Positions 1 through 64,000 of a stretch of 64,000 bases of DNA are shown here, piece by piece. Source of the stretch: Synechococcus sp. RSCCF101 (lineage in GTDB: Bacteria > Cyanobacteriota > Cyanobacteriia > PCC-6307 > Cyanobiaceae). Within the stretch, counting starts at the first letter, position 1, and the number at the start of each line of letters is the position of its first letter. Location of the stretch: positions 2,914,001 to 2,978,000 of the forward strand of contig NZ_CP035632.1 of NCBI RefSeq assembly GCF_008807075.1. The letters run 5' to 3'. Made by a program: the position numbers and the translations under genes. The notes under the pieces were generated by a model. It was not told the DNA's origin, did not search any database, and saw only the letters and a list, made by a program, of their open reading frames with translations.

Positions 1-596
1 TTGGCCGCCAGCAGCTGGCGCCGGGGCACCAGCAGCGGGATCGCAGCCTGCTCGGCTGGAGCGAAGAACTGGGTCAGCGTCGATTCCACCAGCGTCATCA
101 GCACCAGTGCCCAGTACCCCCAGCCGATGCCGAGCCAGACAGGCCCCGGCGTCAGGGCCAGCGGAATCGGCAGGGCCAGCAGCGCCCTCAGCCCGTTCGA
201 GGCCACCATCACGCTGCGCTTGGGCCAGCGATCGGCCCACACCCCCGCCACGCTCCCCAGAAGCATCGCCGGCAGCGTGTTGGCGGCGTAGATGCCGGTG
301 GCCAGCAGGGTGATCACCTGGGCCCGCGTCTCCAGATCAAGCCGCATCACCGCGGCGGCATCGGCCAGCGCCCCGCCGCTGCCCACCGCTTCGCTCGCCC
401 CGCTGACCCAGTGCCCCGCGATCAGGGCCACCATCAGCACGATGTAGAACTTGTCGGCCAACTGGGAGAAGATCTGGCCGATCCAGAGCCGGCGGAAGCC
501 GCCCAGCTGCAGCACCGACCGAACGCCCCGCTCGACCGGCTCCGGCCGCGGCTCTCGCCCGGCGGGCGGTCTGCTTTCAGCCTTGGCTGCCGGCAC
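1..596 (-). CDS. MFS transporter, N-terminal part (cut by window edge)
   Basis: Membrane transporter of the major facilitator superfamily; substrate unknown. About 198 N-terminal residues are visible and the gene runs off the left edge. A charged N-tail of about 30 residues precedes the first membrane helix (about 47-63). The loop 2-3 signature reads GVWADRWPKR near residues 118-127, the usual MFS G-x-x-x-D-R form. A further helix (GYWALVLMTLVESTLTQFF) follows. The GTG start at 596 was chosen because it follows the recO stop by three bases and no in-frame ATG lies nearby. It is the last visible member of the lrtA-deoC-recO run, so it is probably co-transcribed with it. The family call is firm; the function within the family is not. 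Confidence 0.8.
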   Translation of the reverse strand, partial: MPAAKAESRPPAGREPRPEPVERGVRSVLQLGGFRRLWIGQIFSQLADKFYIVLMVALIAGHWVSGASEAVGSGGALADAAAVMRLDLETRAQVITLLATGIYAANTLPAMLLGSVAGVWADRWPKRSVMVASNGLRALLALPIPLALTPGPVWLGIGWGYWALVLMTLVESTLTQFFAPAEQAAIPLLVPRRQLLAA

Positions 597-599
597 CTC

Positions 600-1433
600 T
601 CACGGGCGTTCGATCCGCGGACCATGCTCGCTCACGCCACTTCCCTCCGCGCCCGGCCCCGCAGCACCCCGCAGCAGCTCCAGCGAGCGGAGCGGCCGGT
701 CGAGGCAGTCGCTGGTCCAGCTGTGCACGCAGGCCAGGAGCTGCAGCCAGGCGGGGGCCGGCCCCATCAGCTCCCCGGACCGCCGCCTTGGCAGCCTGGG
801 CCTCAGCAGCCGCTGCAGCAGGGCCAGTTCCGAGGCATTGAGCTCCAGTGCGGCTCCCGGCCGGCTGCCGATCGCCACCCCCTCTCCGGGCAGCAGGCTG
901 CAGCGCCACTGCCAATCTCCCAGAGGCGGCTCGAGCACTGCGCCGCTGCAGCAGCACCGCTGCAGCGGCAGGGCGAAGCCTCCCAGCGCCAGCAGCTGAA
1001 CGCAGCCCTTCACCGCCACGGCCAGGGCGTGATGGGGCGCCTCGCCCGGACGCAGCCCCTCCTCCAGCTGGCCCAGATGCAGGCGCAGGGCCTCCAGCAG
1101 TCCCGGGCAGCTCGCTCCGTCCGGCACCAGGGCCAGGGCCAGTTCCATCAGGGTCTGGGCGGCGGCCAGCAGATCGAGGCGCTGCCCGAGCCGCCCGAAC
1201 GACTGGAGCACCCGCAGCTGCCGGATCCGCCGCAGCCCCCGGCGCCCCACCACCTGCAGCTCCAGCACGGCGAAGGGTGCGGCCGCCGCCAGGCTGCTGC
1301 CGGGCCGGCGGGCGCCCGGAGCCGCCAGCCGGGTGATGGCATCGGCGTCGGTCAGGAGCGTGATGAGCCGGTCCCGCTCGCCCAGCGGACCGACCTTGAG
1401 CACCAGGCCTCCCAGCCTGGACTCAGCGGCCAA
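600..1433 (-). CDS. recO: DNA repair protein RecO
   Basis: RecO helps load RecA onto SSB-coated single-stranded DNA in RecFOR gap repair and recombination. The 277-residue length is normal. The N-terminal OB-fold begins SRLGGLVLKVGPLGERDRLI and is followed by the helical region typical of the family. A cysteine-rich stretch (CCCSGAV) lies where many RecO proteins bind zinc, although a full zinc set is not obvious. The start overlaps the end of deoC by 11 bases, and the downstream MFS start follows the stop by three bases, so this is a tight operon. Confidence 0.9.
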   Translation of the reverse strand: MAAESRLGGLVLKVGPLGERDRLITLLTDADAITRLAAPGARRPGSSLAAAAPFAVLELQVVGRRGLRRIRQLRVLQSFGRLGQRLDLLAAAQTLMELALALVPDGASCPGLLEALRLHLGQLEEGLRPGEAPHHALAVAVKGCVQLLALGGFALPLQRCCCSGAVLEPPLGDWQWRCSLLPGEGVAIGSRPGAALELNASELALLQRLLRPRLPRRRSGELMGPAPAWLQLLACVHSWTSDCLDRPLRSLELLRGAAGPGAEGSGVSEHGPRIERP

Positions 1434-2118
1434 GACCTCCCCGTGCCTCCTGCCGCTGAGCCTCGATCAGGGCCGGCGCCCGGCTGGTGCCGAGCCGGTT
1501 CGCACCCGCCAGCACCAGGGAACGGGCCTGATCGAGCTCGGTGATGCCGCCCGAGGCCTTGATGCCGGCCCGGCCGCGGGCCAGCTGGCGCAGCAGGCCC
1601 ACATCCTCCGCCCGCGCCGGCGGGCCGAAACCGCTGCCGGTCTTGAGGATGGTGACCCCGGCATCAATCGCGGCCTCCACCGCCACGCTGAGCAGAGCCC
1701 GGTCCAGCCGCCCCACTTCGAGGATGGCCTTCACCGGCGGGCCCAGCTCGCAGATGGCCGCCAGGTCCTCGGCGAAGGCGGAGCTGCGACCTTCGGCGAG
1801 AGCGGCCAGATCCGGCATCACATCGAGTTCATCGGCGCCGGCGGAGGCGGCCCATTCGGCCTCGGCCCAGCGCACTTCGGCGGGCACGGCACCGAAGGGG
1901 AAGGCGATGACGCCCACCAGCCGGACAGGCCCGCTGGCCCCGAGCCGCTCCCGGGCGTGGGGCAGGTTGCGGGAGGCCACGCACACCGCCGCCAGGCTGA
2001 GGCTGCGGGCCTGGTCGCAGGCCTCGCTCACCTCGGCGCGTCCTGCCAGGGGATCGAGCAGGGCCAGTTCCAGAACGGAGGCCAGATCGACCTCCTCGGC
2101 ACTGCTGAGGGTGGTCAT
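1423..2118 (-). CDS. deoC: Deoxyribose-phosphate aldolase
   Basis: Cytosolic class I aldolase that splits 2-deoxyribose 5-phosphate into glyceraldehyde 3-phosphate and acetaldehyde in deoxynucleoside salvage. The 231 residues contain the barrel motifs [10 protein letters not shown] (about 69-78), [11 protein letters not shown] (about 94-104) and ILKTGSGFG. The last carries the Schiff-base lysine near residue 159. The start ATG overlaps the lrtA stop as ATGA at 2115-2118, which indicates translational coupling. The gene sits between lrtA and recO on the minus strand. Confidence 0.94.
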
Positions 2119-2711
2119 CCCGCGTCGCGGGCCTGGATCACCCCGAAGCCGCCGTGGTTGCGCCGGTACACCACCTGCAGCTCCGAGGTCTCCCGGTCGC
2201 GGAACAGGTAGAAATCGTGGTCGATCAGCTCCAGCTGGTGCAGGGCCTCATCCAGGCTCATGGGCGGCATGGAGAAGTACTTGCGCCGCACACCGGGGGC
2301 GGGGAGCTCGGCGGTCCGTCCATCGGTGAGCGAGCCCTCGGGCGTCGTGCCGTTGAGCTCCACCCCTTCGGCCGGGGCCTCGCTGCGGGAGCCGGCGTTG
2401 TGGTGGGGGTGGTGATCCTTGAGGCGATCCTTGTAGCGACGCAGCTGGCGGGTGAGCTTGCTCGCCACCAGATCGATGCTGGCGTAGAGGTTCTCGCTGC
2501 GTTCCTGGGCCCGGATGATCGTGCCGTTGGCGAACACCGTGACTTCCGCGGTCTGCTGGGGCACGCGGGGGTTGCGCGCCACCGACAGATGCACATCCGC
2601 CTCTACCACCATGTCGTCGAAGTGGTTGATCGCCCGGTTCAGCTTCGCTTCGGTGTAGTCGCGGATCGCAGGGGTCACGTCGAGGTTGCGACCGTGGATC
2701 AGAAGCTTCAT
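2115..2711 (-). CDS. lrtA: Long-form ribosome hibernation promoting factor (LrtA/HPF)
   Basis: Binds 30S subunits and promotes inactive 100S ribosome dimers in the dark or under starvation. The cyanobacterial form is known as light-repressed transcript A. The 198 residues match the long form. The N-terminal S30AE domain starts [20 protein letters not shown] variable His/Ser/Pro-rich linker covers about residues 100-140. The C-terminal dimerisation domain contains [19 protein letters not shown] and ends near [10 protein letters not shown]. It heads the minus-strand run lrtA-deoC-recO-MFS. Only 57 bp separate it from divergent lipB, so any long regulatory leader would have to overlap lipB. Confidence 0.95.
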
Positions 2712-2768
2712 GCGGGGCGGCCTGCCTTCAGTTGTCTGCTCTCAAACTACGAAGCCGGGGTGACGCCG

Positions 2769-3551
2769 ATGCAAAGCGACGCATTCCTTTTCGAACCGCC
2801 TCAGCCACTGCCCTTTGAGCAGGGCTGGGCCTGGCAGCGGTCCTGGCGGGATGCGCTCCTCGCCGATGCCGCCGCGACGGAGGCGGTGGCCCTGCTGGAG
2901 CACCGCCCCTGCTACACGCTGGGCCGGGGGGCGGACCTGGCGCATCTCCGCTTCGATCCCCTCGCGCCTCCGGCACCGCTGCACCGCATCGACCGTGGCG
3001 GCGAGGTGACCCATCACATGCCCGGGCAGCTGGTGGCCTATCCGGTGCTCGATCTGCGCCGTCGCCGCACCGACCTGCACTGGTACCTGCGCCAGCTGGA
3101 GCAGGCGGTGATCGACGTGCTGGCCGGCTTCGGCCTCGAGGGACGGCGCCACTCCGGCCTGACCGGGGTCTGGATCGGGGAGGTGAAGGTGGCCGCGATC
3201 GGCGTGGGCTGCCGGCGCTGGATCACTCAGCACGGCCTCGCGCTGAACGTGAACGGAAGCCTGGCCGGGTTCGGGGCGATCCGACCCTGTGGCCTCGCGG
3301 ATCGGTCGGTCGGTCGGCTGAGCGACTGGTGCGGCGACCTCAGTGTCGAGGTGGTGCGCGGGCCGATGGCCCGGGCCCTGGCCTCCCGCTTCGGCCTGCG
3401 CTGGTGCGCCACCGCTCCCCGTCTGCGAGGCCCGATGCCGCGCCGGGGCTGGGCGCCGATCTGGTCAGCTGAGGGGCACGCGCTTCATGATCGGGGCCGC
3501 ATCGGGGATCGAGCCCGCCATGACACCTGCCGCCGCGCCGGAGATCAGTGA
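2769..3551 (+). CDS. lipB: Octanoyl-[acyl-carrier-protein]:protein N-octanoyltransferase
   Basis: Moves octanoate from octanoyl-ACP to lipoyl domains such as that of PDH E2, whose gene lies 2.5 kb downstream. The 260-residue frame shows [14 protein letters not shown] (about 75-88), the invariant lysine in GEVKVAAIG (about 140) and the active cysteine in IRPCGL (about 174). The start [10 protein letters not shown] was chosen by family N-terminus; the frame is open far upstream but that part has no family similarity. The C-terminal tail of about 25 residues after the core is longer than usual and overlaps the next gene by 32 bases. Confidence 0.93.
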
Positions 3552-5496
3552 GCAGGCCAGGGCGAGCTGGCATCCCGACCCCCGCGAGCTCCGCCTTCTG
3601 GACCAGCAGACGCATGTGCTGGATCTGGCCCGGGTGGATCAGCTCTGGCCGGTGCTCGCCGGCCGCCATCCGGACCTCACCGCCCTGGAGGCGCCCCATG
3701 CCGCCCATCCGGAAACCCTCAGCTACGGGCAGCTGGAGCAGGCCATCGGCCGCGTCGCGGCGGCCCTGCGCTCCCTCGGCGTTCGCGAGGGCGACGTGGT
3801 GGGCCTCTTCGCCGAGAACAGCCCCCGCTGGCTGATGGCCGATCAGGGGGTGATGCGTGCCGGGGCCGCCGACGCGGTGCGCGGCGCCTCCGCCCCGGCC
3901 GAGGAGCTCCGCTACATCCTGTCCGACAGCGGCGCGGTCGCCCTGGTGGTGCAGAACGCCGAGGTCTGGCGGCGTCTGGAGCTCCCTCAGGAGGAGCGCT
4001 CGCGCCTGCGGCTCGTGGTGCAGCTCGAGGGCGAACCGGCGGATGGACTGATCGGCTGGGATCGCCTGCTGGCGCTCGGCAGCGAGGCGCCGGCGGTGGA
4101 TCCCGGCGCCGGCCGGCACAGGAGCGAGGCTGCCGGCACCACGGCGACGATCCTCTACACCTCAGGCACCACGGGCCGGCCCAAGGGAGTGCCCCTGAGC
4201 CACGCCAACCTGCTGCATCAGATGCGGGCCCTGGCGGTGGTGGCCAGGCCCCAGCCCGGAGATCCGGTGCTGAGCGTGCTGCCGATCTGGCATGCCTACG
4301 AACGCAGCGCCGAGTACTACTTCTTCTCCTGCGGCTGCACGCAGACCTACACCACGATCAAGCAGCTCAAGCGCGACCTGCCCCGGGTGCGGCCCGTGAT
4401 CATGGTGACCGTGCCGCGGCTGTGGGAGGCGGTGCGCGCCGGCTTCGACGATGCGGTGTCGGCCATGCCGGCGCTGCGCCGGGGGCTGATCCAGGGCGCG
4501 CTGGCCAACAGCCTGCGCCACACGGCCCATCGCCGCGCCGCCGCCGACCTGCTGCTGGAGCCGGTGCCGCCGGCTCGGCGGCTCACGGAGGGTCTCAGGG
4601 CTGCAGCCCGCTGGCCGCTCCATGCCCTGGCCTCGCGCCTGCTCTGGCCGAAGGTGCGGTTGCAGCTCAGCGGCGGCCGCCTGCTCTATCCGATCAACGG
4701 CGGCGGCGCCATCGCGCCCTATGTGGACGCCTTCTTCGAGGCGGTGGGCATCGAACTGCTGGTGGGCTACGGACTCACGGAGACCAGCCCTGTGGTGAGC
4801 TGCCGCCGGCCCTGGCGCAACATCCGGGGCAGCTCCGGACTGCCCATGCCGGACACCGAATTCCGCATCGTCGATCCCGAGAGCGGCGCACCGCTGCCCT
4901 TCCGCTGCCGCGGTCGGGTGCTGGTGCGCGGTCCGCAGGTGATGCGGGGCTACCTGGGCCGGCCGGAGGCCACGGCCCAGGTGCTCACAGACGACGGCTG
5001 GTTCGACACCGGCGACCTCGGCCTGCTGCTGCCGGACGGATCTCTGGTGCTCACCGGACGGGCCAAGGACACCATCGTGCTCAGCAGCGGCGAGAACATC
5101 GAACCCGGCCCGCTCGAGGAGGCTCTCGTCGCCTCGCCGCTGGTGGAGCAGGTGATGCTGGTCGGTCAGGACGAGCGCCAGCTGGCGGCTCTGGTGGTGC
5201 CGCGGGCCGAGGATCTTCAGGGCTGGGCCGCGGCGTCGGGCCTGGAGGTGGATGGCGATCTGGGAGGAAGCCCTGGGGACCCGGAGCTGTGCCGCCGGCT
5301 GCGGGGCGAGCTGAACCGGATGCTGGCCGGCCGGCCCGGTTCCCGCCCGGATGAGCGCCTCGGCGGTGTGGCTCTGGTGGCGCCCTTCAGCATCGAGAAC
5401 GGTCTCCTCACCCAGACGCTCAAGCAGCGCCGCGATCGCATCGCGGATCGCGATGCGGCCGTGATCGCCGCCCTCTATCCCCGCTCCGGCACCTGA
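3520..5496 (+). CDS. Long-chain fatty acid ligase (acyl-ACP/acyl-CoA synthetase, AMP-forming)
   Basis: AMP-binding superfamily enzyme that activates free fatty acids via an acyl-adenylate. Cyanobacterial members of this type are generally acyl-ACP synthetases (Aas) that recycle fatty acids; whether ACP or CoA is used cannot be read from the sequence. About 658 residues. The P-loop [15 protein letters not shown] lies near residue 213, GYGLTETSP near 417, GWFDTGDLG near 494 and the hinge/catalytic region [17 protein letters not shown] near 514. The start at 3520 overlaps the lipB end; an in-frame ATG at 3487 is an alternative. Confidence 0.9.
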
Positions 5497-5559
5497 AGGC
5501 CGATGTCGGTTGACCGGGATTCGGCGGCCTGAGAACGTGTGACTCGATTCGAGCCATCC

Positions 5560-6003
5560 ATGGCAGAGAGCCCCGTCCTGAACATCAAACGCTCGATCAC
5601 CGTCCGGGCGGTGGTCACGCCCCGCTGGAAGGAGGATGCCGAGCGGGAGCTCAGCAATGCGCTCTCCAACTCCGATCAGCAGCTGAGCCAGCTGGAGCAG
5701 GAAGGGCAGCGTCTGGTGGATGAGATCCGGCGTCAGAGCGCCAATCCGCTCGATCCCCGCGTGCAGGAGCAGGTGGGCAGCGTGCAGCAGCAGGTGGCGG
5801 CCAAGCGGGCGGAGCTGGAGCAGCAGAAGCGCAGCGTGCTCGAGCAGCAGCAGCAGGTGCGCGGCCTGGAGATGGAGGCGATCGTGGAGCAGGGTCAGCT
5901 CGAGAGCTTCTGCGACATCCGCGTCGGCGACAACCTCGTGCAGAAGATGCAGATGGCGATCCTGGTGCGCGACGGGGTGGTCGAGGCGATCGAGTCGGCC
6001 TGA
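5560..6003 (+). CDS. YlqD-like coiled-coil protein
   Basis: Small soluble protein of about 147 residues resembling the YlqD family, whose function is unknown. The N-terminal strand region LNIKRSITVRAVVTPRWKE is followed by a long, strongly heptad-like helix (about 30-115) rich in Gln, Glu and Arg (for example RAELEQQKRSVLEQQQQ). A short C-terminal domain ends in QMAILVRDGVVEAIES. ATG 5560 is preferred over the in-frame GTG at 5539 because it matches the start of the conserved part. It lies between the fatty acid ligase and pdhC on the same strand, with no sign of shared function. Confidence 0.75.
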   Translation: MAESPVLNIKRSITVRAVVTPRWKEDAERELSNALSNSDQQLSQLEQEGQRLVDEIRRQSANPLDPRVQEQVGSVQQQVAAKRAELEQQKRSVLEQQQQVRGLEMEAIVEQGQLESFCDIRVGDNLVQKMQMAILVRDGVVEAIESA

Positions 6004-6077
6004 CCGCGGCGGCAGCGGCGCGGGGAACGGATCAGGGGCGGCTTCTACAGTGCGCCAACCCCGTTCCTCAGACGGCC

Positions 6078-7444
6078 TTGGCCACCCACGACATCTTCAT
6101 GCCCGCCCTGAGCTCCACGATGACGGAGGGCAAGATCGTCGAGTGGCTGAAGAAACCGGGCGATCCGGTCGCCCGCGGCGAGTCGGTGCTGGTGGTGGAG
6201 TCCGACAAAGCCGACATGGATGTGGAGGCCTTCCAGGAGGGCTTCCTCGCCTCGGTTCTCCTGCCCGCGGGCAGCACCGCCCCCGTGGGTGAGACGATCG
6301 GGCTGATCGTGGAGAGCCAGGAGGAGATCGCAGCGGCCGCGGCGGCCGCTCCCAGTGCCGCCGCAGCGCCAGCTCCTGCGGCATCTGAGGCCCCGGCTCC
6401 TGCTGCGGCGCCAGCTGCCGCTGCGCCGGCTCCGGCCCCTGCGTCGCCCCCCCTCCGGCTCCTGCACCGCAGCCTGTGGCTGCCGCCAGCCCCGCCCCGG
6501 CCGGCAGCGGTGACGGCCGGGTGGTGGCCACACCCCGGGCCCGCAAGCTGGCCGCCCAGCTCGGTGTGGATCTGCAGGGCCTGCGGGGCAGCGGTCCCCA
6601 TGGCCGCATCCAGGCGGAGGACGTGGAGCAGGCAGCCGGTCGCCCCGTCACCCCTCAGCGCGTGGCCGAGGGCACGGCGCCCGCCAGCGAGGGGCCTGCC
6701 GCTGCGTCATCGGCCGCCGCCGCGGCGACGCCGGCACCGTCCCAGCCGGCGGGGCAGAGCTTCGGGGCACCGGGCGAGAGCGTGCCCTTCAACACCCTGC
6801 AGCAGGCGGTGAACCGCAACATGCTGGCCAGCCTGGAGGTTCCCTGCTTCCGGGTCGGTTACAGCATCCACACCGACGCCCTCGACGCCTTCTACAGGAC
6901 GGTCAAGCCCAAGGGCGTCACGATGACGGCCCTGCTGGCCAAGGCCTGCGCCCTGGCTCTGGCCCGCCATCCCCAGGTGAATGCCACCACCAATGGCAAC
7001 GCCATTCACTACCCCGCCCAGATCAACATCGCCCTGGCTGTGGCGATGGAGGACGGGGGGTTGGTGACGCCCGTTCTGCAGTCGGCTGATAGCACCGACC
7101 TCTACAGCCTCTCCCGGCAGTGGGCGGATCTGGTGGCCCGTGCCCGGCGCAAGCAGCTCAAGCCCGAGGAATACAGCACCGGCACCTTCACCCTCTCCAA
7201 TCTGGGCATGTACGGGGTGGATCGCTTCGATGCGATCCTTCCCCCCGGCACCGGCGCGATCCTCGCGGTGGCCGCCTCACGCCAGGTCGTGGTCGCCGGC
7301 AGCGACGGGTCCATTGCCGTGCGCCGACAGATGCAGGTGAACCTCACCGCGGATCACCGGGCGATCTACGGCACCCACGGGGCCGCTTTCCTCAGGGATC
7401 TGGCTGACCTGATCGAGAACCGCCCCGAGCAGCTGGCCTTCTGA
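6078..7444 (+). CDS. pdhC: Pyruvate dehydrogenase E2 (dihydrolipoamide acetyltransferase), interrupted by a 1-nt frameshift
   Basis: Core acetyltransferase of the pyruvate dehydrogenase complex. The first frame starts with TTG 6078 ([11 protein letters not shown]). It carries one lipoyl domain with the lipoylated lysine in [10 protein letters not shown] (about residue 44), then an Ala/Pro linker. At the C7 run 6447-6453 the frame is lost. The rest continues in the -1 frame to 7444: E1/E3-binding domain ([17 protein letters not shown]) and catalytic domain ending with [13 protein letters not shown], which holds the DHRxxxG active-site motif. One extra C in the run restores an uninterrupted protein of about 455 residues. 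The gene is normally indispensable, so a sequencing error is likely; slippage is possible. Confidence 0.9.
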
Positions 7445-7448
7445 GGCG

Positions 7449-8560
7449 GTGCCCCCGGCGGAGACCCCCGACCAGCGTCTGTCGGACTACAGCTACGAGC
7501 TGCCGGAGTCGGCGATCGCCCAGGCCCCGGTGGAGCCCCGCCATAGTGCCCGGATGCTGCTGGCCCCCCCTGGAGTGGGCCGGCCGAGGCGGCGGCCCAC
7601 CTTCAGGTGTGGGATCTCATCAGCCTGCTGAACCCCGGCGATCTGATGGTCGTCAATGACACCCGGGTGCTGCAGGCCCGCCTGCGGGTGCGCCGCTCCA
7701 GCGGCGGGGAGGCGGAGCTGCTGCTGCTGGAACCCCGTGGCGAGGGGCGCTGGCTCTGCCTGGCCCGCCCGGCCCGGCGGATGCGCATCGGTGATCGCCT
7801 CATGCTTCACGCCCCGGCGCAGGAGGAGATCAGCCTCACGGTGGTCGGGGAGGACCCCGCCAGCGGCGGCCGTGTGGTGGCCTTCCCCTCCGGGTACGAC
7901 ACCGCCGCAACGATCGAGGACCTGCTGCGCAGCTACGGCGAGGCGCCCCTGCCGCCCTACATCCACCGCCACGACCCCGCCGACACGAGCCGCTACCAGA
8001 CCCGCTACGCGCGCCGGCCCGGAGCCGTGGCCGCCCCGACGGCGGGTCTGCATTTCAGCGATGCCCTGCTGGCGGAGCTGGGGCAGCGGGGTGTGGCGAT
8101 CGCCAGCGTGACCCTGCACGTGGGTCTCGGCACCTTCCGGCCGATCGAGCAGGAGGATCTGCGGGATCTGCGCCTCCACAGCGAGTGGGTGGAGGTGCCG
8201 GAGGCCGCCGTGGCCTCTGTGGAGGCCTGCCGCGCCAGAGGGGGGCGGGTGTTTGCGATCGGTACCACCAGCGTGCGCGCGCTGGAGGGGGCCGCGGCGG
8301 CGGCCGGGGGGGCGCTGCGCCCGTACCAGGGTCCGGTGGACCTGGTGATCCAGCCTGGCTTCCGCTTCCAGGTGGTGCAGGGCCTGCTCACCAATTTCCA
8401 CCTGCCTCGCAGCTCGCTGCTGCTGCTGGTGAGCGCCCTGATCGGGCGGCCCCGGCTGCTGGCGCTCTATCAGCAGGCCATCGCCGAGGGCTATCGCTTC
8501 TACTCCTACGGCGACGCGATGCTGATTCCACCGGAGGCGGTGCTGCCGCCGGCCTCCTGA
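7449..8560 (+). CDS. queA: S-adenosylmethionine:tRNA ribosyltransferase-isomerase QueA, interrupted by a 1-nt frameshift
   Basis: Adds the epoxycyclopentane ring to 7-deazaguanine at tRNA position 34, the penultimate queuosine step. It starts at GTG 7449, four bases after the pdhC stop, with the family N-terminus [19 protein letters not shown]. The frame breaks at the C7 run 7564-7570. Adding one C joins it to [24 protein letters not shown] and the rest of the protein (about 370 residues). Family motifs in the second part include [22 protein letters not shown] and GTTSVRALE, then [16 protein letters not shown]. The defect has the same form as that in pdhC 1.1 kb upstream. Confidence 0.9.
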
Positions 8561-8712
8561 CCGGACGACGACCCTCCGCTGCGGTGCTCCCGCCGGCAGC
8601 GTTTCGAGCAGTACCGCACCTCCTCCCAGACGTCCTTCCATTTGCGGCGCCACTGGAACGGGCGGCCGCAGTGGCAGCAGGTCTTGGTGGGGCGGTCGCG
8701 GTGATGGGGCAT
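8506..8712 (-). CDS. DUF2256 zinc-ribbon protein
   Basis: Short basic protein of 68 residues with a treble-clef/zinc-ribbon look: [20 protein letters not shown] followed by [11 protein letters not shown]. This is the DUF2256 pattern of two cysteine pairs around an aromatic, basic core. Function unknown; metal and possibly nucleic-acid binding are inferred. The Gly/Ser-rich tail overlaps the convergent queA 3' end by 55 bases and is probably a loosely constrained extension. The upstream neighbour on the same strand (DUF938 methyltransferase) ends four bases before this start, so the two are probably co-transcribed. Confidence 0.85.
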
Positions 8713-8716
8713 CCGA

Positions 8717-9328
8717 TCAGCGCTGCAGGCGGAACTGCAGCATCAGGTTGTTCGACGGCACAGGCATCCTGGCGCTGAGCACCAGCCCGCAGCGAGCCGC
8801 CTCCCGCGTCACCCAGCTCAGCTGCCGCAGTCCCATGGCCGGGTCCCGCTGCCGCAGGCTGGCATCGAAGGCCAGGTTGCTCGGGGCGGTGTCGGTTTCC
8901 TCCTCCAGGAACGGCCCGTACACCACCAGCGCTCCGCCCTCCCTGAGCAGCGCGGCGGCCAAGGCACAGAGCATCGGCCAGTGATCGCTCGGCATGATGT
9001 GAACGGTGTTGGCGGTGAACACCGCATCCACCGGGTCCTGCGGCCAGGAGGCGGCGTCGCTCACGTCGAGGCGGATCGCCGGCGGCAGTGCGGCCCCCGG
9101 CGCCAGCCGGGGGCGGCCCTCCTGGTCCAGCCGGTCCTCCAGCTCCGCCAGGAGCGGGCCCGGTTCGGAGCACTGCCAGTGCAGAGCGGGCATCCGGCTG
9201 CAGCAGTGAACGGCGTGCTGGCCGCTGCCGGAGCCGATCTCCAGCAGCTGGGCACCCCTGGGCAGCCAGCCCTCGAGCACCCGGAGGATGACCTCCTTGT
9301 TGCGTTCACAGGCTGCGGAGAACAGCAC
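8717..9328 (-). CDS. DUF938 SAM-dependent methyltransferase
   Basis: Class I methyltransferase-like protein of 203 residues. The SAM-binding loop reads [14 protein letters not shown] (about 29-42). The family blocks [14 protein letters not shown] and [10 protein letters not shown] follow, and the protein ends [15 protein letters not shown]938 members have no assigned substrate. The start [15 protein letters not shown] matches the family N-terminus, where a short peptide precedes the RNK motif. It precedes the DUF2256 gene on the same strand. Confidence 0.85.
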
Positions 9329-9524
9329 GGGGCTCCTGGATGGACCGACATCCTCGTTGTTGCCAACCCCACACCGATGGCGGCAGCTGGGGATTTCTGC
9401 TCATTCTCCCGGGCCGGTGCCTCTGGCTACCGACGGGGCGGGGCCGGCGGGAATGAAGTTCTTACAGCGCCGCTCCCTTCATCCGGGACCTGCCGGACCG
9501 CTGCTCCTCCGACCCGTTCACGCC

Positions 9525-10004
9525 ATGACCTCCACGCTTCCCTCACCGACCATGGCCGAGGCCACCCCTGCCGCCGCCGGGTCGAGCCGGCTGGATCCGA
9601 TCAAGGCCCTGGCCGCGGTGGCTCTCTCGGCCGTGTCCTGGGATGGGGTTCTGAGCAAGGCCGGATCCCGGGCTCTGCGCCACTCGCTCGACTACCGCGA
9701 GCCCTATCGCTCGATGAGCGACAAGGAGATGGTGGCGATGATCGATGAGCTGCTGCAGATCCTCAGGACCCGTGGTGCCCAGCACCTGATGCTGGATGCT
9801 GCCCAGACCCTGAGCATGGCTCAGCGGCGCACGGCTTACGCGATGGCGGCCGAGATCATGCGCTCCGATGGACCCCTGGAAGACGATGAGCGCAACATCC
9901 TGGCCAGCCTGGCCGATGCGTTCGAACTGCCCGCCTCCCTCACCGAGAAGGTGATCGAGGTGATGACGATGCTCCACGCCGACGTGTTCTACGGGCTCCG
10001 CTGA
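9525..10004 (+). CDS. TerB-like tellurite-resistance-domain protein
   Basis: About 159 residues, mostly helical, resembling the TerB/DjlA N-terminal helical domain (YREPYRSMSDKEMVAMIDEL, MAAEIMRSDGPLEDDERNIL). The DGxxxxxE pattern after the fourth helix is where TerB-like folds carry acidic, possibly metal-binding residues. The role is unknown; despite the family name, tellurite resistance should not be assumed. ATG 9525 is used; ATG 9453 and 9552 are in-frame alternatives. The end overlaps the convergent glycosyltransferase by 16 bases. Confidence 0.75.
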   Translation: MTSTLPSPTMAEATPAAAGSSRLDPIKALAAVALSAVSWDGVLSKAGSRALRHSLDYREPYRSMSDKEMVAMIDELLQILRTRGAQHLMLDAAQTLSMAQRRTAYAMAAEIMRSDGPLEDDERNILASLADAFELPASLTEKVIEVMTMLHADVFYGLR

Positions 10005-11464
10005 GGGAGCGTGCAGCGCCAGGCGAAGGCCCCCCGGGGTAGCTCCTCGAGGGGCTCGCAGCGGTAGCCGGCGTCCCGGCTGATCGCCTTCAGGTCCTCA
10101 AGCCGCCTGCGTTCGTCCGAGTTGCGCCCGGCCGCCGCCAGGTGCAGCTCAGCCGGTGGCGGTGAGGCCTTCAGGGCCTGCCGCAGATCGTCCTCCTCCC
10201 CCCAGGCCCTCCCCGGCCCGTCCAGGCGGCCGGCCGCCAGCAGCACCCGGTCGCTGGCCGCGAACAGCTCCGGCCGCCGCGCGTAGCGGTGGCTGGCGCC
10301 GGCCAGCCGCAGGGACACCGAGCGGAAGTCATCCCGCTCCCGATCGAAGCGTCCCGCCGATGGCTGCAGCTCCCGGAACGACTCCGTCCAGACGTGCACA
10401 ACGGCCACCGCGGCCAGCAGCAGCGCCAGCCAGGCGGCCCGTGGCCGCAGCGACCAATCGGCCAGGCCGATGGCCACAGCCGGGATCAACACCGGCACCA
10501 GCACGATGAAGTAGCGCGCGAAGGCGATTGGCCTGAGGAACGACACGGCCACCACCAGCAGCACCATCAGGAGGCCGCCCCAGAGCCCGGTGCGGTCCGC
10601 CAGCCGCCGCCACTCGATCGGCTGCGCCTTGGCGGGGCGTCCCCAGAGCTGCAGGACCAATACGGCCATGGCGATCGCTGCCAGCATCCGGAAGGGATCC
10701 GCACCCAGAGCCCGGCGGAGCACGGCCGTGAGCAGCGAGAACTCCGGTGGCGCGATCCAGTCGTTGGTGGAGGGGTCCAGCAGATAGCCGGAGGCATGCA
10801 CGATCCAGGCGGCCCCGGGCACCATTCCGGCGCCGCAGGCCAGGGCGAGCCGCCAGCGCCGCCGGCAGGCGTCCCAGAGGCCGGTGGCACCCAGCAGGGC
10901 CAGTCCGTAGAAGTGGGTGAAGCCACTGAGGGCCACCAGCAGGGCGTAGCCGATGCCCGGCCCCTGGCGCCTCGGCCGCTCCAGGGCCTGGGCGCGCAGG
11001 ATCAGAGCGCCGGCGATCAGGGCTACCAGCAGGGCGTAGCTCTTGCCCTCGATCGCGAAGCGCACCGGAAAGGGGGTGCAGAAGGCGAGCAGGGCTGCAA
11101 TCACGGCGGCGCGGCGCCGGTGGCGGGCCAGCAGAGCAGCCTGAAGAGCCATCAGGCCGCCCCCGAGCAGATAGGCCAGCCAGGAGAAGGCCCTCAGGCT
11201 CCAGGCGGTCTGCCCGATCGCCTGTCCCCAGCCCCAGAGGCTCAGGTAGTAGAGGGGCGGATGCGAGTCGGTGCGCAGGTAGCTGAGGATGAATCCCGGT
11301 GAGGGCTGAAACGACTTGATCACGCTCCGCAGCTCATCCCCCCAGAGGCTGCTGCTGTCGATCAGCAGGAAGGTCCTGGCGGCGAAGGCCGCGCAGACCA
11401 CGCCGGCCAGGAGTGTGAGCAGCGGCTCGGCGGCGAAGCGGGGCTGTGGTGTGCGGTGACGCAT
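9989..11464 (-). CDS. Integral-membrane GT-C glycosyltransferase (family 39-like)
   Basis: 491-residue polytopic membrane protein with the GT-C layout. An N-terminal helix is followed by a lumenal/periplasmic acidic loop SSSLWGDELRSV and then DSHPPLYYLSLW. The WxDE and DSHPPLYY pattern is typical of lipid-phosphosugar-dependent transferases of the dolichyl/undecaprenyl mannosyl- and arabinosyl-transferase type. About ten hydrophobic helices follow, then a soluble C-terminal part of about 110 residues. It probably glycosylates cell-surface material from a polyprenyl-phosphate sugar; substrate unknown. It stands alone between terB-like (convergent) and tRNA-Arg. Confidence 0.75.
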   Translation of the reverse strand: MRHRTPQPRFAAEPLLTLLAGVVCAAFAARTFLLIDSSSLWGDELRSVIKSFQPSPGFILSYLRTDSHPPLYYLSLWGWGQAIGQTAWSLRAFSWLAYLLGGGLMALQAALLARHRRRAAVIAALLAFCTPFPVRFAIEGKSYALLVALIAGALILRAQALERPRRQGPGIGYALLVALSGFTHFYGLALLGATGLWDACRRRWRLALACGAGMVPGAAWIVHASGYLLDPSTNDWIAPPEFSLLTAVLRRALGADPFRMLAAIAMAVLVLQLWGRPAKAQPIEWRRLADRTGLWGGLLMVLLVVAVSFLRPIAFARYFIVLVPVLIPAVAIGLADWSLRPRAAWLALLLAAVAVVHVWTESFRELQPSAGRFDRERDDFRSVSLRLAGASHRYARRPELFAASDRVLLAAGRLDGPGRAWGEEDDLRQALKASPPPAELHLAAAGRNSDERRRLEDLKAISRDAGYRCEPLEELPRGAFAWRCTLPQRSP

Positions 11465-11540
11465 CGGGGCGAACAGCGCGGCGGCGGTCGCTCAGGAGTG
11501 TCCGCCATCGCGGCGTGCCGTGGCCTCCGGGGAGGGGCAG

Positions 11541-11614
<74 letters not shown>

Positions 11615-11711
11615 AGAGGCGGCGTGCCGCCCCGGCATTCTTTCAGCACATGGCCGAAGCAGCGGGGCTGGCTGTGGCCCTTAGGGTGGAGTGCTGCCCA
11701 CGCCTCGATCC

Positions 11712-12521
11712 ATGGCCGCGACCCGGCTCAGCGACAGCCAGAAGCAGGAGCTGCTCCGCCGCTTCCGTGACGGGGCCACCGCTCAGTCACTGGCCCTGGA
11801 ATTCGGCTGCAGCCCCACCACGGTGGGCCGGGCCATCCGGGCCCAGGTGAGCCCGGAGGAGTACGCCGCCCTGAAACAGGGTCGTCCCCAGCAGAAGGGA
11901 GGCCAGGCGCAGCAGATGGCACAACCGGAAGCGTCCGTTGCCCCCCGCGGAGAGGCAGCCAGTCGACATGCGCCGAACGGAGATGCCCCCAGCGGAGCCG
12001 CCTCCAGCAGCTCCAGGGATCCGGAAGAGGCCGACGATGACGGTGAGCTGGCGGTACCCGGCAGCCTGGCGATCGAAGATGCCGATGACTTCTCCGGTGA
12101 CGACAGCGACGACGGCGACCTCAGCGACGACGACCTGAGGGCTGCCGAGGAGGATCCCTCCACCTTCGTGCTGCTGGCGCCCGCGGACGCCGTGCAGCCC
12201 AGGCCTCCGGCCCGGGTGGAATCGCTGGCTGATGCCGCCCTGCCGAGCCGCCTCTACATGCTGGTGGACAAGGCCGTTGAGCTCGAACCCAGGCCGCTGA
12301 GCACCTTCACGGAGCTGGGGGCTCTGCCGGACGGCGAGGCCGAACGGGCCGCTCTGGCCCTCTACGGCAGCCCGCGCACGGCCAAGCGGGAGTGCGGCCG
12401 CAGCCAGAAGGTGATTCCCCTGCCCGATCCCCAGGTGGTGCTGCGCACCTCCACCTATCTGCTGGCCCAGGGCATCAGCCGGGTCGTTCTCGATGGGCGC
12501 CCCTACGCCCTCGATCGCTAG
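11712..12521 (+). CDS. Helix-turn-helix protein with acidic linker
   Basis: About 269 residues. The N-terminal 50 residues form a resolvase/transposase-like HTH (LSDSQKQELLRRFRDGATAQ, then FGCSPTTVGRAIRA). The middle (about 60-150) is low complexity: Gln/Pro/Ala, then an Asp/Ser/Glu-rich stretch (DDSDDGDLSDDDL). The C-terminal about 110 residues look folded and contain REC-like KRECGRSQKVIPLPDPQVVL. No catalytic motif is seen. DNA binding is inferred from the HTH only. ATG 11712 gives MAATRLSDSQ directly before the HTH; a TTG-type start 21 bases upstream is possible. Confidence 0.6.
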   Translation: MAATRLSDSQKQELLRRFRDGATAQSLALEFGCSPTTVGRAIRAQVSPEEYAALKQGRPQQKGGQAQQMAQPEASVAPRGEAASRHAPNGDAPSGAASSSSRDPEEADDDGELAVPGSLAIEDADDFSGDDSDDGDLSDDDLRAAEEDPSTFVLLAPADAVQPRPPARVESLADAALPSRLYMLVDKAVELEPRPLSTFTELGALPDGEAERAALALYGSPRTAKRECGRSQKVIPLPDPQVVLRTSTYLLAQGISRVVLDGRPYALDR

Positions 12522-12760
12522 ACGCCGCGATCTGAGCCGCCGGAGAGCACCAGGGCCGCTCCCATACCGCCGCTGAACAGGCCCGCCACCAGCGCGATCC
12601 CCACCACAAAACCGGTGGGCAGCTCCGTGCTCCGCCCCAGCCCCAGGTTCAGGCTCACCCGCTCGTCGAGGTTCTGAGCGCCGAGGCAGAGGGCCAGCAG
12701 CACGAGCGCGGACGCGCCGCAGGCGCTCAGAGCAAGGCGGATCGTGCGCAGCACCATCAA
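12518..12760 (-). CDS. Small two-helix membrane protein (LapA/DUF1049-like)
   Basis: 80 residues with two hydrophobic segments (about 8-28 and 51-71) separated by a short polar loop NLDERVSLNLGLGRSTELP. The pattern of helix, short beta-like segment with VSLNLG, then a Pro and a second helix ending in Gly-rich turns recalls the lipopolysaccharide assembly LapA/DUF1049 family. The match is from pattern only. It lies convergent to the HTH gene (4-base overlap) and upstream of rsmI on the same strand in window order. Confidence 0.5.
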   Translation of the reverse strand: MMVLRTIRLALSACGASALVLLALCLGAQNLDERVSLNLGLGRSTELPTGFVVGIALVAGLFSGGMGAALVLSGGSDRGV

Positions 12761-12773
12761 TGAGCCATTGGCC

Positions 12774-13700
12774 TCACTCTGGCGGATCGCTGGGGTGCAG
12801 CAGGCTGTAGAGGTGCCGGCGCGGTTGACCGCTGCTGCGGGCCACCTCCCGTGCTGCCTGGCTGGGGGAGGCCCCGCCTGCCATGGCTGCGTTCAGGGCC
12901 TGCAGCAACCGGTCGTCGCTCCAGCTCTCGGCCGCCGGCATCGCCCCGCCCACCACAAGGGTGAACTCCCCGAGGGGCGGGTGGTTGCGGAAATGCTGCA
13001 GCGCCGCCGAAAGGGTGGGCCCCACCTGTTCCTCGTGGCGCTTGGTCAGCTCCCGGCTCACCTGGGCGGGCCGGTCTCCCAGCTCCTGGATCAGATCCTC
13101 CAGCACCTCCGGTAGCCGGTGTGGTGCGGCATACACGATCAGCGTGCGCTGCTCCTCCCGCAGGCTTGCGAGATGGCGGAGCCGCTCGCTGCGCCGGGGC
13201 GGCAGGAACCCCTCGAAGCAGAAGCGGCCTGCCGGCAGGCCGCTGCTCACCAGGGCTGTGGTGAGGGCGCAGGGGCCCGGCACGCACACCACGGAATGAC
13301 CGGCCCGCCGGGCGGCTGCCGCCAGCTCCTCGCCCGGATCGCTGATCCCCGGCAGGCCCGCATCGCTGACCAGCACCAGTGGGTCGTCAGCCGCCAGCAC
13401 CGCCAGAAGCTGGGGCAGCCGCTCCTGGCGATTGTGGTGGTGAAAGCTCAGCAGTCGCCGCGCCGGTCGCCGGCCGATGCCGACGGCCTGCAGCAGCTGA
13501 GCGGTACGGCGGGTGTCCTCGCAGGCGATCGTGTCCACCTGCTCCAGCAGGGCGCGGGCCCGGGGCGAGAGATCGCCGAGATGCCCGATCGGCGTGCCTA
13601 CCAGGTACAGCACCCCTGAAACAGGCTCAGGGGATCCCGCCCGATGCACGCGTGGAGCGGCGTCCTGCGGACCCGGTACCGCCGGCGATTCGGCGCTCAC
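12774..13700 (-). CDS. rsmI: 16S rRNA (cytidine1402-2'-O)-methyltransferase
   Basis: Methylates the 2'-hydroxyl of C1402 in the ribosomal P site. The tetrapyrrole-methylase fold is clear: GVLYLVGTPIGHLGDLSPRA, IACEDTR, LLSFHHHN, LVSDAGLPGISDPG and CVPGPCALTTALVSSGLP. The C-terminal domain ends SSGQPRRHLYSLL. GTG 13700 gives about 308 residues with a 30-residue N-terminal tail. The frame is open further upstream, but that would run into divergent cysQ. A shorter start at the GTG just before GVLYLVGTP is also possible. Confidence 0.9.
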   Translation of the reverse strand: MSAESPAVPGPQDAAPRVHRAGSPEPVSGVLYLVGTPIGHLGDLSPRARALLEQVDTIACEDTRRTAQLLQAVGIGRRPARRLLSFHHHNRQERLPQLLAVLAADDPLVLVSDAGLPGISDPGEELAAAARRAGHSVVCVPGPCALTTALVSSGLPAGRFCFEGFLPPRRSERLRHLASLREEQRTLIVYAAPHRLPEVLEDLIQELGDRPAQVSRELTKRHEEQVGPTLSAALQHFRNHPPLGEFTLVVGGAMPAAESWSDDRLLQALNAAMAGGASPSQAAREVARSSGQPRRHLYSLLHPSDPPE

Positions 13701-13723
13701 GCACAATGCCTCTTTGCCAGTCC

Positions 13724-14641
13724 ATGATGCCGGCCCGCTCCCTTCCCCAGGACGTGGGGCTTGACGCCCTGTTGGCCGAGCTTCGACGTCTGGCCTGGGG
13801 CGCGGCCGACATCCTGCGGGCCTACGCCCGCGGCGAGACACCACCCCATGGATTTCCGCCGGCCCTCTCGGTGGACGACGGTGGCGAAGGGCCGGTGTCG
13901 GCTGCGGATCTGGCGGTGAACCAGTGGCTGCTCGATGGCCTGAAGGCCGCCTTCCCGACCGCGAACTGGTTGCTGCTCAGCGAGGAGACCGCCGCCGAGC
14001 AGATCCGCGACGGCCAGCCGCTGGCGGGCGAGTGGCTCTGGATCCTCGATCCGCTCGATGGCACCAAGGATTTCCTCCAGGGCACCGGTGAGTACGCGGT
14101 GCATCTGGCCCTGGTGCGGCAGCAGCGGCCCGTGCTCGGTGTGGTGCTGCTGCCGGAGGCCGAGGAGCTGTGGTTCGGCATCCCGGGAGGTGAGGGCTGC
14201 TGGTGCGAGAACCGGGCCGGCGAGCGCACGGCTCCGGCCCTCAGCGCCCGCTCCAGCCCCGGCGAGATGGTGCTGGTGGCCAGCCGCAACCACCGCGACC
14301 AGCGGCTGGAGCAGCTGCTGGCTGAGCTGTCTCTGGGCGGCACCCGGGCGGTGGGCAGTGTGGGATGCAAGGTCGCCACGATCCTGCGCGGTGAAACCGA
14401 CCTCTATGTGTCGCTGTCGGGCCGCAGCGCCCCGAAGGACTGGGACATGGCCGCTCCCGAGGCCGTGCTGCTGGCGGCCGGTGGGGCCTTCACCCATGCC
14501 GACGGCCAGCCCCTCCTCTACAACCGTGGCGACGTCCGTCAGGCGGGTTGCCTGATCGCCAGCCAGGGCCGCGCCCACCACGACCTCTGCCGCAGCGCTG
14601 AGGCCGCCATGGCCCGCATCGATCCGGGTTTTGCGGTCTGA
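13724..14641 (+). CDS. cysQ: 3'(2'),5'-bisphosphate nucleotidase / inositol monophosphatase family protein
   Basis: Mg-dependent phosphatase of the CysQ/IMPase family, probably removing 3'-phosphoadenosine 5'-phosphate made during sulfate assimilation. About 305 residues. Metal-binding motifs are LLSEE (about 85-89), LDPLDGTKDFLQGTGEY (about 108-124) and KDWDMAAPEAVLLAAGG (about 237-253). Starts at 13724 or 13727 (MMPARS) fit the divergent spacing with rsmI. A hairpin after the stop probably ends the transcript. Confidence 0.85.
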   Translation: MMPARSLPQDVGLDALLAELRRLAWGAADILRAYARGETPPHGFPPALSVDDGGEGPVSAADLAVNQWLLDGLKAAFPTANWLLLSEETAAEQIRDGQPLAGEWLWILDPLDGTKDFLQGTGEYAVHLALVRQQRPVLGVVLLPEAEELWFGIPGGEGCWCENRAGERTAPALSARSSPGEMVLVASRNHRDQRLEQLLAELSLGGTRAVGSVGCKVATILRGETDLYVSLSGRSAPKDWDMAAPEAVLLAAGGAFTHADGQPLLYNRGDVRQAGCLIASQGRAHHDLCRSAEAAMARIDPGFAV

Positions 14642-14648
14642 GCGCGCG

Positions 14649-14675
14649 GGGTCTGTTCCTGTTCCCTACAGACCC
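14649..14675. terminator. Bidirectional hairpin between cysQ and the first pilin cassette
   Basis: Perfect 8-bp stem GGGTCTGT/ACAGACCC (14649-14656 and 14668-14675) with an 11-base loop. It lies 7 bases after the cysQ stop and overlaps the last codons of the convergent pilin gene. There is no long U-run, so factor-independent activity is uncertain. Confidence 0.5.
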
Positions 14676-15175
14676 TCCCTGCCGAGCCGCTCAGCCGTGC
14701 TCCCGTCGGCGATGACCCGGTTCAACGCCTGACCCGGTTGCAGGGATCCATCCAGGCCATAGGAGGGGCCGCAGCGCATCAGCACAGGCTGCTGCCAGAT
14801 CCGGCTGGGGCGGTTGCCGAGGCTGTAGGTGATCGGGCCCTGGCGGGTGTGCAGGTGCAGCACGGGCCGGCGACCGCTCAGCCGGCAGGCCGGCACGGCG
14901 ACCTGTGGGTCGCGCGCTTCGCTCTGGGCCTGGGCCCGGTCGTGGTGGATCAGATCCCGGGTCCGCTCCAGCCACTGGCGCTCGTGCATGGCCGAGAGCA
15001 GCCTCCGGCTGGCTCCGCTCTCCACCAACAGCAGCTGCAGGAAGGCCGCGGCCAGTGCCATGCCCAGAGCCGAGGCGATGAGCAGTTCCGCCAGGGTGAA
15101 GCCGTCCGATGTGCCGGTGAGGCACCGCCTGTGCCCGGCCAACGCTGATCCCCACAACCGCTGCATGGTTCTCAC
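14666..15175 (-). CDS. PilW-like type IV minor pilin
   Basis: 169-residue prepilin. A 25-residue positively charged leader ends in Gly, followed by the mature start FTLAELLIASALGMALAAAF with Glu at position 5, the prepilin peptidase/N-methylase signature. A globular C-terminal domain with two cysteines follows. It is the last gene of a four-gene cassette. Its ATG overlaps the previous stop as ATGA (15172-15175), so the products are made together. The role is inferred: a minor pilin that primes pilus assembly or forms the tip. The specific PilW label rests on position and general form. Confidence 0.7.
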   Translation of the reverse strand: MRTMQRLWGSALAGHRRCLTGTSDGFTLAELLIASALGMALAAAFLQLLLVESGASRRLLSAMHERQWLERTRDLIHHDRAQAQSEARDPQVAVPACRLSGRRPVLHLHTRQGPITYSLGNRPSRIWQQPVLMRCGPSYGLDGSLQPGQALNRVIADGSTAERLGREGL

Positions 15176-15747
15176 GACTCACGGGGCAGGCAGTGGCGGG
15201 CCAGGGGCGGGGCCGCGGCGTCGCCGTGATAGCGACCGGTCCGCACGATCCCGAGCGGCAGGCTCATCACGGCGCAGAGCGGCCGCAGATCGTCACTCCT
15301 GTGCTCCAGCACGGCGGTGCCACCATCGAGCACCAGCCCCTGGCCCGTGAAGCGCAGGCTGCCGGGAAAGCTGTGGCTGAGCCGGATCTCGCTCGCCAGC
15401 GGCCGGCGGCGCAGGGAGGCCAGTGCCTGCTCACACGGATCCAGGCCGGGGCGCCGGGGCTGTGTCCAGCCGCTGGCCTCCAGCTGCAGGCCGCAGGGCC
15501 GGGCCCGCTCACGGGCCTCGCTGCGAGCGAGGCTGAGCCCGGCCAGAACCGTCTGAAGGCCGTGATCGAGCCGTTGCCGGGCCATGGCCCGGCTGCCCTG
15601 GCGAAACAGCAGACCGCTCAGCAGGCCGGCCACCGCCAGCACCACCAGCAGTTCACACAGGCTGAAGCCTTCAGACGGGCCGCTGAAACGGGTGCCGTTG
15701 GGCCGACCAGGGGCCACCGCCTCAGGCCCGGGGGGACGATGGAGCAT
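15172..15747 (-). CDS. GspH/FimT-like minor pilin
   Basis: 191 residues. A long leader of about 27 residues ends in Gly, followed by FSLCELLVVLAVAGLLSGLLF (Glu at +5). The following helix and SLARSEARERARPCGLQL resemble the GspH/FimT block, in which LARSEAI-type sequence follows the pilin helix. The C-terminal domain is compact and has paired cysteines. The start overlaps the end of the previous cassette gene by 26 bases. It is probably a minor pilin that works in the pilus tip; FimT-type pilins bind DNA in some competent bacteria, but that activity cannot be read here. Confidence 0.7.
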   Translation of the reverse strand: MLHRPPGPEAVAPGRPNGTRFSGPSEGFSLCELLVVLAVAGLLSGLLFRQGSRAMARQRLDHGLQTVLAGLSLARSEARERARPCGLQLEASGWTQPRRPGLDPCEQALASLRRRPLASEIRLSHSFPGSLRFTGQGLVLDGGTAVLEHRSDDLRPLCAVMSLPLGIVRTGRYHGDAAAPPLARHCLPRES

Positions 15748-16159
15748 CGCTCTCCTCCGGCTGGTTCACGGGATCGGGTTGACGGCCGCAGCGCCCCTGG
15801 GCGGCCGGATCGAGCAGGCGCCGGCGGCTGCGCCCCGTGTCGGTGGCCTCCAGCTGCATCAGCAGCCTCCGGTCCCCGTCCACGCGTGTGAGGGTCCGCT
15901 GCAGGCCCTCGGGAACGGCCTGGGCCGCGATGCGCCGCTGCAGGGCGATGGTCACCCAGTCGCAGGCGCTGTCGGGCATGGAGGGCAGCGCGGCCATAGC
16001 CGCTTCGGCGGCCCGGAACTGGCTGTCGATGGCGTTCAGCGCCAGGGCGCGTGCCTCGCGGCGGTGCTCACCGGCCGCGGCCAGGCCCATCAGCTGCATC
16101 GAGGCGCTGCTGCTGAGGGTCAGCAGGCTGGCGGCCACCACGCATTCGGCGAGGTTCAC
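15722..16159 (-). CDS. PilV/PilE-like minor pilin lacking an obvious leader
   Basis: About 145 residues from GTG 16159, which overlaps the preceding stop as GTGA. The chain begins MNLAECVVAASLLTLSSSAS, so the hydrophobic pilin helix starts at once. Glu is residue 5 of the primary product, the place it holds in a processed pilin. No charged leader or Gly cleavage site precedes it. The frame is open further upstream, but that part overlaps the previous gene and looks like an out-of-frame shadow (Gly/Ala/Arg-rich). Hydrophilic C-terminal domain with one clear cysteine pair candidate. Second gene of the cassette. Confidence 0.6.
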   Translation of the reverse strand: MNLAECVVAASLLTLSSSASMQLMGLAAAGEHRREARALALNAIDSQFRAAEAAMAALPSMPDSACDWVTIALQRRIAAQAVPEGLQRTLTRVDGDRRLLMQLEATDTGRSRRRLLDPAAQGRCGRQPDPVNQPEESDAPSSPRA

Positions 16160-16695
16160 GCGCCCACCCCCCCCACAGCCTCCAGCTGCAGGCCCGTTGC
16201 TCTCAATGGAGCCGGACCCAGCTGCACCCAGAAGCGGGCCTGCCGTTGCACGCCAGCGCTGCCCGGCCCCGGCAGGCCACTGAGCTGCAGCCGCAGGCGT
16301 GCCCCGGCGGCGGCCGGCACGGGCGTCCACTCCAGCAGCTGGCCGTTGTGGTCCAGCCCCTCCACCCGCTGCAGGGCCGCCAACTGGATGGCGTCGGCGC
16401 AGGGGCGGGAGGCGCCGGCTGACCAGTCGCTGGAGGCCTGATCGATCAGGCAGCCATGGCTGCGGTTGAGTCGGCCCAGCCAGTCCATCGCCGCGCTGCG
16501 GAGCGCATCCTCCTGCTGGCGGCTGCGCCAGCGCGCCACCTCCTGAATCCTGCCCTGGAGCGCGGAGGCCTGAAGGGCCATGCTTCCCAGAAGCATGACC
16601 ATGCAGCCGCTGAGGGCGAGCGGCAGAAGGAAGCCCGCCTCAGTGGCGGGCGGGCCTGCGGAGCGCCGGCTCCGGAGGCGGTGTCTGAGGTCCAT
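16156..16695 (-). CDS. PilX/GspK/HpsA-type pseudopilin
   Basis: 179 residues, first gene of the cassette. The Arg-rich 21-residue leader ends in Gly, followed by FLLPLALSGCMVMLLGSMALQ. The mature start has no Glu at position 5 and has Pro at 4, as in PilX/GspK-like and HpsA-like pseudopilins, which sit at the filament tip. An amphipathic helix with RWRSRQQEDALRSAA follows, then a small beta-rich domain. The ATG (16695-16693) is inside a perfect 12-bp inverted repeat, which probably limits translation. Confidence 0.65.
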   Translation of the reverse strand: MDLRHRLRSRRSAGPPATEAGFLLPLALSGCMVMLLGSMALQASALQGRIQEVARWRSRQQEDALRSAAMDWLGRLNRSHGCLIDQASSDWSAGASRPCADAIQLAALQRVEGLDHNGQLLEWTPVPAAAGARLRLQLSGLPGPGSAGVQRQARFWVQLGPAPLRATGLQLEAVGGVGA

Positions 16696-16722
16696 GGGGG
16701 TCGAGTGGTGCGACCCCCATGG
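16692..16722 (-). promoter_or_regulatory. Hairpin covering the start codon of the first pilin cassette
   Basis: Perfect 12-bp inverted repeat CCATGGGGGTCG/CGACCCCCATGG (16692-16703 and 16711-16722) with a 7-base loop. In the transcript the pilin ATG is in the 3' arm, and the only purine-rich stretch able to act as a ribosome site (GGGGG) is in the 5' arm. It would block initiation when folded. This is inferred from the sequence only. Confidence 0.5.
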
Positions 16723-16730
16723 GATTCCCC
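16715..16730 (-). promoter_or_regulatory. 16-nt element shared with the comEC leader
   Basis: On the coding strand this reads GGGGAATCCCATGGGG and ends 19 nt before the pilin ATG. The comEC leader has GGGGAATCCCCTGGAG (43065-43080), also ending 19 nt before its start: 14 of 16 bases are identical. It may be an operator or an RNA element; it partly overlaps the start-codon hairpin. Confidence 0.35.
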
Positions 16731-16753
16731 CGGATCACCGTCTGGTGATCCGG
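16730..16753 (-). terminator. Hairpin downstream of pnp
   Basis: Perfect 10-bp stem CCGGATCACC/GGTGATCCGG (16730-16739 and 16744-16753) with a 4-base loop, 7 bases after the pnp stop. It has no U-run, as is common for cyanobacterial ends. It would separate pnp from the pilin cassette or act as a 3' stabiliser. Confidence 0.6.
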
Positions 16754-16760
16754 CCCGGAC

Positions 16761-18926
16761 TCAGACCAGGGGCGCCACGGGAGTGGGGGCCACCTCGGCC
16801 ACGGAGCTGCCGTCCTGCTGGGGCACGCCGCGCAAGGTGAGGTTGATGCGGCCGCGGTTGTCGATCTCCCGCACCCGCACGGTCACCTGATCCCCCACCT
16901 TCACCACGTCGTCCACTTTCTCCACCCGCGCTTCGGAGAGCTGGGAGATGTGGATCATGCCCTCCTTGCCGGGAAGGATCTCCACGAAGGCCCCGATCGG
17001 AATGATGCGGGTCACGCCGCCGTGGAACACCTCGCCTTCGGTGACGCGGCGGGTGAGTCCCTCGATCATGCGCTGGGCTTCCTCAGCTGCGGCACCGTCG
17101 TGACTGGCGATGGTCACCAGGCCGCCGTCCTCGATGTCGATCTTGGTGTTGGTGCGCTCGGTGATGCCCTTGATCGTGCGGCCGCCGGGGCCGATCACCG
17201 TGCCGATCAGTTCCGGATCGATGCGGAAGCTCACAAGGCGCGGTGCATGGGGCGAGAGCACATCGCGCGGCTTCTCGATGGCACTGAGCATCTTCTCGAG
17301 AATGTGCAGCCGCGCCGGACGCGCCTGCTGAATGGCCTCGGCCACCGTGCCCACGGCCAGGCCGGTGATCTTCATGTCCATCTGCAGGGCGGTGATGCCC
17401 TTGTCGGTGCCGGCGACCTTGAAGTCCATGTCGCCGAGGAAGTCCTCGATGCCCTGGATGTCCGTGAGGATGCGCACTTCATCGCCTTCCTTGATCAGGC
17501 CCATGGCCGCGCCGCTCACCGGGGCCTTCAGGGGCACGCCCGCATCCATCAGGGCCAGGGTGCTGCCGCAGACCGACCCCATCGATGTGGAGCCGTTGGA
17601 GCTCAGGCATTCGGACACGACCCGCACCACGTAGGGGAAGTTGTCCTTGGGAGGAAGCACGGGAACGATGGCCCGCTCCGCCAGCGCACCGTGACCGATC
17701 TCCCTCCGGCCGGGTGAGCGCATCGGCTTGGTCTCGCCGGTGGAGTAGGGCGGGAAGTTGTAGTGATGCAGGTAGGTCTTCTCTGTGCCGGGATGGAGGT
17801 CATCCATCTCCTGGGCGTCGCTGGGGGTGCCGAGGGTGGCGCAGGAGAGCACCTGGGTCAGACCCCGCTGGAACAGGCCCGAGCCGTGCACGCGCTTGGG
17901 CAGCACACCGGCCGCGGCCGAGATCGGACGCACCTCGTCGAGGGCACGCCCATCGACCCGCTTGCCGTCCTTGACGATCTGAGCCCGCATCAGGCGCTTG
18001 GTCAGGGCCTTGAAGGCGTTCGCCACCTGCTTGGGCTGGGAGCTCACCAGCACGCGCACCGGATCGTCCTCCTTGAGGGCGTTGGCCGCCTCGATCGCTT
18101 CGGCCTTGATCGCATCGAGGCGCTCGTCGCGCTGCTCCTTGCTGAGGTCGAACTCCTGCAGCACCTTGCCGATCGCCTTGCTGCAGGCCTTGTCGAGGAA
18201 GGCGGGCAGGCTGGGGTCCTCCTCGCGGGGCTCGGGCAGCACCTGCTCCTTGCCGAGGCTCTTGATCAGGTCCTGCTGGGCCTTGATCAGTTCGCACACC
18301 GCTTCGTAGCCGAAGTCGATCGCCTCGATCACATCCTGTTCGGGCAGCTGATTGGCTCCCGCCTCCACCATCACCACGCCCTGGGGCGTGCCGGCCACCA
18401 CCAGGTCGAGTTCACTGCGCTCGATCTCGCGGTAGCTGGGGTTGAGCACGAAGTCGTCGCCGAGGAGACCGACGCGCACGGCCGCCATGGGGCCGTTGAA
18501 GGGAATGCCCGCCAGCAGGGTGGCCATGGAGGCTCCGGTCACCGCCAGCACGTCCGGCGGCACCCGGTCGTCCATCGACAGGCAGGTGGCTACCAGCTGA
18601 ATGTCGTCGCGCATCCAGTTGGGGAAGAGCGGCCGCATCGGCCGGTCCATCAGCCGGGCCGCCAGGGTGGCGCGTTCGGGCGGGCGGCTCTCGCGGCGGA
18701 TGTAGCTGCCGGGGATGCGACCAGCGGCGTAGAGGCGCTCCTCGTAGTCGCAGATCAGGGGGAGAAAATCAATGCCTTCGCGGCCGCCGGATCGGGTGGC
18801 GGTGACGAGAACTGCGGTATCGCCGCATTCGATGAGGACGGACCCTCCGGCCTGAGGGGCGAACCGTCCGGTGGTCAGCCTGATCTCCCGTCCATCGAAG
18901 GAGATCGACTGCGTCTGACCTTGCAC
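16761..18926 (-). CDS. pnp: Polyribonucleotide nucleotidyltransferase (PNPase)
   Basis: 3'-5' phosphorolytic exoribonuclease; in cyanobacteria it also makes heteropolymeric RNA tails. The 721-residue length is normal. Two RNase PH-like domains flank a helical linker ([20 protein letters not shown] in the first; [20 protein letters not shown] in the second). Then come a KH domain ([20 protein letters not shown]) and an S1 domain ([20 protein letters not shown]). The start is GTG 18926, giving [15 protein letters not shown]. The leader holds an inverted repeat reaching the start codon. Confidence 0.97.
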
Positions 18927-18956
18927 GTGTGGTTATGTCTGTGTTTGTCCACACGT
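18925..18956 (-). promoter_or_regulatory. Inverted repeat at the pnp start
   Basis: 8-bp repeat ACGTGTGG/CCACACGT (18925-18932 and 18949-18956) with a 16-base loop. In the transcript the 3' arm runs into the GTG start. E. coli pnp is autoregulated through a leader hairpin cut by RNase III; a similar scheme here is an inference. Confidence 0.4.
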
Positions 18957-19021
18957 ATCCTGACACTCAGTCCGGCCGGTCGGCGCGGGGGACACAGGCC
19001 GCCGCCGACCGGCCCGTGAGC

Positions 19022-19324
19022 TCACCAGCTGGACTTGACCAGACCGGGCAGCTCGCCGCGGTGGGCCCGCTCGCGCAGCTGGTTGCGGCACAGTCCGAAA
19101 TCGCGGTACACACCGCGGGGCTTGCCGGTGGCCCAGCAGCGGTTGCGCTGACGGGAGGGGGCGCTGTTGCGGGGCAGCCGCTGAATCTTGCGGTGGATCT
19201 CCAGACGCTCCATCGGATCGCCGCTGGCGCGGAAGGCCTCCAGCAGCGCCTTCCGGCGGGCAGCGAAGCGATCCACCATCCGTGTGCGCTTCACATCCCG
19301 CGCGATCATCGATTTCTTGGCCAT
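19022..19324 (-). CDS. rpsN: 30S ribosomal protein S14
   Basis: Primary rRNA-binding protein of the small-subunit head. The 100-residue start [20 protein letters not shown] is typical of cyanobacteria and chloroplasts. The conserved C-terminal block reads [20 protein letters not shown], then [17 protein letters not shown]. It is the long, zinc-free type, with no CxxC pairs. It lies between rseP and pnp on the minus strand. ATG 19324 was chosen over an upstream alternative that has no family similarity. Confidence 0.97.
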
Positions 19325-19442
19325 GCGCCCTGAAGCTGAACCTGCAGACAGCACGCGAATCTACTCTGCGGCCTCCGCTTCCCGTCAGCGCACTCGCTCC
19401 TGACCGCTGTTGCCGGGCGCAGCGCTGCGGTTCAGCCGCGGC

Positions 19443-20519
19443 TCAGCGGCCCATCAGTTGCTGCACCACGGAGAGCTGGCTCGTGTCACGCACCACCAGC
19501 ACGGCGCTCAGCCCGAGCAGCAGCAGCACGCCGGACTGCATGAACGCGATCTGAACCCGCTCCGGCAGGGGACGGCCCCGCAGACCCTCCAGCAGCAGCA
19601 GCGCCATCTGGCCGCCGTCCAGCAGTGGCAGCGGCAGAGCGTTGAGCACCGCCAGGTTCACCGAGATCAGCGCTGCGAACAGCACCAGGCCGCCGCCGCC
19701 CTGGCTGGCCAGGGAGGCGCCCATCTCCACAATGCGCACCGGTCCCGACACCTGGGACGCGGTTTCCTGGAAGCGGGTCAGCAGGGAGCCGTAGCCCTGG
19801 GCCGTGCGCTTCAGCAGCTGCACGGTGGTGCGGTTGGCGTGATCGAGCACCTCGATCGGCCCGCGCGCCGGCCGCAGCGCCAGGCTGCCGTTGGCCTGGA
19901 GCTGGGCCCCCACCCGGCCGATGCCGGCCGAATCGCTCGGCTGCAGCGTCACCGGGGCGATGGCATCGCCGCGCCGCACGGACAGCGTCAGCGGTTCTCC
20001 GGGGGCGGTCTTGATCCGGCGCACCAGGCTGCTCACGGCGCCCTGTCCGCCGCCGAGGGACTGCCCCTCCACCGAGAGGATCGTGTCGCCGGGCTTGAGG
20101 CCCGCGGCGGCGGCGGCTTCGCCGGGCTGCACCATCAGCACGCTCACCCCCGGGGCGGGCTCGGCCGGTAGGCCGGCCAGGGCGCCCTGGGCCAGCAGCA
20201 CGGTCCACGCCAGCAGCAGATTGGCGAGCACACCGGCGGCGATCACCAGGGCCCGCTGGGGCAGGGGCCGGTTGCGCAGCAGATCCGGGTCGCTGCGGTC
20301 GATGCCCTCATCGTCGTCGGGGAAGGAGACGAAGCCGCCCAGCGGAATCGCCCGCAGGGCGTAGGTCACCTCGCCGCGGCGCAGGCTCAGCAGCGCCGGC
20401 CCGAAGCCGATCGAGAAGCCGCTGACGCGGATGCCCTGCGCCGTGGCCGCGAAGAAGTGGCCGGCCTCGTGAATCACGATCAGTCCGGCCAGGATCGCCA
20501 GCGTGGTGATCACTCCCAT
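19443..20519 (-). CDS. rseP: Site-2 zinc metalloprotease RseP/RIP
   Basis: Intramembrane protease that cuts anti-sigma factors and other membrane substrates within the bilayer. 358 residues. The zinc motif HEAGH lies in the first helix (IVIHEAGHFFAA, about 16-27). A PDZ domain (about 110-180) contains GLKPGDTILSVEGQSL. The third zinc ligand motif LPLPLLDGGQM lies near residue 300. It sits between serS and rpsN on the same strand. Cyanobacteria usually have several paralogues, so the exact substrate is unknown. Confidence 0.92.
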   Translation of the reverse strand: MGVITTLAILAGLIVIHEAGHFFAATAQGIRVSGFSIGFGPALLSLRRGEVTYALRAIPLGGFVSFPDDDEGIDRSDPDLLRNRPLPQRALVIAAGVLANLLLAWTVLLAQGALAGLPAEPAPGVSVLMVQPGEAAAAAGLKPGDTILSVEGQSLGGGQGAVSSLVRRIKTAPGEPLTLSVRRGDAIAPVTLQPSDSAGIGRVGAQLQANGSLALRPARGPIEVLDHANRTTVQLLKRTAQGYGSLLTRFQETASQVSGPVRIVEMGASLASQGGGGLVLFAALISVNLAVLNALPLPLLDGGQMALLLLEGLRGRPLPERVQIAFMQSGVLLLLGLSAVLVVRDTSQLSVVQQLMGR

Positions 20520-20600
20520 GGCGTCCGCATTCCCTCACGCAGCAATCGCACCATTGTGACGGTGTTTGGTCGTCTCAGCGGCCGAAGCCCTCAGGCAGCC

Positions 20601-21878
20601 TCAGGCGGCGGCGATGCGATCCGATCCGAAGTAGGGCGCCAGTGCCTCGGGCAGCCGCACGCTGCCATCCGCCTGCTGGCCGGTCTCCAGCAGGGCGGCC
20701 ATGGTGCGCCCCACCGCCAGGCCGCTGCCGTTGAGGGTGTGAAGCGGGCGCGTGCTCTTGCCGTCCTTGACGCGGATGGCCGAGCGGCGCGCCTGGAAGT
20801 CGCCGCAGGTGCTGCAGCTGGAGATCTCGCGGAAGGCTCCGGCTCCCGGCAGCCACACCTCCAGATCGAAGGTGCGGCGCGCAGAGAAACCGAGATCGCC
20901 GCAGCAGAGATCGATCACCCGGTAGGGAAGCTCCAGGGCCTGCAGCACCGCCTCGGCATCGGCGGTGATCTGCTGATGGGCCGCCTCGGAGTGATCGGGA
21001 TGGGAGAACCAGTAGAGCTCCACTTTGTCGAACTGGTGCAGGCGGATCAGGCCGCGGGTGTCGCGGCCGTAGCTGCCCGCCTCGCGCCGGAAGCAGGGGC
21101 TGTAGGCGGCGTAGCGCAGTGGCAGCTCGGCCGCCGGCAGGATCGAGTCGCGGTGAAAGGCGGTGACAGGCACCTCGGCGGTGGGCGTGAGCCAGAGGTC
21201 ATCGCCGGAGCAGCGGAAGCTCTCCTCGGCGAATTTGGGCAGCTGGCCCGAGCCGGTGAGGCTGGCGCTGTTCACCAGCACCGGCGGCATCACCTCCCGG
21301 TAGCCCTTGCCGGTGTGCAGATCGAGCATGAAATTGATCAGGGCCCGCTCCAGCCGCGCCCCGGCACCGATCAGGGTCACGAAGCGGCTCTGGGCCACCC
21401 GCACCGAGCGTTCGCTGTCCCAGAGGCCGAGCCGCTCGCCGATCTGCCAGTGCTCCGCCAGGCCCTTGCCGGTTCGCGGTGTGCCCCAGCGGCGGACCTC
21501 CACGTTGGCCGTTTCATCGGCGCCGGCGGGGCACTCGGGAGCCGGCAGGTTGGGCAGGGCCAGCAGCTGCTCGCGCATGCGGCCCTGCAGCTGTTTCTCC
21601 TCGTCTTCGAGAACCGCCACCTTCTGCTTCACGGCGTTGCCGCGGGCCCGCAGCTCCGCCACCTCCGCGCCCTTCGGGTCCGCGCCGCCCCGGATGCGCT
21701 GGCCCACATCGCGGCCGATGCGGTTGCCCTCGGCCTGCAGGGTGCTGCGCTGCTCCTCCAGCCCCCGCTGCTGGCTGGCGATCAGCTGCAGGCCGGTGAG
21801 ATCCACACTCATGCCGCGCCGGGCCAGCTCACGGCTGATGCGCTCGGGGTCCTCCCGAACCAGACGCTGATCGAGCAC
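20601..21878 (-). CDS. serS: Seryl-tRNA synthetase
   Basis: Class II synthetase that charges tRNA-Ser, one of which is encoded at 45.3 kb. 425 residues. The N-terminal helical arm (about 30-110, KGAEVAELRARGNAVKQKVA) binds the long variable arm of tRNA-Ser. Motif 2 is SPCFRREAGSYGRDTRGLIR and motif 3 is LNGSGLAVGRTMAALLE. The start MLDQRLVREDPE is the normal family N-terminus. No overlap with neighbours. Confidence 0.97.
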   Translation of the reverse strand: MLDQRLVREDPERISRELARRGMSVDLTGLQLIASQQRGLEEQRSTLQAEGNRIGRDVGQRIRGGADPKGAEVAELRARGNAVKQKVAVLEDEEKQLQGRMREQLLALPNLPAPECPAGADETANVEVRRWGTPRTGKGLAEHWQIGERLGLWDSERSVRVAQSRFVTLIGAGARLERALINFMLDLHTGKGYREVMPPVLVNSASLTGSGQLPKFAEESFRCSGDDLWLTPTAEVPVTAFHRDSILPAAELPLRYAAYSPCFRREAGSYGRDTRGLIRLHQFDKVELYWFSHPDHSEAAHQQITADAEAVLQALELPYRVIDLCCGDLGFSARRTFDLEVWLPGAGAFREISSCSTCGDFQARRSAIRVKDGKSTRPLHTLNGSGLAVGRTMAALLETGQQADGSVRLPEALAPYFGSDRIAAA

Positions 21879-21934
21879 GCGCGGGTTGAAGCAGGCGGCG
21901 GCAGCCTACGTGTGGCCACTGAGGGCCGTCTGAA

Positions 21935-22576
21935 TCAGTCGACGAACTGACTCACACCCGTCCGCAGCACCATGGACTGCGTGCGGGTGGCGGTGGAGCC
22001 GATCGGACTCATCGTCACATCCACGTTCACCGTGCGGCAATCGGCGTCGTTGGTCACCGCGAAGCCAGTCACGTTGCTCATCACCAGCAGGTTGTTGAGG
22101 TTGTTGCGTGTGTCGATGTCCAGCGCACCGCTGGGCAGGATCGCGGGGCCATCGCGAAGGAGGCGGTCGTTGTTGGTGTCCAGATGAAAGCGGATCGTCT
22201 GGAGCTCGTCGGTGGGGGGATCGTTGCTGGTGTCGAGCATCGGCACCAGCATGCGCAACTGGTTGGCGACCGTGGTTGCACAGGTGGCGGCGCCGGTGGG
22301 TGCACAGCTGGCGGGGTTGCTCGTGGTGCCGAACATGCAGGCCTCGGAGGCTTCCAGCTCCATCAGGCTGTTCAGGCGGTTGAGATCCCGCTGGAAGTGC
22401 ACATCCCAGATGGTGGCCTCCGAGAGCCGCAGCTCGCCCCGCAGCAGGCTGAAGGCGGCGATGGCCACCAGGCCGGTGAGACCCAGGCTCACCAGAAGCT
22501 CGGCCAGGGTGAAGGCCCCCTGGCGGGCTCGCTGCATGGGAACAGATCGCAGGGGTGGCATCCGCTGGTAAGGCAT
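21935..22576 (-). CDS. PilW-like type IV minor pilin (cassette 2, last gene)
   Basis: 213 residues from ATG 22576. The 21-residue basic leader ends RARQGA and is followed by FTLAELLVSLGLTGLVAIAA with Glu at +5. The residue before the cleavage site is Ala, as in the PilA of this window, whereas the cassette partners have Gly. The large C-terminal domain carries a cysteine cluster (CMFGTTSNPASCAPTGAATC). It starts 8 bases after the preceding stop. Predicted minor pilin of a cassette led by the 896-residue pseudopilin; HpsB-D-like is an alternative naming. Confidence 0.68.
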   Translation of the reverse strand: MPYQRMPPLRSVPMQRARQGAFTLAELLVSLGLTGLVAIAAFSLLRGELRLSEATIWDVHFQRDLNRLNSLMELEASEACMFGTTSNPASCAPTGAATCATTVANQLRMLVPMLDTSNDPPTDELQTIRFHLDTNNDRLLRDGPAILPSGALDIDTRNNLNNLLVMSNVTGFAVTNDADCRTVNVDVTMSPIGSTATRTQSMVLRTGVSQFVD

Positions 22577-22584
22577 GGGGCGGA

Positions 22585-23136
22585 TCAGATGTCGTTCCAC
22601 TGGTCGCAGGTGGCGCGGGTGGAGCTGGCGGAGGTGTTGCGTCCGATCTCGAGAATGCCCAGAGCTCCGGTGAGACGGATGCAGCGCAGCGGGGGCTGGT
22701 CCGCCACGCTCATTCTCAGGAGCACGTCGGGGTTGGCGTTGCCGGCCGTGGCGATCGTGGCCCGAGGGGTGAAGAAGAAGGTGTCCGGTGTGGCGGCCAC
22801 ACGGGCGGTGCCACCGCCAGAAAAATCCGGCACGGTGAGCGTGGCCGGCTGGGCGCACCCAGCCGGCGTGACGCTGGCCAGCACATCACCGGCACTCAGC
22901 TGGCCGGTGCTGATGGTCACGGTGCAGGTCTGTCCGACATTGGGCGCCGAGCGGGAGGTCTGATCCAGCCACCCCGCCAGCGCGGAGGCGATGGCATTGG
23001 CTCTCTCCCGCCGCAGCACAGCGCTGAAGGTCACGATCCCAATGCCTGACATGATGCCGACGATCGCGATCACCACGACCAGTTCAGCAAGGGAGAATCC
23101 CTCGCTTCTCAGCGGTGTGGATCGACGCCGGATCAT
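22585..23136 (-). CDS. GspH/FimT-like minor pilin (cassette 2)
   Basis: 183 residues. A short 13-residue leader ends in Gly, followed by FSLAELVVVIAIVGIMSGIG with Glu at +5, the consensus pilin helix. The C-terminal domain has three to four cysteines and a GNANPDVLLRMS strand region. ATG 23136 overlaps the preceding stop as ATGA (23133-23136), so it is translationally coupled. Function inferred: minor pilin or pseudopilin within the same filament as its neighbours. Confidence 0.72.
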   Translation of the reverse strand: MIRRRSTPLRSEGFSLAELVVVIAIVGIMSGIGIVTFSAVLRRERANAIASALAGWLDQTSRSAPNVGQTCTVTISTGQLSAGDVLASVTPAGCAQPATLTVPDFSGGGTARVAATPDTFFFTPRATIATAGNANPDVLLRMSVADQPPLRCIRLTGALGILEIGRNTSASSTRATCDQWNDI

Positions 23137-23783
23137 GAGCAGAACAGTGCCATCGGTGGGGTGATGCGTTCGATTCGAAGGGCCGGATCCTCGACGTCGC
23201 GGCTGGCGTCGCCGTAGGTCACCAGCAGGCGGTTGTTGGCCAGCTTGGTGATCGTGCGGGTGGCGCCGGCCGGTACATCGATCTGTTCCTCGATGGCACT
23301 GATCAGTGGATCCACAACCTCGTTGCGCTCGCACAGCCCTGGGTTGTTCGGATCCTGATTGCTCACCAGATCCGGTTCGTTCACTGTTGTTGTTGCGGGG
23401 TTGTCGTTGCGCGGAAAGAAGTAGCGGTCGTCCAGGGGGTTGTCCGTGGCGCAGGGTGACTCGACGTCACCGGTGGCCGCTCCGTTGATCAGGTATGGGG
23501 TGATACCGGAGGGAATGCCCATGGTGCAGGCGCCGCTGCAGCAGGTGAGTTCAGCCGCCAGCTCCTGGATCCGTGCAAGATCGCTGTCGATCGCCACGTT
23601 GAGGGCGATCCGCTCGTTGCTGCGCTGCCGCTGGCGGTTGGACACCCTCCACATTTCGCTGGCGCCGATGGCGGCGATGCTGATGAGCACAACCACCAGA
23701 AGCGGCTCCACAACGCTGAACCCCCTGTCCCAATGCAGGCGCTGACGCCGGTGGAGAGCAGCTGGGGCAGCGGGCCTGGTCAT
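23133..23783 (-). CDS. Type IV minor pilin (PilV-like, cassette 2)
   Basis: 216 residues. A 21-residue basic leader (LHRRQRLHWDRG) is followed by FSVVEPLLVVVLISIAAIGA, with Glu at +5 and Pro at +6. A helix follows (RQRQRSNERIALNVAIDSDL). The globular part has the cysteines of TCCSGACTMG and a further pair. It starts by ATGA overlap with the 896-residue gene (23780-23783). Pilin identity rests on the N-terminus; the specific type does not. Confidence 0.7.
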   Translation of the reverse strand: MTRPAAPAALHRRQRLHWDRGFSVVEPLLVVVLISIAAIGASEMWRVSNRQRQRSNERIALNVAIDSDLARIQELAAELTCCSGACTMGIPSGITPYLINGAATGDVESPCATDNPLDDRYFFPRNDNPATTTVNEPDLVSNQDPNNPGLCERNEVVDPLISAIEEQIDVPAGATRTITKLANNRLLVTYGDASRDVEDPALRIERITPPMALFCS

Positions 23784-26470
23784 CGGAACAGCCCTGAGCG
23801 TGATGTGGCTCGGGCCACCCAGTCTTCACCGGTCCAGGTCACGAAGCCGAGGGTGCCGGAAGTGTCGACCTGGATATTGATCTTGTTGCCCGTCAGGGAG
23901 GGCGGAACCCGCATGTGGAAGGGGCCGAACGGCTTGAAGCGATGCGTCCAGACCCGGCCGCTGAAGCTCCAGTTGTCGTCGTTGGAGTAGAAATCGGGTG
24001 GCTGGATCGCGGCACTGCCGCTTTCCACCCTCAGCTCCAGCTGCCCCATGGGGAAGTAGAACCACACGCCGCCGATCTTGGAGGTGGAGCCGTAGCGAGT
24101 GGCGATCTTCATGGCCTGCAGTTCCGTCGGCCGGCCGCTGCCGGTCCAGTCGCGACCGAAGAAATTCAGCTGCGTCGGTTCACCGATGGGGGAGAAGAGC
24201 GAATCAGGAACCGGTGTGGTGCAGTCATCCTCCACGCTGCTGCAACGGACATGGGAGATGTCCGCCTGGTTCTGGAGAAAGATCAGAACATCGTCGGGAT
24301 TGGAGTAGGGGCTGTTGAGGTTGGTGGTGGTGCGATCGTCGCTGGGGTCGGAGTAGTAGAAGCTCAGCGGCCCCCCGGTTGTATCGATGATGATGCGCCC
24401 ACCGTTCATGTCGATCGTTGGGCCAAGGCAGTGGAAGCCGGGCTCAACAGTGATCGGGGAGAAGGCGGTGTATTCGCACCAGGCATCGCTGGCCGCTGTG
24501 GCGCCCGACTCAATCTTGATATCACTGATGTCGTAGCGTTCGTTTGTACTGTTGACCCCGCTTTCTGTTTGAAGTCGAATCCTGAAATCGCTCACTGCAT
24601 AGGATTGGTCGATAGGGAAGGTGAATTCTCTGTATGAGGTCGGTACACGGCCGCTTGACGTGCCGCCTCGGAGTTTCCCGATCTGCTGGTAGCTGGAGCC
24701 GCCATTGCGAGACACTCGAATCAGCAGCTCTTCGTTGCTGGCTCCGACCCTGCTGCCGCGTACCCTGAGGGTGAGGACAGGGTTGGTGAAGGCCGAGAGA
24801 TCGGCGCCGCGGATGAGTTGAGGTCGTGTACTGCCACCTCGCATCCGAAACCCCGTTGGGCTGCTGAGATTCTGTATGGTCCCGATCTTCACCCAGGCCC
24901 CATCCCAGGCTTCTGAGCCAGAGCTGCTGGCGAAATCGCCGTAGAAACCTGGACCGGTCGACGGCGATGGCGGAGCGCTGGTGTCCACCGAGATGGTTTC
25001 CCAGTCGCTGCCGGTGCAGTTGTCTGCGGAGATGGTTGTTTTCTTGTCGCAGATCTGCACACTTGGGGGGGTGGTGTCCGAATTCGTACGGATGCGGATC
25101 AGATCGTTCGAATTGTTGGTCTCCAGCCTGGGATAGGTGCTCCAGGCATCGGCGCCATCACGCACGTCCTTGATGATCGCCTGGGGTGGGAAGTCGTCAC
25201 TCTCATCGGAGGGCGTGCTGCTCCCCGCCCAGGAATGCAGATAGGTGCTGACCGCCGGAATGCTGCTCACTCCCACCGGGATGATCGGGATGCAGGAGGC
25301 GCTTTCGCCGAGGATGTCGGTCTCCGGGCCGGGGAAGTAGCGGCTGCTGCCGGCAGGCTGGATGCAGTTGGCTGTGGGCCGAGCCCTGGCGATGTTCCGG
25401 GCGTAGGAGCGGTCGGCGGAGTCCTGGATGCCGTTGCAGCTGCCGTTGGGCGAGGGGATCGTGCGGCATTCGTCGCGATCGAAGGCGTCGCCGCTGTTGG
25501 GCACGGCGCCGAGAATGTTGGGCAGCGACGAGATGGACCCATCCGGGTTCCGCATCGTGAAGCGGTCGTTGGCGTAATACGACCAGTGCCAGCCCCGGCT
25601 CAGACCGGACACGATCCCCATCTGCAGGCCGCAGTAGCGGCTGTCGGAGCCGAGGGACGACTGACCGCTGCCTTCCAGGTTGGTCCCGCCGGACCCCTGT
25701 GAGCCGAGGGAGGCACCACAGCATTTCGGCAGCACCTCGAATTCCTGGGTCACGGTGGAGGTGGCGATCACCTCGCCGCCGCGCACCACCTGCCCCTCCA
25801 CGGTGAGGGTGATGAAGCCCCTGTTGGCTCCGGACACGAGCGTTCCGGGGCCATCGGGGTCCTGCAGGTTCAGCAGCTGATCCCAGGTCTTGCCCGATGG
25901 AGCGGAATCGCCGCTGACCCCAGCGCCGAGGCTGGTGGTGCGGGTCAGCTCGCGGGGATTGGGAGCTCCGCTGTCGTCAGGAGCGGAGAAGGTGACGGAC
26001 GTGAGCCGAAAGCGGCGTTCTCCGGTGCCCACGGCTCCGGTGGCCACATCACGGAACTGCCCGTCTCCGAAGCTGCGGGCCAGCGTGCTGGGTTGGCCAT
26101 TTCCGCCGGGTCGCACCTCGTTGCCATTGTCGTCGAGATCGACGCAGGGGCTGCGCAGCCTGTTTCCGGTGGCGCTGGCCCACTGATTCATCGGCAGCCC
26201 TGACACCAGCATCTTGCGGTTGCGGGGCTGATTCCAGGTGCTGATGATTTCGTCGATCCCTGCTTCGGCAGCACCACGGGCCTGTTTGCTGGACGAGGAG
26301 GCGAAGACACCAACGGTGTTGTCGCTCGTCAGGGTGACGAGCGCTGCGCCGCTGAGGGCCAGCACGATGGCGGTGATCACACCGAAGGCCAGACCGGCCA
26401 TCCCCTCCTCGGCCGGCGAGCGACGGGTGGCACCCGATCGCAGCAGATGCAGCAGCAGCTTGTCTCGCAC
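23780..26470 (-). CDS. Very large pseudopilin/adhesin (HpsA- or PilX-like), head of cassette 2
   Basis: 896-residue exported protein. A 23-residue leader ends AEEG and is followed by MAGLAFGVITAIVLALSGAA, one hydrophobic helix of pilin type without Glu at +5. A charged segment with GAAEAGIDEI resembles large pseudopilins such as HpsA. The body is Ser/Gly/Asp-rich with many Cys. It includes a probable jelly-roll domain (about 500-655; for example FTNPVLTLRVRGSRVGASNE and DISDIKIES) and a C-terminal domain with KPFGPFHMRVPPS. GTG start at 26470. It is translationally coupled to three ordinary minor pilins. A tip adhesin or a polysaccharide-secretion pseudopilin are both possible. A GC dip covers its central domain. 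Confidence 0.6.
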   Translation of the reverse strand: MRDKLLLHLLRSGATRRSPAEEGMAGLAFGVITAIVLALSGAALVTLTSDNTVGVFASSSSKQARGAAEAGIDEIISTWNQPRNRKMLVSGLPMNQWASATGNRLRSPCVDLDDNGNEVRPGGNGQPSTLARSFGDGQFRDVATGAVGTGERRFRLTSVTFSAPDDSGAPNPRELTRTTSLGAGVSGDSAPSGKTWDQLLNLQDPDGPGTLVSGANRGFITLTVEGQVVRGGEVIATSTVTQEFEVLPKCCGASLGSQGSGGTNLEGSGQSSLGSDSRYCGLQMGIVSGLSRGWHWSYYANDRFTMRNPDGSISSLPNILGAVPNSGDAFDRDECRTIPSPNGSCNGIQDSADRSYARNIARARPTANCIQPAGSSRYFPGPETDILGESASCIPIIPVGVSSIPAVSTYLHSWAGSSTPSDESDDFPPQAIIKDVRDGADAWSTYPRLETNNSNDLIRIRTNSDTTPPSVQICDKKTTISADNCTGSDWETISVDTSAPPSPSTGPGFYGDFASSSGSEAWDGAWVKIGTIQNLSSPTGFRMRGGSTRPQLIRGADLSAFTNPVLTLRVRGSRVGASNEELLIRVSRNGGSSYQQIGKLRGGTSSGRVPTSYREFTFPIDQSYAVSDFRIRLQTESGVNSTNERYDISDIKIESGATAASDAWCEYTAFSPITVEPGFHCLGPTIDMNGGRIIIDTTGGPLSFYYSDPSDDRTTTNLNSPYSNPDDVLIFLQNQADISHVRCSSVEDDCTTPVPDSLFSPIGEPTQLNFFGRDWTGSGRPTELQAMKIATRYGSTSKIGGVWFYFPMGQLELRVESGSAAIQPPDFYSNDDNWSFSGRVWTHRFKPFGPFHMRVPPSLTGNKINIQVDTSGTLGFVTWTGEDWVARATSRSGLFR

Positions 26471-26486
26471 CGGTGTGAACCAACAC

Positions 26487-26501
26487 CTTTCCTGGGGAAA
26501 G
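26487..26501 (-). promoter_or_regulatory. Small dyad upstream of pilin cassette 2
   Basis: CTTTCC/GGAAAG with a 3-base centre, ending 16 nt before the GTG start of the large pseudopilin. The coding strand here reads TCCCCAGGAA with an 18-nt gap to the start. This resembles TCCCCTGGAG (19-nt gap) before comEC and TCCCATGGGG (19-nt gap) before cassette 1. Confidence 0.3.
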
Positions 26502-26557
26502 TCTAGGAAGGCGTCGAGTTCGGCTTAACTCTCGGACAAGACCTGGGATCCGTCCGA

Positions 26558-26803
26558 TCAGAGCACCTGCACCACCTCGCTGATCTCGGGGATGGTTTCG
26601 CGCAGCTTGCGCTCGATACCCATCTTGAGGGTCATGGTGCTGCTCGGGCAGCTGCCGCAGGCGCCCTGCAGGCGCACCTTCACCACTGGCCCGTCGAGCT
26701 CCACCACCTCGACGTTGCCGCCATCGGCCATCAGGAATGGCCGCAGCTCATCGAGCACGGTTTCCACATTCTCAGTGGTGAGGGCCAGGGTGCCGGTGCT
26801 CAT
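26558..26803 (-). CDS. nfu: NifU-like iron-sulfur scaffold (Nfu)
   Basis: Assembles and delivers Fe-S clusters; in cyanobacteria NfuA is the main carrier that supplies photosystem I. The whole 81-residue protein is one Nfu domain: [20 protein letters not shown] and the cluster-binding pair in [19 protein letters not shown]. It is divergent from mqo with about 107 bp between them. Length and motif match cyanobacterial NfuA closely. Confidence 0.95.
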
Positions 26804-26910
26804 GACTCCGATTCAACGTCCAGCGAGCCTACGAAAAGCTGCTGAGCAGCTGACGCCTCCCCCCGCTGGTCTGCGTCGGACGGACCGATCCGGCAGGGGC
26901 ACTGCGTAGC

Positions 26911-28524
26911 GTGACGACTGCTTGTGCGGTCAAGAAGAAACGCCAAGCCCACCTGCACGTGACCAGCTGCGATTCCGGTCAGCGCCCCGGCCGCCCGATC
27001 AGCGCTCCAGCCATCCCCACCCGTGTGGATGCTCTGCTCGTGGGGGCCGGGATCATGGGAGCCACCCTGGCGGCTCTGTTGCGGGAGCTGGAACCCGATG
27101 GCCGTCTGCTGATGCTGGAGCGGCTTGGAGAACCCGCCCTCGAGAGTTCAGCGGCGGTGAACAACGCGGGCACCGGCCATGCCGCCAATTGCGAGCTCAA
27201 CTACACCCCTGAGAGGCCCGGCGGTGGGCTCGACATCAGCAAGGCCCTCAGGATCAACGCGGCCTTCGAGCAGAGCCTCCAGTTCTGGAGTGCCCTGCGG
27301 GAGCGGGGACGCCTCACAGACAGCACTTTCATTCGTCCTGTCCCTCACCTCAGTCTGGTGTTCGGCGAGGAGGGACGGACCTTTCTGCGTCGCCGCCACC
27401 AACTGATGGTGGAGCATCCCGCCTTCGCTGCCATGGACTACAGCGAGGATGCGGGTGAGCTTGCCGGGTGGATGCCTCTGGTGATGGAGGGACGCCGGGA
27501 GCAGGACTGTCTGGCCGCCACCCGAGTGGAGCGAGGCACGGATGTGGATTTCGGCCGCCTCACCCGCCAGCTGCTGGCCGGACTCACGGCCCCGCACGGG
27601 CCCCTGGAGCTCGCCTGCGGCGTGGAGGTCACCGGCCTTCAGCGCCGGGGCGGCCTCTGGCAGGTGGCCTGGCGATCCCGGGCGGAGGAGCCAGGCCCTG
27701 AGCAGGGTGTGGTGGAAACGCCCTTTGTGTTCCTCGGTGCCGGCGGCGGCACGCTGCCGTTGCTGCAGCGAGCTGGCGTGGCAGAAGCCCGGGTTTATGG
27801 AGGCTTCCCGGTGAGTGGCGAGTGGCTGGTCTGTCACAACACCGATCTGGTGGAACGACACCGCGCCAAGGTGTACGGGCGGGCCGAGGTGGGTGCGCCG
27901 CCGATGTCCATGCCTCATCTCGACACCCGTTGGATCGATGGGCGCCGCTCTCTGCTGTTCGGGCCCTTCGCCGGCTTCAGCACCCGCTTCCTGCGGCAGG
28001 GGTCGTTGCTCGACTGGCCCCGCTCCCTCCGTCTCACCAACCTGTTGCCCACGGTTCAGGCCGGGCTCGGCAATCTCTCCCTGGTGCGCTACCTGATCGG
28101 CCAGCTGAGCCAGAGCCAGGAGCAGCGTCTGGAGGCCCTGCGCCGGTTCATGCCCGGTGCGCGCGCGGACGACTGGCGCCATGCCGTGGGCGGCCAGAGG
28201 GTGCAGATCATCCGTCAGGAGGGCGGGCGCGGCGTGCTGCGCCTCGGCACCGAGGTGGTGGCCACGGCCGATGGCTCTCTGGCCGCTCTCCTTGGAGCCT
28301 CGCCCGGTGCCTCCACCGCGGTGTCGATCATGCTTGAGGTGCTGAAACGCTGCTGGGCCGATCGAATGGTGTCCTCCCGCTGGCGGGAGGTGTTGCTGGG
28401 CCTTGTTCCCTCCCACGGGCAAGACCTCAACACGGATGCCGTCCTGTTGGATCGGGTGCGCCGCCACAGCGATGCCACGCTCGGCCTGAGCCGGGAGCCG
28501 GTGCCGCCCGGTGCCGCTTCCTAG
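26911..28524 (+). CDS. mqo: Malate:quinone oxidoreductase
   Basis: Membrane-associated FAD enzyme that oxidises malate to oxaloacetate and passes electrons to the quinone pool. 537 residues from GTG 26911. The first about 37 residues are not part of the family core, so a later start, for example a GTG at VDALLVGAGIMG, is possible. The FAD-binding block is VDALLVGAGIMGATLAALL. Other family blocks are AVNNAGTGHAANCELNYTP, VCHNTDLVERHRAKVYGRA and LFGPFAGFSTRFL. It lies between nfu (divergent) and lepA. Confidence 0.93.
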   Translation: MTTACAVKKKRQAHLHVTSCDSGQRPGRPISAPAIPTRVDALLVGAGIMGATLAALLRELEPDGRLLMLERLGEPALESSAAVNNAGTGHAANCELNYTPERPGGGLDISKALRINAAFEQSLQFWSALRERGRLTDSTFIRPVPHLSLVFGEEGRTFLRRRHQLMVEHPAFAAMDYSEDAGELAGWMPLVMEGRREQDCLAATRVERGTDVDFGRLTRQLLAGLTAPHGPLELACGVEVTGLQRRGGLWQVAWRSRAEEPGPEQGVVETPFVFLGAGGGTLPLLQRAGVAEARVYGGFPVSGEWLVCHNTDLVERHRAKVYGRAEVGAPPMSMPHLDTRWIDGRRSLLFGPFAGFSTRFLRQGSLLDWPRSLRLTNLLPTVQAGLGNLSLVRYLIGQLSQSQEQRLEALRRFMPGARADDWRHAVGGQRVQIIRQEGGRGVLRLGTEVVATADGSLAALLGASPGASTAVSIMLEVLKRCWADRMVSSRWREVLLGLVPSHGQDLNTDAVLLDRVRRHSDATLGLSREPVPPGAAS

Positions 28525-28572
28525 GATCGTCCCGACACGCCTTCAGACCCGAGAAGGGACGACAGCCTCCGC

Positions 28573-30381
28573 ATGACCGACGTTCCCGTCTCACGCCTGC
28601 GCAACTTCTGCATCATTGCCCACATCGACCATGGCAAATCCACCCTGGCCGATCGATTGCTGCAGGACACCGGCACCGTGGCCGATCGGGACATGCAGGA
28701 GCAGTTCCTCGACAACATGGAGCTGGAGCGGGAACGGGGCATCACGATCAAGCTTCAGGCAGCCCGCATGGATTACCGGGCCGCGGATGGCGAGCACTAT
28801 GTGCTCAACCTGATCGACACCCCCGGCCATGTGGATTTTTCCTATGAGGTGAGCCGCTCCCTGCAGGCCTGTGAAGGGGCCCTGCTGGTGGTGGATGCCA
28901 GTCAGGGGGTGGAAGCCCAGACTCTGGCCAATGTCTATCTGGCGCTCGAGAACGATCTGGAGATCATTCCGGTGCTCAACAAGATTGATCTGCCCGGAGC
29001 CGATCCGGAGCGGATCAAGGCGGAGATTGAGGCCATCATCGGTCTGGACACCTCCACGGCGATTGAGTGCTCCGCCAAGACCGGCCTCGGCGTGCCCGAC
29101 ATCCTCCAGGCGGTTGTCGATCGCATCCCGCCACCGGAGGACACGGTGGAGCAGCCGACCCAGGCGCTGATCTTCGACTCGTATTACGACCCCTACCGGG
29201 GTGTGATCGTCTACTTCCGCGTGATGAGCGGCAGCATCCGCGCCAGGGACAAGGTGCTGCTGATGGCCAGCGGCAAGAGCTATGAACTTGATGAGATCGG
29301 AGTGATGGCCCCGGACCAGCGCCAGGTCGACTCACTCCATGCCGGTGAAGTCGGTTATCTGGCGGCCTCGATCAAGGCGGTGGCCGATGCCCGGGTGGGC
29401 GACACAATCACGCTGATGAATGCGCCGGCGGAGGCTCCTTTGCCCGGCTACACGGAGGCCAAGCCGATGGTGTTCTGCGGCCTCTTCCCCACCGACGCCG
29501 ATCAGTACGGCGACCTTCGCGAGGCCCTCGACAAGCTCCAGCTCTCCGATGCGGCCCTTCAGTTCGAACCCGAAACCAGCAGTGCCATGGGACTGGGCTT
29601 CCGCTGCGGCTTCCTGGGGCTCCTGCACATGGAGATCGTGCAGGAGCGGCTGGAACGGGAATATGACCTGGATCTGATCGTCACCGCGCCGTCGGTGATC
29701 TACCAGGTGAATCTGCTTGGCGGTGAGATGGTGATGGTCGACAACCCGGCGACGCTGCCGGACCCGCAGAAACGGGAGTCGATCGAAGAGCCCTACGTGC
29801 GCATGGAGATCTATGCACCCAACAGCTACAACGGCACGTTGATGGAGCTGTGCCAGGAACGGCGCGGCGACTTTGTGGACATGAAGTACATCACCACTGA
29901 GCGGGTGACTCTGATCTATGAGCTGCCCCTGGCTGAGGTGGTGACCGACTTCTTCGACCAGATGAAGAGTCGCACCAAGGGCTATGCCTCAATGGAGTAT
30001 CATCTGATCGGCTATCGCCGCAATGATCTGGTGCGAATGGATGTGCTGATCAACGGCGAGAAGGCCGACCCGCTCACCACCATCGTTCACCGCGACAAGG
30101 CCTACGGCGTGGGCAAGAGCCTCGTGGAGAAGCTGAAGGAGCTGATTCCGCGCCAACAGTTCAAGATCCCCCTGCAGGCTGCCATCGGCAGCCGCGTGAT
30201 CGCCAGTGAGAGCATCAGCGCCATGCGCAAGGATGTGCTGGCTAAGTGCTACGGCGGTGATATCTCCCGCAAGAAGAAACTGCTGAAGAAGCAGGCCAAG
30301 GGCAAGAAGCGGATGAAGGCGATGGGGCGCGTGGAGGTGCCGCAGGAGGCGTTCATGGCGGTGTTGAAGCTCAATCAGTGA
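28573..30381 (+). CDS. lepA: Elongation factor 4 (LepA), ribosome-associated GTPase
   Basis: Translational GTPase that acts on stalled or back-translocated ribosomes and in 30S assembly. 602 residues, normal length. G motifs: G1 AHIDHGKST (about 16-24), G3 DTPGHVDF and G4 NKID. The LepA-specific C-terminal domain is present ([20 protein letters not shown] and [15 protein letters not shown]). It is followed by a 760-bp stretch without a clear gene before pilA. Confidence 0.98.
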
Positions 30382-31141
30382 TTGCTGAGGATGGCTGAGC
30401 GGAATTGATCTACGGGCCTCGCTCTCGGCAGATTGCTGGGGAAGAAAGCTCTCCTCCACGCCAAGGCGACCGTCGAAAGGACCGGTACTGCGTGGCCCCC
30501 CCCCTCCGCTCACGTCATTTCGCATGCGCCGGACTTGCGGCCAAGCTCAGCGCGTGGGGCATCAAGGCCGTGAGGCTGTGGGTGTGCTCGGCTCCTGTGG
30601 CCGCTCTACCGCCGGCCAGAGACGCGCCGCTGAGCTGGACACCGCCGCATTGCCCTTGACCACTGATCTGCTTTCGCTCAGCAGGCAGGGGTGGCGGACT
30701 CTGAGCAGCTGGTCCCAGAAGCTGCCAGGGTTATCGGAGGGGTGCGGGCAGTGGTTGTTGGGACGACCAACCTCCCCCTGGTTGAGTCGACGGGGTTCGG
30801 CTTGTGCTGATCACAGCCATGATCGTCTCATCCGCCGGGGACCTCACCACGGGCAAGATGCGGAGCTTCCCCGGTCGTGGTGCCAATGGTCTCGGCAGCC
30901 CTGTGGTGCTCCATGTGTCGATCGTCCTGCCCGTTGCAAAGACGAAGCGGTGCCATGAAGAATGTAGACAAAAGTTACGCTGGAACCCTGAATAACTTAA
31001 AAGTGCCTGCGTCGCAAGGTGCGACTCTGCGGTCTGCAGCAATGGACATGGGCTCTCATCTGTGGTCCGTCATATGAGCCGAGCCAATTGCCACTACCGT
31101 TAAGCGCGGCTAGCTTGATTTCGTCACCGTCTATTTCAGTC
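30382..31141. other. Long intergenic region upstream of pilA, no convincing gene
   Basis: 760 bp between lepA and pilA. It holds a C9 run near 30495-30503, short frames of poor quality, and a stretch resembling a fragment of an amidase (listed separately). GC falls noticeably after about 30930. The part just before pilA presumably holds its promoter and leader, but I cannot place -10/-35 boxes with confidence. Confidence 0.6.
30691..30810 (+). pseudogene. Possible amidase gene fragment
   Basis: A 39-codon frame contains VIGGVRAVVVGTTNLPLVES. This resembles the block of amidase-signature enzymes just before their Gly/Ser-rich catalytic motif, where RAAGAVVVGTTNLPEF-like sequences occur. Nothing before or after in any frame continues the family. 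If real, it is a decayed remnant in the pilA pocket. A chance match in non-coding sequence is quite possible. Confidence 0.25.
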
Positions 31142-31561
31142 ATGTCTTCAGTCACGACCCTTCGGCGCGTGCTGCTTCAGCGAGCAGCCAGTCGCTCAAG
31201 TGCCAACTCGGCGTTCACCCTGGTTGAGCTCATCATCGTTGTTGCCATTATTGGCGTTCTCTCCGCTGTCGCGATTCCTCAGTTCCTCGGTGTCCGTGAC
31301 CGCGCGGAGGCCAAGGCCAACATTGGCGAGTCCATGGGCTTGGCGAAGGAGTGTGCCGCGCTCAACGTCGGCCGTGAGCCTGTGACATCAGTCAGTGGGA
31401 CCGATTGTGGCGGCCCCAATGGAACAGCTGCAACCTTCACGCCAACATGGTCTGCAACGCTTGATGCGGCTGACAATGTGACCTGCATGGATGCAGATAT
31501 CACCGGAACATCGGCGACGATTTCGGTTAGTGCCGATGGTGCCATTACTTGTGCGAACTAA
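31142..31561 (+). CDS. pilA: Major type IV pilin PilA
   Basis: 139-residue prepilin. A 24-residue basic leader ends ANSA, and the mature protein starts FTLVELIIVVAIIGVLSAVA then IPQFLGVRDRAEAKANIGES. It has Glu at +5 and the consensus major-pilin helix. The C-terminal domain has four cysteines (KECAAL, TDCGG, TCMDAD, ITCAN) able to form two disulfides. The processing site has Ala instead of Gly at -1. It stands alone, flanked by long non-coding DNA, with its own terminator. Assigned as main pilus subunit from its consensus helix and size; a genome may carry several paralogues. Confidence 0.88.
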   Translation: MSSVTTLRRVLLQRAASRSSANSAFTLVELIIVVAIIGVLSAVAIPQFLGVRDRAEAKANIGESMGLAKECAALNVGREPVTSVSGTDCGGPNGTAATFTPTWSATLDAADNVTCMDADITGTSATISVSADGAITCAN

Positions 31562-31593
31562 TCTTTGCTTCTTGTTGGTCCTCTAATACTGTG

Positions 31594-31617
31594 GGGCGGC
31601 TTGCTGGCCGCCCTTTT
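31594..31617 (+). terminator. Rho-independent terminator of pilA
   Basis: 7-bp stem GGGCGGC/GCCGCCC (31594-31600 and 31607-31613) with loop TTGCTG, followed directly by TTTT. It lies 32 bases after the pilA stop. It is the clearest intrinsic terminator in the window and makes pilA a single-gene transcript. Confidence 0.85.
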
Positions 31618-32192
31618 CTATTGATTGCAGTAATTCATCATCATGGGCTTCTCGTTCCCCTCGGCCTTTGTTGAGTTGGGGGCTGTGCTGGGAATGATCC
31701 ATTGGCGTGATGCTCTCGGTTCGATGCTGGTTGTTCAGTGATGCATCAAGGGATCTTCCAGTCCTCCTTGGTATCCCGCTTCGGCTCTTTCGCGCTCAGC
31801 AGCTAAAGTGATGAAGTGTTGGTAAGGAGCGCCGTGGTAGGTCGTTGCTCCCGATGAACCTACATGCATCTAAGGGGATGGCCTGCCAGGCTCTCATGAG
31901 CCGGGTGTGTAGATGCCTCGTCGGCATTCTTCGGTCTGTGCCCGTTTGCTTGCTATTGGATGGCGTCGAGTGTAATGCCGATTGATCAATTATGCTGGCA
32001 TAGAGTCCATAGAGTCACACGCCAAGTCGCCCATAAGGGTTTGGGCGCTGGCCTCGATAACCCTGACAAGCTCTCGAATTGAGAGCATGCCGCTTCAGAA
32101 TTCATCGTTGAGCGGTCGCTCTCCAGCGATTCGATGTCAGGTTCACTGACATCGGTCAGCCATACTTATCGCGTGCTCAGTCCAGCCCAGTC
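31618..32192. other. Intergenic region downstream of pilA, no gene seen
   Basis: 575 bp of lower-GC DNA with many stops in all frames. It contains small inverted repeats, for example CGATGTCAG/CTGACATCG at 32132-32140 and 32146-32154 with a 5-base loop, shortly before the ABC permease gene, where an operator or leader hairpin would lie. No tRNA, no clear small RNA and no recognisable gene remnant were seen. Confidence 0.55.
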
Positions 32193-33062
32193 TTGACCGG
32201 CCTAGATCGTCGCCGAGCCCACAACCTGTCGGCCCGGATGGCCCGTTGGGGCCTGGCCATCGTGCTTCTCTACACCCTGGCTTCCGTTGCGTTTGATCTG
32301 ACCGATCGGTTGGGCCTGCTCCCCCAGCTGGCCAGCCCGCTCGATCAGCCCGTTTACGCCCCCCCTTCCCTGGATCACTGGTGCGGTACGGATCGGCTTG
32401 GTCGTGATGTGTGTCAGCGCACCATCGCCGGCGCTGGCGTGGCCCTTCAGGTGGTGCTGCTTGCCCTCGTCTCCGCTCTCGTCGTGGGGGTGCCCCTGGG
32501 CATGGTGAGCGGCTATCTCGGTGGCGCGGCCGACCGCTTGCTGGTGCTGCTGATGGACACGCTGTACACGTTGCCGGTGCTGTTGCTGTCCGTGGTGCTG
32601 GCGTTCCTGCTGGGTCGCGGACTCCCCAATGCCGCCGCCGCCCTGTGCGTAGTGTACATCCCCCAGTACTTCCGCGTTGTTCGCAATCAGACCGCCCAGG
32701 TGAAGGCGGAGCTCTATGTGGAGGCCGCCCGCTCCCTTGGGGCCGGGCCCGTGTGGATTCTGCGCCGCTACCTGCTGCGCAACGTGATCACCTCCGTTCC
32801 GGTGCTGCTCACCCTCAACGCCGCGGACGCCGTGCTTGTTCTTGGTGGCCTGGGATTTCTCGGCCTCGGCCTGCCGGAATCGGTGCCGGAATGGGGTAGT
32901 GATCTCCATCAGGCCCTCACGGCGCTGCCCACCGGCATCTGGTGGACCGCCCTCTATCCCGGCGTTGCCATGTTCGTGCTGGTGCTCGGTCTCTCCTTTC
33001 TCGGGGAAGGCCTGGAGGCCTGGCTGAGCGGCAGCGCCCAGGCCAGCCGGGCCGCCCGCTGA
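32193..33062 (+). CDS. ABC transporter permease, dipeptide/oligopeptide type (DppC-like)
   Basis: 289-residue inner-membrane permease with about six helices. The BPD permease loop (EAA motif) reads VEAARSLGAGPVWILRRYLL. The DppC/OppC N-terminal block HWCGTDRLGRDVCQRTIAGA, with GTDxxGRD, is clear. It would import peptides, nickel or similar solutes with a partner permease, ATPases and a binding protein. None of these lie nearby, so they must be elsewhere. Start TTG 32193 is tentative; ATG 32238 also fits. Confidence 0.85.
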   Translation: MTGLDRRRAHNLSARMARWGLAIVLLYTLASVAFDLTDRLGLLPQLASPLDQPVYAPPSLDHWCGTDRLGRDVCQRTIAGAGVALQVVLLALVSALVVGVPLGMVSGYLGGAADRLLVLLMDTLYTLPVLLLSVVLAFLLGRGLPNAAAALCVVYIPQYFRVVRNQTAQVKAELYVEAARSLGAGPVWILRRYLLRNVITSVPVLLTLNAADAVLVLGGLGFLGLGLPESVPEWGSDLHQALTALPTGIWWTALYPGVAMFVLVLGLSFLGEGLEAWLSGSAQASRAAR

Positions 33063-33184
33063 GGTCAGCCCCCACACCCTCCCCCGCAGAACGACCAAGG
33101 CCGCAGCCCCTGCAGCGCCATGTCGTCTGGGGCACACTGAAGCCAGGGCTCATGCCCCCTGCCCCCTGCCGCGCCGCATCAGCC

Positions 33185-33451
33185 ATGCCCTGGTGGGTCA
33201 CCTTCACGCTGTTGTCCTCAGCCGCGGTGCTCTGGAGCCTCGGCTCCGCCAATCGCGACGACGTGATCGGTCTGCTGGAGCAGATGATCGCCATCGCGCT
33301 GCTGCTCGTGGTGATCTTCTTCGGCCACCAGCTGCCGCTGGAGCTCACGGCGCTCGTGATCGCCCTGCGACTGCCGCGGGCCCGCACGGCAGCCTCGGTG
33401 CCGGTGACCCGGCCGATGCAGGGCCGCAGAGACGTGCTGATTCCCTTCTGA
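33185..33451 (+). CDS. Small hydrophobic protein of unknown function
   Basis: 88 residues with two predicted membrane helices (about 4-20 and 29-50), then LPLELTALVIALRLPRART and a basic tail. I do not recognise the family. ATG 33185 starts directly at the first helix (MPWWVTFTLL); ATG 33152 would add 11 residues. It lies between the ABC permease and convergent trmH. Coding is supported by clean hydrophobic segments and a loop with charged residues; function unknown. Confidence 0.5.
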   Translation: MPWWVTFTLLSSAAVLWSLGSANRDDVIGLLEQMIAIALLLVVIFFGHQLPLELTALVIALRLPRARTAASVPVTRPMQGRRDVLIPF

Positions 33452-33470
33452 ATCCGGGGTCCCGTCCCGT

Positions 33471-34160
33471 TCAGCAGCGCAGCCTGAGCTGACGCGGCAG
33501 GTCCTCCAGGATCTCGCCCTCTGCGCTCAGGTCGGGATAGCCCCTGCCCTGCTCGCGACACCAGGCCGCCACCTCGGGATAGGCCCACTCGAACAGCACC
33601 TGCCGGTGCCGTTCCGCCGCCAGACCCTCGCCGCGAGAGGGCGCAACACCCGCCAGTTCCCGCTGCCGCAGGGCCTCGAACAGCAGCGTGGCGGCGGCCA
33701 CCGACACATTCAGCGACTGCACCATCCCCCGCATCGGGATGAACAGCTGCCGGTCCACCAGTCCGGCCGCTTCCTCGCTCAGCCCCCACTTCTCGGCCCC
33801 CAGCAGAAACGCTGTGGGGCCGGTGAAGTCGCACTGGCGGTAGTCCACGGCATCCCGCCCCAGGTGGGTGCCGTAGAGCTGGAATCCCTGCTCCCGCAGG
33901 TTGCGGAGCGCCGCCCCCGGCTCGGGGTGATCCCTCAGACGCACCCATTTCTGACTGCCCTGGGCCGTGCTGTTGAAGGTGGGCGGGCGTCCCTTCAGAC
34001 TCACCACATGGGCCTCCAGCACTCCCACCGCATCGCAGCTGCGCAGGATGGCCGAGAGGTTGTGGGGCTTCTCCACATGCTCCAGTACCACGGTGAGGTC
34101 GGCCATGCGTCGGTCGAGCACGGCCCGCAGACGGTGGAAACGGCGGGGAAGCAGGGGCAT
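33471..34160 (-). CDS. trmH: tRNA (guanosine-2'-O)-methyltransferase TrmH
   Basis: SPOUT-fold methyltransferase for G18 of tRNA. About 229 residues from ATG 34160. SPOUT motifs: NLSAILRSCDAVG (motif 1), FLLGAEKWGLSEEA (motif 2) and IPMRGMVQSLNVSVAAATLL (motif 3, in the trefoil knot). The C-terminal extension ends LPRQLRLRC. The start overlaps the divergent alkyltransferase-like frame by 27 bases if that one begins at 34134. Confidence 0.93.
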   Translation of the reverse strand: MPLLPRRFHRLRAVLDRRMADLTVVLEHVEKPHNLSAILRSCDAVGVLEAHVVSLKGRPPTFNSTAQGSQKWVRLRDHPEPGAALRNLREQGFQLYGTHLGRDAVDYRQCDFTGPTAFLLGAEKWGLSEEAAGLVDRQLFIPMRGMVQSLNVSVAAATLLFEALRQRELAGVAPSRGEGLAAERHRQVLFEWAYPEVAAWCREQGRGYPDLSAEGEILEDLPRQLRLRC

Positions 34161-34550
34161 GGTCTCCCGGCAGGCACGGCGACCCAGAGGTTCTACGCGG
34201 TGACGCGGCTGATCCCCTTCGGACGCCTGCTCACCTATGGACGCGTGGCTGAACTGGCCGGCCACTTCGGGGCGGCCCGGCAGGTGGGCTGGGCCCTGCG
34301 GCGTCTGCCCGATCTCGACACCGTCATCCCCTGGCACCGGGTGGTGAATGCCCGCGGCTGCATCAGCCTCTCGGAGAGCCGGGAAGGCAGCGACTGGCTG
34401 CAGCGTCAGCTGTTGATCGATGAAGGCATCGCCGTCGACGGGGAGGGACGGCTGAACCTGCGCCGCCATCTCTGGACGCCGGATCCGAGCGAGGTTGTCC
34501 GGCTGCTGGAGGCCGGCGCTCCCGGACCCACTGAGCCCTCCCCGGCGTGA
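34134..34550 (+). CDS. Alkyltransferase-like protein (ATL)
   Basis: DNA-binding relative of O6-alkylguanine methyltransferase. The motif is IPWHRVVNARG: Trp replaces the alkyl-accepting Cys of PCHRV. Such proteins bind O6-alkylguanine and pass it to nucleotide excision repair. Other family blocks are FYAVTRLIPFGRLLTYGRVA and GAARQVGWALRRLP. The start is unclear. GTG 34134 is in frame but overlaps divergent trmH; an ATG at 34159 is out of frame with the core. It overlaps rsmB by GTGA (34547-34550). Confidence 0.78.
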   Translation: METAGKQGHGLPAGTATQRFYAVTRLIPFGRLLTYGRVAELAGHFGAARQVGWALRRLPDLDTVIPWHRVVNARGCISLSESREGSDWLQRQLLIDEGIAVDGEGRLNLRRHLWTPDPSEVVRLLEAGAPGPTEPSPA

Positions 34551-35878
34551 GCGACCCCGGTTCCGCTGCAACCACCGGACTCTTGCCGCGGTGGATCGCC
34601 TGGCAGGTGCTGCAGGCCGTGGCCGCCGGTGCCTACGCCGATCGTGCTCTGGAGCGGCAGCTCAGCCGTTCCGACCTGCCGCCCCGCGACCGGGCCCTGG
34701 CCACCGAACTGGCCTACGGCGCCATTCGCCAGCGCCGCCGCCTGGACAGCTGTATCGACTGGCTCGGCCGGGTGCCGGCGCAGCGGCAGCCCCCACCCCT
34801 GCGCTGGCTGCTGCACATCGGTCTGCAGCAGTTGCTGGCCATGTCACGCCTGCCGCCGTCGGCCGTGGTGAACACCAGCGTGGAGCTGGCCAAGCGCCAT
34901 GGCCTCGGCCGCCTCGCGCCGGTGGTGAACGGCATCCTGCGCTCGGCGCTGCGGGCCCGCGATGCGGCCGATCAACCGCCGCTGCCTGAGGAGCCCGTCG
35001 CCCGTCTGGGGCAGGAGCACTCCCTGCCGGACTGGCTGGCGGCGGATCTGCTGCGCTGGCTCCCGCCTGAACAGGCCCGATCGGTGGCCGCCGCCTGCAA
35101 CGCGGTGCCACCGATCGATCTGCGCGTGAACCCGCTTCGCTGCCGGCCCGGGCTGCTTCATGACGCCCTGCAGCAGGCCGGAGTGCCGGCGGAGCCGATC
35201 GCGGGGCTCTCCGCGGCCCTCACCCTGCCGGCCCATGGCGGTGACCTGCGCCGGCTGCCGGGCTATGGCGAGGGCTGGTGGTCGGTGCAGGACCGCCATG
35301 CCCAGGCCCTCACCCCCCTGCTGGAGCCGCAGCCGGGCCAGTGGGTTCTCGATGCCTGCGCCGCCCCGGGGGGCAAGGCCACCCATCTGGCGGAGCTGAT
35401 GCAGGACCACGGCACCATCTGGGCGGTGGATCGCTCGGACCGCCGCCTGCGGCGCCTGAGGGCGAATGCCGAGCGTCTCGGTCTGCAGTCGATCCAACCT
35501 CTGGCTGCCGATGCCCTGACCCTGGCCAGCGAGCGGCCGGACTGGATCGGGAGGTTCGATCGGATTCTCCTCGATGCCCCCTGTTCGGGCCTGGGCACCC
35601 TGGCCCGCCATGCCGATGCCCGCTGGAGGCTCACCCCAGAGGCCATCCCGCCCCTGGTGAGCCTGCAGCGGCGGCTCCTGGAGGCGATGGTGCCGCTGCT
35701 CGCCCCGGGAGGCCGCTTGCTGTACGCCACCTGCACCATTCACCCGGCGGAAAACCGGGAGACGGCGGCGGCCTTTCTCAGTGCCCAGCCGGCCTGGCGC
35801 TGCCTGCAGGACCAGCAGGTCTGGCCCGAGCCCAGCGGGGGCGATGGCTTCTACGCCGCCCTGCTGGCTCCAGGCTGA
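34547..35878 (+). CDS. rsmB: 16S rRNA (cytosine967-C5)-methyltransferase
   Basis: 443 residues, normal for RsmB (Sun). The N-terminal NusB-like RNA-binding domain covers about 15-140 (RDRALATELAYGAIRQRRRL). The C-terminal SAM-dependent domain has LDACAAPGGKATHLAEL, DAPCSGLGTLARHADARW (PC motif with the catalytic-cycle Cys) and LLYATCTIHPAEN (TC motif with the nucleophilic Cys). GTG 34547 is coupled to the ATL stop. Confidence 0.95.
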   Translation: MSDPGSAATTGLLPRWIAWQVLQAVAAGAYADRALERQLSRSDLPPRDRALATELAYGAIRQRRRLDSCIDWLGRVPAQRQPPPLRWLLHIGLQQLLAMSRLPPSAVVNTSVELAKRHGLGRLAPVVNGILRSALRARDAADQPPLPEEPVARLGQEHSLPDWLAADLLRWLPPEQARSVAAACNAVPPIDLRVNPLRCRPGLLHDALQQAGVPAEPIAGLSAALTLPAHGGDLRRLPGYGEGWWSVQDRHAQALTPLLEPQPGQWVLDACAAPGGKATHLAELMQDHGTIWAVDRSDRRLRRLRANAERLGLQSIQPLAADALTLASERPDWIGRFDRILLDAPCSGLGTLARHADARWRLTPEAIPPLVSLQRRLLEAMVPLLAPGGRLLYATCTIHPAENRETAAAFLSAQPAWRCLQDQQVWPEPSGGDGFYAALLAPG

Positions 35879-35890
35879 GGAGGCCCGGGC

Positions 35891-37918
35891 TCAGAGCGGG
35901 CGCAGCGGCGGTGGCTCGAAGTTCTCGTTCACCGGCGGGCCACCGGCGTTGCCGGCCCCCGGCGAGGGTGTCCAGGGTGTCTGGACCCCGGGAGCCGGGT
36001 CGGAGGCGGAAGGGGCGGGCGTCTCGCCATCCTCCGGCAGGGTGTCCCAGCCGAAGGAGCTGCCGCCGCTGCTGTCGCGGGACTCGCCCTGACGTTTCTG
36101 GCGTGGCTTGAAGCTGCCGGTGAGCGCCGGCTTGGGGGGGAAGGTCTGCACCGGCATGTCCTCGGTGATCTGCTTCATGTACTGCTGCCAGGCCCAGGCG
36201 GCGGCACCGCTGCTGCTGCCGGTCTTGCGGTTGTTGTCGTACCCGAGCCAGACCGAGGTGGTGAGCTGGGGAACCGAGCCGATGAACCAGAGGTCGCGGG
36301 CCCCCTCCGATGTGCCGGTCTTGCCGGCCACCTGCCGATCGGGAAGGGCGGCGCCACGCCCCGTGCCGCTGGTCACCACCTGCTGCATCATCCACACCAT
36401 GGCGTCGGCATGGGGCGTTTCCACCGCGCGGCGGCCGGCCTCACCGTCGACCCGGCGGCTCCAGAGGATCTCGTCCTCGGGGCCGCGGATCTCCTCGAAC
36501 GGGGTGGGGGGCACGAACAGGCCCCGGTTGACGACGCCGGCGTAGGCGGCGGTCATGTCCACCACCGTCTGTTCATTGGCGCCGAGCACCATGGCGGGAT
36601 AGGCCCCCACATCCTCGGTCAACCCGAGGTCGCGGGCCGTCTCGATCACGTCGTCGTAGCCCACCTTCTCGGCCACATCCACCGCGAAGGCGTTGAGGGA
36701 GCGGGCGAAGCCATTCACCATGGTCGTTTTGCCGCCCTTGCCCTTGATGCAGAACTTCTCGGCCGGGTAACAGCGCTGGGCGTTGCTGAAGGTGTCCTCC
36801 GGCTTGAGTCCGGCGCCGATGGCGGCCGTGTAGGCGAAGAGCTTGAAGGTGGACCCAGGCGAGCGCAGGGCCTGGCTGGCCCGGTTGAACTGGCTGGCGT
36901 TGAAATCCTTGCCACCGACCATGGCCCGCACCAGGCCCGTGCCAGGTTCCATGGAGACGAGAGCGCCCTGCATGCTGCCGCCGGCGTTCTTGCGGATCAC
37001 CTCAAGACCCCGCTTCTGCCAGTCCAGGTTCAGGCTGGTGCGGATGGTGATGCCGCCGGTTTCCAGCTGCTCCAGGCTCAGCACCCCGGGCAGTTCCTGC
37101 GCCACCCAGCTTGTGAAGTAGGGCGCGCGGCTGTTGAAGTATTTGGGGGTGGCGGGATTGAGATCCAGCGGGGCCGCGCTCGCTGCCGCGCGCTGGTCCT
37201 CGCTGATGAATCCGGCCTGCTCCATGCGCTCGAGCACCAGGTTGCGGCGCTCTCTCGCCAGATCGGCATTCACCAGCGGTGAATAGACGGAGGGAGCGGG
37301 GGGCAGTCCGGCGATCAGGGCCGCCTCCGGCAGGGTCAGCTGATCGACGCTCTTGCTGTAGTACACCCAGGCTGCATCGGCGACGCCATAGGCACTCGCG
37401 CCCAGATACACGTAATTCAGGTACTGAGTGAGGATCTCCTCCTTGCTCAGCTGCCGCTCGATCTTGTACGCGAGGGCGGCTTCGCGCAGCTTGCGGGCCA
37501 CCGTGCGGTCCTGACTGAGAAAGACCGTGCGGGCCAGCTGCTGCGTGATGGTGCTGGCCCCTTCCCGCACTTCGCCGCTGCGCACATTGCGGGCCAGGGC
37601 GCGCATGATGCCGCGGGCGTCCACGCCGTTGTGCTCGTAGAAGCGCCGGTCCTCCGCCGCCACGAACGCCTGCTTCACCAGCAGGGGCATGGTCTCGGGA
37701 CTCAGCTTTTCACGGGTGGCCGGGCCCAGCTTCTGCAGCACCGTGCCATCCGAGGCGAGGATGGTGAGGGTGCCGGGCCGGTTGAAGTTGCTGACCTGGC
37801 CGGCCTCGGGCAGCAGGGCGTCGAACTGACGCGTGAGGGCGTCCTGGGCCATGGCGATGCTGCCGCCCACAGCGAGAGCGGCCACCGCCAGGGCCAGCCG
37901 CTTGGTCCCCGGTCTCAC
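35891..37918 (-). CDS. Class A penicillin-binding protein (bifunctional peptidoglycan synthase)
   Basis: About 675 residues with one N-terminal membrane anchor (RLALAVAALAVGGSIAMAQ). The glycosyltransferase 51 domain has EDRRFYEHNGVDARGI (catalytic Glu), EGASTITQQLARTVFLS and RKLREAALAYKIERQLSKEE. The transpeptidase domain has SxxK in SPGSTFKLF, SxN in ARSLNAFA and KTG in VAGKTGTSEG. A Pro/Ser-rich C-terminal tail of about 80 residues follows. GTG 37918 overlaps the chlG stop as GTGA. The product resembles PBP1A; cyanobacteria have several, so no symbol is given. Confidence 0.93.
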   Translation of the reverse strand: MRPGTKRLALAVAALAVGGSIAMAQDALTRQFDALLPEAGQVSNFNRPGTLTILASDGTVLQKLGPATREKLSPETMPLLVKQAFVAAEDRRFYEHNGVDARGIMRALARNVRSGEVREGASTITQQLARTVFLSQDRTVARKLREAALAYKIERQLSKEEILTQYLNYVYLGASAYGVADAAWVYYSKSVDQLTLPEAALIAGLPPAPSVYSPLVNADLARERRNLVLERMEQAGFISEDQRAAASAAPLDLNPATPKYFNSRAPYFTSWVAQELPGVLSLEQLETGGITIRTSLNLDWQKRGLEVIRKNAGGSMQGALVSMEPGTGLVRAMVGGKDFNASQFNRASQALRSPGSTFKLFAYTAAIGAGLKPEDTFSNAQRCYPAEKFCIKGKGGKTTMVNGFARSLNAFAVDVAEKVGYDDVIETARDLGLTEDVGAYPAMVLGANEQTVVDMTAAYAGVVNRGLFVPPTPFEEIRGPEDEILWSRRVDGEAGRRAVETPHADAMVWMMQQVVTSGTGRGAALPDRQVAGKTGTSEGARDLWFIGSVPQLTTSVWLGYDNNRKTGSSSGAAAWAWQQYMKQITEDMPVQTFPPKPALTGSFKPRQKRQGESRDSSGGSSFGWDTLPEDGETPAPSASDPAPGVQTPWTPSPGAGNAGGPPVNENFEPPPLRPL

Positions 37919-38970
37919 GAGAGGGTCACCAGTGAGCTGTGGCCGATGGCCAGGGCGGTGACCAGCATCCCGAGCACCAGGAAGGGCTGGGCGCTGGCCT
38001 GATACTTCACGTCGAAGGCCACGGGGTCCCGCAGCAGCCAGATGTCCTGGAAGGTGATCTGGGGCACCACCAGGAGGATCAGCAGCACGGCAGCCAGGTG
38101 CTGGCCGATGGCGATCAGCACCCCCACCATTGCCAGCTGGAACAGATCGATCATGCCGGCGCTGATCCAGCTGGCCCGCTCGACACCGAACACCACGGGA
38201 AGCGATTGCAGGCCGAGAGCCCTGTCGCCCTCCACGCTCTTGAAGTCGTTGACAACGGCGATGCCGAGTCCGGCCAGGCTGTAGGCGAGGGTGAGCAGGG
38301 CCGTGGTCCAGGTGAGCTGGCCGAACAGGGCCTGGCCGGCCCACCAGGGCAGGGCGATGTAGCTGGCTCCGAGGGCGTAGTTGCCCAGCCAGCCGTTCTG
38401 CTTGAGTTTCAGCGGAGGCGCGGAATAGACGTAGCTCACCAGGGAGCCCCCAAGAGCGAGAAGCAGCAGCACCGGACGGTCGTGGCCGGCCCAGAGATCG
38501 AGTCCGTAGGCCACGGCCAGACCTGCCAGGAGCAGCAGCAGGATCTGCGCCCGGGCCTGATTGAGCGAGATCGCCCCGGAGGGGATCGGCCGGTAGGGCT
38601 CGTTGATCGCGTCGATCTCCCGGTCGTAGTAGTCGTTGATCGTCTGGGTGTAGCCGGCCAGCAGCGGACCGCTCATCACCATGCAGGCCATGGCCGCGGC
38701 CACATTCGCCGGAGTCCAGGTGAAGGAGCCGGAGGCGGCGGCACCACAGAGCACACCCCAGATCAGGGGGATCCAGGTCACCGGCTTCATCAGCTGCAGC
38801 CGCAGCTTCCAGAGCGATGTGGTGCCGGAGGCACCCTTCATCCCCAGGAGCTGACGTGCGGCCGAGGAACGGTCGGGGCTGTCTGCTGACGCCAAGGGGT
38901 CGCCAGAACCCGGCTGATCGGCGTCAGGCCTCAGTGATCTCATCCTCGAAGAACCAGCAGCTTCTGCCAT
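37915..38970 (-). CDS. chlG: Chlorophyll synthase
   Basis: Membrane UbiA-type prenyltransferase that attaches the phytyl/geranylgeranyl chain to chlorophyllide, the last step of chlorophyll a formation. The first Asp-rich motif is [20 protein letters not shown] and the second is [19 protein letters not shown]. About eight or nine helices. The family N-terminus [20 protein letters not shown] begins near residue 38, so the first about 35 residues (start ATG 38970) are uncertain and overlap the DUF2862 gene by 47 bases. Confidence 0.97.
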
Positions 38971-39142
38971 CGGCCAGGGTCACCACCACCCCCACACCGG
39001 TCCCGTCAGTCATCTTGAAGTCGGTGACGGTTCCGGTGGGATCCCCCTGGAGGGCGGTCACGAGCGCGGCCGGGATGCGGTCCCGGACCCGTGTGACGCG
39101 AACGCGGGAGCCGATCGAGATCCCGTTGCTCGCCTGGGCCAT
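38924..39142 (-). CDS. DUF2862 protein
   Basis: Small cyanobacterial protein of about 72 residues. Start ATG 39142 ([20 protein letters not shown]); ATG 39157 is an alternative. It forms a compact beta-barrel-like domain ([31 protein letters not shown]), recalling SH3-like folds. The family is typically found next to photosynthesis genes, and here it directly precedes chlG on the same strand. Role unknown; a link to chlorophyll or photosystem assembly is guessed from the neighbour only. Confidence 0.75.
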
Positions 39143-39200
39143 GGAAGCAACGATCATGAAAGATGAAGCAACCCTAACAGTCGTCTCCGGAGGCAGCCCG

Positions 39201-40001
39201 ATGGTGGCCAGGCGCATCATTCCCTGTCTCGACGTCGCCGATGGACGGGTGGTGAAGGGGGTCAATTTCGTCGGTTTGCGGGATGCCGGCGACCCGGTGG
39301 AGCTCGCCTGCCGCTACAGCGACGGCGGCGCCGACGAGCTGGTGTTTCTCGACATCGCGGCCAGCCACCAGGGCCGGGACACGCTGGTGGAGATGGTGGA
39401 GCGCACGGCGGAGTCGGTGCGGATCCCCTTCACGGTGGGGGGCGGCATCGCCACGATTGCCGGCGTCACCACGCTGCTGCGGGCCGGTGCCGACAAGGTG
39501 AGCCTGAATTCGGCGGCGGTGCGCGATCCGGAGCTGGTGAGCCGGGGGGCCGAGCGCTTCGGTTGTCAGTGCATCGTTGTGGCCATCGATGCCCGCCGCC
39601 GCCGTGGCGAGCCGGGCTGGGATGTGTTCGTGAAGGGCGGGCGGGAGAACACCGGTCTGGATGCGGTGGCCTGGGCCCGGCGGGTGGTTGAGCTCGGGGC
39701 AGGCGAGCTGCTGCTCACCTCGATGGATGCCGATGGAACCCAGGCGGGCTACGACCTGGACCTCACTGCCGCCGTGGCCGCTGCGGTGAACGTTCCCGTG
39801 ATCGCCTCCGGAGGGGCCGGATGCATCGCTCACATCGCGGACGCGCTGGAGCAGGGAGGCGCCTCAGCAGCGCTGCTCGCCTCGCTGCTGCATGACGGCG
39901 TGCTCAGCGTGGCCGAGATCAAGCGGGAGCTGATCGGACGCGGGCTGCCTGTGCGCCCGATCGAGGATCCGGCTCTTGAATTCGTCCCGCCGGAACCATG
40001 A
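39201..40001 (+). CDS. hisF: Imidazole glycerol phosphate synthase, cyclase subunit
   Basis: Cyclase half of the HisFH complex in histidine synthesis; uses ammonia from HisH glutaminase to make IGP and AICAR. 266 residues, a beta/alpha barrel. Catalytic Asp in [12 protein letters not shown] (about residue 11) and in [15 protein letters not shown] (about 176-190). The phosphate sites are FTVGGGIAT and [11 protein letters not shown] 39201 gives [12 protein letters not shown], the standard start. hisH is not in the window. Confidence 0.97.
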
Positions 40002-40058
40002 AGTCCTGTAAAGAACTCGTTACATTGGTCTCATCTCGCACCGCCTGACTCGTTGTCC

Positions 40059-40382
40059 ATGCCTGGCCTGGTCCTTTCGATGGATCACCCGCTGATCACC
40101 GCCGCTGCCCTGCTGATGGTGGTGGCGGTGATCACTCTCGTGGGCTGGGCCCTGCAGCTGATGCAGTCGGCCATCGACCGGCGCGAGTTCTCCCTGATGC
40201 TGGCCGGCTGCATGGTGTGTTCGGCGGCGGTGGGCCTGGCCACCGTGATGCTGATCACCTTCTCCCACAACACACCGCTGCAGCAGCAGCTTGGCCTGGG
40301 TCGTTCCGTCGTGGATGCCCAGGACGTCGCAGGCGTCAGCCTGGACGCCATCTCCCTGCCCGAGTGGACCGCGGACCTGTGA
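40059..40382 (+). CDS. Two-helix membrane protein of unknown function
   Basis: About 107 residues with two strong membrane segments (about 14-35 and 48-70), then a soluble tail (GLGRSVVDAQDVAGVSLDAI) and an acidic C-terminus. I do not recognise the family. Starts ATG 40059 or 40080 are possible. The stop overlaps the menG start as GTGA (40379-40382), so it is translationally coupled to menG. This is the only clue to function. Confidence 0.6.
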   Translation: MPGLVLSMDHPLITAAALLMVVAVITLVGWALQLMQSAIDRREFSLMLAGCMVCSAAVGLATVMLITFSHNTPLQQQLGLGRSVVDAQDVAGVSLDAISLPEWTADL

Positions 40383-41092
40383 GTGCCGGTGCTGCCGATC
40401 CGGCGTCGGTCTCTTCGCTCTTCAACAGCCTCAGTCCTTCCTACAACCGTCTCAACGACGCCTTCAGCCTGGGGTTGCATCGGCTTTGGAAACGACGTGC
40501 CGTGGCCTGGCTGGCTCCCGCGCCGGGGCAGCGCGTCATCGACCTGTGCTGCGGAACCGGCGATCTGGCCCTGGTGATCGCGGCGAAGCTGCGGCCCGGC
40601 GGGGAGGTGATCGGCATCGATGCTGCGGAGGGTCCCCTCGCTCTGGCGGCACGACGCTCCGCCGCGATGCCCTGGCTGCCCGTGCGCTGGCAGTGCGGGG
40701 ATGCTCTGGCGACGGGGTTGCCCACAGCGGCTGCCGATGCCGCCGTGATGGCCTACGGCCTGCGCAACCTCAGCGATGCGGGCCTGGGGTTGCGGGAGAT
40801 GCACCGGCTGCTGCGGCCGGGCGGCCGGGCGGCGGTTCTCGATTTCAGTCATCTCCGGCCCGACCAGCTCCCACCGGGGCTTCCGCGCTGGCAGGCCGCC
40901 GCCACTGCCGGTCTGCAGCGCCAGATGCTGCGCCGGGTGGTGGTGCCACTCAGTGGCTGGGCCGGACTCTCCGATCACTACGCCTACCTGGAGCCGAGCA
41001 TTGCCCGCTTCCCCTCGCCGCACGATCTGGAGCGGCTCGCTGTGGATTCCGGCTTCCGCCATGTGCGTCATCGCCCGCTTGCGGGGGGCTGA
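40379..41092 (+). CDS. menG: Demethylphylloquinone methyltransferase
   Basis: UbiE/MenG-type C-methyltransferase that completes phylloquinone, the photosystem I quinone. About 237 residues from GTG 40379, coupled to the upstream membrane protein. The SAM motif reads VIDLCCGTGDLALVIAAKL. Family blocks are FNSLSPSYNRLNDAFSLGLH, AYGLRNLSDAGLGLREMHRL and DHYAYLEPSIARFPS. In a cyanobacterium the substrate is demethylphylloquinone rather than ubiquinone precursors. Confidence 0.93.
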   Translation: MSAGAADPASVSSLFNSLSPSYNRLNDAFSLGLHRLWKRRAVAWLAPAPGQRVIDLCCGTGDLALVIAAKLRPGGEVIGIDAAEGPLALAARRSAAMPWLPVRWQCGDALATGLPTAAADAAVMAYGLRNLSDAGLGLREMHRLLRPGGRAAVLDFSHLRPDQLPPGLPRWQAAATAGLQRQMLRRVVVPLSGWAGLSDHYAYLEPSIARFPSPHDLERLAVDSGFRHVRHRPLAGG

Positions 41093-41319
41093 TGGGCCTG
41101 CTGGAGCTGCGTGTCTGAACCCCGCTGGATCGGCCGCACCTGGACGTGAGGAATCTCACGCAACTCACACATCAAAGAACCATTCTCAGATCGTGTTTGC
41201 ACAGTTTTAGACAGCCTTGCCCGGAGTGGATCTGAAGCGCTCACGTTCGCTGTGAACACTGAGGCCCCACAAGGCCCGGAAGCGACCTGGCACAGGGAGC
41301 AAGTCAGTCGGTACGGGTC

Positions 41320-42102
41320 TTGCATACGTTGGCGTTGCGACCGCGTGCTCCTGCCTTGGAGAACTTCCACATCCAGCCGGTGATCGATCTTGCCTCGAAT
41401 CGCGTCTGCGGTGGTGAGGTCCTCTGGAGGCCCGATGGCGCACCTCCCTCTCCCGAGCAGCAGGCCGCACTGGAGGAGGACCCGGTCCTCAACACAACCA
41501 TCACCCAGCAAGCGTTCGTCTTCGCTCTCCGCCAGCTCGAGCGTCCCCAGGGTGGTGTCTGGCTGGCCGTGAATCTCTCCTGCCGCTATGTGGGGTCGGG
41601 AATGGGGTTCTTCCGTCCCATCTCCCGCATGGTGCCGGATCTCGACACCATGCGCCGACGCGTGGGCCGGCGCCTGCTGATCGAAATCACCGAAAAGGGG
41701 ATTGCCGGCCACGAGGAGTCGGCCTTCATCAATGAACTGGCCCAGCTGCACACGCTGGCGGTGGATGACTTCGGCATCGGCGACGGTCCGCTGTCTCACA
41801 TGCTGAAGCTCGATTTCGGCAAAGTGAAAGTGGATCGTTCCGTGATCAGCGGCATCGATGCCGATTCCTACCGGCAGCGTTTCCTCCGCTGGCTCGTGGC
41901 CGGCTGCCATTCCATTGGTGCCGATGTCTGTGCTGAGGGGGTGGAGACTGAATCGGAACTCGCCTTCCTCCGCCGCCTCGGGATTAATCAGGGCCAGGGC
42001 TGGCTGTGGAGCAAGGCCTTGCCGCCGGAGCAGTTCGAGTCGATGGCGCTTCAGGATCAGGCCATCACCTTCCGGCCCGACCCCATGGCCATCAGCGTCT
42101 GA
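41320..42102 (+). CDS. Stand-alone EAL-domain protein (cyclic-di-GMP phosphodiesterase candidate)
   Basis: 260 residues, a complete EAL domain with no attached sensor. The signature is GGEVLWRP (EVL in place of EAL, about 33-35). Residues expected for metal binding and catalysis are present: Asn in AVNLSCRY, Glu in LIEITEKGI, Asp pair in VDDFGIGDG, Lys in KVDRSVI and Glu in CAEGVETE, with QGWLWSKAL near the end. Activity is therefore likely. TTG 41320 is the first start available after an upstream stop; other TTG codons follow. A low-GC 227-bp region precedes it. Confidence 0.85.
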   Translation: MHTLALRPRAPALENFHIQPVIDLASNRVCGGEVLWRPDGAPPSPEQQAALEEDPVLNTTITQQAFVFALRQLERPQGGVWLAVNLSCRYVGSGMGFFRPISRMVPDLDTMRRRVGRRLLIEITEKGIAGHEESAFINELAQLHTLAVDDFGIGDGPLSHMLKLDFGKVKVDRSVISGIDADSYRQRFLRWLVAGCHSIGADVCAEGVETESELAFLRRLGINQGQGWLWSKALPPEQFESMALQDQAITFRPDPMAISV

Positions 42103-42171
42103 GCGGCCCGCGGCTCACCACTGTCTTCTGGGATCATCGGGGCTGGCCGCTCTCTCCGGCTCAGCCCCGCC

Positions 42172-43056
42172 ATGCATTTCCAGAACCTGATCGCCACCCT
42201 CAACAGCTTCTGGGCGGAGCGGGGATGCCTGCTCCTGCAGCCGTACGACACGGAGAAGGGGGCGGGAACGATGAGTCCCCACACCGTCCTGCGGGCCCTG
42301 GGCCCCGAGCCCTGGGCCGTGGCCTATCCCGAGCCCTGCCGCCGACCCACCGATGGGCGCTACGGGGACAACCCCAACCGGGCCCAGCACTACTTCCAGT
42401 ACCAGGTGCTGATCAAGCCGTCGCCTGAGGGCATCCAGGAGACCTATCTCGCCTCCCTGGAAGCGCTCGGCATTCATGCGGCCGAGCACGACATCCGCTT
42501 CGTGGAGGACAACTGGGAGTCACCCACTCTCGGAGCCTGGGGTGTGGGCTGGGAGGTGTGGCTCGACGGCATGGAGGTCACGCAGTTCACCTACTTCCAG
42601 CAGTGCGGCGGCATGGATTGCCGGCCCGTGTCGATCGAGATCACCTATGGCCTGGAACGCCTGGCCATGTACCTCCAGAACGTGGAGAGCATCTGGGATC
42701 TCAGCTGGAACGGCAGCTGCCGCTACGGCGATATCTGGCTGCCGTTCGAGAAGGGCCAGTGCCGCTACAACTTCGAGGCCTCCAATCCGGAGCGCCTGAA
42801 GCGTCTGTTCGCGCTCTACGAGGAGGAGGCCACCGATCTGATCGGCCGTGAGCTGCCGGTGCCGGCGCTGGATTTTGTGCTCAAGTGCAGCCACACCTTC
42901 AACCTGCTCGAGGCCCGGGGGGTGATCTCGGTCACCGAACGCACCGCCACGATCGCCCGCATTCGCACCCTGGCCAGGCAGGTGGCCGAAGCCTGGCTGA
43001 GCGAACGCGAAGCGCTCGGTTTTCCACTGCTGAAGCCTGTCCCGGTCGCGCCCTGA
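42172..43056 (+). CDS. glyQ: Glycyl-tRNA synthetase alpha subunit
   Basis: Catalytic alpha subunit of the bacterial alpha2beta2 glycyl-tRNA synthetase; the beta subunit gene glyS is not here. 294 residues. Family blocks include [60 protein letters not shown] and [13 protein letters not shown] strong hairpin follows the stop. Confidence 0.98.
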
Positions 43057-43064
43057 GCCGGTTC

Positions 43065-43080
43065 GGGGAATCCCCTGGAG
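43065..43080 (+). promoter_or_regulatory. 16-nt element shared with pilin cassette 1
   Basis: GGGGAATCCCCTGGAG, ending 19 nt before the comEC GTG. The pilin cassette 1 leader has GGGGAATCCCATGGGG, also 19 nt before its ATG. Here it largely forms the 5' arm of the hairpin at 43067-43098, so its conservation could also reflect RNA folding. Confidence 0.35.
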
Positions 43081-43098
43081 CAACCTCCAGGGGATTCC
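43067..43098 (+). terminator. Strong hairpin between glyQ and comEC, abutting the comEC start
   Basis: Perfect 14-bp stem GGAATCCCCTGGAG/CTCCAGGGGATTCC (43067-43080 and 43085-43098) with loop CAAC. It lies 10 bases after the glyQ stop and ends one base before the comEC GTG. It probably terminates or attenuates glyQ transcripts. It also buries AGGGGA, the only likely comEC ribosome site. Confidence 0.7.
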
Positions 43099-43099
43099 G

Positions 43100-45202
43100 G
43101 TGCTGCTTGCCTTCGTCGGGATCGCCCTTGCCGCTCTGAGCCTGGGTGCGGTGTCGATCCCCGTCTGGCTCCGTCTGGCTGCCGCCGGGCTGCTCGCGAT
43201 GGCGGGCTGGCGGTGCATCGAAGGCGGGGTAGGCCGTCCGCGCCGCTTTCTGGCCGCCCTGGTGATGCCCGCGCTCATGGCCTGGTCGCTCTGGCTGCAG
43301 CCCCGCCCGTCGCTGCTGGACCCCGTCCATCGCATTCCCGCTGGGCAGGAGCGCAGTGCAGCGCTCAGCCTGGTGGGTTCCGTTGCGGAGACTCCCCGCC
43401 CCTGGCGGAGCGGAGAGGGGTGCAGCGCCGTTCTGGCGGTCCGTGGCGGGCGCACGGCCCTCAGCCTCAAGCCCTGCCCGCCCGACCTTCGCGCCGGCTC
43501 CCGCCTCCGCGTGACCGGTGAGCTGCGCCGGCCGCTGCCGGCGGCCCATCCCCTGCTGGATGATCCGGCGGATCGACTGTCCGGCCAGGGGATCTGGACC
43601 CGCATGACCCCGCAGCGGATCGAAGGACTCGGGCAGCGGCCGGCTCCCCTGGCCGCTCTGCGGCTGCGCATCGCCTCGGCACTGATCGGCCGTGGTGGAG
43701 AGGCCTCGGGTGGCCTGCTGGCGGCGCTGGTGCTGGGCGGGGCCGTGGTGCCCCTGCCCGAGGGCCTCACCACCGCGTTCCGGGCGGCCGGGCTCTCGCA
43801 TGCGCTGGCTGCCAGCGGCTTCCACCTTTCGGTGCTCCTCGGCGCCGCCATGGCCCTTGGCCGCCACCTGCCGGTGCTCCCACGACGGCTGACCGCAGCC
43901 GGAACACTGCTGCTCTTCCTGATGCTGGCCGGTCCCCAGCCCTCGGTGGTGCGGGCCGTGCTGATGGGCGGGGCGGCGCTGCTGGCGATGGAGGCCTCCC
44001 GGCGGACCCGGCCCATCGGCGTGCTGATGCTGACGCTGCTCCTGATGGCCCTGGTTCACCCGCCCTGGCTGCGCACGGCCGGTTTTCAGCTCAGTGCAGC
44101 GGCCACAGCGGGCCTGATCTGCAGTGCGGGCCCACTGCAGCGCGTTCTGGCAGGAGATCAGCCCTCCGCCTGGCGGCGCTGGCTCGCACCGGCGGTGGCT
44201 GTGCCGGTGGCCGCCTCCCTCTGGACGCTGCCCCTGCAGCTCTGGCATTTCGGCACCACCCCGCTCTATGCCATTCCGGCCAATCTTCTGGTCACACCCC
44301 TCCTGGCCCCGCTCACGATTGCGGCCGCCGGTCTGGCGCTGGTGGCGCTGGTCGTTCCCCCCCTGCTGGGGCCACTGGCCACGCCTGTGCTCTGGGGAGC
44401 CGCTCTGCTGCGCCACCTGGTGTCGGGGCTGGCCGCGCTGCCGGCCGCACAGCTGCACACGGGCCGTCCTGCATCGCTGCTGGTCGGGTTGCTCGTGATG
44501 GCTCTGATCCCCTGGCTTCTGGAGGGCTTCCGGCGCTGGCGACCCGGGGCGCTGGCGATGCTTGCGGCCGTGGTCCTGGTGCATGCGGGGCTGCTGTGGA
44601 GCGATCAGGTGCTGCTGGTTCATCGCTTCGGCCAGGACTGGCTGCTGGCCCGTCACCACGGCCGTGCCGCCCTCGTGGCCACCACCGCGGACGAACGCAG
44701 CTGTCGGCTGGCCGGCCAGCTCGTTCACGCCCTGGGCCACCAGGCTCTCGACTGGGTCGTGCTGCATGACCCGGTCCCCGCTCCCGACATGGGCTGCTGG
44801 GAAGCGCTGTCCGCCCAGGTGCTGTCGCCGGCTCACGGACGTCGGCTCGGGCCCGGCCAGCGTCTTCACAGTGATGGCCTGGAGTACACGCCGCTCTCGG
44901 CCGCCAGCACGGCTGCCCTGCTGCGGCTGGGAGGCCGTCCCTGGCTGCTGCTGCCCGACCGGCCCGCTCTGCTCAGCATCGCTTCGGCGCAGGCTCCGTC
45001 ACCTCCAGTGGGCGCTCTCGACGGGCTCTGGCTTGGTGCCGCCCCGTCAGTCAGCGAGCTCGCCTGGCTGGACCGGCAGCCCCACCGTCGCCTCTGGCTG
45101 AGTGGTGCTCCGCCCTCGGGCGGGGCGCCGAATCGCCGGCGCGGTGCCCTCGGGGAGGCGGCCCACACCGGCGTGATCGGTTCCCTCATGGCCCGTCTCT
45201 GA
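43100..45202 (+). CDS. comEC: ComEC/Rec2 DNA-uptake channel
   Basis: Inner-membrane channel that passes single-stranded DNA into the cytoplasm during natural transformation. 700 residues. N-terminal helices and an OB-like domain (about 60-170, SLVGSVAETPRP) are followed by the competence domain with about ten helices. Its hallmark is FRAAGLSHALAASGFHLSVL (about 232-251), the family LAxSGxH block. The C-terminal about 170 residues hold the remains of the metallo-beta-lactamase domain (LLVHRFGQDWLLARHHGRAA), but the HxHxDH metal motif is not visible. GTG 43100 abuts a 14-bp hairpin. Confidence 0.92.
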   Translation: MLLAFVGIALAALSLGAVSIPVWLRLAAAGLLAMAGWRCIEGGVGRPRRFLAALVMPALMAWSLWLQPRPSLLDPVHRIPAGQERSAALSLVGSVAETPRPWRSGEGCSAVLAVRGGRTALSLKPCPPDLRAGSRLRVTGELRRPLPAAHPLLDDPADRLSGQGIWTRMTPQRIEGLGQRPAPLAALRLRIASALIGRGGEASGGLLAALVLGGAVVPLPEGLTTAFRAAGLSHALAASGFHLSVLLGAAMALGRHLPVLPRRLTAAGTLLLFLMLAGPQPSVVRAVLMGGAALLAMEASRRTRPIGVLMLTLLLMALVHPPWLRTAGFQLSAAATAGLICSAGPLQRVLAGDQPSAWRRWLAPAVAVPVAASLWTLPLQLWHFGTTPLYAIPANLLVTPLLAPLTIAAAGLALVALVVPPLLGPLATPVLWGAALLRHLVSGLAALPAAQLHTGRPASLLVGLLVMALIPWLLEGFRRWRPGALAMLAAVVLVHAGLLWSDQVLLVHRFGQDWLLARHHGRAALVATTADERSCRLAGQLVHALGHQALDWVVLHDPVPAPDMGCWEALSAQVLSPAHGRRLGPGQRLHSDGLEYTPLSAASTAALLRLGGRPWLLLPDRPALLSIASAQAPSPPVGALDGLWLGAAPSVSELAWLDRQPHRRLWLSGAPPSGGAPNRRRGALGEAAHTGVIGSLMARL

Positions 45203-45346
45203 CCATCCATGCTCTTGGCTCATGCGTTGCGACGGCACCCTGATCGCTCCGAGATCGTCCGGGACGAAGGCCCGGCCGTACAGTTCGTTCGTGCTGGATG
45301 GTTGATCCGGCATCCCCCGCCGGGTCCCAGTCCCGGTGCGGCGCTG

Positions 45347-45433
45347 GGAGAGGTGGCAGAGTCCGGTTGAATGCGCACGACTCGAAATCGTGTAGGGGTC
45401 ACACCCTCGTGGGTTCGAATCCCACCCTCTCCG
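45347..45433 (+). tRNA. tRNA-Ser (anticodon CGA)
   Basis: 87-nt class II tRNA. Acceptor stem GGAGAGG/CCTCTCC. D arm with GGCAGAGTCCGGTTGAATGC. Anticodon stem CACGA/TCGTG around CTCGAAA (anticodon CGA, reads UCG). A long variable arm (TAGGGGTCACACCCTC) follows, then the T arm GGGTTCGAATCCC. Discriminator G; CCA not encoded. It lies between comEC and the PilP-like gene. Confidence 0.97.
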
Positions 45434-45553
45434 TTTCCCATCCGCCCCCTGCACGGGCGGTCGCAGCCACGCCGGGAACCGGGCGGTCCGTGGATTGCCC
45501 CCCCCTGACGCGGACGCTACGGTCCGGTTCGCCTCATCCCTGCTGCGCCGACG

Positions 45554-46144
45554 ATGCTTGTCCGAGCCGCGGCTGTTGCGATTGCATTGCTGGTGCTCCC
45601 GGCCTGCGGCGGTGGCGATGAGCAGGACAGCGCCGAGACGCCGGCAGCCGATGAGATTCCGGCCGCGGCTCCCCCGCCGGTGATCGAGGCAGTTCCTCCC
45701 GCGGTCGCCACCACCGGACTCACTCCGTTGCCGACCGCGCAGCGTGTCGTCGATGGAATCCCTCTGGGCCGGGACGATCCATTCCTTCCGGCACCAGCCC
45801 TGGAGGGAACCGCGGAACTGGTCGCCGCGCAACTGGAGGCCGAGGCCATCCTCGCCACGATGGACCCTGACGGTGGCCTGTCCCAGCAGGACCGGGCTGC
45901 GGTGATCGAGGAGATCAACAGCACCTTCGAGGGCCTCGAGATCACCGGCTTCATCCGCAGCCGCGGTCGGCAGAGGGTTCTGGTCGATTTCAACGGCCAG
46001 ACCGGCGATCTGGCCGTCGGCTACGTAGGTGGTGCCGGACGGCGCCTGCTTCCAGACGGCTGGACACTGGAGAGCATCCGAGCCGACACGGGCGTGGTGA
46101 TCTTCCGCAACGGCAACCGGGTCGCAGAACGACGCATCCTCTGA
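45554..46144 (+). CDS. Lipoprotein with PilP/GspC-like features
   Basis: 196 residues. The signal peptide ends in a lipobox LPAC (Cys 18). A Pro/Ala/Glu-rich linker covers about 25-65. A DPF motif (IPLGRDDPFLPAP, about 69-81) follows, and the C-terminal beta domain (about 120-196) includes LEITGFIRSRGRQRVLVDFN and LPDGWTLESIRADTGVVIFR. Order and spacing resemble PilP, the inner-membrane lipoprotein linking PilNO to the PilQ secretin. This is a pattern-based inference. Two more exported-protein genes follow in the same direction (6- and 18-base gaps), and comEC lies upstream. Confidence 0.5.
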   Translation: MLVRAAAVAIALLVLPACGGGDEQDSAETPAADEIPAAAPPPVIEAVPPAVATTGLTPLPTAQRVVDGIPLGRDDPFLPAPALEGTAELVAAQLEAEAILATMDPDGGLSQQDRAAVIEEINSTFEGLEITGFIRSRGRQRVLVDFNGQTGDLAVGYVGGAGRRLLPDGWTLESIRADTGVVIFRNGNRVAERRIL

Positions 46145-46150
46145 CAACTC

Positions 46151-46666
46151 ATGCGATCACGAATCCTCGTCCCCCTGCTCCTGGCCCCGCTTCTGGCGAT
46201 CGCCGGCCTGAGTTCCCGCTCCCGTGCCGCCGATCTGCCGGACATCCCGGTGGAGACCGTCGATGAGCAGGCCTCGCTCCTCGCCGCTCAGACCTTCTGC
46301 CTGGAACGCCTGCGGGGAGCCGCCGAGGCCGAGGCGGAAGCGGCCTCCCTGGCGGCCGTCTTCCCCGCCTACGAGCCGATCCTGTCGCTCAGTGCCGATG
46401 AGCTGATGGCCGCCGCATCGGCCTATTCGCGCCGGCTGTGTCCCTATGCCTTCCCCGGACTGGCCGTGAAGGCGGCCGAGCAGCGCAGGGAGCAGTTTCT
46501 GGCGGAGCGGTCGGTCACCGGCGTCCCGGTCGGCGCACAGTTCACCTCGGTTGTCAGACCCCGACCCGAGTGCTTCGTCAGTGATTCACTCATCCGCTTT
46601 GCCCGCGCCGGTGGCCGCGCCGTTCTGCCGGAGTGCGGCAAGGAGTTCAACCCCGGTCTCCGCTGA
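46151..46666 (+). CDS. Exported protein of unknown function
   Basis: 171 residues. A clear signal peptide (MRSRILVPLLLAPLLAIAGL, then SSRSRA) is followed by a mostly helical domain rich in Ala/Glu (CLERLRGAAEAEAEAASLAA). It has four cysteines that could pair. No membrane helix beyond the signal peptide, so it is probably periplasmic. It starts 6 bases after the PilP-like stop and is probably co-transcribed. I do not recognise the family. Confidence 0.65.
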   Translation: MRSRILVPLLLAPLLAIAGLSSRSRAADLPDIPVETVDEQASLLAAQTFCLERLRGAAEAEAEAASLAAVFPAYEPILSLSADELMAAASAYSRRLCPYAFPGLAVKAAEQRREQFLAERSVTGVPVGAQFTSVVRPRPECFVSDSLIRFARAGGRAVLPECGKEFNPGLR

Positions 46667-46684
46667 GCCGATGAGGATGCCGCG

Positions 46685-47089
46685 ATGACGCTTCACCCCC
46701 AACCGAACAGGATCAGCGCCCGATCGGTCACCGGACTGGCGGCGACGGCGGTGCTCCTGCTGTTGCAGGGTTGTGCCTTCCTCCCGCTGGGGCGCTGGCT
46801 TCCATGGAGTTCGGAAGGACCGGAGCTCGAGCTCAGCCTCCCCGGCCAGCCTCCTGGACCCGAAACGGATGTGCCCGGGGAGGGCTCGGCAACGGAGCCG
46901 GAGCCCGAGAGCAGTGAGCGGCGTGTGGTGTCCACAGGGCTGCCCTACCTGCGTGAGTCGCTGGCCACCGAGCTCAGGGAGAGTCGGGCCACGCTGGAAG
47001 CGGAGGTGGCCCGCTTCGATGACCGTCTCAGGACGATCAGGCTGAAGGCCGAGGAAGCGGCCGCGGAGGCCGCCCAGCAGACCGAGTGA
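46685..47089 (+). CDS. Small lipoprotein with C-terminal coiled coil
   Basis: 134 residues. The signal peptide ends in a lipobox LLQGC (Cys 30). The middle is Pro/Glu/Ser-rich and disordered. The last about 45 residues form a charged heptad-like helix (SLATELRESRATLEAEVARF). Third gene of the exported trio, 18 bases after the previous stop. Its stop lies 18 bp before the target site of the IS element, so a downstream member of the operon may have been cut off by that insertion. Confidence 0.6.
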   Translation: MTLHPQPNRISARSVTGLAATAVLLLLQGCAFLPLGRWLPWSSEGPELELSLPGQPPGPETDVPGEGSATEPEPESSERRVVSTGLPYLRESLATELRESRATLEAEVARFDDRLRTIRLKAEEAAAEAAQQTE

Positions 47090-47107
47090 TGGCCGTCCGC
47101 CGACTCC

Positions 47108-47111
47108 CTAG
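47108..47111. repeat. Left copy of the 4-bp target duplication (CTAG)
   Basis: CTAG directly precedes the left end of the IS element and is repeated after its right end (48840-48843). Confidence 0.7.
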
Positions 47112-48839
47112 GAATCTGTCGCGCGTAGATCAGCGGACACTCTCTCCACAGGCGCCGGCGAATCTGCCCAGACCCCAATGACTGCAATGGTTCTGCGGGC
47201 GAGAATGGGTCATGGTCAAGCCCAAGTCCTTCCGTCCCTGGAACCCTGAGCAGACCCTGCTGTTGCCACCGTCCCCGGTGGAGTGGCTGCCTGAGAACCA
47301 CCTGGTGTTCTTCCTGCTGGATCTGGCCGCTGAACTGGATCTCGAGGCAATTCACGCCGTTTACCGCCAGAAGGATCCACGGGGGGAGAAGGCGTACGAC
47401 CCCAGGATGATGGTGGTGCTGCTCCTGTACGCCTACTGCGTCGGTCTGCCCAGCTCGCGCAGGATTGAGAAGGCCTGCTGGGAGGACGCTGCCTTCCGGG
47501 TGCTCACCGGCAACCAGCAGCCCGATCACAGCCGGATCAGCGAGTTCCGCCGCCGTCACCTCGGCGCCCTGGCCGGGCTGTTTGTTCAGGTGCTGCGGCT
47601 CTGCCAGAAGGCGGGGCTGGTGAGCCTGGGTCATGTGGCCCTCGATGGCACCAAGGTCCGGGCCAATGCCAGCAGGCACAAGGCGATGAGCCACGAGCGG
47701 ATGCTCAAAAGCGAGAAGCAGCTGGAGACCGAGATGCGGGCGCTGCTGCGCAAGGCGGAGCTCCTCGATGCCCAGGAGGACGGCCAGTACGGCAAGGGCA
47801 AACGTGGCGATGAACTGCCGCCGGAGCTGCAGCGACGCGCCAGCCGGCTGGAGTGGATCCGCAAGGCCAAGGCGGAGCTGGAGGCAGAAGCCGCAGCTGC
47901 CAACGCCCGCCAACGAGAGGAGCAGGCCGAGGTTGCCGAGCAGGACATGGCAGACGCGGAGGACAGCGGGGATGCCAGGGCCAGCAAGCGGGCAGTGCGT
48001 CGCGTGCGAGGTGCCCGCAAGCGAGCCGATGATGCCCAGAAGCTGGCGATCGAAACCGCCCTGGCGGCAGGTCTGGAATCACCTCAGATCAGGGCAGCCC
48101 GAGATCCGCTGGCCATGCCGAGCAGGCAGCTGCCCACCGATGCAGCCGGCAACCCCAAACTCCAGGCCCAGCGCAATGTCATCGACCCGGACAGCCACAT
48201 CCTCAAAGGCTCCGGCGGCTGGGTTCAGGGTTACAACGCCCAGGCCGCCGTGGATGGGGATCACCAGGTGATCGTGGCCATCGGGGTGAGCAACCAGCCC
48301 AGTGATGCGGTGCACCTGCTGCCCATGCTCGAGCGGGTCCAGGCCAATACCGGCCAGGTACCCGAGGCCTTGATCGCTGACGCCGGCTACTGCAGCACCA
48401 GCAATCTGGAGGCCTGCGAGCAAAGGGGACTGGCGGCATACATCTCCACCAGCCGGCAGCGGCACGGCCAGAGGCCCAGGCCATCAAGGGGGCCAGCGCC
48501 CCGGGGTCTGGATGCCCGCGGGCGGATGGACCGCAAGCTGCGCTCGAAAGCCGGCCAGGCGACCTACGCCCTGCGCAAGACCATCGTGGAGCCGGTGTTC
48601 GGCCAGATCAAGGGAGCCAGGGGGCTGGATCGCTTCCGGTTACGGGGTCTGGAGAAGGCGAACGGGGAGTGGGCCCTGATGGCGACCACTCACAACATCC
48701 TCAAACTGTTTCGGGCCTCGCTGGCCATGGCCTGAGGGCGGCTTGTTCCTGACGGCAATGCTGGGATTTGATCCCCCTCGATCCCAGACCAGGGGCTCAT
48801 TCAGGACGAGTTGGCCTGAGCTCAACGCGCGACAGACTC
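47112..48839 (+). mobile_element. Complete IS1182-type insertion sequence, 1,728 bp
   Basis: The ends form an inverted repeat: left GAATCTGTCGCGCGT (47112-47126) and right ACGCGCGACAGACTC (48825-48839), 14 of 15 bases matching. They are flanked by CTAG on both sides. A single full transposase frame fills the inside. Ends, duplication and open frame are all intact, which suggests a recent insertion. The family call rests on the transposase type. Confidence 0.85.
47212..48735 (+). CDS. IS1182-family transposase
   Basis: 507-residue DDE transposase. The N-terminal DUF772-type domain reads YDPRMMVVLLLYAYCVGLPS, then SRISEFRRRHL. The first catalytic Asp is in VALDGTKVRANAS (about 143). A long charged helical insertion (about 165-290) follows. 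The second Asp is in LIADAGYCSTSNLEAC and the Glu is in VEPVFGQIKGARGLDRFRLR. The end NILKLFRA is typical. No frameshift or truncation. Start ATG 47212 lies 100 bp inside the left end. Confidence 0.93.
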   Translation: MVKPKSFRPWNPEQTLLLPPSPVEWLPENHLVFFLLDLAAELDLEAIHAVYRQKDPRGEKAYDPRMMVVLLLYAYCVGLPSSRRIEKACWEDAAFRVLTGNQQPDHSRISEFRRRHLGALAGLFVQVLRLCQKAGLVSLGHVALDGTKVRANASRHKAMSHERMLKSEKQLETEMRALLRKAELLDAQEDGQYGKGKRGDELPPELQRRASRLEWIRKAKAELEAEAAAANARQREEQAEVAEQDMADAEDSGDARASKRAVRRVRGARKRADDAQKLAIETALAAGLESPQIRAARDPLAMPSRQLPTDAAGNPKLQAQRNVIDPDSHILKGSGGWVQGYNAQAAVDGDHQVIVAIGVSNQPSDAVHLLPMLERVQANTGQVPEALIADAGYCSTSNLEACEQRGLAAYISTSRQRHGQRPRPSRGPAPRGLDARGRMDRKLRSKAGQATYALRKTIVEPVFGQIKGARGLDRFRLRGLEKANGEWALMATTHNILKLFRASLAMA

Positions 48840-48843
48840 CTAG
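48840..48843. repeat. Right copy of the 4-bp target duplication (CTAG)
   Basis: Matches the CTAG at 47108-47111. Removing the element and one copy joins the DNA after the small lipoprotein gene to the region before 48865. Confidence 0.7.
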
Positions 48844-48864
48844 CGGTGTGACGGCTGACCCGCC

Positions 48865-49128
48865 TCAGGAGTGAAAGAGCAGCACCAGGCCCTGGCTGAC
48901 CTGATGAAATTCACGCTCCTCCCGGCTGAGGTCCAGACCCACCTCAAGCCCCTCCTTGAGGGCATCCTCGAAGGGAGGTGTGCTCGGCGATGAGTCGGAG
49001 CACCACACCGCCGCAATCCCTACTGGTGTGGCATGCCAGCTGAAGCGATCCGTCCTGCCGATCGACGGTTCGCTCAGGGCGTCTTCCAGGAGGGCGCGGA
49101 TGGCCATGACAGTGCTGGAGCGATTCAA
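48865..49128 (-). CDS. Small protein of unknown function
   Basis: Up to 87 residues. A shorter start at MAIRALLEDALSEP (eighth residue) is plausible. The composition is acidic and soluble: RTDRFSWHATPVGIAAVWCS, then EDALKEGLEVGLDLSREERE. No signal peptide, no membrane segment, no recognised motif. It is divergent from the glycosyltransferase gene and lies 22 bp beyond the IS target site. Coding is supported by its regular composition only. Confidence 0.45.
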   Translation of the reverse strand: MNRSSTVMAIRALLEDALSEPSIGRTDRFSWHATPVGIAAVWCSDSSPSTPPFEDALKEGLEVGLDLSREEREFHQVSQGLVLLFHS

Positions 49129-49235
49129 GCTTCCTGAATCCGCCCATCGCTGACAACGCCCTGAGAGCTTTCGTGACGTGCGCTTTGCCCTGTCGCGATC
49201 CTCTGAAGACTCAGGCGTAGGCTCGGCCGAGATTC

Positions 49236-50438
49236 GTGAGCGGGCCGCTGAGTCTCCCCGACAGGATTGCCCTGGTTCACGAATGGTTCACCCCCCGATC
49301 CGTCGGTGGCAGTGAGCAGGTCGTGCAGGCGCTGGATCAGTTTCTGAACGCCGATCTCTTCGCACTGGTGGACGGCGAATCCACCCGACCCTCCAGCTGG
49401 CTGTACGGACGTCGTGTCCGCACCAGCTGGGTGCAGCGTCTGCCCTGGGGGGTCTCCCACGTGCAGCAGTACCTGCCCCTGCTGCCCGTGGCGATCGAGC
49501 ACCTCGATCTGGCGGACTATCCGCTCGTGCTGAGCAGCAGCCATCTCGTGGCCAAGGGGGTGCTGACCGGGCCGGACCAGTGTCATGTCAGCTACGTGCA
49601 CACCCCGGCCCGCTACGCCTGGGACCAGATGCAGGCCTATCTGAGGCGATCAACCCTGGCTCGCTCACCCCTGGGTCCGCTGATCCGCTGGCAGCTGCAC
49701 CGGCTGCGGCAATGGGACAGCCTCTCCGCCCAGCGGGTGGACCGGCTGGTGGCCAACTCCCGCTTCACCGCCAGCCGCATCTGGCGCTGCTGGCGGCGGC
49801 GGGCGGCCGTGGTGCACCCGCCCGTTGCGGTCGATCGCTACGCCCCTCAGGGCGATCGCGACGACTTCTACCTCAGTCTCTGCCGCCTGGTGCCGTACAA
49901 GCGGGTGGACCTGGTGGTGGAGGCCTGCAACCGGGCCGGCCTGCCCCTGGTGGTGGCCGGGGATGGGCCGGAGCGGCGGCGCCTCGAGGCCCTGGCCGGT
50001 CCCACCGTGCGCGTGATCGGGCACTGCTCCCAGGAGGAGGCGCGCCGGCTGATGGGCTCATGCCGGGCTTACGTCTATGCCGGTCTCGAGGATTTCGGCA
50101 TTGCGCCCGTGGAGGCGATGGCGGCCGGGGCCCCGGTGATCGCCCTGGCCAGGGGCGGGCTTCTGGACACCGTCCGCTGCCTGGCGCGGGGCGATGTGCA
50201 CCCCACCGGATTGCTGTTCCCGGAGCAGTCGGCCGAGTCTCTGTGCGAGGCGCTCGAGTGGTTCGAAGCCAGGGCGGGCTGGCGTGATCTGCCCCCGGAC
50301 GGCCAGCGCGAGTGGGCCGAGCAGTTCAGTGAGGACCGCTTCCGCCGGCGCATGCAGACGCTGCTGGAGGCGACCTGGAGCCAACATCGCCGCCGGCAGC
50401 GTCGGACCCACACTCCCCTGCCTGTGCCGTTGGACTGA
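49236..50438 (+). CDS. Glycosyltransferase family 4
   Basis: 400-residue GT-B enzyme that uses a nucleotide sugar for surface polysaccharide synthesis. N-terminal block IALVHEWFTPRSVGGSEQVV. Typical DxD-free GT4 features: SYVHTPARYAWDQMQAYL, FYLSLCRLVPYKRVDLVVEA and the E-x7-E motif EDFGIAPVEAMAAGAPVIA. GTG start at 49236. With the next gene it makes a two-gene exopolysaccharide/O-antigen module. Sugar specificity unknown. Confidence 0.9.
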   Translation: MSGPLSLPDRIALVHEWFTPRSVGGSEQVVQALDQFLNADLFALVDGESTRPSSWLYGRRVRTSWVQRLPWGVSHVQQYLPLLPVAIEHLDLADYPLVLSSSHLVAKGVLTGPDQCHVSYVHTPARYAWDQMQAYLRRSTLARSPLGPLIRWQLHRLRQWDSLSAQRVDRLVANSRFTASRIWRCWRRRAAVVHPPVAVDRYAPQGDRDDFYLSLCRLVPYKRVDLVVEACNRAGLPLVVAGDGPERRRLEALAGPTVRVIGHCSQEEARRLMGSCRAYVYAGLEDFGIAPVEAMAAGAPVIALARGGLLDTVRCLARGDVHPTGLLFPEQSAESLCEALEWFEARAGWRDLPPDGQREWAEQFSEDRFRRRMQTLLEATWSQHRRRQRRTHTPLPVPLD

Positions 50439-50498
50439 GTGACCCCTCACGCCTTTGCTGGCGTGTTCATTGGTCTTGGATGCGTCTGAGATTCGTCG

Positions 50499-51227
50499 GT
50501 GTCCTTGGCAGGTTCGCTGCTCCGCCCCTATTCCGGACGGCCCCTGCCGCTGCTGAAGGTCCCCCCTTCGCCAGCCTCGGCCCGCTGGCTGATCCGCAGC
50601 CAGAGCCGTCGCGCCCGCACCCTGAAGCGGACCGGCGACATCGTCTTCTCCCTCGCAGTCCTCCTGCTCGGCTCGCCGCTCTACCTGGTCCTCGCTCTGC
50701 TGGTGAAGCTCACCAGCCCGGGTCCGGTCTTCTACGTGCAGCGTCGCGTTGGCCGTGGCTACCGCTCCTTCGGCTGCATCAAATTCCGCACGATGCGGGT
50801 GGATGCGGATCGCGCCCTCGCCGATCTGCTGGCCCGGTCCCCCGAACTGCGGGCCGAGTATCAACGGGACTTCAAGCTGAAGCGGGATCCCCGCATCACC
50901 CCGATCGGGGTCTTTCTGCGCCGCTCCAGCCTCGATGAACTGCCCCAGTTCCTGAACGTGCTCCGCGGCCAGATGAGCGTGGTCGGCCCGCGCCCCATCG
51001 TTTCGGCCGAGCTGGAACGCTACGGCTCCTGCATGGACGAGGTGCTCTCGGTCCGACCGGGACTCACCGGTCTCTGGCAGGTTTCGGGTCGCAACAACCT
51101 CAGCTACCGGCGCCGGGTGCGCCTCGATCTGGCCTACTCACGCGACCGCAACGTGGCGCTCGATCTCGCGATCATCATCCGTACCATTGGCGTGATCCTC
51201 TTCCCGATGGATCGCGGTGCCTACTGA
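50499..51227 (+). CDS. Undecaprenyl-phosphate sugar phosphotransferase (bacterial sugar transferase)
   Basis: Starts a polysaccharide repeat unit by moving a sugar-1-phosphate to undecaprenyl phosphate. 242 residues. One membrane segment (about 50-75) precedes the catalytic domain: [55 protein letters not shown] and [16 protein letters not shown]. It is a short WcaJ-type form lacking the four-helix N-terminal domain. GTG 50499, 60 bases after the glycosyltransferase stop. Confidence 0.92.
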
Positions 51228-51229
51228 CA

Positions 51230-52267
51230 TCAGCCTGATCCACTGACGGGGATTGCCAGAGCCACGCCGGCGACGCCCACCAGCCAGATCAGCATCAGAC
51301 GTCGGGTCAGCAGCAGCATCCGCTCGATGTCAGCGGGCGTCACCGACCGGCCGCCCGCTCCCACCGGTGGCTTGATGGTGATCTCGCCGCCGTAGTGGTT
51401 GGCTCCGCCCAGTTCCACCCCGATCACCCGGGCATAGATGGCTTCCGAGAGCCCCGCGTTGGGAGAGGCATCGGCCCGGCCATCGCGGGCAGCGGCCTGC
51501 ACCAGCGGCAGCCAGCGCCGCCACAGCCCGGCCGCCGGGGGCAGGCTGAGGGCCACCAGGCGCGCGGGGAGCCAGACGAGGGCGTCATCGAGCCTGGCGC
51601 CGGCGGTCCCGAGCCAGCGCAGCCGCCCGCGCCGGTAGCCCAGCATCGAATCAAGGGTGCTGGCGGCCTTCATGGCCCAGGCCAGCGCCAGTGGACCCGG
51701 CATCCACAGCGCTCCCGCCAGCCAGACCAGCGACCCGAGGAGCATCCAGAACAGGGGGGCGAAGACGCCGTCCACGGCGTTCTCACTGGCGGTCTCCGCC
51801 GCGGCCCGGAGAATGCCGCCCCGATCGAGCCGCTCCACGTCCCGTCCCACGATCCAGGCCAGTCGCCGGCGCGGGCCATTCAGGCTGCCGTCGTCCTCCG
51901 CCAGGGCGGCCAGCACCCCCCGAACCGCGTCCGTCAGGCTGCGCCAGGCGAGGGCACTGGCCAAAGCCACCACCAGGGGGATCCAGCCGATGGGGCTCTG
52001 CAGGGCCAGGCGCTCCAGCACCCAGCCGCTCCCACCGCTCACGAGCACCAGGCCTGCCGTGATTGCTCCGCCGGCCAGCCGCAGCCGGATCGGAGAATCG
52101 CCGGCCCAGCGTTCCCCGCCGTGGCGCAGGCGCTCGATGCCCCACCCCATCACCTGCACGGGATGCGGCCAGGAACGCGGGTCGCCGATCCAGGCATCGA
52201 GGACGACGGCGGCCAGGACCGGTGCCAGGGGCCACAGCGCGCTCCAGAGCTCGTGCCATGGCTTCAC
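51230..52267 (-). CDS. cbiB: Adenosylcobinamide-phosphate synthase (CbiB/CobD)
   Basis: Membrane enzyme attaching aminopropanol phosphate to adenosylcobyric acid in (pseudo)cobalamin synthesis. About 345 residues from GTG 52267, which overlaps the preceding stop as GTGA. Family blocks are VLDAWIGDPRSWPHPVQVMG, AAETASENAVDGVFAPLFWM, KAASTLDSMLGYR, DASPNAGLSEAIYARVIGVE and NHYGGEITIKPPVG. It ends 2 bp from the convergent sugar transferase gene. Confidence 0.94.
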   Translation of the reverse strand: MKPWHELWSALWPLAPVLAAVVLDAWIGDPRSWPHPVQVMGWGIERLRHGGERWAGDSPIRLRLAGGAITAGLVLVSGGSGWVLERLALQSPIGWIPLVVALASALAWRSLTDAVRGVLAALAEDDGSLNGPRRRLAWIVGRDVERLDRGGILRAAAETASENAVDGVFAPLFWMLLGSLVWLAGALWMPGPLALAWAMKAASTLDSMLGYRRGRLRWLGTAGARLDDALVWLPARLVALSLPPAAGLWRRWLPLVQAAARDGRADASPNAGLSEAIYARVIGVELGGANHYGGEITIKPPVGAGGRSVTPADIERMLLLTRRLMLIWLVGVAGVALAIPVSGSG

Positions 52268-53349
52268 GGCACCGCGCCGGGCCTGGGGCGCGAGCTGTGG
52301 GGGACCACGGCCATCGTCAGGAAGAGCAGCAGCAGCAGCGGCAGCGCCAACTGGAGGCCGATGCCCTGGGCGATGGCACCCATGGCCACACTTCCCAGCA
52401 GCCCGCCGACTGCGCCCGAGCGGCGCAGCACCTGCCAGGCCAGGCCGGGATCCGTCCGCTCCGGCAGATTCCCCGCCAACGCTGCGTCGCTCGTGGCCGC
52501 GAGAAGGCCGATGGGAACGAACAGAGCCACGGCGCTCCAGCCGGCCATCAGCTGAGTGAGTCCCAGCAGAGCCGCCAGGGCGGCAAAGCTGGCGCTCGTG
52601 GAGCGGAGCCGGGGCATGCCGGCGGGAAGCACTCCCCAGAGGGCCCGGCCGAGTCCGTAGGCCACCAGCACCATGGCGAAGTCGAAGCAGCGGCCCTGAT
52701 CCACCGTGCGCACCCACAGGGGCAGCAGGGCGAACAGCCCTCCGAACAGGGCTCCCTGCAGCAGGCCGGCCCCACTGAGCCTGGCCCGCATGCTGTCCGG
52801 GTGGCGGCCGTTGCCATCGCTGTCGTCCCCGGACCCGGCGCGCGAGCTCTGGCTCAGGGCCAGCGGCAGCAACAGCACCAGGGCCGGTGCGAACTGGGCC
52901 GGGGCGGGAAACAACAGCGCGGTCAGCAGCAATCCGAGCAGCCCGCCCAGCTCCGCTGCGGACCGGAGTCCCTCAGCCGTTGCGCCGGGGCGCTCCAGCA
53001 GGCGCTGCTGCAGAGGCAGCTGACTGCTCTCCCTCCCCAGCCCGAACAGCAGGCTGGCAAGAAAGCAGATGGCGATCAGCCAGACCGTGTTCTGCGCTGG
53101 CAGGCTCCGGGCTCCGGCCAGGCTGGCGGCCAGCAGCATCAGCAGGCTGAGTAGCTGGAGACCGTAGGCGGAGGGTTTCGGCCGCAGGGGCAGCAGGGCC
53201 GGCAGGGTGACGACCGCCGGCAGCAGGCCGTTGAGCAGCGGCGAGCGGCTCAGGCCACTCACCAGCCAGGCGGTTGCCGCCAGGCTCAGGCTGGATCCGG
53301 CCTGGGAGGACCCCCAGGCCAATGCGGCGGACCGGGCGCCCGAGCGCAC
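52264..53349 (-). CDS. MFS-like membrane protein
   Basis: 361 residues with about ten to eleven hydrophobic helices in two blocks. They are separated by a hydrophilic loop near the middle (SSRAGSGDDSDGNGRHPDSM). The fold resembles an MFS transporter, but the classical loop motifs are weak. GTG 53349 gives a short N-tail before the first helix. Coupled to cbiB by GTGA overlap, which might point to cobamide-related transport; that is speculation. It follows ilvC on the same strand by 8 bases. Confidence 0.65.
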   Translation of the reverse strand: MRSGARSAALAWGSSQAGSSLSLAATAWLVSGLSRSPLLNGLLPAVVTLPALLPLRPKPSAYGLQLLSLLMLLAASLAGARSLPAQNTVWLIAICFLASLLFGLGRESSQLPLQQRLLERPGATAEGLRSAAELGGLLGLLLTALLFPAPAQFAPALVLLLPLALSQSSRAGSGDDSDGNGRHPDSMRARLSGAGLLQGALFGGLFALLPLWVRTVDQGRCFDFAMVLVAYGLGRALWGVLPAGMPRLRSTSASFAALAALLGLTQLMAGWSAVALFVPIGLLAATSDAALAGNLPERTDPGLAWQVLRRSGAVGGLLGSVAMGAIAQGIGLQLALPLLLLLFLTMAVVPHSSRPRPGAVP

Positions 53350-53357
53350 CCAGGCGA

Positions 53358-54353
53358 TCAGGCGGCGCGCAGCCAGCTGAACATCGATCTCAGACCTTCA
53401 CCCACCTGCTCGACGGGATGCTCCGCGTCCTGCTGACGCCATTCGCCCATCCGCGGCTTGCCGGCTTCGCACTCGGCCACGAAGTTGCGGGCGAAGGTGC
53501 CGTCCTGAATGTCGCTCAGGATGCGCTTCATCTCGGCTTTGGTGTCGGCGGTGATCACGCGCGGGCCACTCACGTAGTCGCCGTATTCCGCGGTGTTGGA
53601 GATCGACTCCCGCATGGCCGTCAGGCCGCCCTTGACCATCAGATCCACGATCAGCTTCACCTCGTGCAGGCATTCGAAGTAGGCCAGCTCGGGCTGGTAG
53701 CCGGCCTCCACCAGGGTCTCGAAACCGGCCTTGACCAGAGCGCTCAGGCCGCCGCACAACACCGCCTGTTCCCCGAAGAGGTCGGTCTCGGCCTCCTCCT
53801 TGAAATTGGTCTCGAGGATGCCGGCGCGGGTGCCGCCGATGGCCTTGGCGTAGGCCATGGCCAGCTCGCGGGCCTGGCCGGAGGCGTTCTGCTCGACGGC
53901 GAACAGGCAGGGGACACCCTGGGCGTTCTGGTATTCCCAGCGGACGGTGTGGCCCGGGCCCTTCGGCGCAATCATCACCACATCCACATCGGCCGGGGGC
54001 TGAATCAGGCCGAAGCGGATGTTGAAGCCATGGGCGAAGCTGAGCACCTTGCCCGGTTTGAGGTGCGGTGCGATCTCGGCGCTGTAGACGGCCTGCTGCG
54101 CTTCATCGGGCAGCAGGATCATGATCCAGTCGGCACGCTCGGCGGCCTCTGCCACGCTGAGCACCTCAAGGCCGTCGGCCCGGGCCTTCTCGGCCGAGCG
54201 GCTGCCCTCGTAGAGGCCCACCACCACATCGATGCCGCTGTCCTTCAGGTTCAGGGCATGGGCATGACCCTGGGAGCCGTACCCGATGATCGCCACCGTT
54301 CTGCCGTTGAGAAGGCTCAGGTCAGCATCGGCGTCGTAGTACAGGGTGGCCAT
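53358..54353 (-). CDS. ilvC: Ketol-acid reductoisomerase
   Basis: Second step of branched-chain amino acid synthesis; isomerises and reduces acetolactate with NADPH and Mg. 331 residues, the short class I form. NADPH site [20 protein letters not shown]. Metal/substrate residues lie in [38 protein letters not shown] (Asp/Glu) and [15 protein letters not shown]. The end is [11 protein letters not shown]. Start [15 protein letters not shown] is the common cyanobacterial N-terminus. Confidence 0.98.
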
Positions 54354-54406
54354 CCGTGGGAATGCAGGCGCAGACAGACCGATGAGTGTATCGGCGCGAC
54401 CTGCAT

Positions 54407-54425
54407 GGCCCGGGCTGGCCGGGCC
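54407..54425 (-). terminator. Short hairpin after the clpP gene
   Basis: 7-bp stem GGCCCGG/CCGGGCC (54407-54413 and 54419-54425) with a 5-base loop, immediately after the clpP stop on the minus strand. It has no U-run and so is only a weak terminator candidate. Confidence 0.35.
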
Positions 54426-55034
54426 TCAGCTGCGCGCGGCGTCGGGGTCCTCGATCACCCGGTCGATCAGGCCGTAGTCCTTCGCTTCGGCAGCGCTGAG
54501 GAAGTAGTCGCGGTCAGTGTCGCGCTCGATCTTCTCGAGTGGCTGACCGCTCATTCCTGCGAGGCTGCGGTTGAGCATGTCCTTCATGCGCAGGATCTCG
54601 CGCGCTTCGATCTCGATGTCGCTGGCCTGCCGTTGACTCGTGCCACCGAGGGGCTGGTGGATCATGATCCGGCTGTGGGGCAGGGCCACCCGCTTGCCCT
54701 TGGTGCCGGCCGCGAGCAGAAACGCACCCATGGAGGCCGCCAGACCGACGCAGATGGTCACGACGTCGGATTTGACGTACTGCATCGTGTCGAAGATGGC
54801 CAGTCCGGCGGTCACCGAGCCGCCGGGGGAGTTGATGTACAGATAGATCGGCTTGCTGCTGTCCTCGGAATCGAGGTACAGCATCTGGGCCACCAGGCTG
54901 TTGGCCACGCCGTCGTTGACCTCCTGCCCGAGAAACAGGATCCGCTCGACGCCGAGACGGGTGTAGATGTCGACCCAGCGCTCGTACTGGCTGCCGGGAA
55001 GGCGGTAGGGGACGCTCGGAGTGCCGATGGGCAT
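54426..55034 (-). CDS. clpP: ATP-dependent Clp protease proteolytic subunit (ClpP3-type)
   Basis: Serine peptidase subunit of Clp. The catalytic triad is intact: Ser in [14 protein letters not shown], His in [13 protein letters not shown] and Asp in [17 protein letters not shown]. 202 residues. The paired ClpR gene lies just upstream (48 bp). In cyanobacteria ClpP3 and ClpR form the mixed, essential core that works with ClpC. The P3 assignment rests on this pairing. Confidence 0.94.
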
Positions 55035-55082
55035 GGTCAGGAAGTCTGTTGAGGGTGTGTGGAGGGAAGAGGGAATGGCGGC

Positions 55083-55760
55083 TCAGGCCACCGGTACCGG
55101 GGCTGGGCTGGGGAGATCCTTGCGACTTCCGAGAACGCGATCGATCAGCCCGTAGTCCTTCGCCTGTTCGGGGGTGAGGTAGCTCATCCGGTCGGAGTCG
55201 CGGCTCAGTTCCTCCACTGAGCGCCCGGTGTTGCTGGAGAGGATCTCGAGCATGGAGCGCTTGTTGTGCAGCACCTCCTGGGCACGGATCTGGATGTCGG
55301 TGGCCTGGCCCTGAGCGCCGCTGCGGGGTTGATGCAGCACGATCGAGGCGTGGGGAAGCGAGGCCCGCTGACCCTTGGTTCCGGCCGAGAGAATCACCGC
55401 TGCAGTGCCCATCGCCTGGCCGATGCAGATCGTGTGGATCGGCGGTTTGATGTAGCGCATCGTGTCGCAGACAGCGAAGGCTTCCGTTTCAAAGCCGATC
55501 GCATCGCCTGAGTACCAGCTTGTACCGGTGGAATTGATGTAGAAATAGATCGGCTTCTCCGGATTGTCGAACTCCAGATAGAGAAGCTGAGCGATGATCA
55601 GCTCGGTCACATCCATGCCGAGCTGCCGTTTGGTGTCGTTGTCGGAAAAGAGAGGCAGTCCGAGGTAAACGATCCTCTCCTTCAACATCAGGGAGGGCAG
55701 ATCCGGTGGCGGGGTGCGCATCACGGCCGAATCACCGTAATAAGGGGCCGAAACCGTCAT
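55083..55760 (-). CDS. clpR: ClpR, inactive Clp protease subunit
   Basis: 225-residue ClpP-like subunit without the catalytic Ser: the motif reads GQAMGTAAVILSAG, with Ala where ClpP has Ser. The His region is kept (PHASIVLHQPRSG). It carries the ClpR-specific stretch INSTGTSWYSGDAIGFETEA. It assembles with ClpP3 in one ring. It is the first gene of the pair, 29 bp from the PIN-TRAM gene upstream in window order. Confidence 0.93.
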   Translation of the reverse strand: MTVSAPYYGDSAVMRTPPPDLPSLMLKERIVYLGLPLFSDNDTKRQLGMDVTELIIAQLLYLEFDNPEKPIYFYINSTGTSWYSGDAIGFETEAFAVCDTMRYIKPPIHTICIGQAMGTAAVILSAGTKGQRASLPHASIVLHQPRSGAQGQATDIQIRAQEVLHNKRSMLEILSSNTGRSVEELSRDSDRMSYLTPEQAKDYGLIDRVLGSRKDLPSPAPVPVA

Positions 55761-55789
55761 CGCCGCTCGCGAGTTGTGCTGTGTCGACC

Positions 55790-56872
55790 CTAGCGGGGGT
55801 GTGCGGGCCTGTGGTCGCAGCGTGCGAACACCATGCGACCGGCGGATGTCTGCAGGGCGCCGGTCACGGTCACCGGCAGCCGCTGGCCGATGCGGTCTCG
55901 CGCCCCTTCCACCACCACCATCGTGCCGTCCTCGAGGTAGCCCACCCCCTGCAGCGCTTCCTTGCCCTCGCGGACGATCTTGAGTTTGAGCTCGTCACCG
56001 GGGCGAACCTCCGGCCGCAGGGCGATCACCAGATCACTGAGGTTCATCACCCGCAGCTCCTGGACCCGGGCGACCTGGGCCAGGTTGTAGTCGGCCGTGA
56101 GCAGGGTCCCGCCAGTGTCGGAGGTGAGCAGCAGCAGCTTGTCATCCACCCCCGCGCCCTCGTAGCGGGTGCTGTTCACCACCAGGCGGCGGCCGTAGGT
56201 GGAGCGCAGCTCGGTGAGCAGCTTCAGCCCCCGGCGTCCCTTGCCCCGTTTCTCGGCATTGGCTGAGTCGGCCAGGGCCTGCAGCTCATCGATCACGGAC
56301 TGGGCCACGATCACCTGCCCTTCGAGCAGGCCACAGGCCAGCAGGGCACGGATGCGCCCATCGATGATGACGCTGGTGTCGAGAATCTTGGCCGAGGCCG
56401 GCGTGAGCACGCCATCGGCCACCAGCAGCGCTTCGGCGGCGCCGGGATTGAACAGCCGCAGCAGCGTGCGGCCGTGCACCTCGGCCAGGTTGTACCCCAG
56501 CACCCCGAAGAACACGTTGCTGAGCACCGCGGCCAGCGGCTTGATCAGGATGACCTCCCACGGCAGCGGCAGCAGCAGGATCGGGGCCAGCAGCAGGTTG
56601 GCCACCAGCAGTCCGAGGATCAGGCCCACCGACCGGCTGATCAGCAGGTCGGTGGGCATGGTGCGCACCTGCTGCATCAGCTTCTGGCGCAGCTGCTGGA
56701 AGAAGACCCCCGCCAGCAGGCCGAAGAAGGCGCCGAAGCCCCCCATCACCGTGCGCAGCCCCTCCGGGTTGGTGACCTGCACCAGCATCGATTCGGGCAG
56801 CAGATCGACGCCGAGCCATCCGGCCGCCCCCCCCGAGACCAGGAACAGCACCAGGATGAGGACTTCCACCAT
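55790..56872 (-). CDS. Membrane-anchored PIN-TRAM domain protein
   Basis: About 360 residues from ATG 56872. Four hydrophobic segments in the first about 130 residues anchor it in the membrane. A PIN nuclease-like domain follows with acidic residues in AKILDTSVIIDGRI, VIDELQALADS, GVDDKLLLLTS and LLTADYNLAQVA. A TRAM RNA-binding domain ends the protein (VRPGDELKLKIVREGKEAL and GMVVVEGA-like EDGTMVVVEGA). The architecture equals YacL of firmicutes and is common in cyanobacteria. Probably an RNA-acting protein; target unknown. Confidence 0.88.
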   Translation of the reverse strand: MVEVLILVLFLVSGGAAGWLGVDLLPESMLVQVTNPEGLRTVMGGFGAFFGLLAGVFFQQLRQKLMQQVRTMPTDLLISRSVGLILGLLVANLLLAPILLLPLPWEVILIKPLAAVLSNVFFGVLGYNLAEVHGRTLLRLFNPGAAEALLVADGVLTPASAKILDTSVIIDGRIRALLACGLLEGQVIVAQSVIDELQALADSANAEKRGKGRRGLKLLTELRSTYGRRLVVNSTRYEGAGVDDKLLLLTSDTGGTLLTADYNLAQVARVQELRVMNLSDLVIALRPEVRPGDELKLKIVREGKEALQGVGYLEDGTMVVVEGARDRIGQRLPVTVTGALQTSAGRMVFARCDHRPAHPR

Positions 56873-56965
56873 GAGAGGCGTGCCGGTCCATGTCGTGCGG
56901 TACGAGGGCAGCATGCCCCATTCCCCGCGGTGCGGCCCGGGCCCCTGCCGCAGCGTTGTGAGTTC

Positions 56966-58255
56966 GTGATCGGCTCCGCCCCCCGCCTCTGGCCGCCGCG
57001 CAGTGCCTACGTGCACGTGCCCTTCTGCCATCGCCGCTGCTTCTACTGCGACTTCGCGGTGGTTCCCCTCGGCGATCGGGCGGACGGGGGGCGATCCGGC
57101 TCGGTGCAGGCCTACCTGGAGCTGCTGCAACGGGAGATCCACGCCGCGCCGCACGGACCGCCGCTCTCCACGATCTACGTGGGGGGCGGCACACCCTCCA
57201 TCTGTACCCCCGATCAGATCGCCGGGATCCTCAGGAGCCTGCGGCAGCGCTTCGGTCTGGCTCCCGGAGCGGAGGTGACCCTGGAGATGGACCCGGCCAG
57301 CTTCGACCGTCCGCGCCTGGCGGGCATGCTGGACGCCGGCATCAATCGCGTCAGCCTCGGGGGGCAGAGCTTCAGCGACGTCATGCTCGAGCGTCTCGGT
57401 CGGCGGCACCGGCGCGTTGACCTGGAGCGGGCCGGAGGCTGGCTGACGCAGGCCCTTCTGAGCGGTGACCTGCGCAGCTGGAGCCTGGATCTGATTCAGG
57501 CCGCTCCCGGCGAGACCCGCCACAGCTGGGATGAGCAGCTCTGCCGCGCGATCGCGCTCGGCCCTCCGCACCTCTCCATCTATGACCTGAGCGTGGAGCC
57601 CGGCACGGTGTTCGCCAGGCAGCGCGACCGGGGCGCCCTGGTACTGCCCGACGAGGATCTGGCGGCGGACCTGATGCTCCAGACCGCAGCCACACTGGCG
57701 CGTCACGGCTATGGCCACTACGAGATCTCGAACTTCGCCCTGCCCGGGCACGCCTCCCGCCACAACCGCGTCTACTGGAGCGGCGCCGGCTGGTGGGGCT
57801 TCGGGCTGGGAGCCACCAGCGCCCCTGCGGGCACAAGGGAGAGCCGGCCCCGGACCCGAGCTGCCTACGAGGCCTGGTTGCGGGATCGGCTGACCCCATC
57901 AGAGGCTCCTGAACCCGGCCTGTTGGCGCTGCTGCCCTTCGATGAGCAGGTGCTGGTGGGACTCCGGCGCCGGGAGGGGGTGCACCTGAGCCGGCTGGCT
58001 GAGGCCTGCGCCATTGAACCCGCCGCCCTGGCCGACCTGATCCAGCGTTGGCAGCCTTGGCTCCAGAGCGGCCTGCTGCAGCGTGCCGGGGGGCGCTGGT
58101 GGCTCAGCGAACCGGAGGGAATGGCCCTCAGCAATGGCCCGTTGCGGGAGCTGCTCGACTGGTGGGATGCGTGGCCGGATGCTGCTGCTGCTGAAGAACC
58201 CAGTCCCGCAGGGTCTCCCCGAACAGCCGACCCCCCTCCAGCAGTGGCGGGCTGA
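56966..58255 (+). CDS. hemW: Radical SAM heme chaperone HemW
   Basis: Radical SAM protein of the HemN/HemW group. The cluster motif is CHRRCFYC (CxxxCxxC) in YVHVPFCHRRCFYCDF near residues 17-32. Further blocks: TIYVGGGTPS, NRVSLGGQSFSD, HLSIYDLSVEPGTVF and GHYEISNFALPGHASRHNR. The last part is typical of the group. HemW binds and delivers heme; coproporphyrinogen oxidase activity is unlikely. About 429 residues from GTG 56966. The 3' end overlaps convergent panB by 128 bp. Confidence 0.88.
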   Translation: MIGSAPRLWPPRSAYVHVPFCHRRCFYCDFAVVPLGDRADGGRSGSVQAYLELLQREIHAAPHGPPLSTIYVGGGTPSICTPDQIAGILRSLRQRFGLAPGAEVTLEMDPASFDRPRLAGMLDAGINRVSLGGQSFSDVMLERLGRRHRRVDLERAGGWLTQALLSGDLRSWSLDLIQAAPGETRHSWDEQLCRAIALGPPHLSIYDLSVEPGTVFARQRDRGALVLPDEDLAADLMLQTAATLARHGYGHYEISNFALPGHASRHNRVYWSGAGWWGFGLGATSAPAGTRESRPRTRAAYEAWLRDRLTPSEAPEPGLLALLPFDEQVLVGLRRREGVHLSRLAEACAIEPAALADLIQRWQPWLQSGLLQRAGGRWWLSEPEGMALSNGPLRELLDWWDAWPDAAAAEEPSPAGSPRTADPPPAVAG

Positions 58256-58949
58256 AGGGCGGGGCGGCCTCGCTGAGGCCCAGCAGATCCGCGCTGACCC
58301 TGACCTGGCCGTCGCAGTCGTCACCGGCACCGATGCCGATCACCGGGATGCTCAGGCGATGGCGCAGTCGGCCGGCCAGGGTTGAGGGGATGTGCTCCAG
58401 CACGAGTGCGAAGCAGCCGGCGGCCTGAAGGGCCAGTGCCTGCTGCTCCAGGCGCTCCTGGCTCACCGGATCGCCGCCCTGGCGGCGGTAGCCGAGCTGA
58501 TGCACCGACTGGGGCGTGAGGCCGACGTGGCCCATGACCGGGATGCCCATCCGCACCAGCCGGTCGATCACCTCCAGGATCTCGGGCTCGGCGCCCTCCA
58601 CTTTCACCGCGGCCGCCGGCGCCTCCTTGAGGGCGCGGCCGGCGGCCGCCACCGCGTCATCCGGTCCGCACTGGTAGCTCAGAAACGGCAGATCGCAGAT
58701 CAGCAGCGGCTGGAGATGGGGCGGGGGCAGGAGCCCGCGCCCTACAGCCCGGCAGTGGTGCAGCATGTCCTCCAGGGTGACCGGAAGGGTTGTGGCATGG
58801 CCCAGGGCGGTCATGGCCAGGGAATCTCCCACCAGCAGCACATCGGCACCGGAGTCCTGCACCCACCGGGCCGAGAGAGCGTCCCAGGCCGTGAGCGCCA
58901 GGATCGGCCGGCCGTGGCGTTTGTATCGGATCAGATCGTCAGGACGCAC
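58128..58949 (-). CDS. panB: 3-methyl-2-oxobutanoate hydroxymethyltransferase
   Basis: First committed step to pantothenate and CoA: adds a hydroxymethyl group to ketoisovalerate. 273 residues. Family blocks are LTAWDALSARWVQDSGADVL, LLVGDSLAMTALGH, VKVEGAEPEILEVIDRLV and MGHVGLTPQSVHQLGYRRQG, then IPVIGIGAGDDCDGQV. Start GTG 58949 (MRPDDLIRYKRHG). The family core ends near RDWVLQQQQ; the tail of about 20 residues lies in the overlap with hemW. Confidence 0.94.
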   Translation of the reverse strand: MRPDDLIRYKRHGRPILALTAWDALSARWVQDSGADVLLVGDSLAMTALGHATTLPVTLEDMLHHCRAVGRGLLPPPHLQPLLICDLPFLSYQCGPDDAVAAAGRALKEAPAAAVKVEGAEPEILEVIDRLVRMGIPVMGHVGLTPQSVHQLGYRRQGGDPVSQERLEQQALALQAAGCFALVLEHIPSTLAGRLRHRLSIPVIGIGAGDDCDGQVRVSADLLGLSEAAPPFSPPLLEGGRLFGETLRDWVLQQQQHPATHPTSRAAPATGHC

Positions 58950-58985
58950 GGCAGAGAACCACCAGCGCCCTTGCTAGCATTTGAC

Positions 58986-59081
58986 TGACTCGGACCCATG
59001 CGGTTCCGACGCCCAAATCTGGTCAGGACCGGAAGGGAGCAGCCACACGGGATGCTCAGAGCAGGCGTGGACTCCGAGTCA
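58986..59081 (+). ncRNA. ffs: Signal recognition particle 4.5S RNA
   Basis: About 96 nt closed by a perfect 9-bp stem TGACTCGGA/TCCGAGTCA. The middle contains the universally conserved SRP domain IV: GGTCAGGACCGGAAGGGAGC followed by AGCCACA, which binds Ffh. Located between divergent panB and convergent ftsZ. Confidence 0.95.
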
Positions 59082-59178
59082 CCCATTTCACCGGAGCTGC
59101 TGCGTTCAGCGAACAAGCGCCGATCCAGCTAATGGTGCATGGCTCTTCGTTCGCATCACGGTGGACATTGAATTGAAT

Positions 59179-59216
59179 ATTCAGGAGTCAGATCCACAGA
59201 ACTCTGACTCCTGAAT
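59179..59216. terminator. Hairpin terminator downstream of ftsZ (bidirectional)
   Basis: Perfect 14-bp stem ATTCAGGAGTCAGA/TCTGACTCCTGAAT (59179-59192 and 59203-59216) with a 10-base loop, 5 bases after the ftsZ stop. AT-rich sequence lies on its far side. It can serve both ftsZ and the ffs transcript. Confidence 0.75.
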
Positions 59217-59221
59217 GCATC

Positions 59222-60397
59222 TCAAGGGTGATCGGGACGTTCCTTGCGCTTGCGCAGAAACTCCGGAATGGCCGCTCCGGCCCCCTCGCCGAGTGCCGGA
59301 GTGCTGGGAGCCGATGTGGGCACGGTGGAGAAGTGGGGCTGGGCCGGCCGCTCGGAGCGATAGCTCTCGCTGCCTTCGAAGCCGGTGACAATCACCGTCA
59401 CATGGATCTCTCCCTCCTGCCGCTCATCCACCACGGCACCGAGGATGATGTTGGCCTCGGGATCCACCACGTCGTAGATGACTTCCGAGGCTGTTGTCAT
59501 GTCCTCGAGAGTCATGTCGCGCCCACCGCTGATGTTGATCACACAGCCCTTGGCTCCATCGATGCGGGCGGACTCGAGCAGGGGGCTGCTGATGGCGGCC
59601 TGAGCGGCTTCCACCGCTCTGGAGCGCCCGGACCCGACACCGACACCCAGCAGGGCCGTACCGGCCTCGCTCATCACCGAACGGACGTCGGCGAAGTCCA
59701 CGTTGACCAGGCCGGGTCGGGTGATGATGTCGGTGATGCCCTTGACGCCCATCCGGAGTACGTCATCGGCTGAGCGGAAGGCTTCCTGGAGCGGTGCTCC
59801 GGAGATCGTGTCCCGCAGACGGTCGTTGGGAATGACGATCAGTGTGTCGACATGCTCGGCGAGGCGGGCGATGCCCTCATCGGCCTGGCGCTGCCGTTTG
59901 CGGCCCTCGAAGGAGAAGGGTTTGGTGACGATGCCGACCGTGAGCGCGCCGACCTCCTTGGCTACCTCGGCCACCACCGGGGCGGCACCCGTGCCGGTGC
60001 CCCCACCCATGCCCGCGGCGATGAAGACCAGATCGGCGCCTTCCAGGTTCTGCTGCAGTTCCATGCGCGACTCCTCGGCCGCCTTCTGCCCGATGGTCGG
60101 GTTGCCGCCGGCTCCCAGCCCCCGGGTCAGCTTCTGGCCCAGCTGGATGCGGTGCTGGGCTGCCGAGAGGAGCAGAGCCTGGGCGTCGGTGTTGAGCACC
60201 CGGTAGCCGACACCTTCGAGATCCGATGCGATCATGCGGTTGACCGCATTGCTGCCACCACCTCCGACCCCGATCACCTCGATCCTCGCGCTCTGACTGG
60301 GAACGATGCCGTTGGGGCTGCCGTTGGCGTGGGTCATCGCCGCATGCTCGGGATCAGAGGTCGCAAGGGGAATGGGAAGCGTGGTGTCCGTCTGCAC
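59222..60397 (-). CDS. ftsZ: Cell division protein FtsZ
   Basis: Tubulin-like GTPase that forms the division ring. 391 residues. An N-terminal variable tail of about 35 residues precedes [20 protein letters not shown]. The tubulin signature is [20 protein letters not shown]. The T7 loop region is [12 protein letters not shown] linker is followed by the conserved C-terminal peptide [12 protein letters not shown], which contacts partners. ftsQ lies upstream on the same strand, about 190 bp away, leaving room for a promoter. Confidence 0.98.
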
Positions 60398-60588
60398 CTG
60401 TGGGCCACACCATTCGAGTTCCGCAGCATTATGTCGTCATTGGCTTCGGTTTTCCGAAAGATCCCAGCCAGTTGCCCGATTTGCGTGGAAATGCAACCCC
60501 GGTGCCTGAGGATCTGCCCTCGCTCTTGACGGATGTGTGCCTCACGTCCCTGAGGATCCGTTGCGCCGGCGCGCGGTGGCCGTGTGGA

Positions 60589-61428
60589 TCAGTCGGTTTC
60601 CGCTTGTGCAGAGGCACTGGCTGGCTTCGCCGCAATCCCCAGCTCCGGTTGCTCGGGATCGGTGAGATCGATGCTCACGAGCCGGCGTCCGCTCAGTTGC
60701 TGGGGCAGTTTGCTCGTGAGGTGCCGCATCACGGCCAGTCGCTCCGGGTGGCGACCGTCATCGGAGCCCAGCAGCACATCGCCCAGGGCCTCGGTGCTCA
60801 GCCAGAGCTCGCCATTGCTCTCGAACCGCACTCTTGAGAGCGGGCTGCCCATGCCGTCGCGACGCTCCAGCACCTGCTCGAGCGTGGGGCGATAGCGCTG
60901 CTGCCAGCCCAGCACCCGGATCGAGGTGAGAGGCTCCTCGCCGGCAGCCAGCAGAGAGCGGTCCATCCAGTGCCCCGCGCCGTCCACGAGCCCCGCCTCC
61001 ACGCCGGAGCGGGTCGGACGTTCCGCGTGCGCCAGGGGATCCCGGTCCGTGAGACGGACCATGAGGCGTGGGGGCAGCATCCGCCGTTGCACGTGCACCT
61101 CCTGCACCGGAAGCATGGTGCCCAGGCGCTCCTCCACTTCGCTGGGCACCAGATCGAGCAGGGTGCGGGGGAAGGAGAGCTCCAGGGCCTCGAGCACCCG
61201 CTCCCGTCCGAGCCGTTCGCTGCCGCTCACCACCACCTGGTCGGCACGGCTCAGCTGCCAGCCCTGATCCAGCACGAGCACTCCCAGGCCGCCGGCCGCG
61301 GCCAGGAAGAACAGCAGCCGCCAGGCGTTGGCCAGGCCCTCCCACTGCTTCTGGCGGCGCATCAGCCGGCGCCGTTCAGCGCCGGGGGAGCGGACCCGCG
61401 ATCGCACCGGGGGCGTCACAGATCGCAT
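60589..61428 (-). CDS. ftsQ: Cell division protein FtsQ
   Basis: Bitopic membrane protein that recruits the late divisome. 279 residues. A basic cytoplasmic tail (about 1-35, RSRVRSPGAERRRLMRRQKQ) is followed by one membrane helix (LLFFLAAAGGLGVLVL). The POTRA domain reads QVVVSGSERLGRERVLEALE. The beta domain ends LVSIDLTDPEQPELG. The start overlaps the preceding gene by 13 bases. Gene order ddl-X-ftsQ-ftsZ is as in other cyanobacteria. Confidence 0.9.
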   Translation of the reverse strand: MRSVTPPVRSRVRSPGAERRRLMRRQKQWEGLANAWRLLFFLAAAGGLGVLVLDQGWQLSRADQVVVSGSERLGRERVLEALELSFPRTLLDLVPSEVEERLGTMLPVQEVHVQRRMLPPRLMVRLTDRDPLAHAERPTRSGVEAGLVDGAGHWMDRSLLAAGEEPLTSIRVLGWQQRYRPTLEQVLERRDGMGSPLSRVRFESNGELWLSTEALGDVLLGSDDGRHPERLAVMRHLTSKLPQQLSGRRLVSIDLTDPEQPELGIAAKPASASAQAETD

Positions 61429-61826
61429 CGGCAGCGGGCCATCAGTTCATCCATCCAGAGCCGGGCCCGGTCGGCATCGGCGAAGGGCACATCCGCCTGC
61501 TGTCCCGCCCCGACCAGGCGGATCCGGCACTGGCCCTGGGATTCCTCGGTCAGGGGCGCTTCGCCCGTGTCGAGGGCCAGCAGCTCCAGCAGCTCCAGCT
61601 GACGGACCCGGAATTCACCCTGGGGGTTGAGCTTGCCGGCTTCGAAACTCGCCCAGCTCAGCAGACCGTCCTTCAGCCGCGCCGCTCCCTGGCCGTCGAG
61701 CTTGGCCAGTTCCGAGCCGGTCGCCCAGGTTCGGAACAGGCCCTGTCGCCGTCGCTCCAGCCAGCCCAGGGCGGTGAGCAGAACGAAGAACAGGAGCAGC
61801 GGAAGCCAGAGGAGACCCTGGGTCAT
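61416..61826 (-). CDS. Membrane-anchored protein of unknown function between ddl and ftsQ
   Basis: 136 residues from ATG 61826. One N-terminal helix ([20 protein letters not shown]) is followed by a soluble domain ([20 protein letters not shown] and [20 protein letters not shown]). I do not recognise a named family. It is coupled to ddl by ATGA overlap (61823-61826) and overlaps ftsQ by 13 bases. The operon position suggests a link to cell wall or division, but nothing in the sequence proves it. Confidence 0.7.
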
Positions 61827-62977
61827 GGCAATGCGGGGGTGACCCCGACGGCCGCCCCATCCTCGCTGGCCGGCGCGGCGGCATCGTCGTCCAGGGCCAG
61901 CCGGATCAGGCGGTGCACCAGTTCCGGCAGGGGCACGCCGGAGGCCTGCCAGAGCATCGGGTACATGCTCTGGGATGTGAATCCGGGGAGGGTGTTGATC
62001 TCGTTGACCCACAACCGCTCCACGCCGGGCTCGTAGAAAAAGTCAACGCGAGCCAGTCCGCTGGCCGCCACGGCCCGGCAACTGGCCACGGCCAGTCGGC
62101 GGATCTGCTCACGGATGCCGTCCGGGATCTCGGCCGGGATCAGGCAGTGGCTCAGTCCGTCGCTGTATTTGGCGGTGTAGTCGTACCAGTCGGCGTCGAA
62201 GCGGATCTCCCCCACCACCGAGGCCTCCAGCCGCCGGCCGCCCAGAACGGCGCATTCGAGCTCTCGGGCGCTGACGCCCTGCTCCACCACCAGACGGGAA
62301 TCGTGACGGCAGGCTTCCAGAAGGCCCGTGCGGAGTTCCTCCCGGCTGTTGCAGCGGCTGATGCCCACCGAGGACCCGAGGTTCGCCGGCTTCACGAAGC
62401 AGGGGTAGCCGAGGGCCTGCTCCAGTTCGGCGGCCAGCGCCTCGCCATCGCTCATCACCCGCGTGCGGTCGCAGGATCGATAGGGCACCTGGGGCAGCCC
62501 GGCAGCCGCGAAGGCGGCCTTCATGGCCTGCTTGTCCATGCCCATGGCCGACCCCAGCACCCCCGAGCCGACGAACGGCGTTCCCATCAGGGTGAACAGT
62601 CCCTGAACGGTGCCGTCCTCTCCGTTGGGGCCGTGCAGGACGGGGAACCAGACCTGCACGGCCTCGGCGGCGGCGGGCAGACCCCGGAAGCCCGCTCGGG
62701 GAGAGGCTTCGGATGAGTCGGAAGGCGAGCCGGATGGCGTCTCGGCCGCGGCGGCCGGCTCATCAGGCTCCCCCCGCTCCAGCACGGTCTCCGCCACCTC
62801 CGGCGGTTGCCAGCCTCCCTGGCGGTCGATGTAGATCGGAATGACCCGATAGCGGGACCTGTTGAGCGGATCCCTCAGCCCCTGCAGCACCGTGCGGGCC
62901 GAGCGGATCGACACCGCATGCTCCCCGGAGGCGCCGCCGAACAGAAGACCGATGGAGAGGGGGGGAGCGAAAGGCAT
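61823..62977 (-). CDS. ddl: D-alanine--D-alanine ligase
   Basis: ATP-grasp ligase making D-Ala-D-Ala for peptidoglycan. About 384 residues from ATG 62977 ([15 protein letters not shown]). The family start [19 protein letters not shown] and blocks [40 protein letters not shown] and [20 protein letters not shown] are clear. A hydrophilic Ser/Glu/Pro-rich insertion (about 75-105) before FPVLHG is longer than usual. A C7 run near the start keeps its frame, unlike those in pdhC and queA. Confidence 0.96.
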
Positions 62978-63041
62978 GCGGCGACTGCGGCCTGGCGCCG
63001 CAGACCTGGGTCGGCCAAAGGTATCAGCGCTGCCGCGTCCG

Positions 63042-64000
63042 TCAGCCCCCCGAGGATTGATGCTTCGGTTCAGGGGACAACGCCAGGGCCGTGCCGCTGA
63101 GGGAGAAGGGGCGCGTCTCCTCGATCCGCACCTGCACAAGCGCGCCGGTGGGGATCGCCGTGCCATCGGCGAGCCGGGCCGGGAAGAAGGTGAGCCGGTT
63201 GGTGCGGGTGCGGCCCATCAGCTGATCGCTGCGGCGGGGATTGGCTCCCTCCACCAGCACCTCTTCGCAGCGTCCCAGGTAGCGGCGGCTGCGCGATCGG
63301 GCCGAGCGCTCCACCAGGGCATTGAGCTCCTGCAGCCGTGCCACCTTGACCTCCTCGCTCAGCTGATCCGGCCAGGTGGCCGCCGGCGTGCCCGGCCTCG
63401 GTGAGTAGGCCGCCGTGTTCACCTGATCGAAGCCCAGGCGGTCGATCAGGGTCAGGGTCCGCCGGAACTGCTCGTCGCTTTCGCCCGGGAAGGCCACGAT
63501 CACATCGGCGCTGATGGAGGCATCGGGGATGCGCTGCCGGATGCGTTCGATGATCCGCTCGTAGCGGGCGACCGTGTAGCCACGGCCCATGGCTTTGAGG
63601 ATGGTGTCGTCGCCGCTCTGGAAGGGGATGTGGAAGTGTTCGCAGACCTTGTCCAGCTGGGCGCAGGCGTCGATCAGCCGATCGGTGAAATAGCGGGGGT
63701 GACTGGTGGCGAATCGAAACCGTTCGATCCCGTCCACGTCGTGCACGGCATGGAGGAGATCGGTGAGGGTGTGGGCGTGTCGACCCTCCGGCGTGCTGCC
63801 GGGCAGGTCGCGGCCGTAGGCATCGATGTTCTGCCCGAGCAGGGTCACCTCCCGGTAGCCCCGCGCGGCGAGCCCCTTGATCTCGGAGCGGATCGCCGCC
63901 GGCAGCCGCGACTGCTCCCTGCCCCGGACCGCGGGCACCACGCAGTAGGTGCAGCGTTCGTTGCAGCCGTAGATCACGTTGACCCAGGCGCAGACGCTGC
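63042..64000 (-). CDS. miaB: tRNA-2-methylthio-N6-dimethylallyladenosine synthase MiaB (cut by window edge)
   Basis: Radical SAM methylthiotransferase acting on i6A37 of tRNA. The visible part begins just before the cluster motif CNERCTYC (CxxxCxxC) in [20 protein letters not shown]. It continues with [15 protein letters not shown] and [20 protein letters not shown], and ends with a TRAM domain ([15 protein letters not shown]). The N-terminal UPF0004 domain is outside the window. Confidence 0.95.

Follow-up and report, generated by a model that had tools for sequence, protein, structure and literature searches.

Gene arrangement of the pilin cassette

The window analyzed here, a stretch of 64,000 nucleotides from Synechococcus sp. 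RSCCF101 (contig NZ_CP035632.1, positions 2,914,001 to 2,978,000), contains four pilin-type genes on the minus strand at positions 26470-21935. Reading the open reading frames from the sequence, we found these genes where an earlier note had placed them. Their close coupling was confirmed by direct reading of the junctions, which consist of two ATGA overlaps of 4 bp and one 8-bp gap. The first gene encodes a protein of 896 residues (in the following called the giant), followed by three small pilins (p2, p3 and p4).

26470-23780, minus strand: giant, 896 aa, GTG start, putative K/PilX-type modular tip pilin
23783-23133, minus strand: p2, 216 aa, Glu5 present, PilV/GspI- or HpsB-like minor pilin
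23136-22585, minus strand: p3, 183 aa, Glu5 present, GspH/FimU/PpdA-type minor pilin
22576-21935, minus strand: p4, 213 aa, probable A/FTLAE cleavage site, GspJ/PilW/HpsC-type minor pilin

The cassette is flanked by the housekeeping genes serS, rseP, a nifU-like gene, mqo and lepA; no glycosyltransferase, hps or other polysaccharide genes adjoin it.

Among the small pilins, p3 and p4 passed the Pfam N_methyl cut-off, p2 was weakly similar to pilin models, and the homologues of all three possess Glu5. Judged from family models and homologues, p3 resembles GspH/PpdA, p2 resembles PilV/PpdB/HpsB and p4 resembles HpsC/GspJ, and for p2 and p4 it is chiefly the N-terminal region that supports the assignment. 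When profiles of the small pilins were compared with PDB sequences, the matches lay mainly in the N-terminal helix, apart from a weak match of p4 to TTHA1219. The earlier view that all four products are pilin-like is supported.

Domain architecture of the giant

With the giant as a single sequence, no match at E ≤ 1 was obtained to the models of Pfam, NCBIfam or PHROG, and a search of PDB sequences gave nothing useful. The following parts were assigned with the approaches given in brackets.

25721..26401, minus strand: residues 24-250, hydrophobic helix after G23 and pilin-type alpha/beta module (sequence, alignments, AlphaFold)
24500..24955, minus strand: residues 506-657, inserted jelly-roll, MAM/reelin-subrepeat/CBM22-like (AlphaFold and structural match)
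23801..24493, minus strand: residues 660-890, C-terminal beta-solenoid (DUF7305-related) with the conserved C-terminal strand WTGxDWVARAT (hhalign, model of a short homologue)

In the AlphaFold model, the helix spans residues 28-79 and the strands of the pilin module residues 152-250, with pLDDT values mostly of 70-94 from residue 61 on; the full-length model has a mean pLDDT of 62 and is largely unreliable for residues 253-445. Position +5 of the giant is Ala, not Glu, and its homologues are likewise without Glu5. Because it is encoded first in the operon, is the largest product and is the sole subunit without Glu5, the giant is best read as the K/PilX-type subunit of a minor-pilin operon. 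The corresponding models gave weak matches within the giant family, PilX_N in two of 25 members (best E 0.02) and GspK in one of 25 (E 0.026).

The jelly-roll, which the earlier note had considered probable, is supported by both the AlphaFold model and structural matches. Compared by VIA-align, the predicted domain matched reelin (2e26_A) with a Z of 15.1 over 133 aligned residues at an rmsd of 2.3 Å; further structural matches were MAM, CBM22 (4xuo) and the K1 adhesin domain of the gingipain Kgp (4itc). The Pfam family Reelin_subrepeat-B was found in 3 of the 25 giant-family members. Short forms of the giant lack the jelly-roll. In a phylogenetic tree of the giants, computed without the jelly-roll columns, the forms possessing it constitute one branch inside the Cyanobiaceae (support 100/100), and the domain was gained or lost a single time within this family. 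The predicted architecture fits a modular pilin in the sense of Pelicic, in which a domain that is not pilus-specific is joined to an N-terminal pilin module. Similarity of fold is no proof of ligand binding.

For the C-terminal part, profile-profile comparison by hhalign linked the giants to a set of cyanobacterial pilins, seven of nine of which carry DUF7305 (PF23981), with a probability of 99.4 and an E-value of 2.8e-21. Direct hmmscan searches matched DUF7305 in a single one of the 25 giant-family members (E 0.063). Since fold searches with the full-length giant were filled by the jelly-roll, so that missing pilin or ComZ matches there carry no meaning, we made a second model from a short homologue, and the solenoid fold is taken from this model. 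Its best structural matches were ice-binding solenoids (Z 11), the nearest relatives of ComZ itself. The short homologue also matched ComZ (6qvi_B), along almost the full length of the homologue (Z 8.4, 312 residues, 70..565 on 5..522) and with an rmsd of 8.7 Å; the domain orientation is therefore not matched. ComZ was not retrieved at E ≤ 10 when a profile of 25 giants was searched against PDB sequences.

Conservation of the cassette

Homologues of the giant were identified in 107 of 400 Cyanobiaceae genomes. The order giant-p2-p3-p4, with three Glu5 pilins directly after the giant, is kept in 20 of the 21 evaluable cassettes. Conservation as a unit is thus far above chance. Three further cyanobacterial genomes also have the K-type gene first and Glu5 pilins after it, and shorter or tandem versions of this arrangement occur in another two.

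We further observed pairs and triplets of K-like pilins in cyanobacterial genomes; a tie of the Synechococcus elongatus-like loci to rntA/rntB is a lead only.

Candidate tip complex and alternative roles

The earlier note had compared the gene order with that of hpsABCD and had suggested a pilus-tip adhesin complex or a secretion pseudopilus. The tip complex gains support from the fixed gene order, the Glu5 pattern, the domain architecture and the presence of PilB, PilT and PilC in the genome. We therefore suggest that the cassette probably corresponds to GspH-I-J-K or FimU-PilV-PilW-PilX and encodes the tip complex with which a retractable type IV pilus is initiated, with the giant as the cap and its jelly-roll as the tip adhesin. 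According to this model, prepilin peptidase would process the four subunits, which would be the first to assemble and would prime the pilus, leaving the giant at the distal end. The giant would represent a K/PilX-type capping subunit enlarged by a ComZ-like beta-solenoid and a clade-specific MAM/CBM-type jelly-roll. The latter may bind an extracellular ligand, most likely a polysaccharide or a glycoprotein exposed on a surface, a particle or another cell, and the giant could thereby act as a built-in tip adhesin replacing PilY1. A search for PilY1 (PF05567) matched none of 59 genomes, but the control genomes were likewise without a match, so that this result does not speak for its absence.

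Several known minor-pilin systems resemble parts of this arrangement. The HIJK genes form an operon, and among their products only K is without Glu5 and occupies the tip as a cap (PMC9934059). The cassette shares with GspHIJK and FimU-PilV-PilW-PilX (PpdA-PpdB-YgdB-PpdC) the clustering of four minor pilins, a large subunit without Glu5 and the remaining ones with it, and p3 is recognizably GspH-type. It differs in gene order, with the K-type gene first, in the 896 aa and the solenoid plus jelly-roll of the K-type subunit, and in that no PilY1 gene was seen nearby. Presentation of a non-pilus-specific domain for adhesion by a pilin subunit is known from the modular pilins PilB (vWA) and PilC (lectin) of Streptococcus sanguinis, for which the jelly-roll would be the counterpart; the modules are others, and in the cassette a double addition of solenoid and jelly-roll is found in a Glu5-less K-type subunit. 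In Synechocystis PCC 6803, both flocculation and motility require the pilA9-pilA10-pilA11-slr2018 operon (PMC6755745, PMC5924778). Its make-up of three small pilins and slr2018 is similar, but slr2018 comes last whereas the giant comes first. ComZ of Thermus thermophilus (PDB 6QVI), together with PilA1-PilA2-PilA3, is another parallel: a large pilin with an ice-binding-protein-like beta-solenoid on its pilin module, three small pilins encoded alongside and a proposed location at the tip. In contrast to ComZ, to which sequence similarity was not detected, the giant has the extra jelly-roll.

The solenoid also bears on the most serious alternative, that the cassette forms the tip by which a competence pilus captures DNA; the solenoid pilin would bind DNA like ComZ, and the small pilins would serve as PilA2-like partners. 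We take this possibility seriously because a comEC gene lies in the same window (43100-45202) and ComEC occurs in 102 of the 107 giant-bearing genomes compared with 92 of the 293 others, although on balance we consider it rather unlikely. In its favor are the similarity in fold to ComZ, which in Thermus is a tip pilin that binds DNA, and the literature on S. elongatus and Synechocystis (PMC7125226, PMC12288463). However, the association with ComEC is confounded by genome reduction, in which pili and competence are lost together, and those 92 genomes have ComEC without a detectable giant. Moreover, the giant in the window is acidic (body pI 5.07) and poor in lysine (13 Lys), with homologues ranging from pI 4.6 to 8.7, and the added jelly-roll is a fold of the adhesion/glycan type.

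The likeness to hpsABCD holds for the architecture, as in HpsA-HpsB-HpsC of filamentous cyanobacteria a large Glu5-less pilin is likewise encoded first, followed by PilV-type and PilW-type pilins, and the HpsC and HpsB models weakly matched homologues of p4 and p2. It does not extend to membership. HpsA has a length of about 1500-2000 aa, and its model (NF038301) matched neither the giant at E ≤ 1 nor any other protein of this genome, while matches were obtained in 49 of 59 genomes drawn from the whole class. When the giants' profile was compared with HpsA, the alignment covered 73 columns in the region of the N-terminal helix (probability 25%) and nothing beyond it. We rejected the giant as an HpsA on these grounds and on the housekeeping context, and an Hps-like role of the set, as a pseudopilus powering gliding and the secretion of polysaccharide, appears very improbable. 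A type II secretion pseudopilus is more doubtful still. p3 and some homologues gave weak matches to the GspH, GspI, GspJ and GspK models, but the search for this system, which covered ATPases, yielded a PilB-type ATPase with a neighboring platform protein beside PilT and PilC. Secretion is the less likely role because this PilB/PilT/PilC set belongs to a type IV pilus. The earlier note had also raised the doubt that the helix of the giant might be a plain signal anchor and the cassette not a conserved unit. Its cleavage region EEG/MAGLA is indeed atypical and gave no N_methyl match, as might be expected of an ordinary membrane-anchored surface protein with coincidental neighbors. The homologues, however, start canonically with G/FSM or G/YSL, a pilin-like fold follows the helix and the gene is kept together with three pilins, which leaves very little room for this interpretation.

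A review from 2025 notes the difficulty of deciding which cyanobacterial minor pilins are conserved and which of them make up the tip complex (PMC12288463). Having a fixed gene order and a Glu5-less K-type subunit, the cassette provides a concrete candidate set for this long-sought complex, to which the recurrence of the gene order in other cyanobacteria also points. If the tip assignment is correct, it would extend the idea of ComZ and modular pilins to a single subunit that has a solenoid and, as a later acquisition, an adhesin-type domain, and would offer a handle on attachment, aggregation or DNA uptake in freshwater picocyanobacteria. More tentatively, minor-pilin operons with the K-type gene first might represent a general cyanobacterial tip complex, in which K serves as an exchangeable receptor, a solenoid pilin replaces PilY1 and the jelly-roll was grafted once in the Cyanobiaceae. 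Genomes that possess a plain cassette in addition to one with the jelly-roll would then swap tips according to the task, for example adhesion versus DNA uptake; both cassettes were found together in at least 9 of 21 genomes.

Gene order and subunit classes of the pilin cassette

The four ORFs lie on the minus strand exactly where the earlier note had placed a coupled pilin cassette, and two ATGA overlaps and one 8-bp gap, read in the sequence, bear out the coupling:
26470-21935, minus strand: giant protein of 896 residues, followed by the small pilin genes p2, p3 and p4.

The host genome comprises 2.98 Mb in a single contig and, judging by its named homologues, belongs to a picocyanobacterium. 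Downstream of the cassette are genes that we take, from recognition of their proteins, to be serS and rseP; upstream are presumably a nifU-like gene and mqo, together with lepA, identified by database search. None of these five flanking genes is a pilus or polysaccharide gene. The genes for PilB, PilT and PilC are grouped elsewhere in the genome, and a pilus machine is thus available.

One operon encodes H, I, J and K in the systems described in the literature, where only K lacks Glu5 and the complex is located at the tip (PMC9934059). In the giant, a hydrophobic helix follows G23 and the residue at +5 is Ala; homologues start with G|FSM, G|YSL or similar, none has Glu at +5, and a few members match PilX_N and GspK weakly. 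Homologues of p3 match GspH/PpdA models, those of p2 PilV, PpdB and HpsB, and those of p4 HpsC, GspJ and ComGF. Because these matches are mostly N-terminal, the assignments of p2 as I and p4 as J are tentative. Our verdict is a tip-pilin operon of the HIJK type whose modular K subunit is unusually elaborate. As regards the likeness to hpsABCD suggested previously, HpsA is ruled out by sequence and genomic context. PilY1 was not seen in a search lacking a positive control. Two further pilin genes occur in the window:
31019-31561, plus strand, beyond lepA: major-pilin/GspG-like prepilin, N_methyl above cut-off; the true start probably lies downstream of the listed one.
14666-15175, minus strand: solitary PilW/GspJ-like pilin (GFTLAELLIASALG), no recognised pilin genes adjoining.

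Domain architecture of the giant protein

An AlphaFold prediction for the giant (mean pLDDT 62, pTM 0.49) comprises the following parts:
Residues 28-79: long helix.
After the helix to residue 250: pilin-type strands.
Residues 253-445: unreliable stretch.
Residues 525-655: beta domain.
C-terminal part: beta domain.

Residues 506-657 of the model match reelin repeats (Z 15.1, 133 residues, 2.3 A) as well as meprin MAM, CBM22 and the Kgp K1 adhesin domain, in agreement with the jelly-roll proposed earlier. Among homologues this domain is all-or-none, with 127-152 aligned residues in 15 proteins and 0-16 in 10. A tree computed with the jelly-roll columns left out separates these 15 from the others by a branch supported at 100/100, which fits a single gain; since the root is not fixed, a single loss is a possible alternative.

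To test a likeness to ComZ, we modelled a short homologue without jelly-roll (569 residues, L030:7908-9617, pLDDT 71); in fold it is closest to the beta-solenoids of ice-binding proteins (Z about 11). According to the ComZ paper, that protein has a solenoid inserted into a GspK-like pilin domain, and the solenoid's nearest relative is the ice-binding protein FfIBP. Against ComZ (6qvi_B), 312 residues of the short homologue, from 70 to 565, were aligned with Z 8.4; the rmsd of 8.7 indicates that the two domains are arranged differently. In design, the giants are thus similar to ComZ. As a sequence search found no similarity to ComZ, we did not file the giants as ComZ proper.

Conservation within and beyond Cyanobiaceae

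With a single protein as query, relatives turned up in 5 of 60 related genomes; a profile run against genome contigs yielded 28 named loci, and a profile of 25 giants matched in 107 of 400 Cyanobiaceae genomes (93/251 in the good-quality subset). Named hosts are Cyanobium, Synechococcus, Vulcanococcus and Aphanothece. The order giant-p2-p3-p4 is retained across loci, usually adjoining serS, nifU, lepA or rseP. That the cassette is a conserved unit is borne out by three Glu5 prepilin ORFs directly downstream of the giant in 20 of the 21 cassettes with enough sequence behind it, and two in the remaining one; the scan demanded Glu5, and the unfiltered homologue list shows Glu5 regardless. Several genomes have two cassettes, in one of them in tandem, and at least 9 of 21 genomes with a full-length giant have a second, shorter one. 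Individual loci show the following:
L030 (Synechococcus sp. CS-1328), 3209-10832: tandem pair of complete four-gene cassettes, neither with a jelly-roll.
L021, 12408-12773, minus strand, and L014, 1390-1755, minus strand: short second-giant remnants, each closely following an intact cassette but in reverse orientation.
These remnants suggest cassette duplication followed by decay.

Across the class, a profile search detected weaker relatives in 25 of 145 genomes. The K-I-H-J order is the same in three genomes outside the family (L072, L073, L076); two further genomes have tandem K-I-J triplets and a K-I pair, respectively. The HIJK-type cassette is conserved in Cyanobiaceae and has relatives in other cyanobacteria. 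Because DUF7305 occurs in 7 of 9 K proteins from these wider relatives, and the giants' profile matches such proteins over DUF7305 (probability 99.4%, E 2.8e-21), we place the giant in a broad group of cyanobacterial pilins that are large, lack Glu5 and end in DUF7305. Two of the wider loci are arranged as follows:
L070, 4480-10949: pilin-like genes arranged as two K-I-J triplets in tandem, possibly linked to the competence genes rntA/rntB.
L071, 5568-9426: two adjoining large Glu5-less PilX-like proteins (554 and 672 aa), no small pilins beside them.

Adhesion and DNA uptake as candidate functions

Most probably, the cassette products form a priming and tip complex in which the K subunit, the giant, would display a module for ligand binding. 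Adhesion to carbohydrates and proteins is typical of jelly-roll folds, and for this reason we favour a putative adhesin role, which the earlier note had considered possible. The main rival is DNA uptake. A comEC homologue (43100-45202, plus strand; Pfam Competence and DUF4131) lies in the same window, ~17 kb from the cassette, and ComEC is present in 102 of 107 giant-bearing compared to 92 of 293 giant-less genomes (Fisher P about 1e-33, the genomes not being independent). However, genome reduction removes the giant and ComEC together, which could account for this co-occurrence. Adhesion and DNA uptake may be compatible roles. In function, the closest experimental analogue is the pilA9-slr2018 operon of Synechocystis, which is required for flocculation (PMC6755745).

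Follow-up and report, generated by a model that had tools for sequence, protein, structure and literature searches.

A putative J-Box promoter within the hairpin preceding comEC in Synechococcus sp. RSCCF101, and its counterparts upstream of competence genes in related picocyanobacteria

Start-occluding hairpins act through transcript length, the long mRNA hiding its ribosome site and a short RNA from an internal promoter freeing it. The J-Box of Nostoc punctiforme, GGGaAtacT, is described as an extended -10 element; three clusters of the SigJ regulon have it in 93 of their 118 promoter regions, and the -35 region accompanying it is AT-rich, weakly conserved and largely dispensable (PMC6495340). 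The same paper suggests that SigF may recognise J-Boxes where SigJ is missing and places the transcription start of gvpA 10 bp from the -10 centre; the wording there is 'upstream', which is taken here as a slip for downstream. The term 'come' is not mentioned in its main text, and no report joining a J-Box to comEC or comF was found among the open-licence full texts searched. In S. elongatus, SigF2 is reported to be required for natural transformation and for the dark induction of dprA (PMC7125226), and 14 Prochlorococcus strains are described as having sigma factors of the SigA type only (PMC11119718). Strains with pilA3 are reported to carry comEA and comEC as well; in the same source, the marine picocyanobacteria are described as not known for competence and the conditions for it as needing further work (PMC7994388).

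Those features of the window, a stretch of 64 kb, that are relevant to the present study are collected in Table 1. The gene comEC follows glyQ, whose stop codon (TGA, 43054-43056) lies 9 nt before a J-Box-like element, and the GTG of comEC (43100-43102) is the first ATG, GTG or TTG of its open frame. An N-terminal AL.ALSLG of the predicted ComEC is common to the window and its relatives of genus g10, in which the first possible start is a TTG at the same place. The space between the two genes is occupied by a hairpin of 14 bp, which the original prediction described as ending one base before the comEC start; its arms, four-base loop and position are all as claimed, with 14 of 14 pairs being of the Watson-Crick type and the single base 43099 separating the stem from the start codon. 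The intergenic region varies among the relatives. In genus g5 (L045, L052, L062, L063) the comEC frame runs on from the glyQ stop and contains no ATG, GTG or TTG for about 60 nt. A small ORF of about 60-75 aa, judged by eye, lies between glyQ and comEC in L014, L044, L077 and others belonging to several genera, and in some of these loci it overlaps the glyQ stop (ATGA).

Table 1. Positions of the comEC and minor-pilin features in the window
Feature	Position	Strand	Remarks
glyQ, glycyl-tRNA synthetase alpha subunit	42172..43056	+	PF02091 470 bits, TIGR00388
J-Box-like extended -10 element GGGAATCCC	43066..43074	+	8/9 to GGGAAYNCT; last conserved T is C
Hairpin, 5' arm	43067..43080	+	GGAATCCCCTGGAG; overlaps J-Box-like element
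Hairpin, loop CAAC	43081..43084	+	predicted transcription start 43081/43082 inside
Hairpin, 3' arm	43085..43098	+	CTCCAGGGGATTCC; holds putative ribosome site AGGGGA 43089-43094
comEC, 700 aa, GTG start	43100..45202	+	PF03772 159 bits, TIGR00360
Hairpin with 10-bp arms	16730..16753	-	between pnp stop and box
Second GGGAATCCC box	16721..16729	-	only other copy in window; first G 34 nt before pilin-like ATG
Hairpin of 12 bp	16692..16722	-	arms 16711-16722 and 16692-16703; 3' arm holds pilin-like start codon
Four consecutive prepilin-like ORFs	14666..16695	-	16695-16156, 16330-15722, 15747-15172, 15175-14666; read as minor-pilin operon

No perfect stem in the window (loops of 3-8 nt considered) is longer than the one before comEC, and the folding z around it is -5.7 and -6.2 for the 40-nt leader. 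A chance hairpin was rejected because the z is -2.7 over 91 nt and because none of six simulated windows with the same dinucleotide make-up contained a perfect stem longer than 12 bp. A repeat family or mobile element was likewise rejected, since the stem core pattern CCCCTNNNGNNNNCNNNAGGGG occurs only once in the 2.98-Mb genome. The Rfam search assigned the hairpin to no family at the gathering score, giving sub-threshold matches only.

The family consensus of the element overlapping the 5' arm, GGGAAYNCT, fits the rule for the J-Box, with its GGG trio and the near-absolute A and T of aAtacT. Both copies in the window, at comEC and at the minor pilins, miss the final T, which is replaced by C; this position is T in 29 of 30 aligned sites, the window being the exception, in an alignment for which the search pattern allowed only C or T. 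No conserved -35 was present at a fixed distance in these 30 sites, and the region before 43066 is GC-rich, so that the AT-rich weak -35 of J-Boxes is missing from the comEC leader. A promoter scan of this leader found no sigma-70-like promoter. As with J-Boxes, the element lies shortly upstream of the gene start, the spacing in the same genome being 34 nt for comEC, 34 nt for the minor pilins and 33 nt for comF. The predicted comEC start, obtained by applying the gvpA spacing of PMC6495340, falls within the hairpin loop.

The occurrence of the box was examined across the family. The gene glyQ was found in 170 of the 201 family genomes searched and 110 loci (30 + 80) were taken, in 104 of which glyQ is visible; comEC lies on the same strand within about 700 nt in 57 of these 104, directly or behind a small gene, and by eye the box GGGGAA(C/T)NCT precedes comEC in both layouts. 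GGGAA(C/T) occurs within 420 nt of the glyQ stop in 42 of the 57 glyQ-comEC loci and continues as NCT in 39 of the 42, the remaining ones being the window, L019 and L072; at glyQ loci lacking comEC it occurs in 4 of 47, with the NCT continuation in none of the four. The possibility that the box is a feature of glyQ was therefore rejected, for it keeps with comEC across the intervening gene and its NCT is not seen at the comEC-less loci. The gene comEC was also sought in 30 genomes where it was unseen beside glyQ, and found in 29, while comF was sought in 91 genomes and found in 62, the best 30 of which were taken as loci. Loci were dropped when the match started after residue 75 (comEC) or 25 (comF), or when the segment was shorter than 90 nt. 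GGGAA(C/T)NCT is present upstream of comEC in 69 of the 86 usable loci out of 94, representing 64 of 80 genomes and 12 of 15 genera (absent in genera g1, that of the window itself, g42 and g59), and upstream of comF in 22 of 30 loci and 8 of 9 genera; of the two controls, neither the pattern in reversed form nor a scan of the other strand gave a match, each yielding 0 of 86 for comEC and 0 of 30 for comF. Among the named records (Synechococcus, Cyanobium, Prochlorococcus and others), some strains of which are also in the set of family genomes, the slightly wider box GGG(A/T)A(C/T)NCT precedes comEC in 51 of 80, with 1 of 80 and 0 of 80 for the controls, and its distance to the first possible start is 29-40 nt in 46 of these 51. 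In the culturable strain Synechococcus WH7803, GGGAACCCT is 35 nt before the comEC ATG and 18 nt past the end of glyQ, and the hairpin has a z of -2.5. At comF of the genome under study the box is perfect and is 33 nt from the start, yet the leader lacks a strong hairpin (z -1.2); retention of the box thus does not require a hairpin.

At the family level the box is well supported by sequence comparison. The original prediction of a separate comEC promoter within the stem is borne out to the extent that the 5' arm is a homologue of a J-Box conserved in the family upstream of comEC and comF, which supports its reading as a putative promoter of the SigJ/SigF type. That the box is active in this particular genome is less certain, as C has replaced T at both of its sites in the window.

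The box was found in none of 19 pilB loci of the family, the stretch scanned reaching from 160 nt ahead of the opening of the frame to 200 nt inside it, and GGGAAYNCT is absent from the 15 family dprA loci (L219-L233); the dprA locus of the genome under study (L227) has GGGAATGCC inside the open frame. Sixteen comEC loci of the class outside the family, two of them cut at a contig or frame end, include one with GGGTATGCT 33 nt before the frame opening (L309) and one with GGGAACCCT 67 nt before it (L321); nothing convincing precedes comEC in the others, and the box is not a general feature of comEC beyond the family. The genome under study contains 25 matches to GGGGAAYNCT against 13 to the reversed pattern, the majority lying inside long open frames. 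A PLD/NucT-like nuclease gene of the same genome (L138, about 2.653 Mb) carries GGGAATCCT 35 nt before its ATG and may therefore also belong to the regulon marked by the box. The 30 pattern matches that were read include a minor-pilin operon (L261), and 40 further matches gave nothing consistent. A gene that appears RecJ-like by eye follows shortly after GGGGGAACACT at L254 (G062). In G046 (L439, L440) similar stretches of the form GGGGGAATCCTGGC...GGCACTTGT recur, with the look of a dispersed repeat.

The 9-mer GGGAATCCC has two copies in the window, both strands counted, 0.87 being expected. The second follows pnp, whose stop is at 16763-16761 on the minus strand, and precedes four ORFs, of which family searches matched the third to GspH and N_methyl and the fourth to N_methyl below the cut-off; the first two are prepilin-like by eye. 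The 12-bp hairpin of this leader starts at the end of the box, and P(unpaired) of the pilin start codon is 0.025 in the read-through RNA against 0.68-0.78 in the predicted J-Box RNA. This pnp-pilin case is one instance, met with after the hypothesis had been formed, when an incidentally noticed hairpin was being checked. A homologous operon in G203, with the first, third and fourth ORFs matched in order (E 1e-6, 2e-23 and 4e-15), is preceded by a box of canonical form, GGGAATCCT, at 31 nt from the ATG, and upstream of it lies a minus-strand ORF that is response-regulator-like by eye, not pnp. With the minor-pilin site, a third component of the machinery for DNA uptake would be connected with the box. 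Elsewhere in the window, at 59179-59216, a 14-bp inverted repeat, ATTCAGGAGTCAGA / TCTGACTCCTGAAT, with a spacer of 10 nt, sits some 100 nt beyond the gene for the small SRP RNA (58987-59083).

A candidate reader of the box is present in the genome: a SigF-type sigma gene (G000:C1:1186225-1186986) has as its best NCBIfam match PRK07408 SigF, at 158 bits and below the cut-off of 261. SigF-type matches with E 2e-16 or better, a threshold chosen after viewing the list, were obtained in 62 of 62 ComF-positive genomes (a partial one only in G166) and in 5 of 29 ComF-negative genomes; weaker matches to other sigma factors occur in all 91. The 24 genomes with neither ComF nor a SigF-type match are all of 2.0 Mb or less and probably constitute one reduced clade, because of which this co-occurrence is weak and non-independent, and may reflect loss in a single small-genome clade.

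Folding was compared between the RNA reading through from glyQ and the RNA predicted to start at the J-Box. The original prediction that the hairpin hides the AGGGGA ribosome site agrees with the computation, P(unpaired) of CAGGGG (43088-43093) being 0.000 in the read-through RNA as against 0.20 in the J-Box RNA, and the accessibility of positions -15 to +3 rises from 0.07-0.10 to 0.27. By computation, the long RNA thus hides the site and the short RNA, itself a predicted form, exposes it more. A ribosome terminating at glyQ would, from its footprint size, reach approximately 43067, the foot of the stem, and opening of the stem by it is therefore not expected.

Taken overall, comEC and comF leaders do not differ in folding (mean z -0.41 for 61 and -0.37 for 20 leaders, respectively). 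The relation of the hairpin to glyQ adjacency was examined in 103 distinct box-bearing comEC leaders obtained from 220 loci, a strong hairpin being defined as one with z below -2.5. Where less than 70 nt separates the box from the end of glyQ, 8 of 19 leaders have a strong hairpin; at larger distances the count is 0 of 34, and it is 3 of 50 where the stretch does not include glyQ (p = 2e-4 by the Mann-Whitney test and 8.5e-5 by the Fisher test, both statistics ignoring phylogeny). The test is not independent, because the idea arose from overlapping leader data. Box-bearing leaders of the loci with the small ORF have no strong hairpin, the relevant count being the above 0 of 34. The eight strong-hairpin leaders belong to about five lineages with arms differing in sequence, namely the window, g10 (G009, G102, G125 and the similar L383), G151, L329 and L380. 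In g10 the 3' arm of the hairpin extends up to the TTG start, in G151 the hairpin is further from the start, and in L380 the box lies inside the end of glyQ. The 5' arm in the L329 clade is formed by the box, GGGAACCCT (arms GAACCCTGGA/TCCAGGGTTC), and the GGAG before the ATG is outside the hairpin; the ribosome site is left uncovered in some relatives (L329, L027). Two comF leaders of g47 (L188, L201) also fold the box into the 5' arm (-19.7 and -16.0 kcal/mol). The common trait is the placement of the -10/start region in the 5' arm, and is neither one sequence nor a constant burial of the ribosome site.

In the explanation that we favour, if with a modest degree of confidence, the promoter of a competence gene is itself part of the RNA hairpin, which would silence read-through from glyQ and leave the J-Box RNA translatable. 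The 5' arm would carry the J-Box, an extended -10 read by a sigma factor of the SigF/SigJ type. With its predicted start point in the loop, the mRNA made from it would lack the 5' arm and have a freer ribosome site. The RNA reading through from glyQ would hold both arms and fold; as it would bury the ribosome site and the start, little ComEC is proposed to arise from housekeeping read-through. We infer the sigma factor reading the box, the start site and the silence of the read-through RNA, the last of these from the folding and the adjacency pattern. Several observations stand against this reading: the final C of both window boxes, the GC-rich sequence ahead of the comEC box, the perfect box with no strong hairpin at comF of the same genome, the overall similarity in folding of comEC and comF leaders, the hairpins that leave the ribosome site uncovered in L329 and L027, and the missing box at the pilB and dprA loci examined. 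In addition, 11 of the 19 leaders directly behind glyQ are devoid of a strong hairpin, and the predicted comEC J-Box RNA still leaves the ribosome site only 20% unpaired.

The hairpin may alternatively mark the 3' end of the glyQ mRNA, its stem blocking exonucleases or delaying the polymerase even though no U-tract follows, and its overlap with the box being incidental. The strong hairpins do cluster directly downstream of housekeeping genes (glyQ and, in the second case, pnp). Cyanobacteria are reported to be without Rho and their transcript ends to be often U-less, the defined U-less ends in Syn being structured in 46% (75/163), yet the same source does not regard structure as the predominant explanation of such ends (PMC13289151). 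The original prediction proposed that the stem could end glyQ transcripts. A GC-rich hairpin, as expected of an intrinsic terminator, is indeed present, but no U-tract follows directly after the stem; GGTGCTGCTT comes next, the terminator scan is empty here, and by eye a U-tract follows none of the hairpins inspected at comEC in relatives. Reading it as a terminator is unsupported because the U-tract is missing; a U-less hairpin could still protect a glyQ 3' end made otherwise. The missing U-tract also counts against a 3'-end role in general, which moreover leaves unexplained both the conservation of the box with comEC and comF and the fact that the 3' arm stops right at the start codon, not only in the window but also in the g10 relatives. 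We consider this role unlikely.

Templated quasi-palindrome mutation can yield perfect stems, and a rather poor prospect is that the box has decayed through its T to C change, that comEC is expressed by read-through only and that the perfect stem is a functionless product of such mutation. The loss of the final T would be accounted for, as would the absence of a strong hairpin from the same 11 leaders; in addition, both arms are, by eye, two matched bases longer than those of the L329 clade, as templated correction could yield. However, decay does not sit well with the identical 9-mer at an identical spacing of 34 nt before the minor pilins of the same genome, with hairpins of differing sequence at comEC in about five lineages or with the perfect box retained at its comF. 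A role of the inverted repeat as an operator in the DNA, centred on the start site and recognised by a dimeric protein that represses competence genes, is highly improbable: the dyad centre does lie near the predicted start, but the arm sequences vary among lineages (window, g10, G151, L329 clade), the arms of the two window sites differ apart from the box, and the comF of the same genome has the same box and no strong dyad.

Extending the promoter-in-hairpin reading to other genes, we tentatively propose, short of calling it probable, a picocyanobacterial competence regulon comprising comEC, comF, the minor pilins and perhaps the NucT-like nuclease and RecJ, under a SigF/J-type sigma factor acting via J-Boxes, in which the promoter tends to form a hairpin directly behind a constantly expressed gene, so that the read-through RNA would be mute and translation confined to RNA from the J-Box. 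The box common to comEC, comF and the minor pilins points to a candidate type of sigma factor for DNA uptake in picocyanobacteria, and the layout, if true, provides a simple means of silencing a gene amid constant transcription.

The likeness of the comEC element to the J-Box promoters of SigJ in Nostoc punctiforme hormogonia lies in the GGG trio and GGGaAtacT, in an extended -10 with a weak -35, and in the presence of a SigF/J-type gene in the genome. The box is found here instead at comEC, comF and the minor pilins and not at the 19 pilB loci, the sigma dependence is putative, and the two window copies differ by the final C and by hairpin folding. The control of competence by SigF2 in S. elongatus PCC 7942 similarly ties a group 3 sigma factor to natural transformation, the difference being that dprA is induced in a SigF2-dependent manner there (PMC7125226), whereas the 15 dprA loci of the window family show no box. 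With intrinsic terminators the window hairpin shares a GC-rich stem after a gene and differs in having no U-tract. Start-occluding hairpins with an internal promoter follow the same logic of long and short RNAs; at comEC, the -10 element itself would be the occluding arm.
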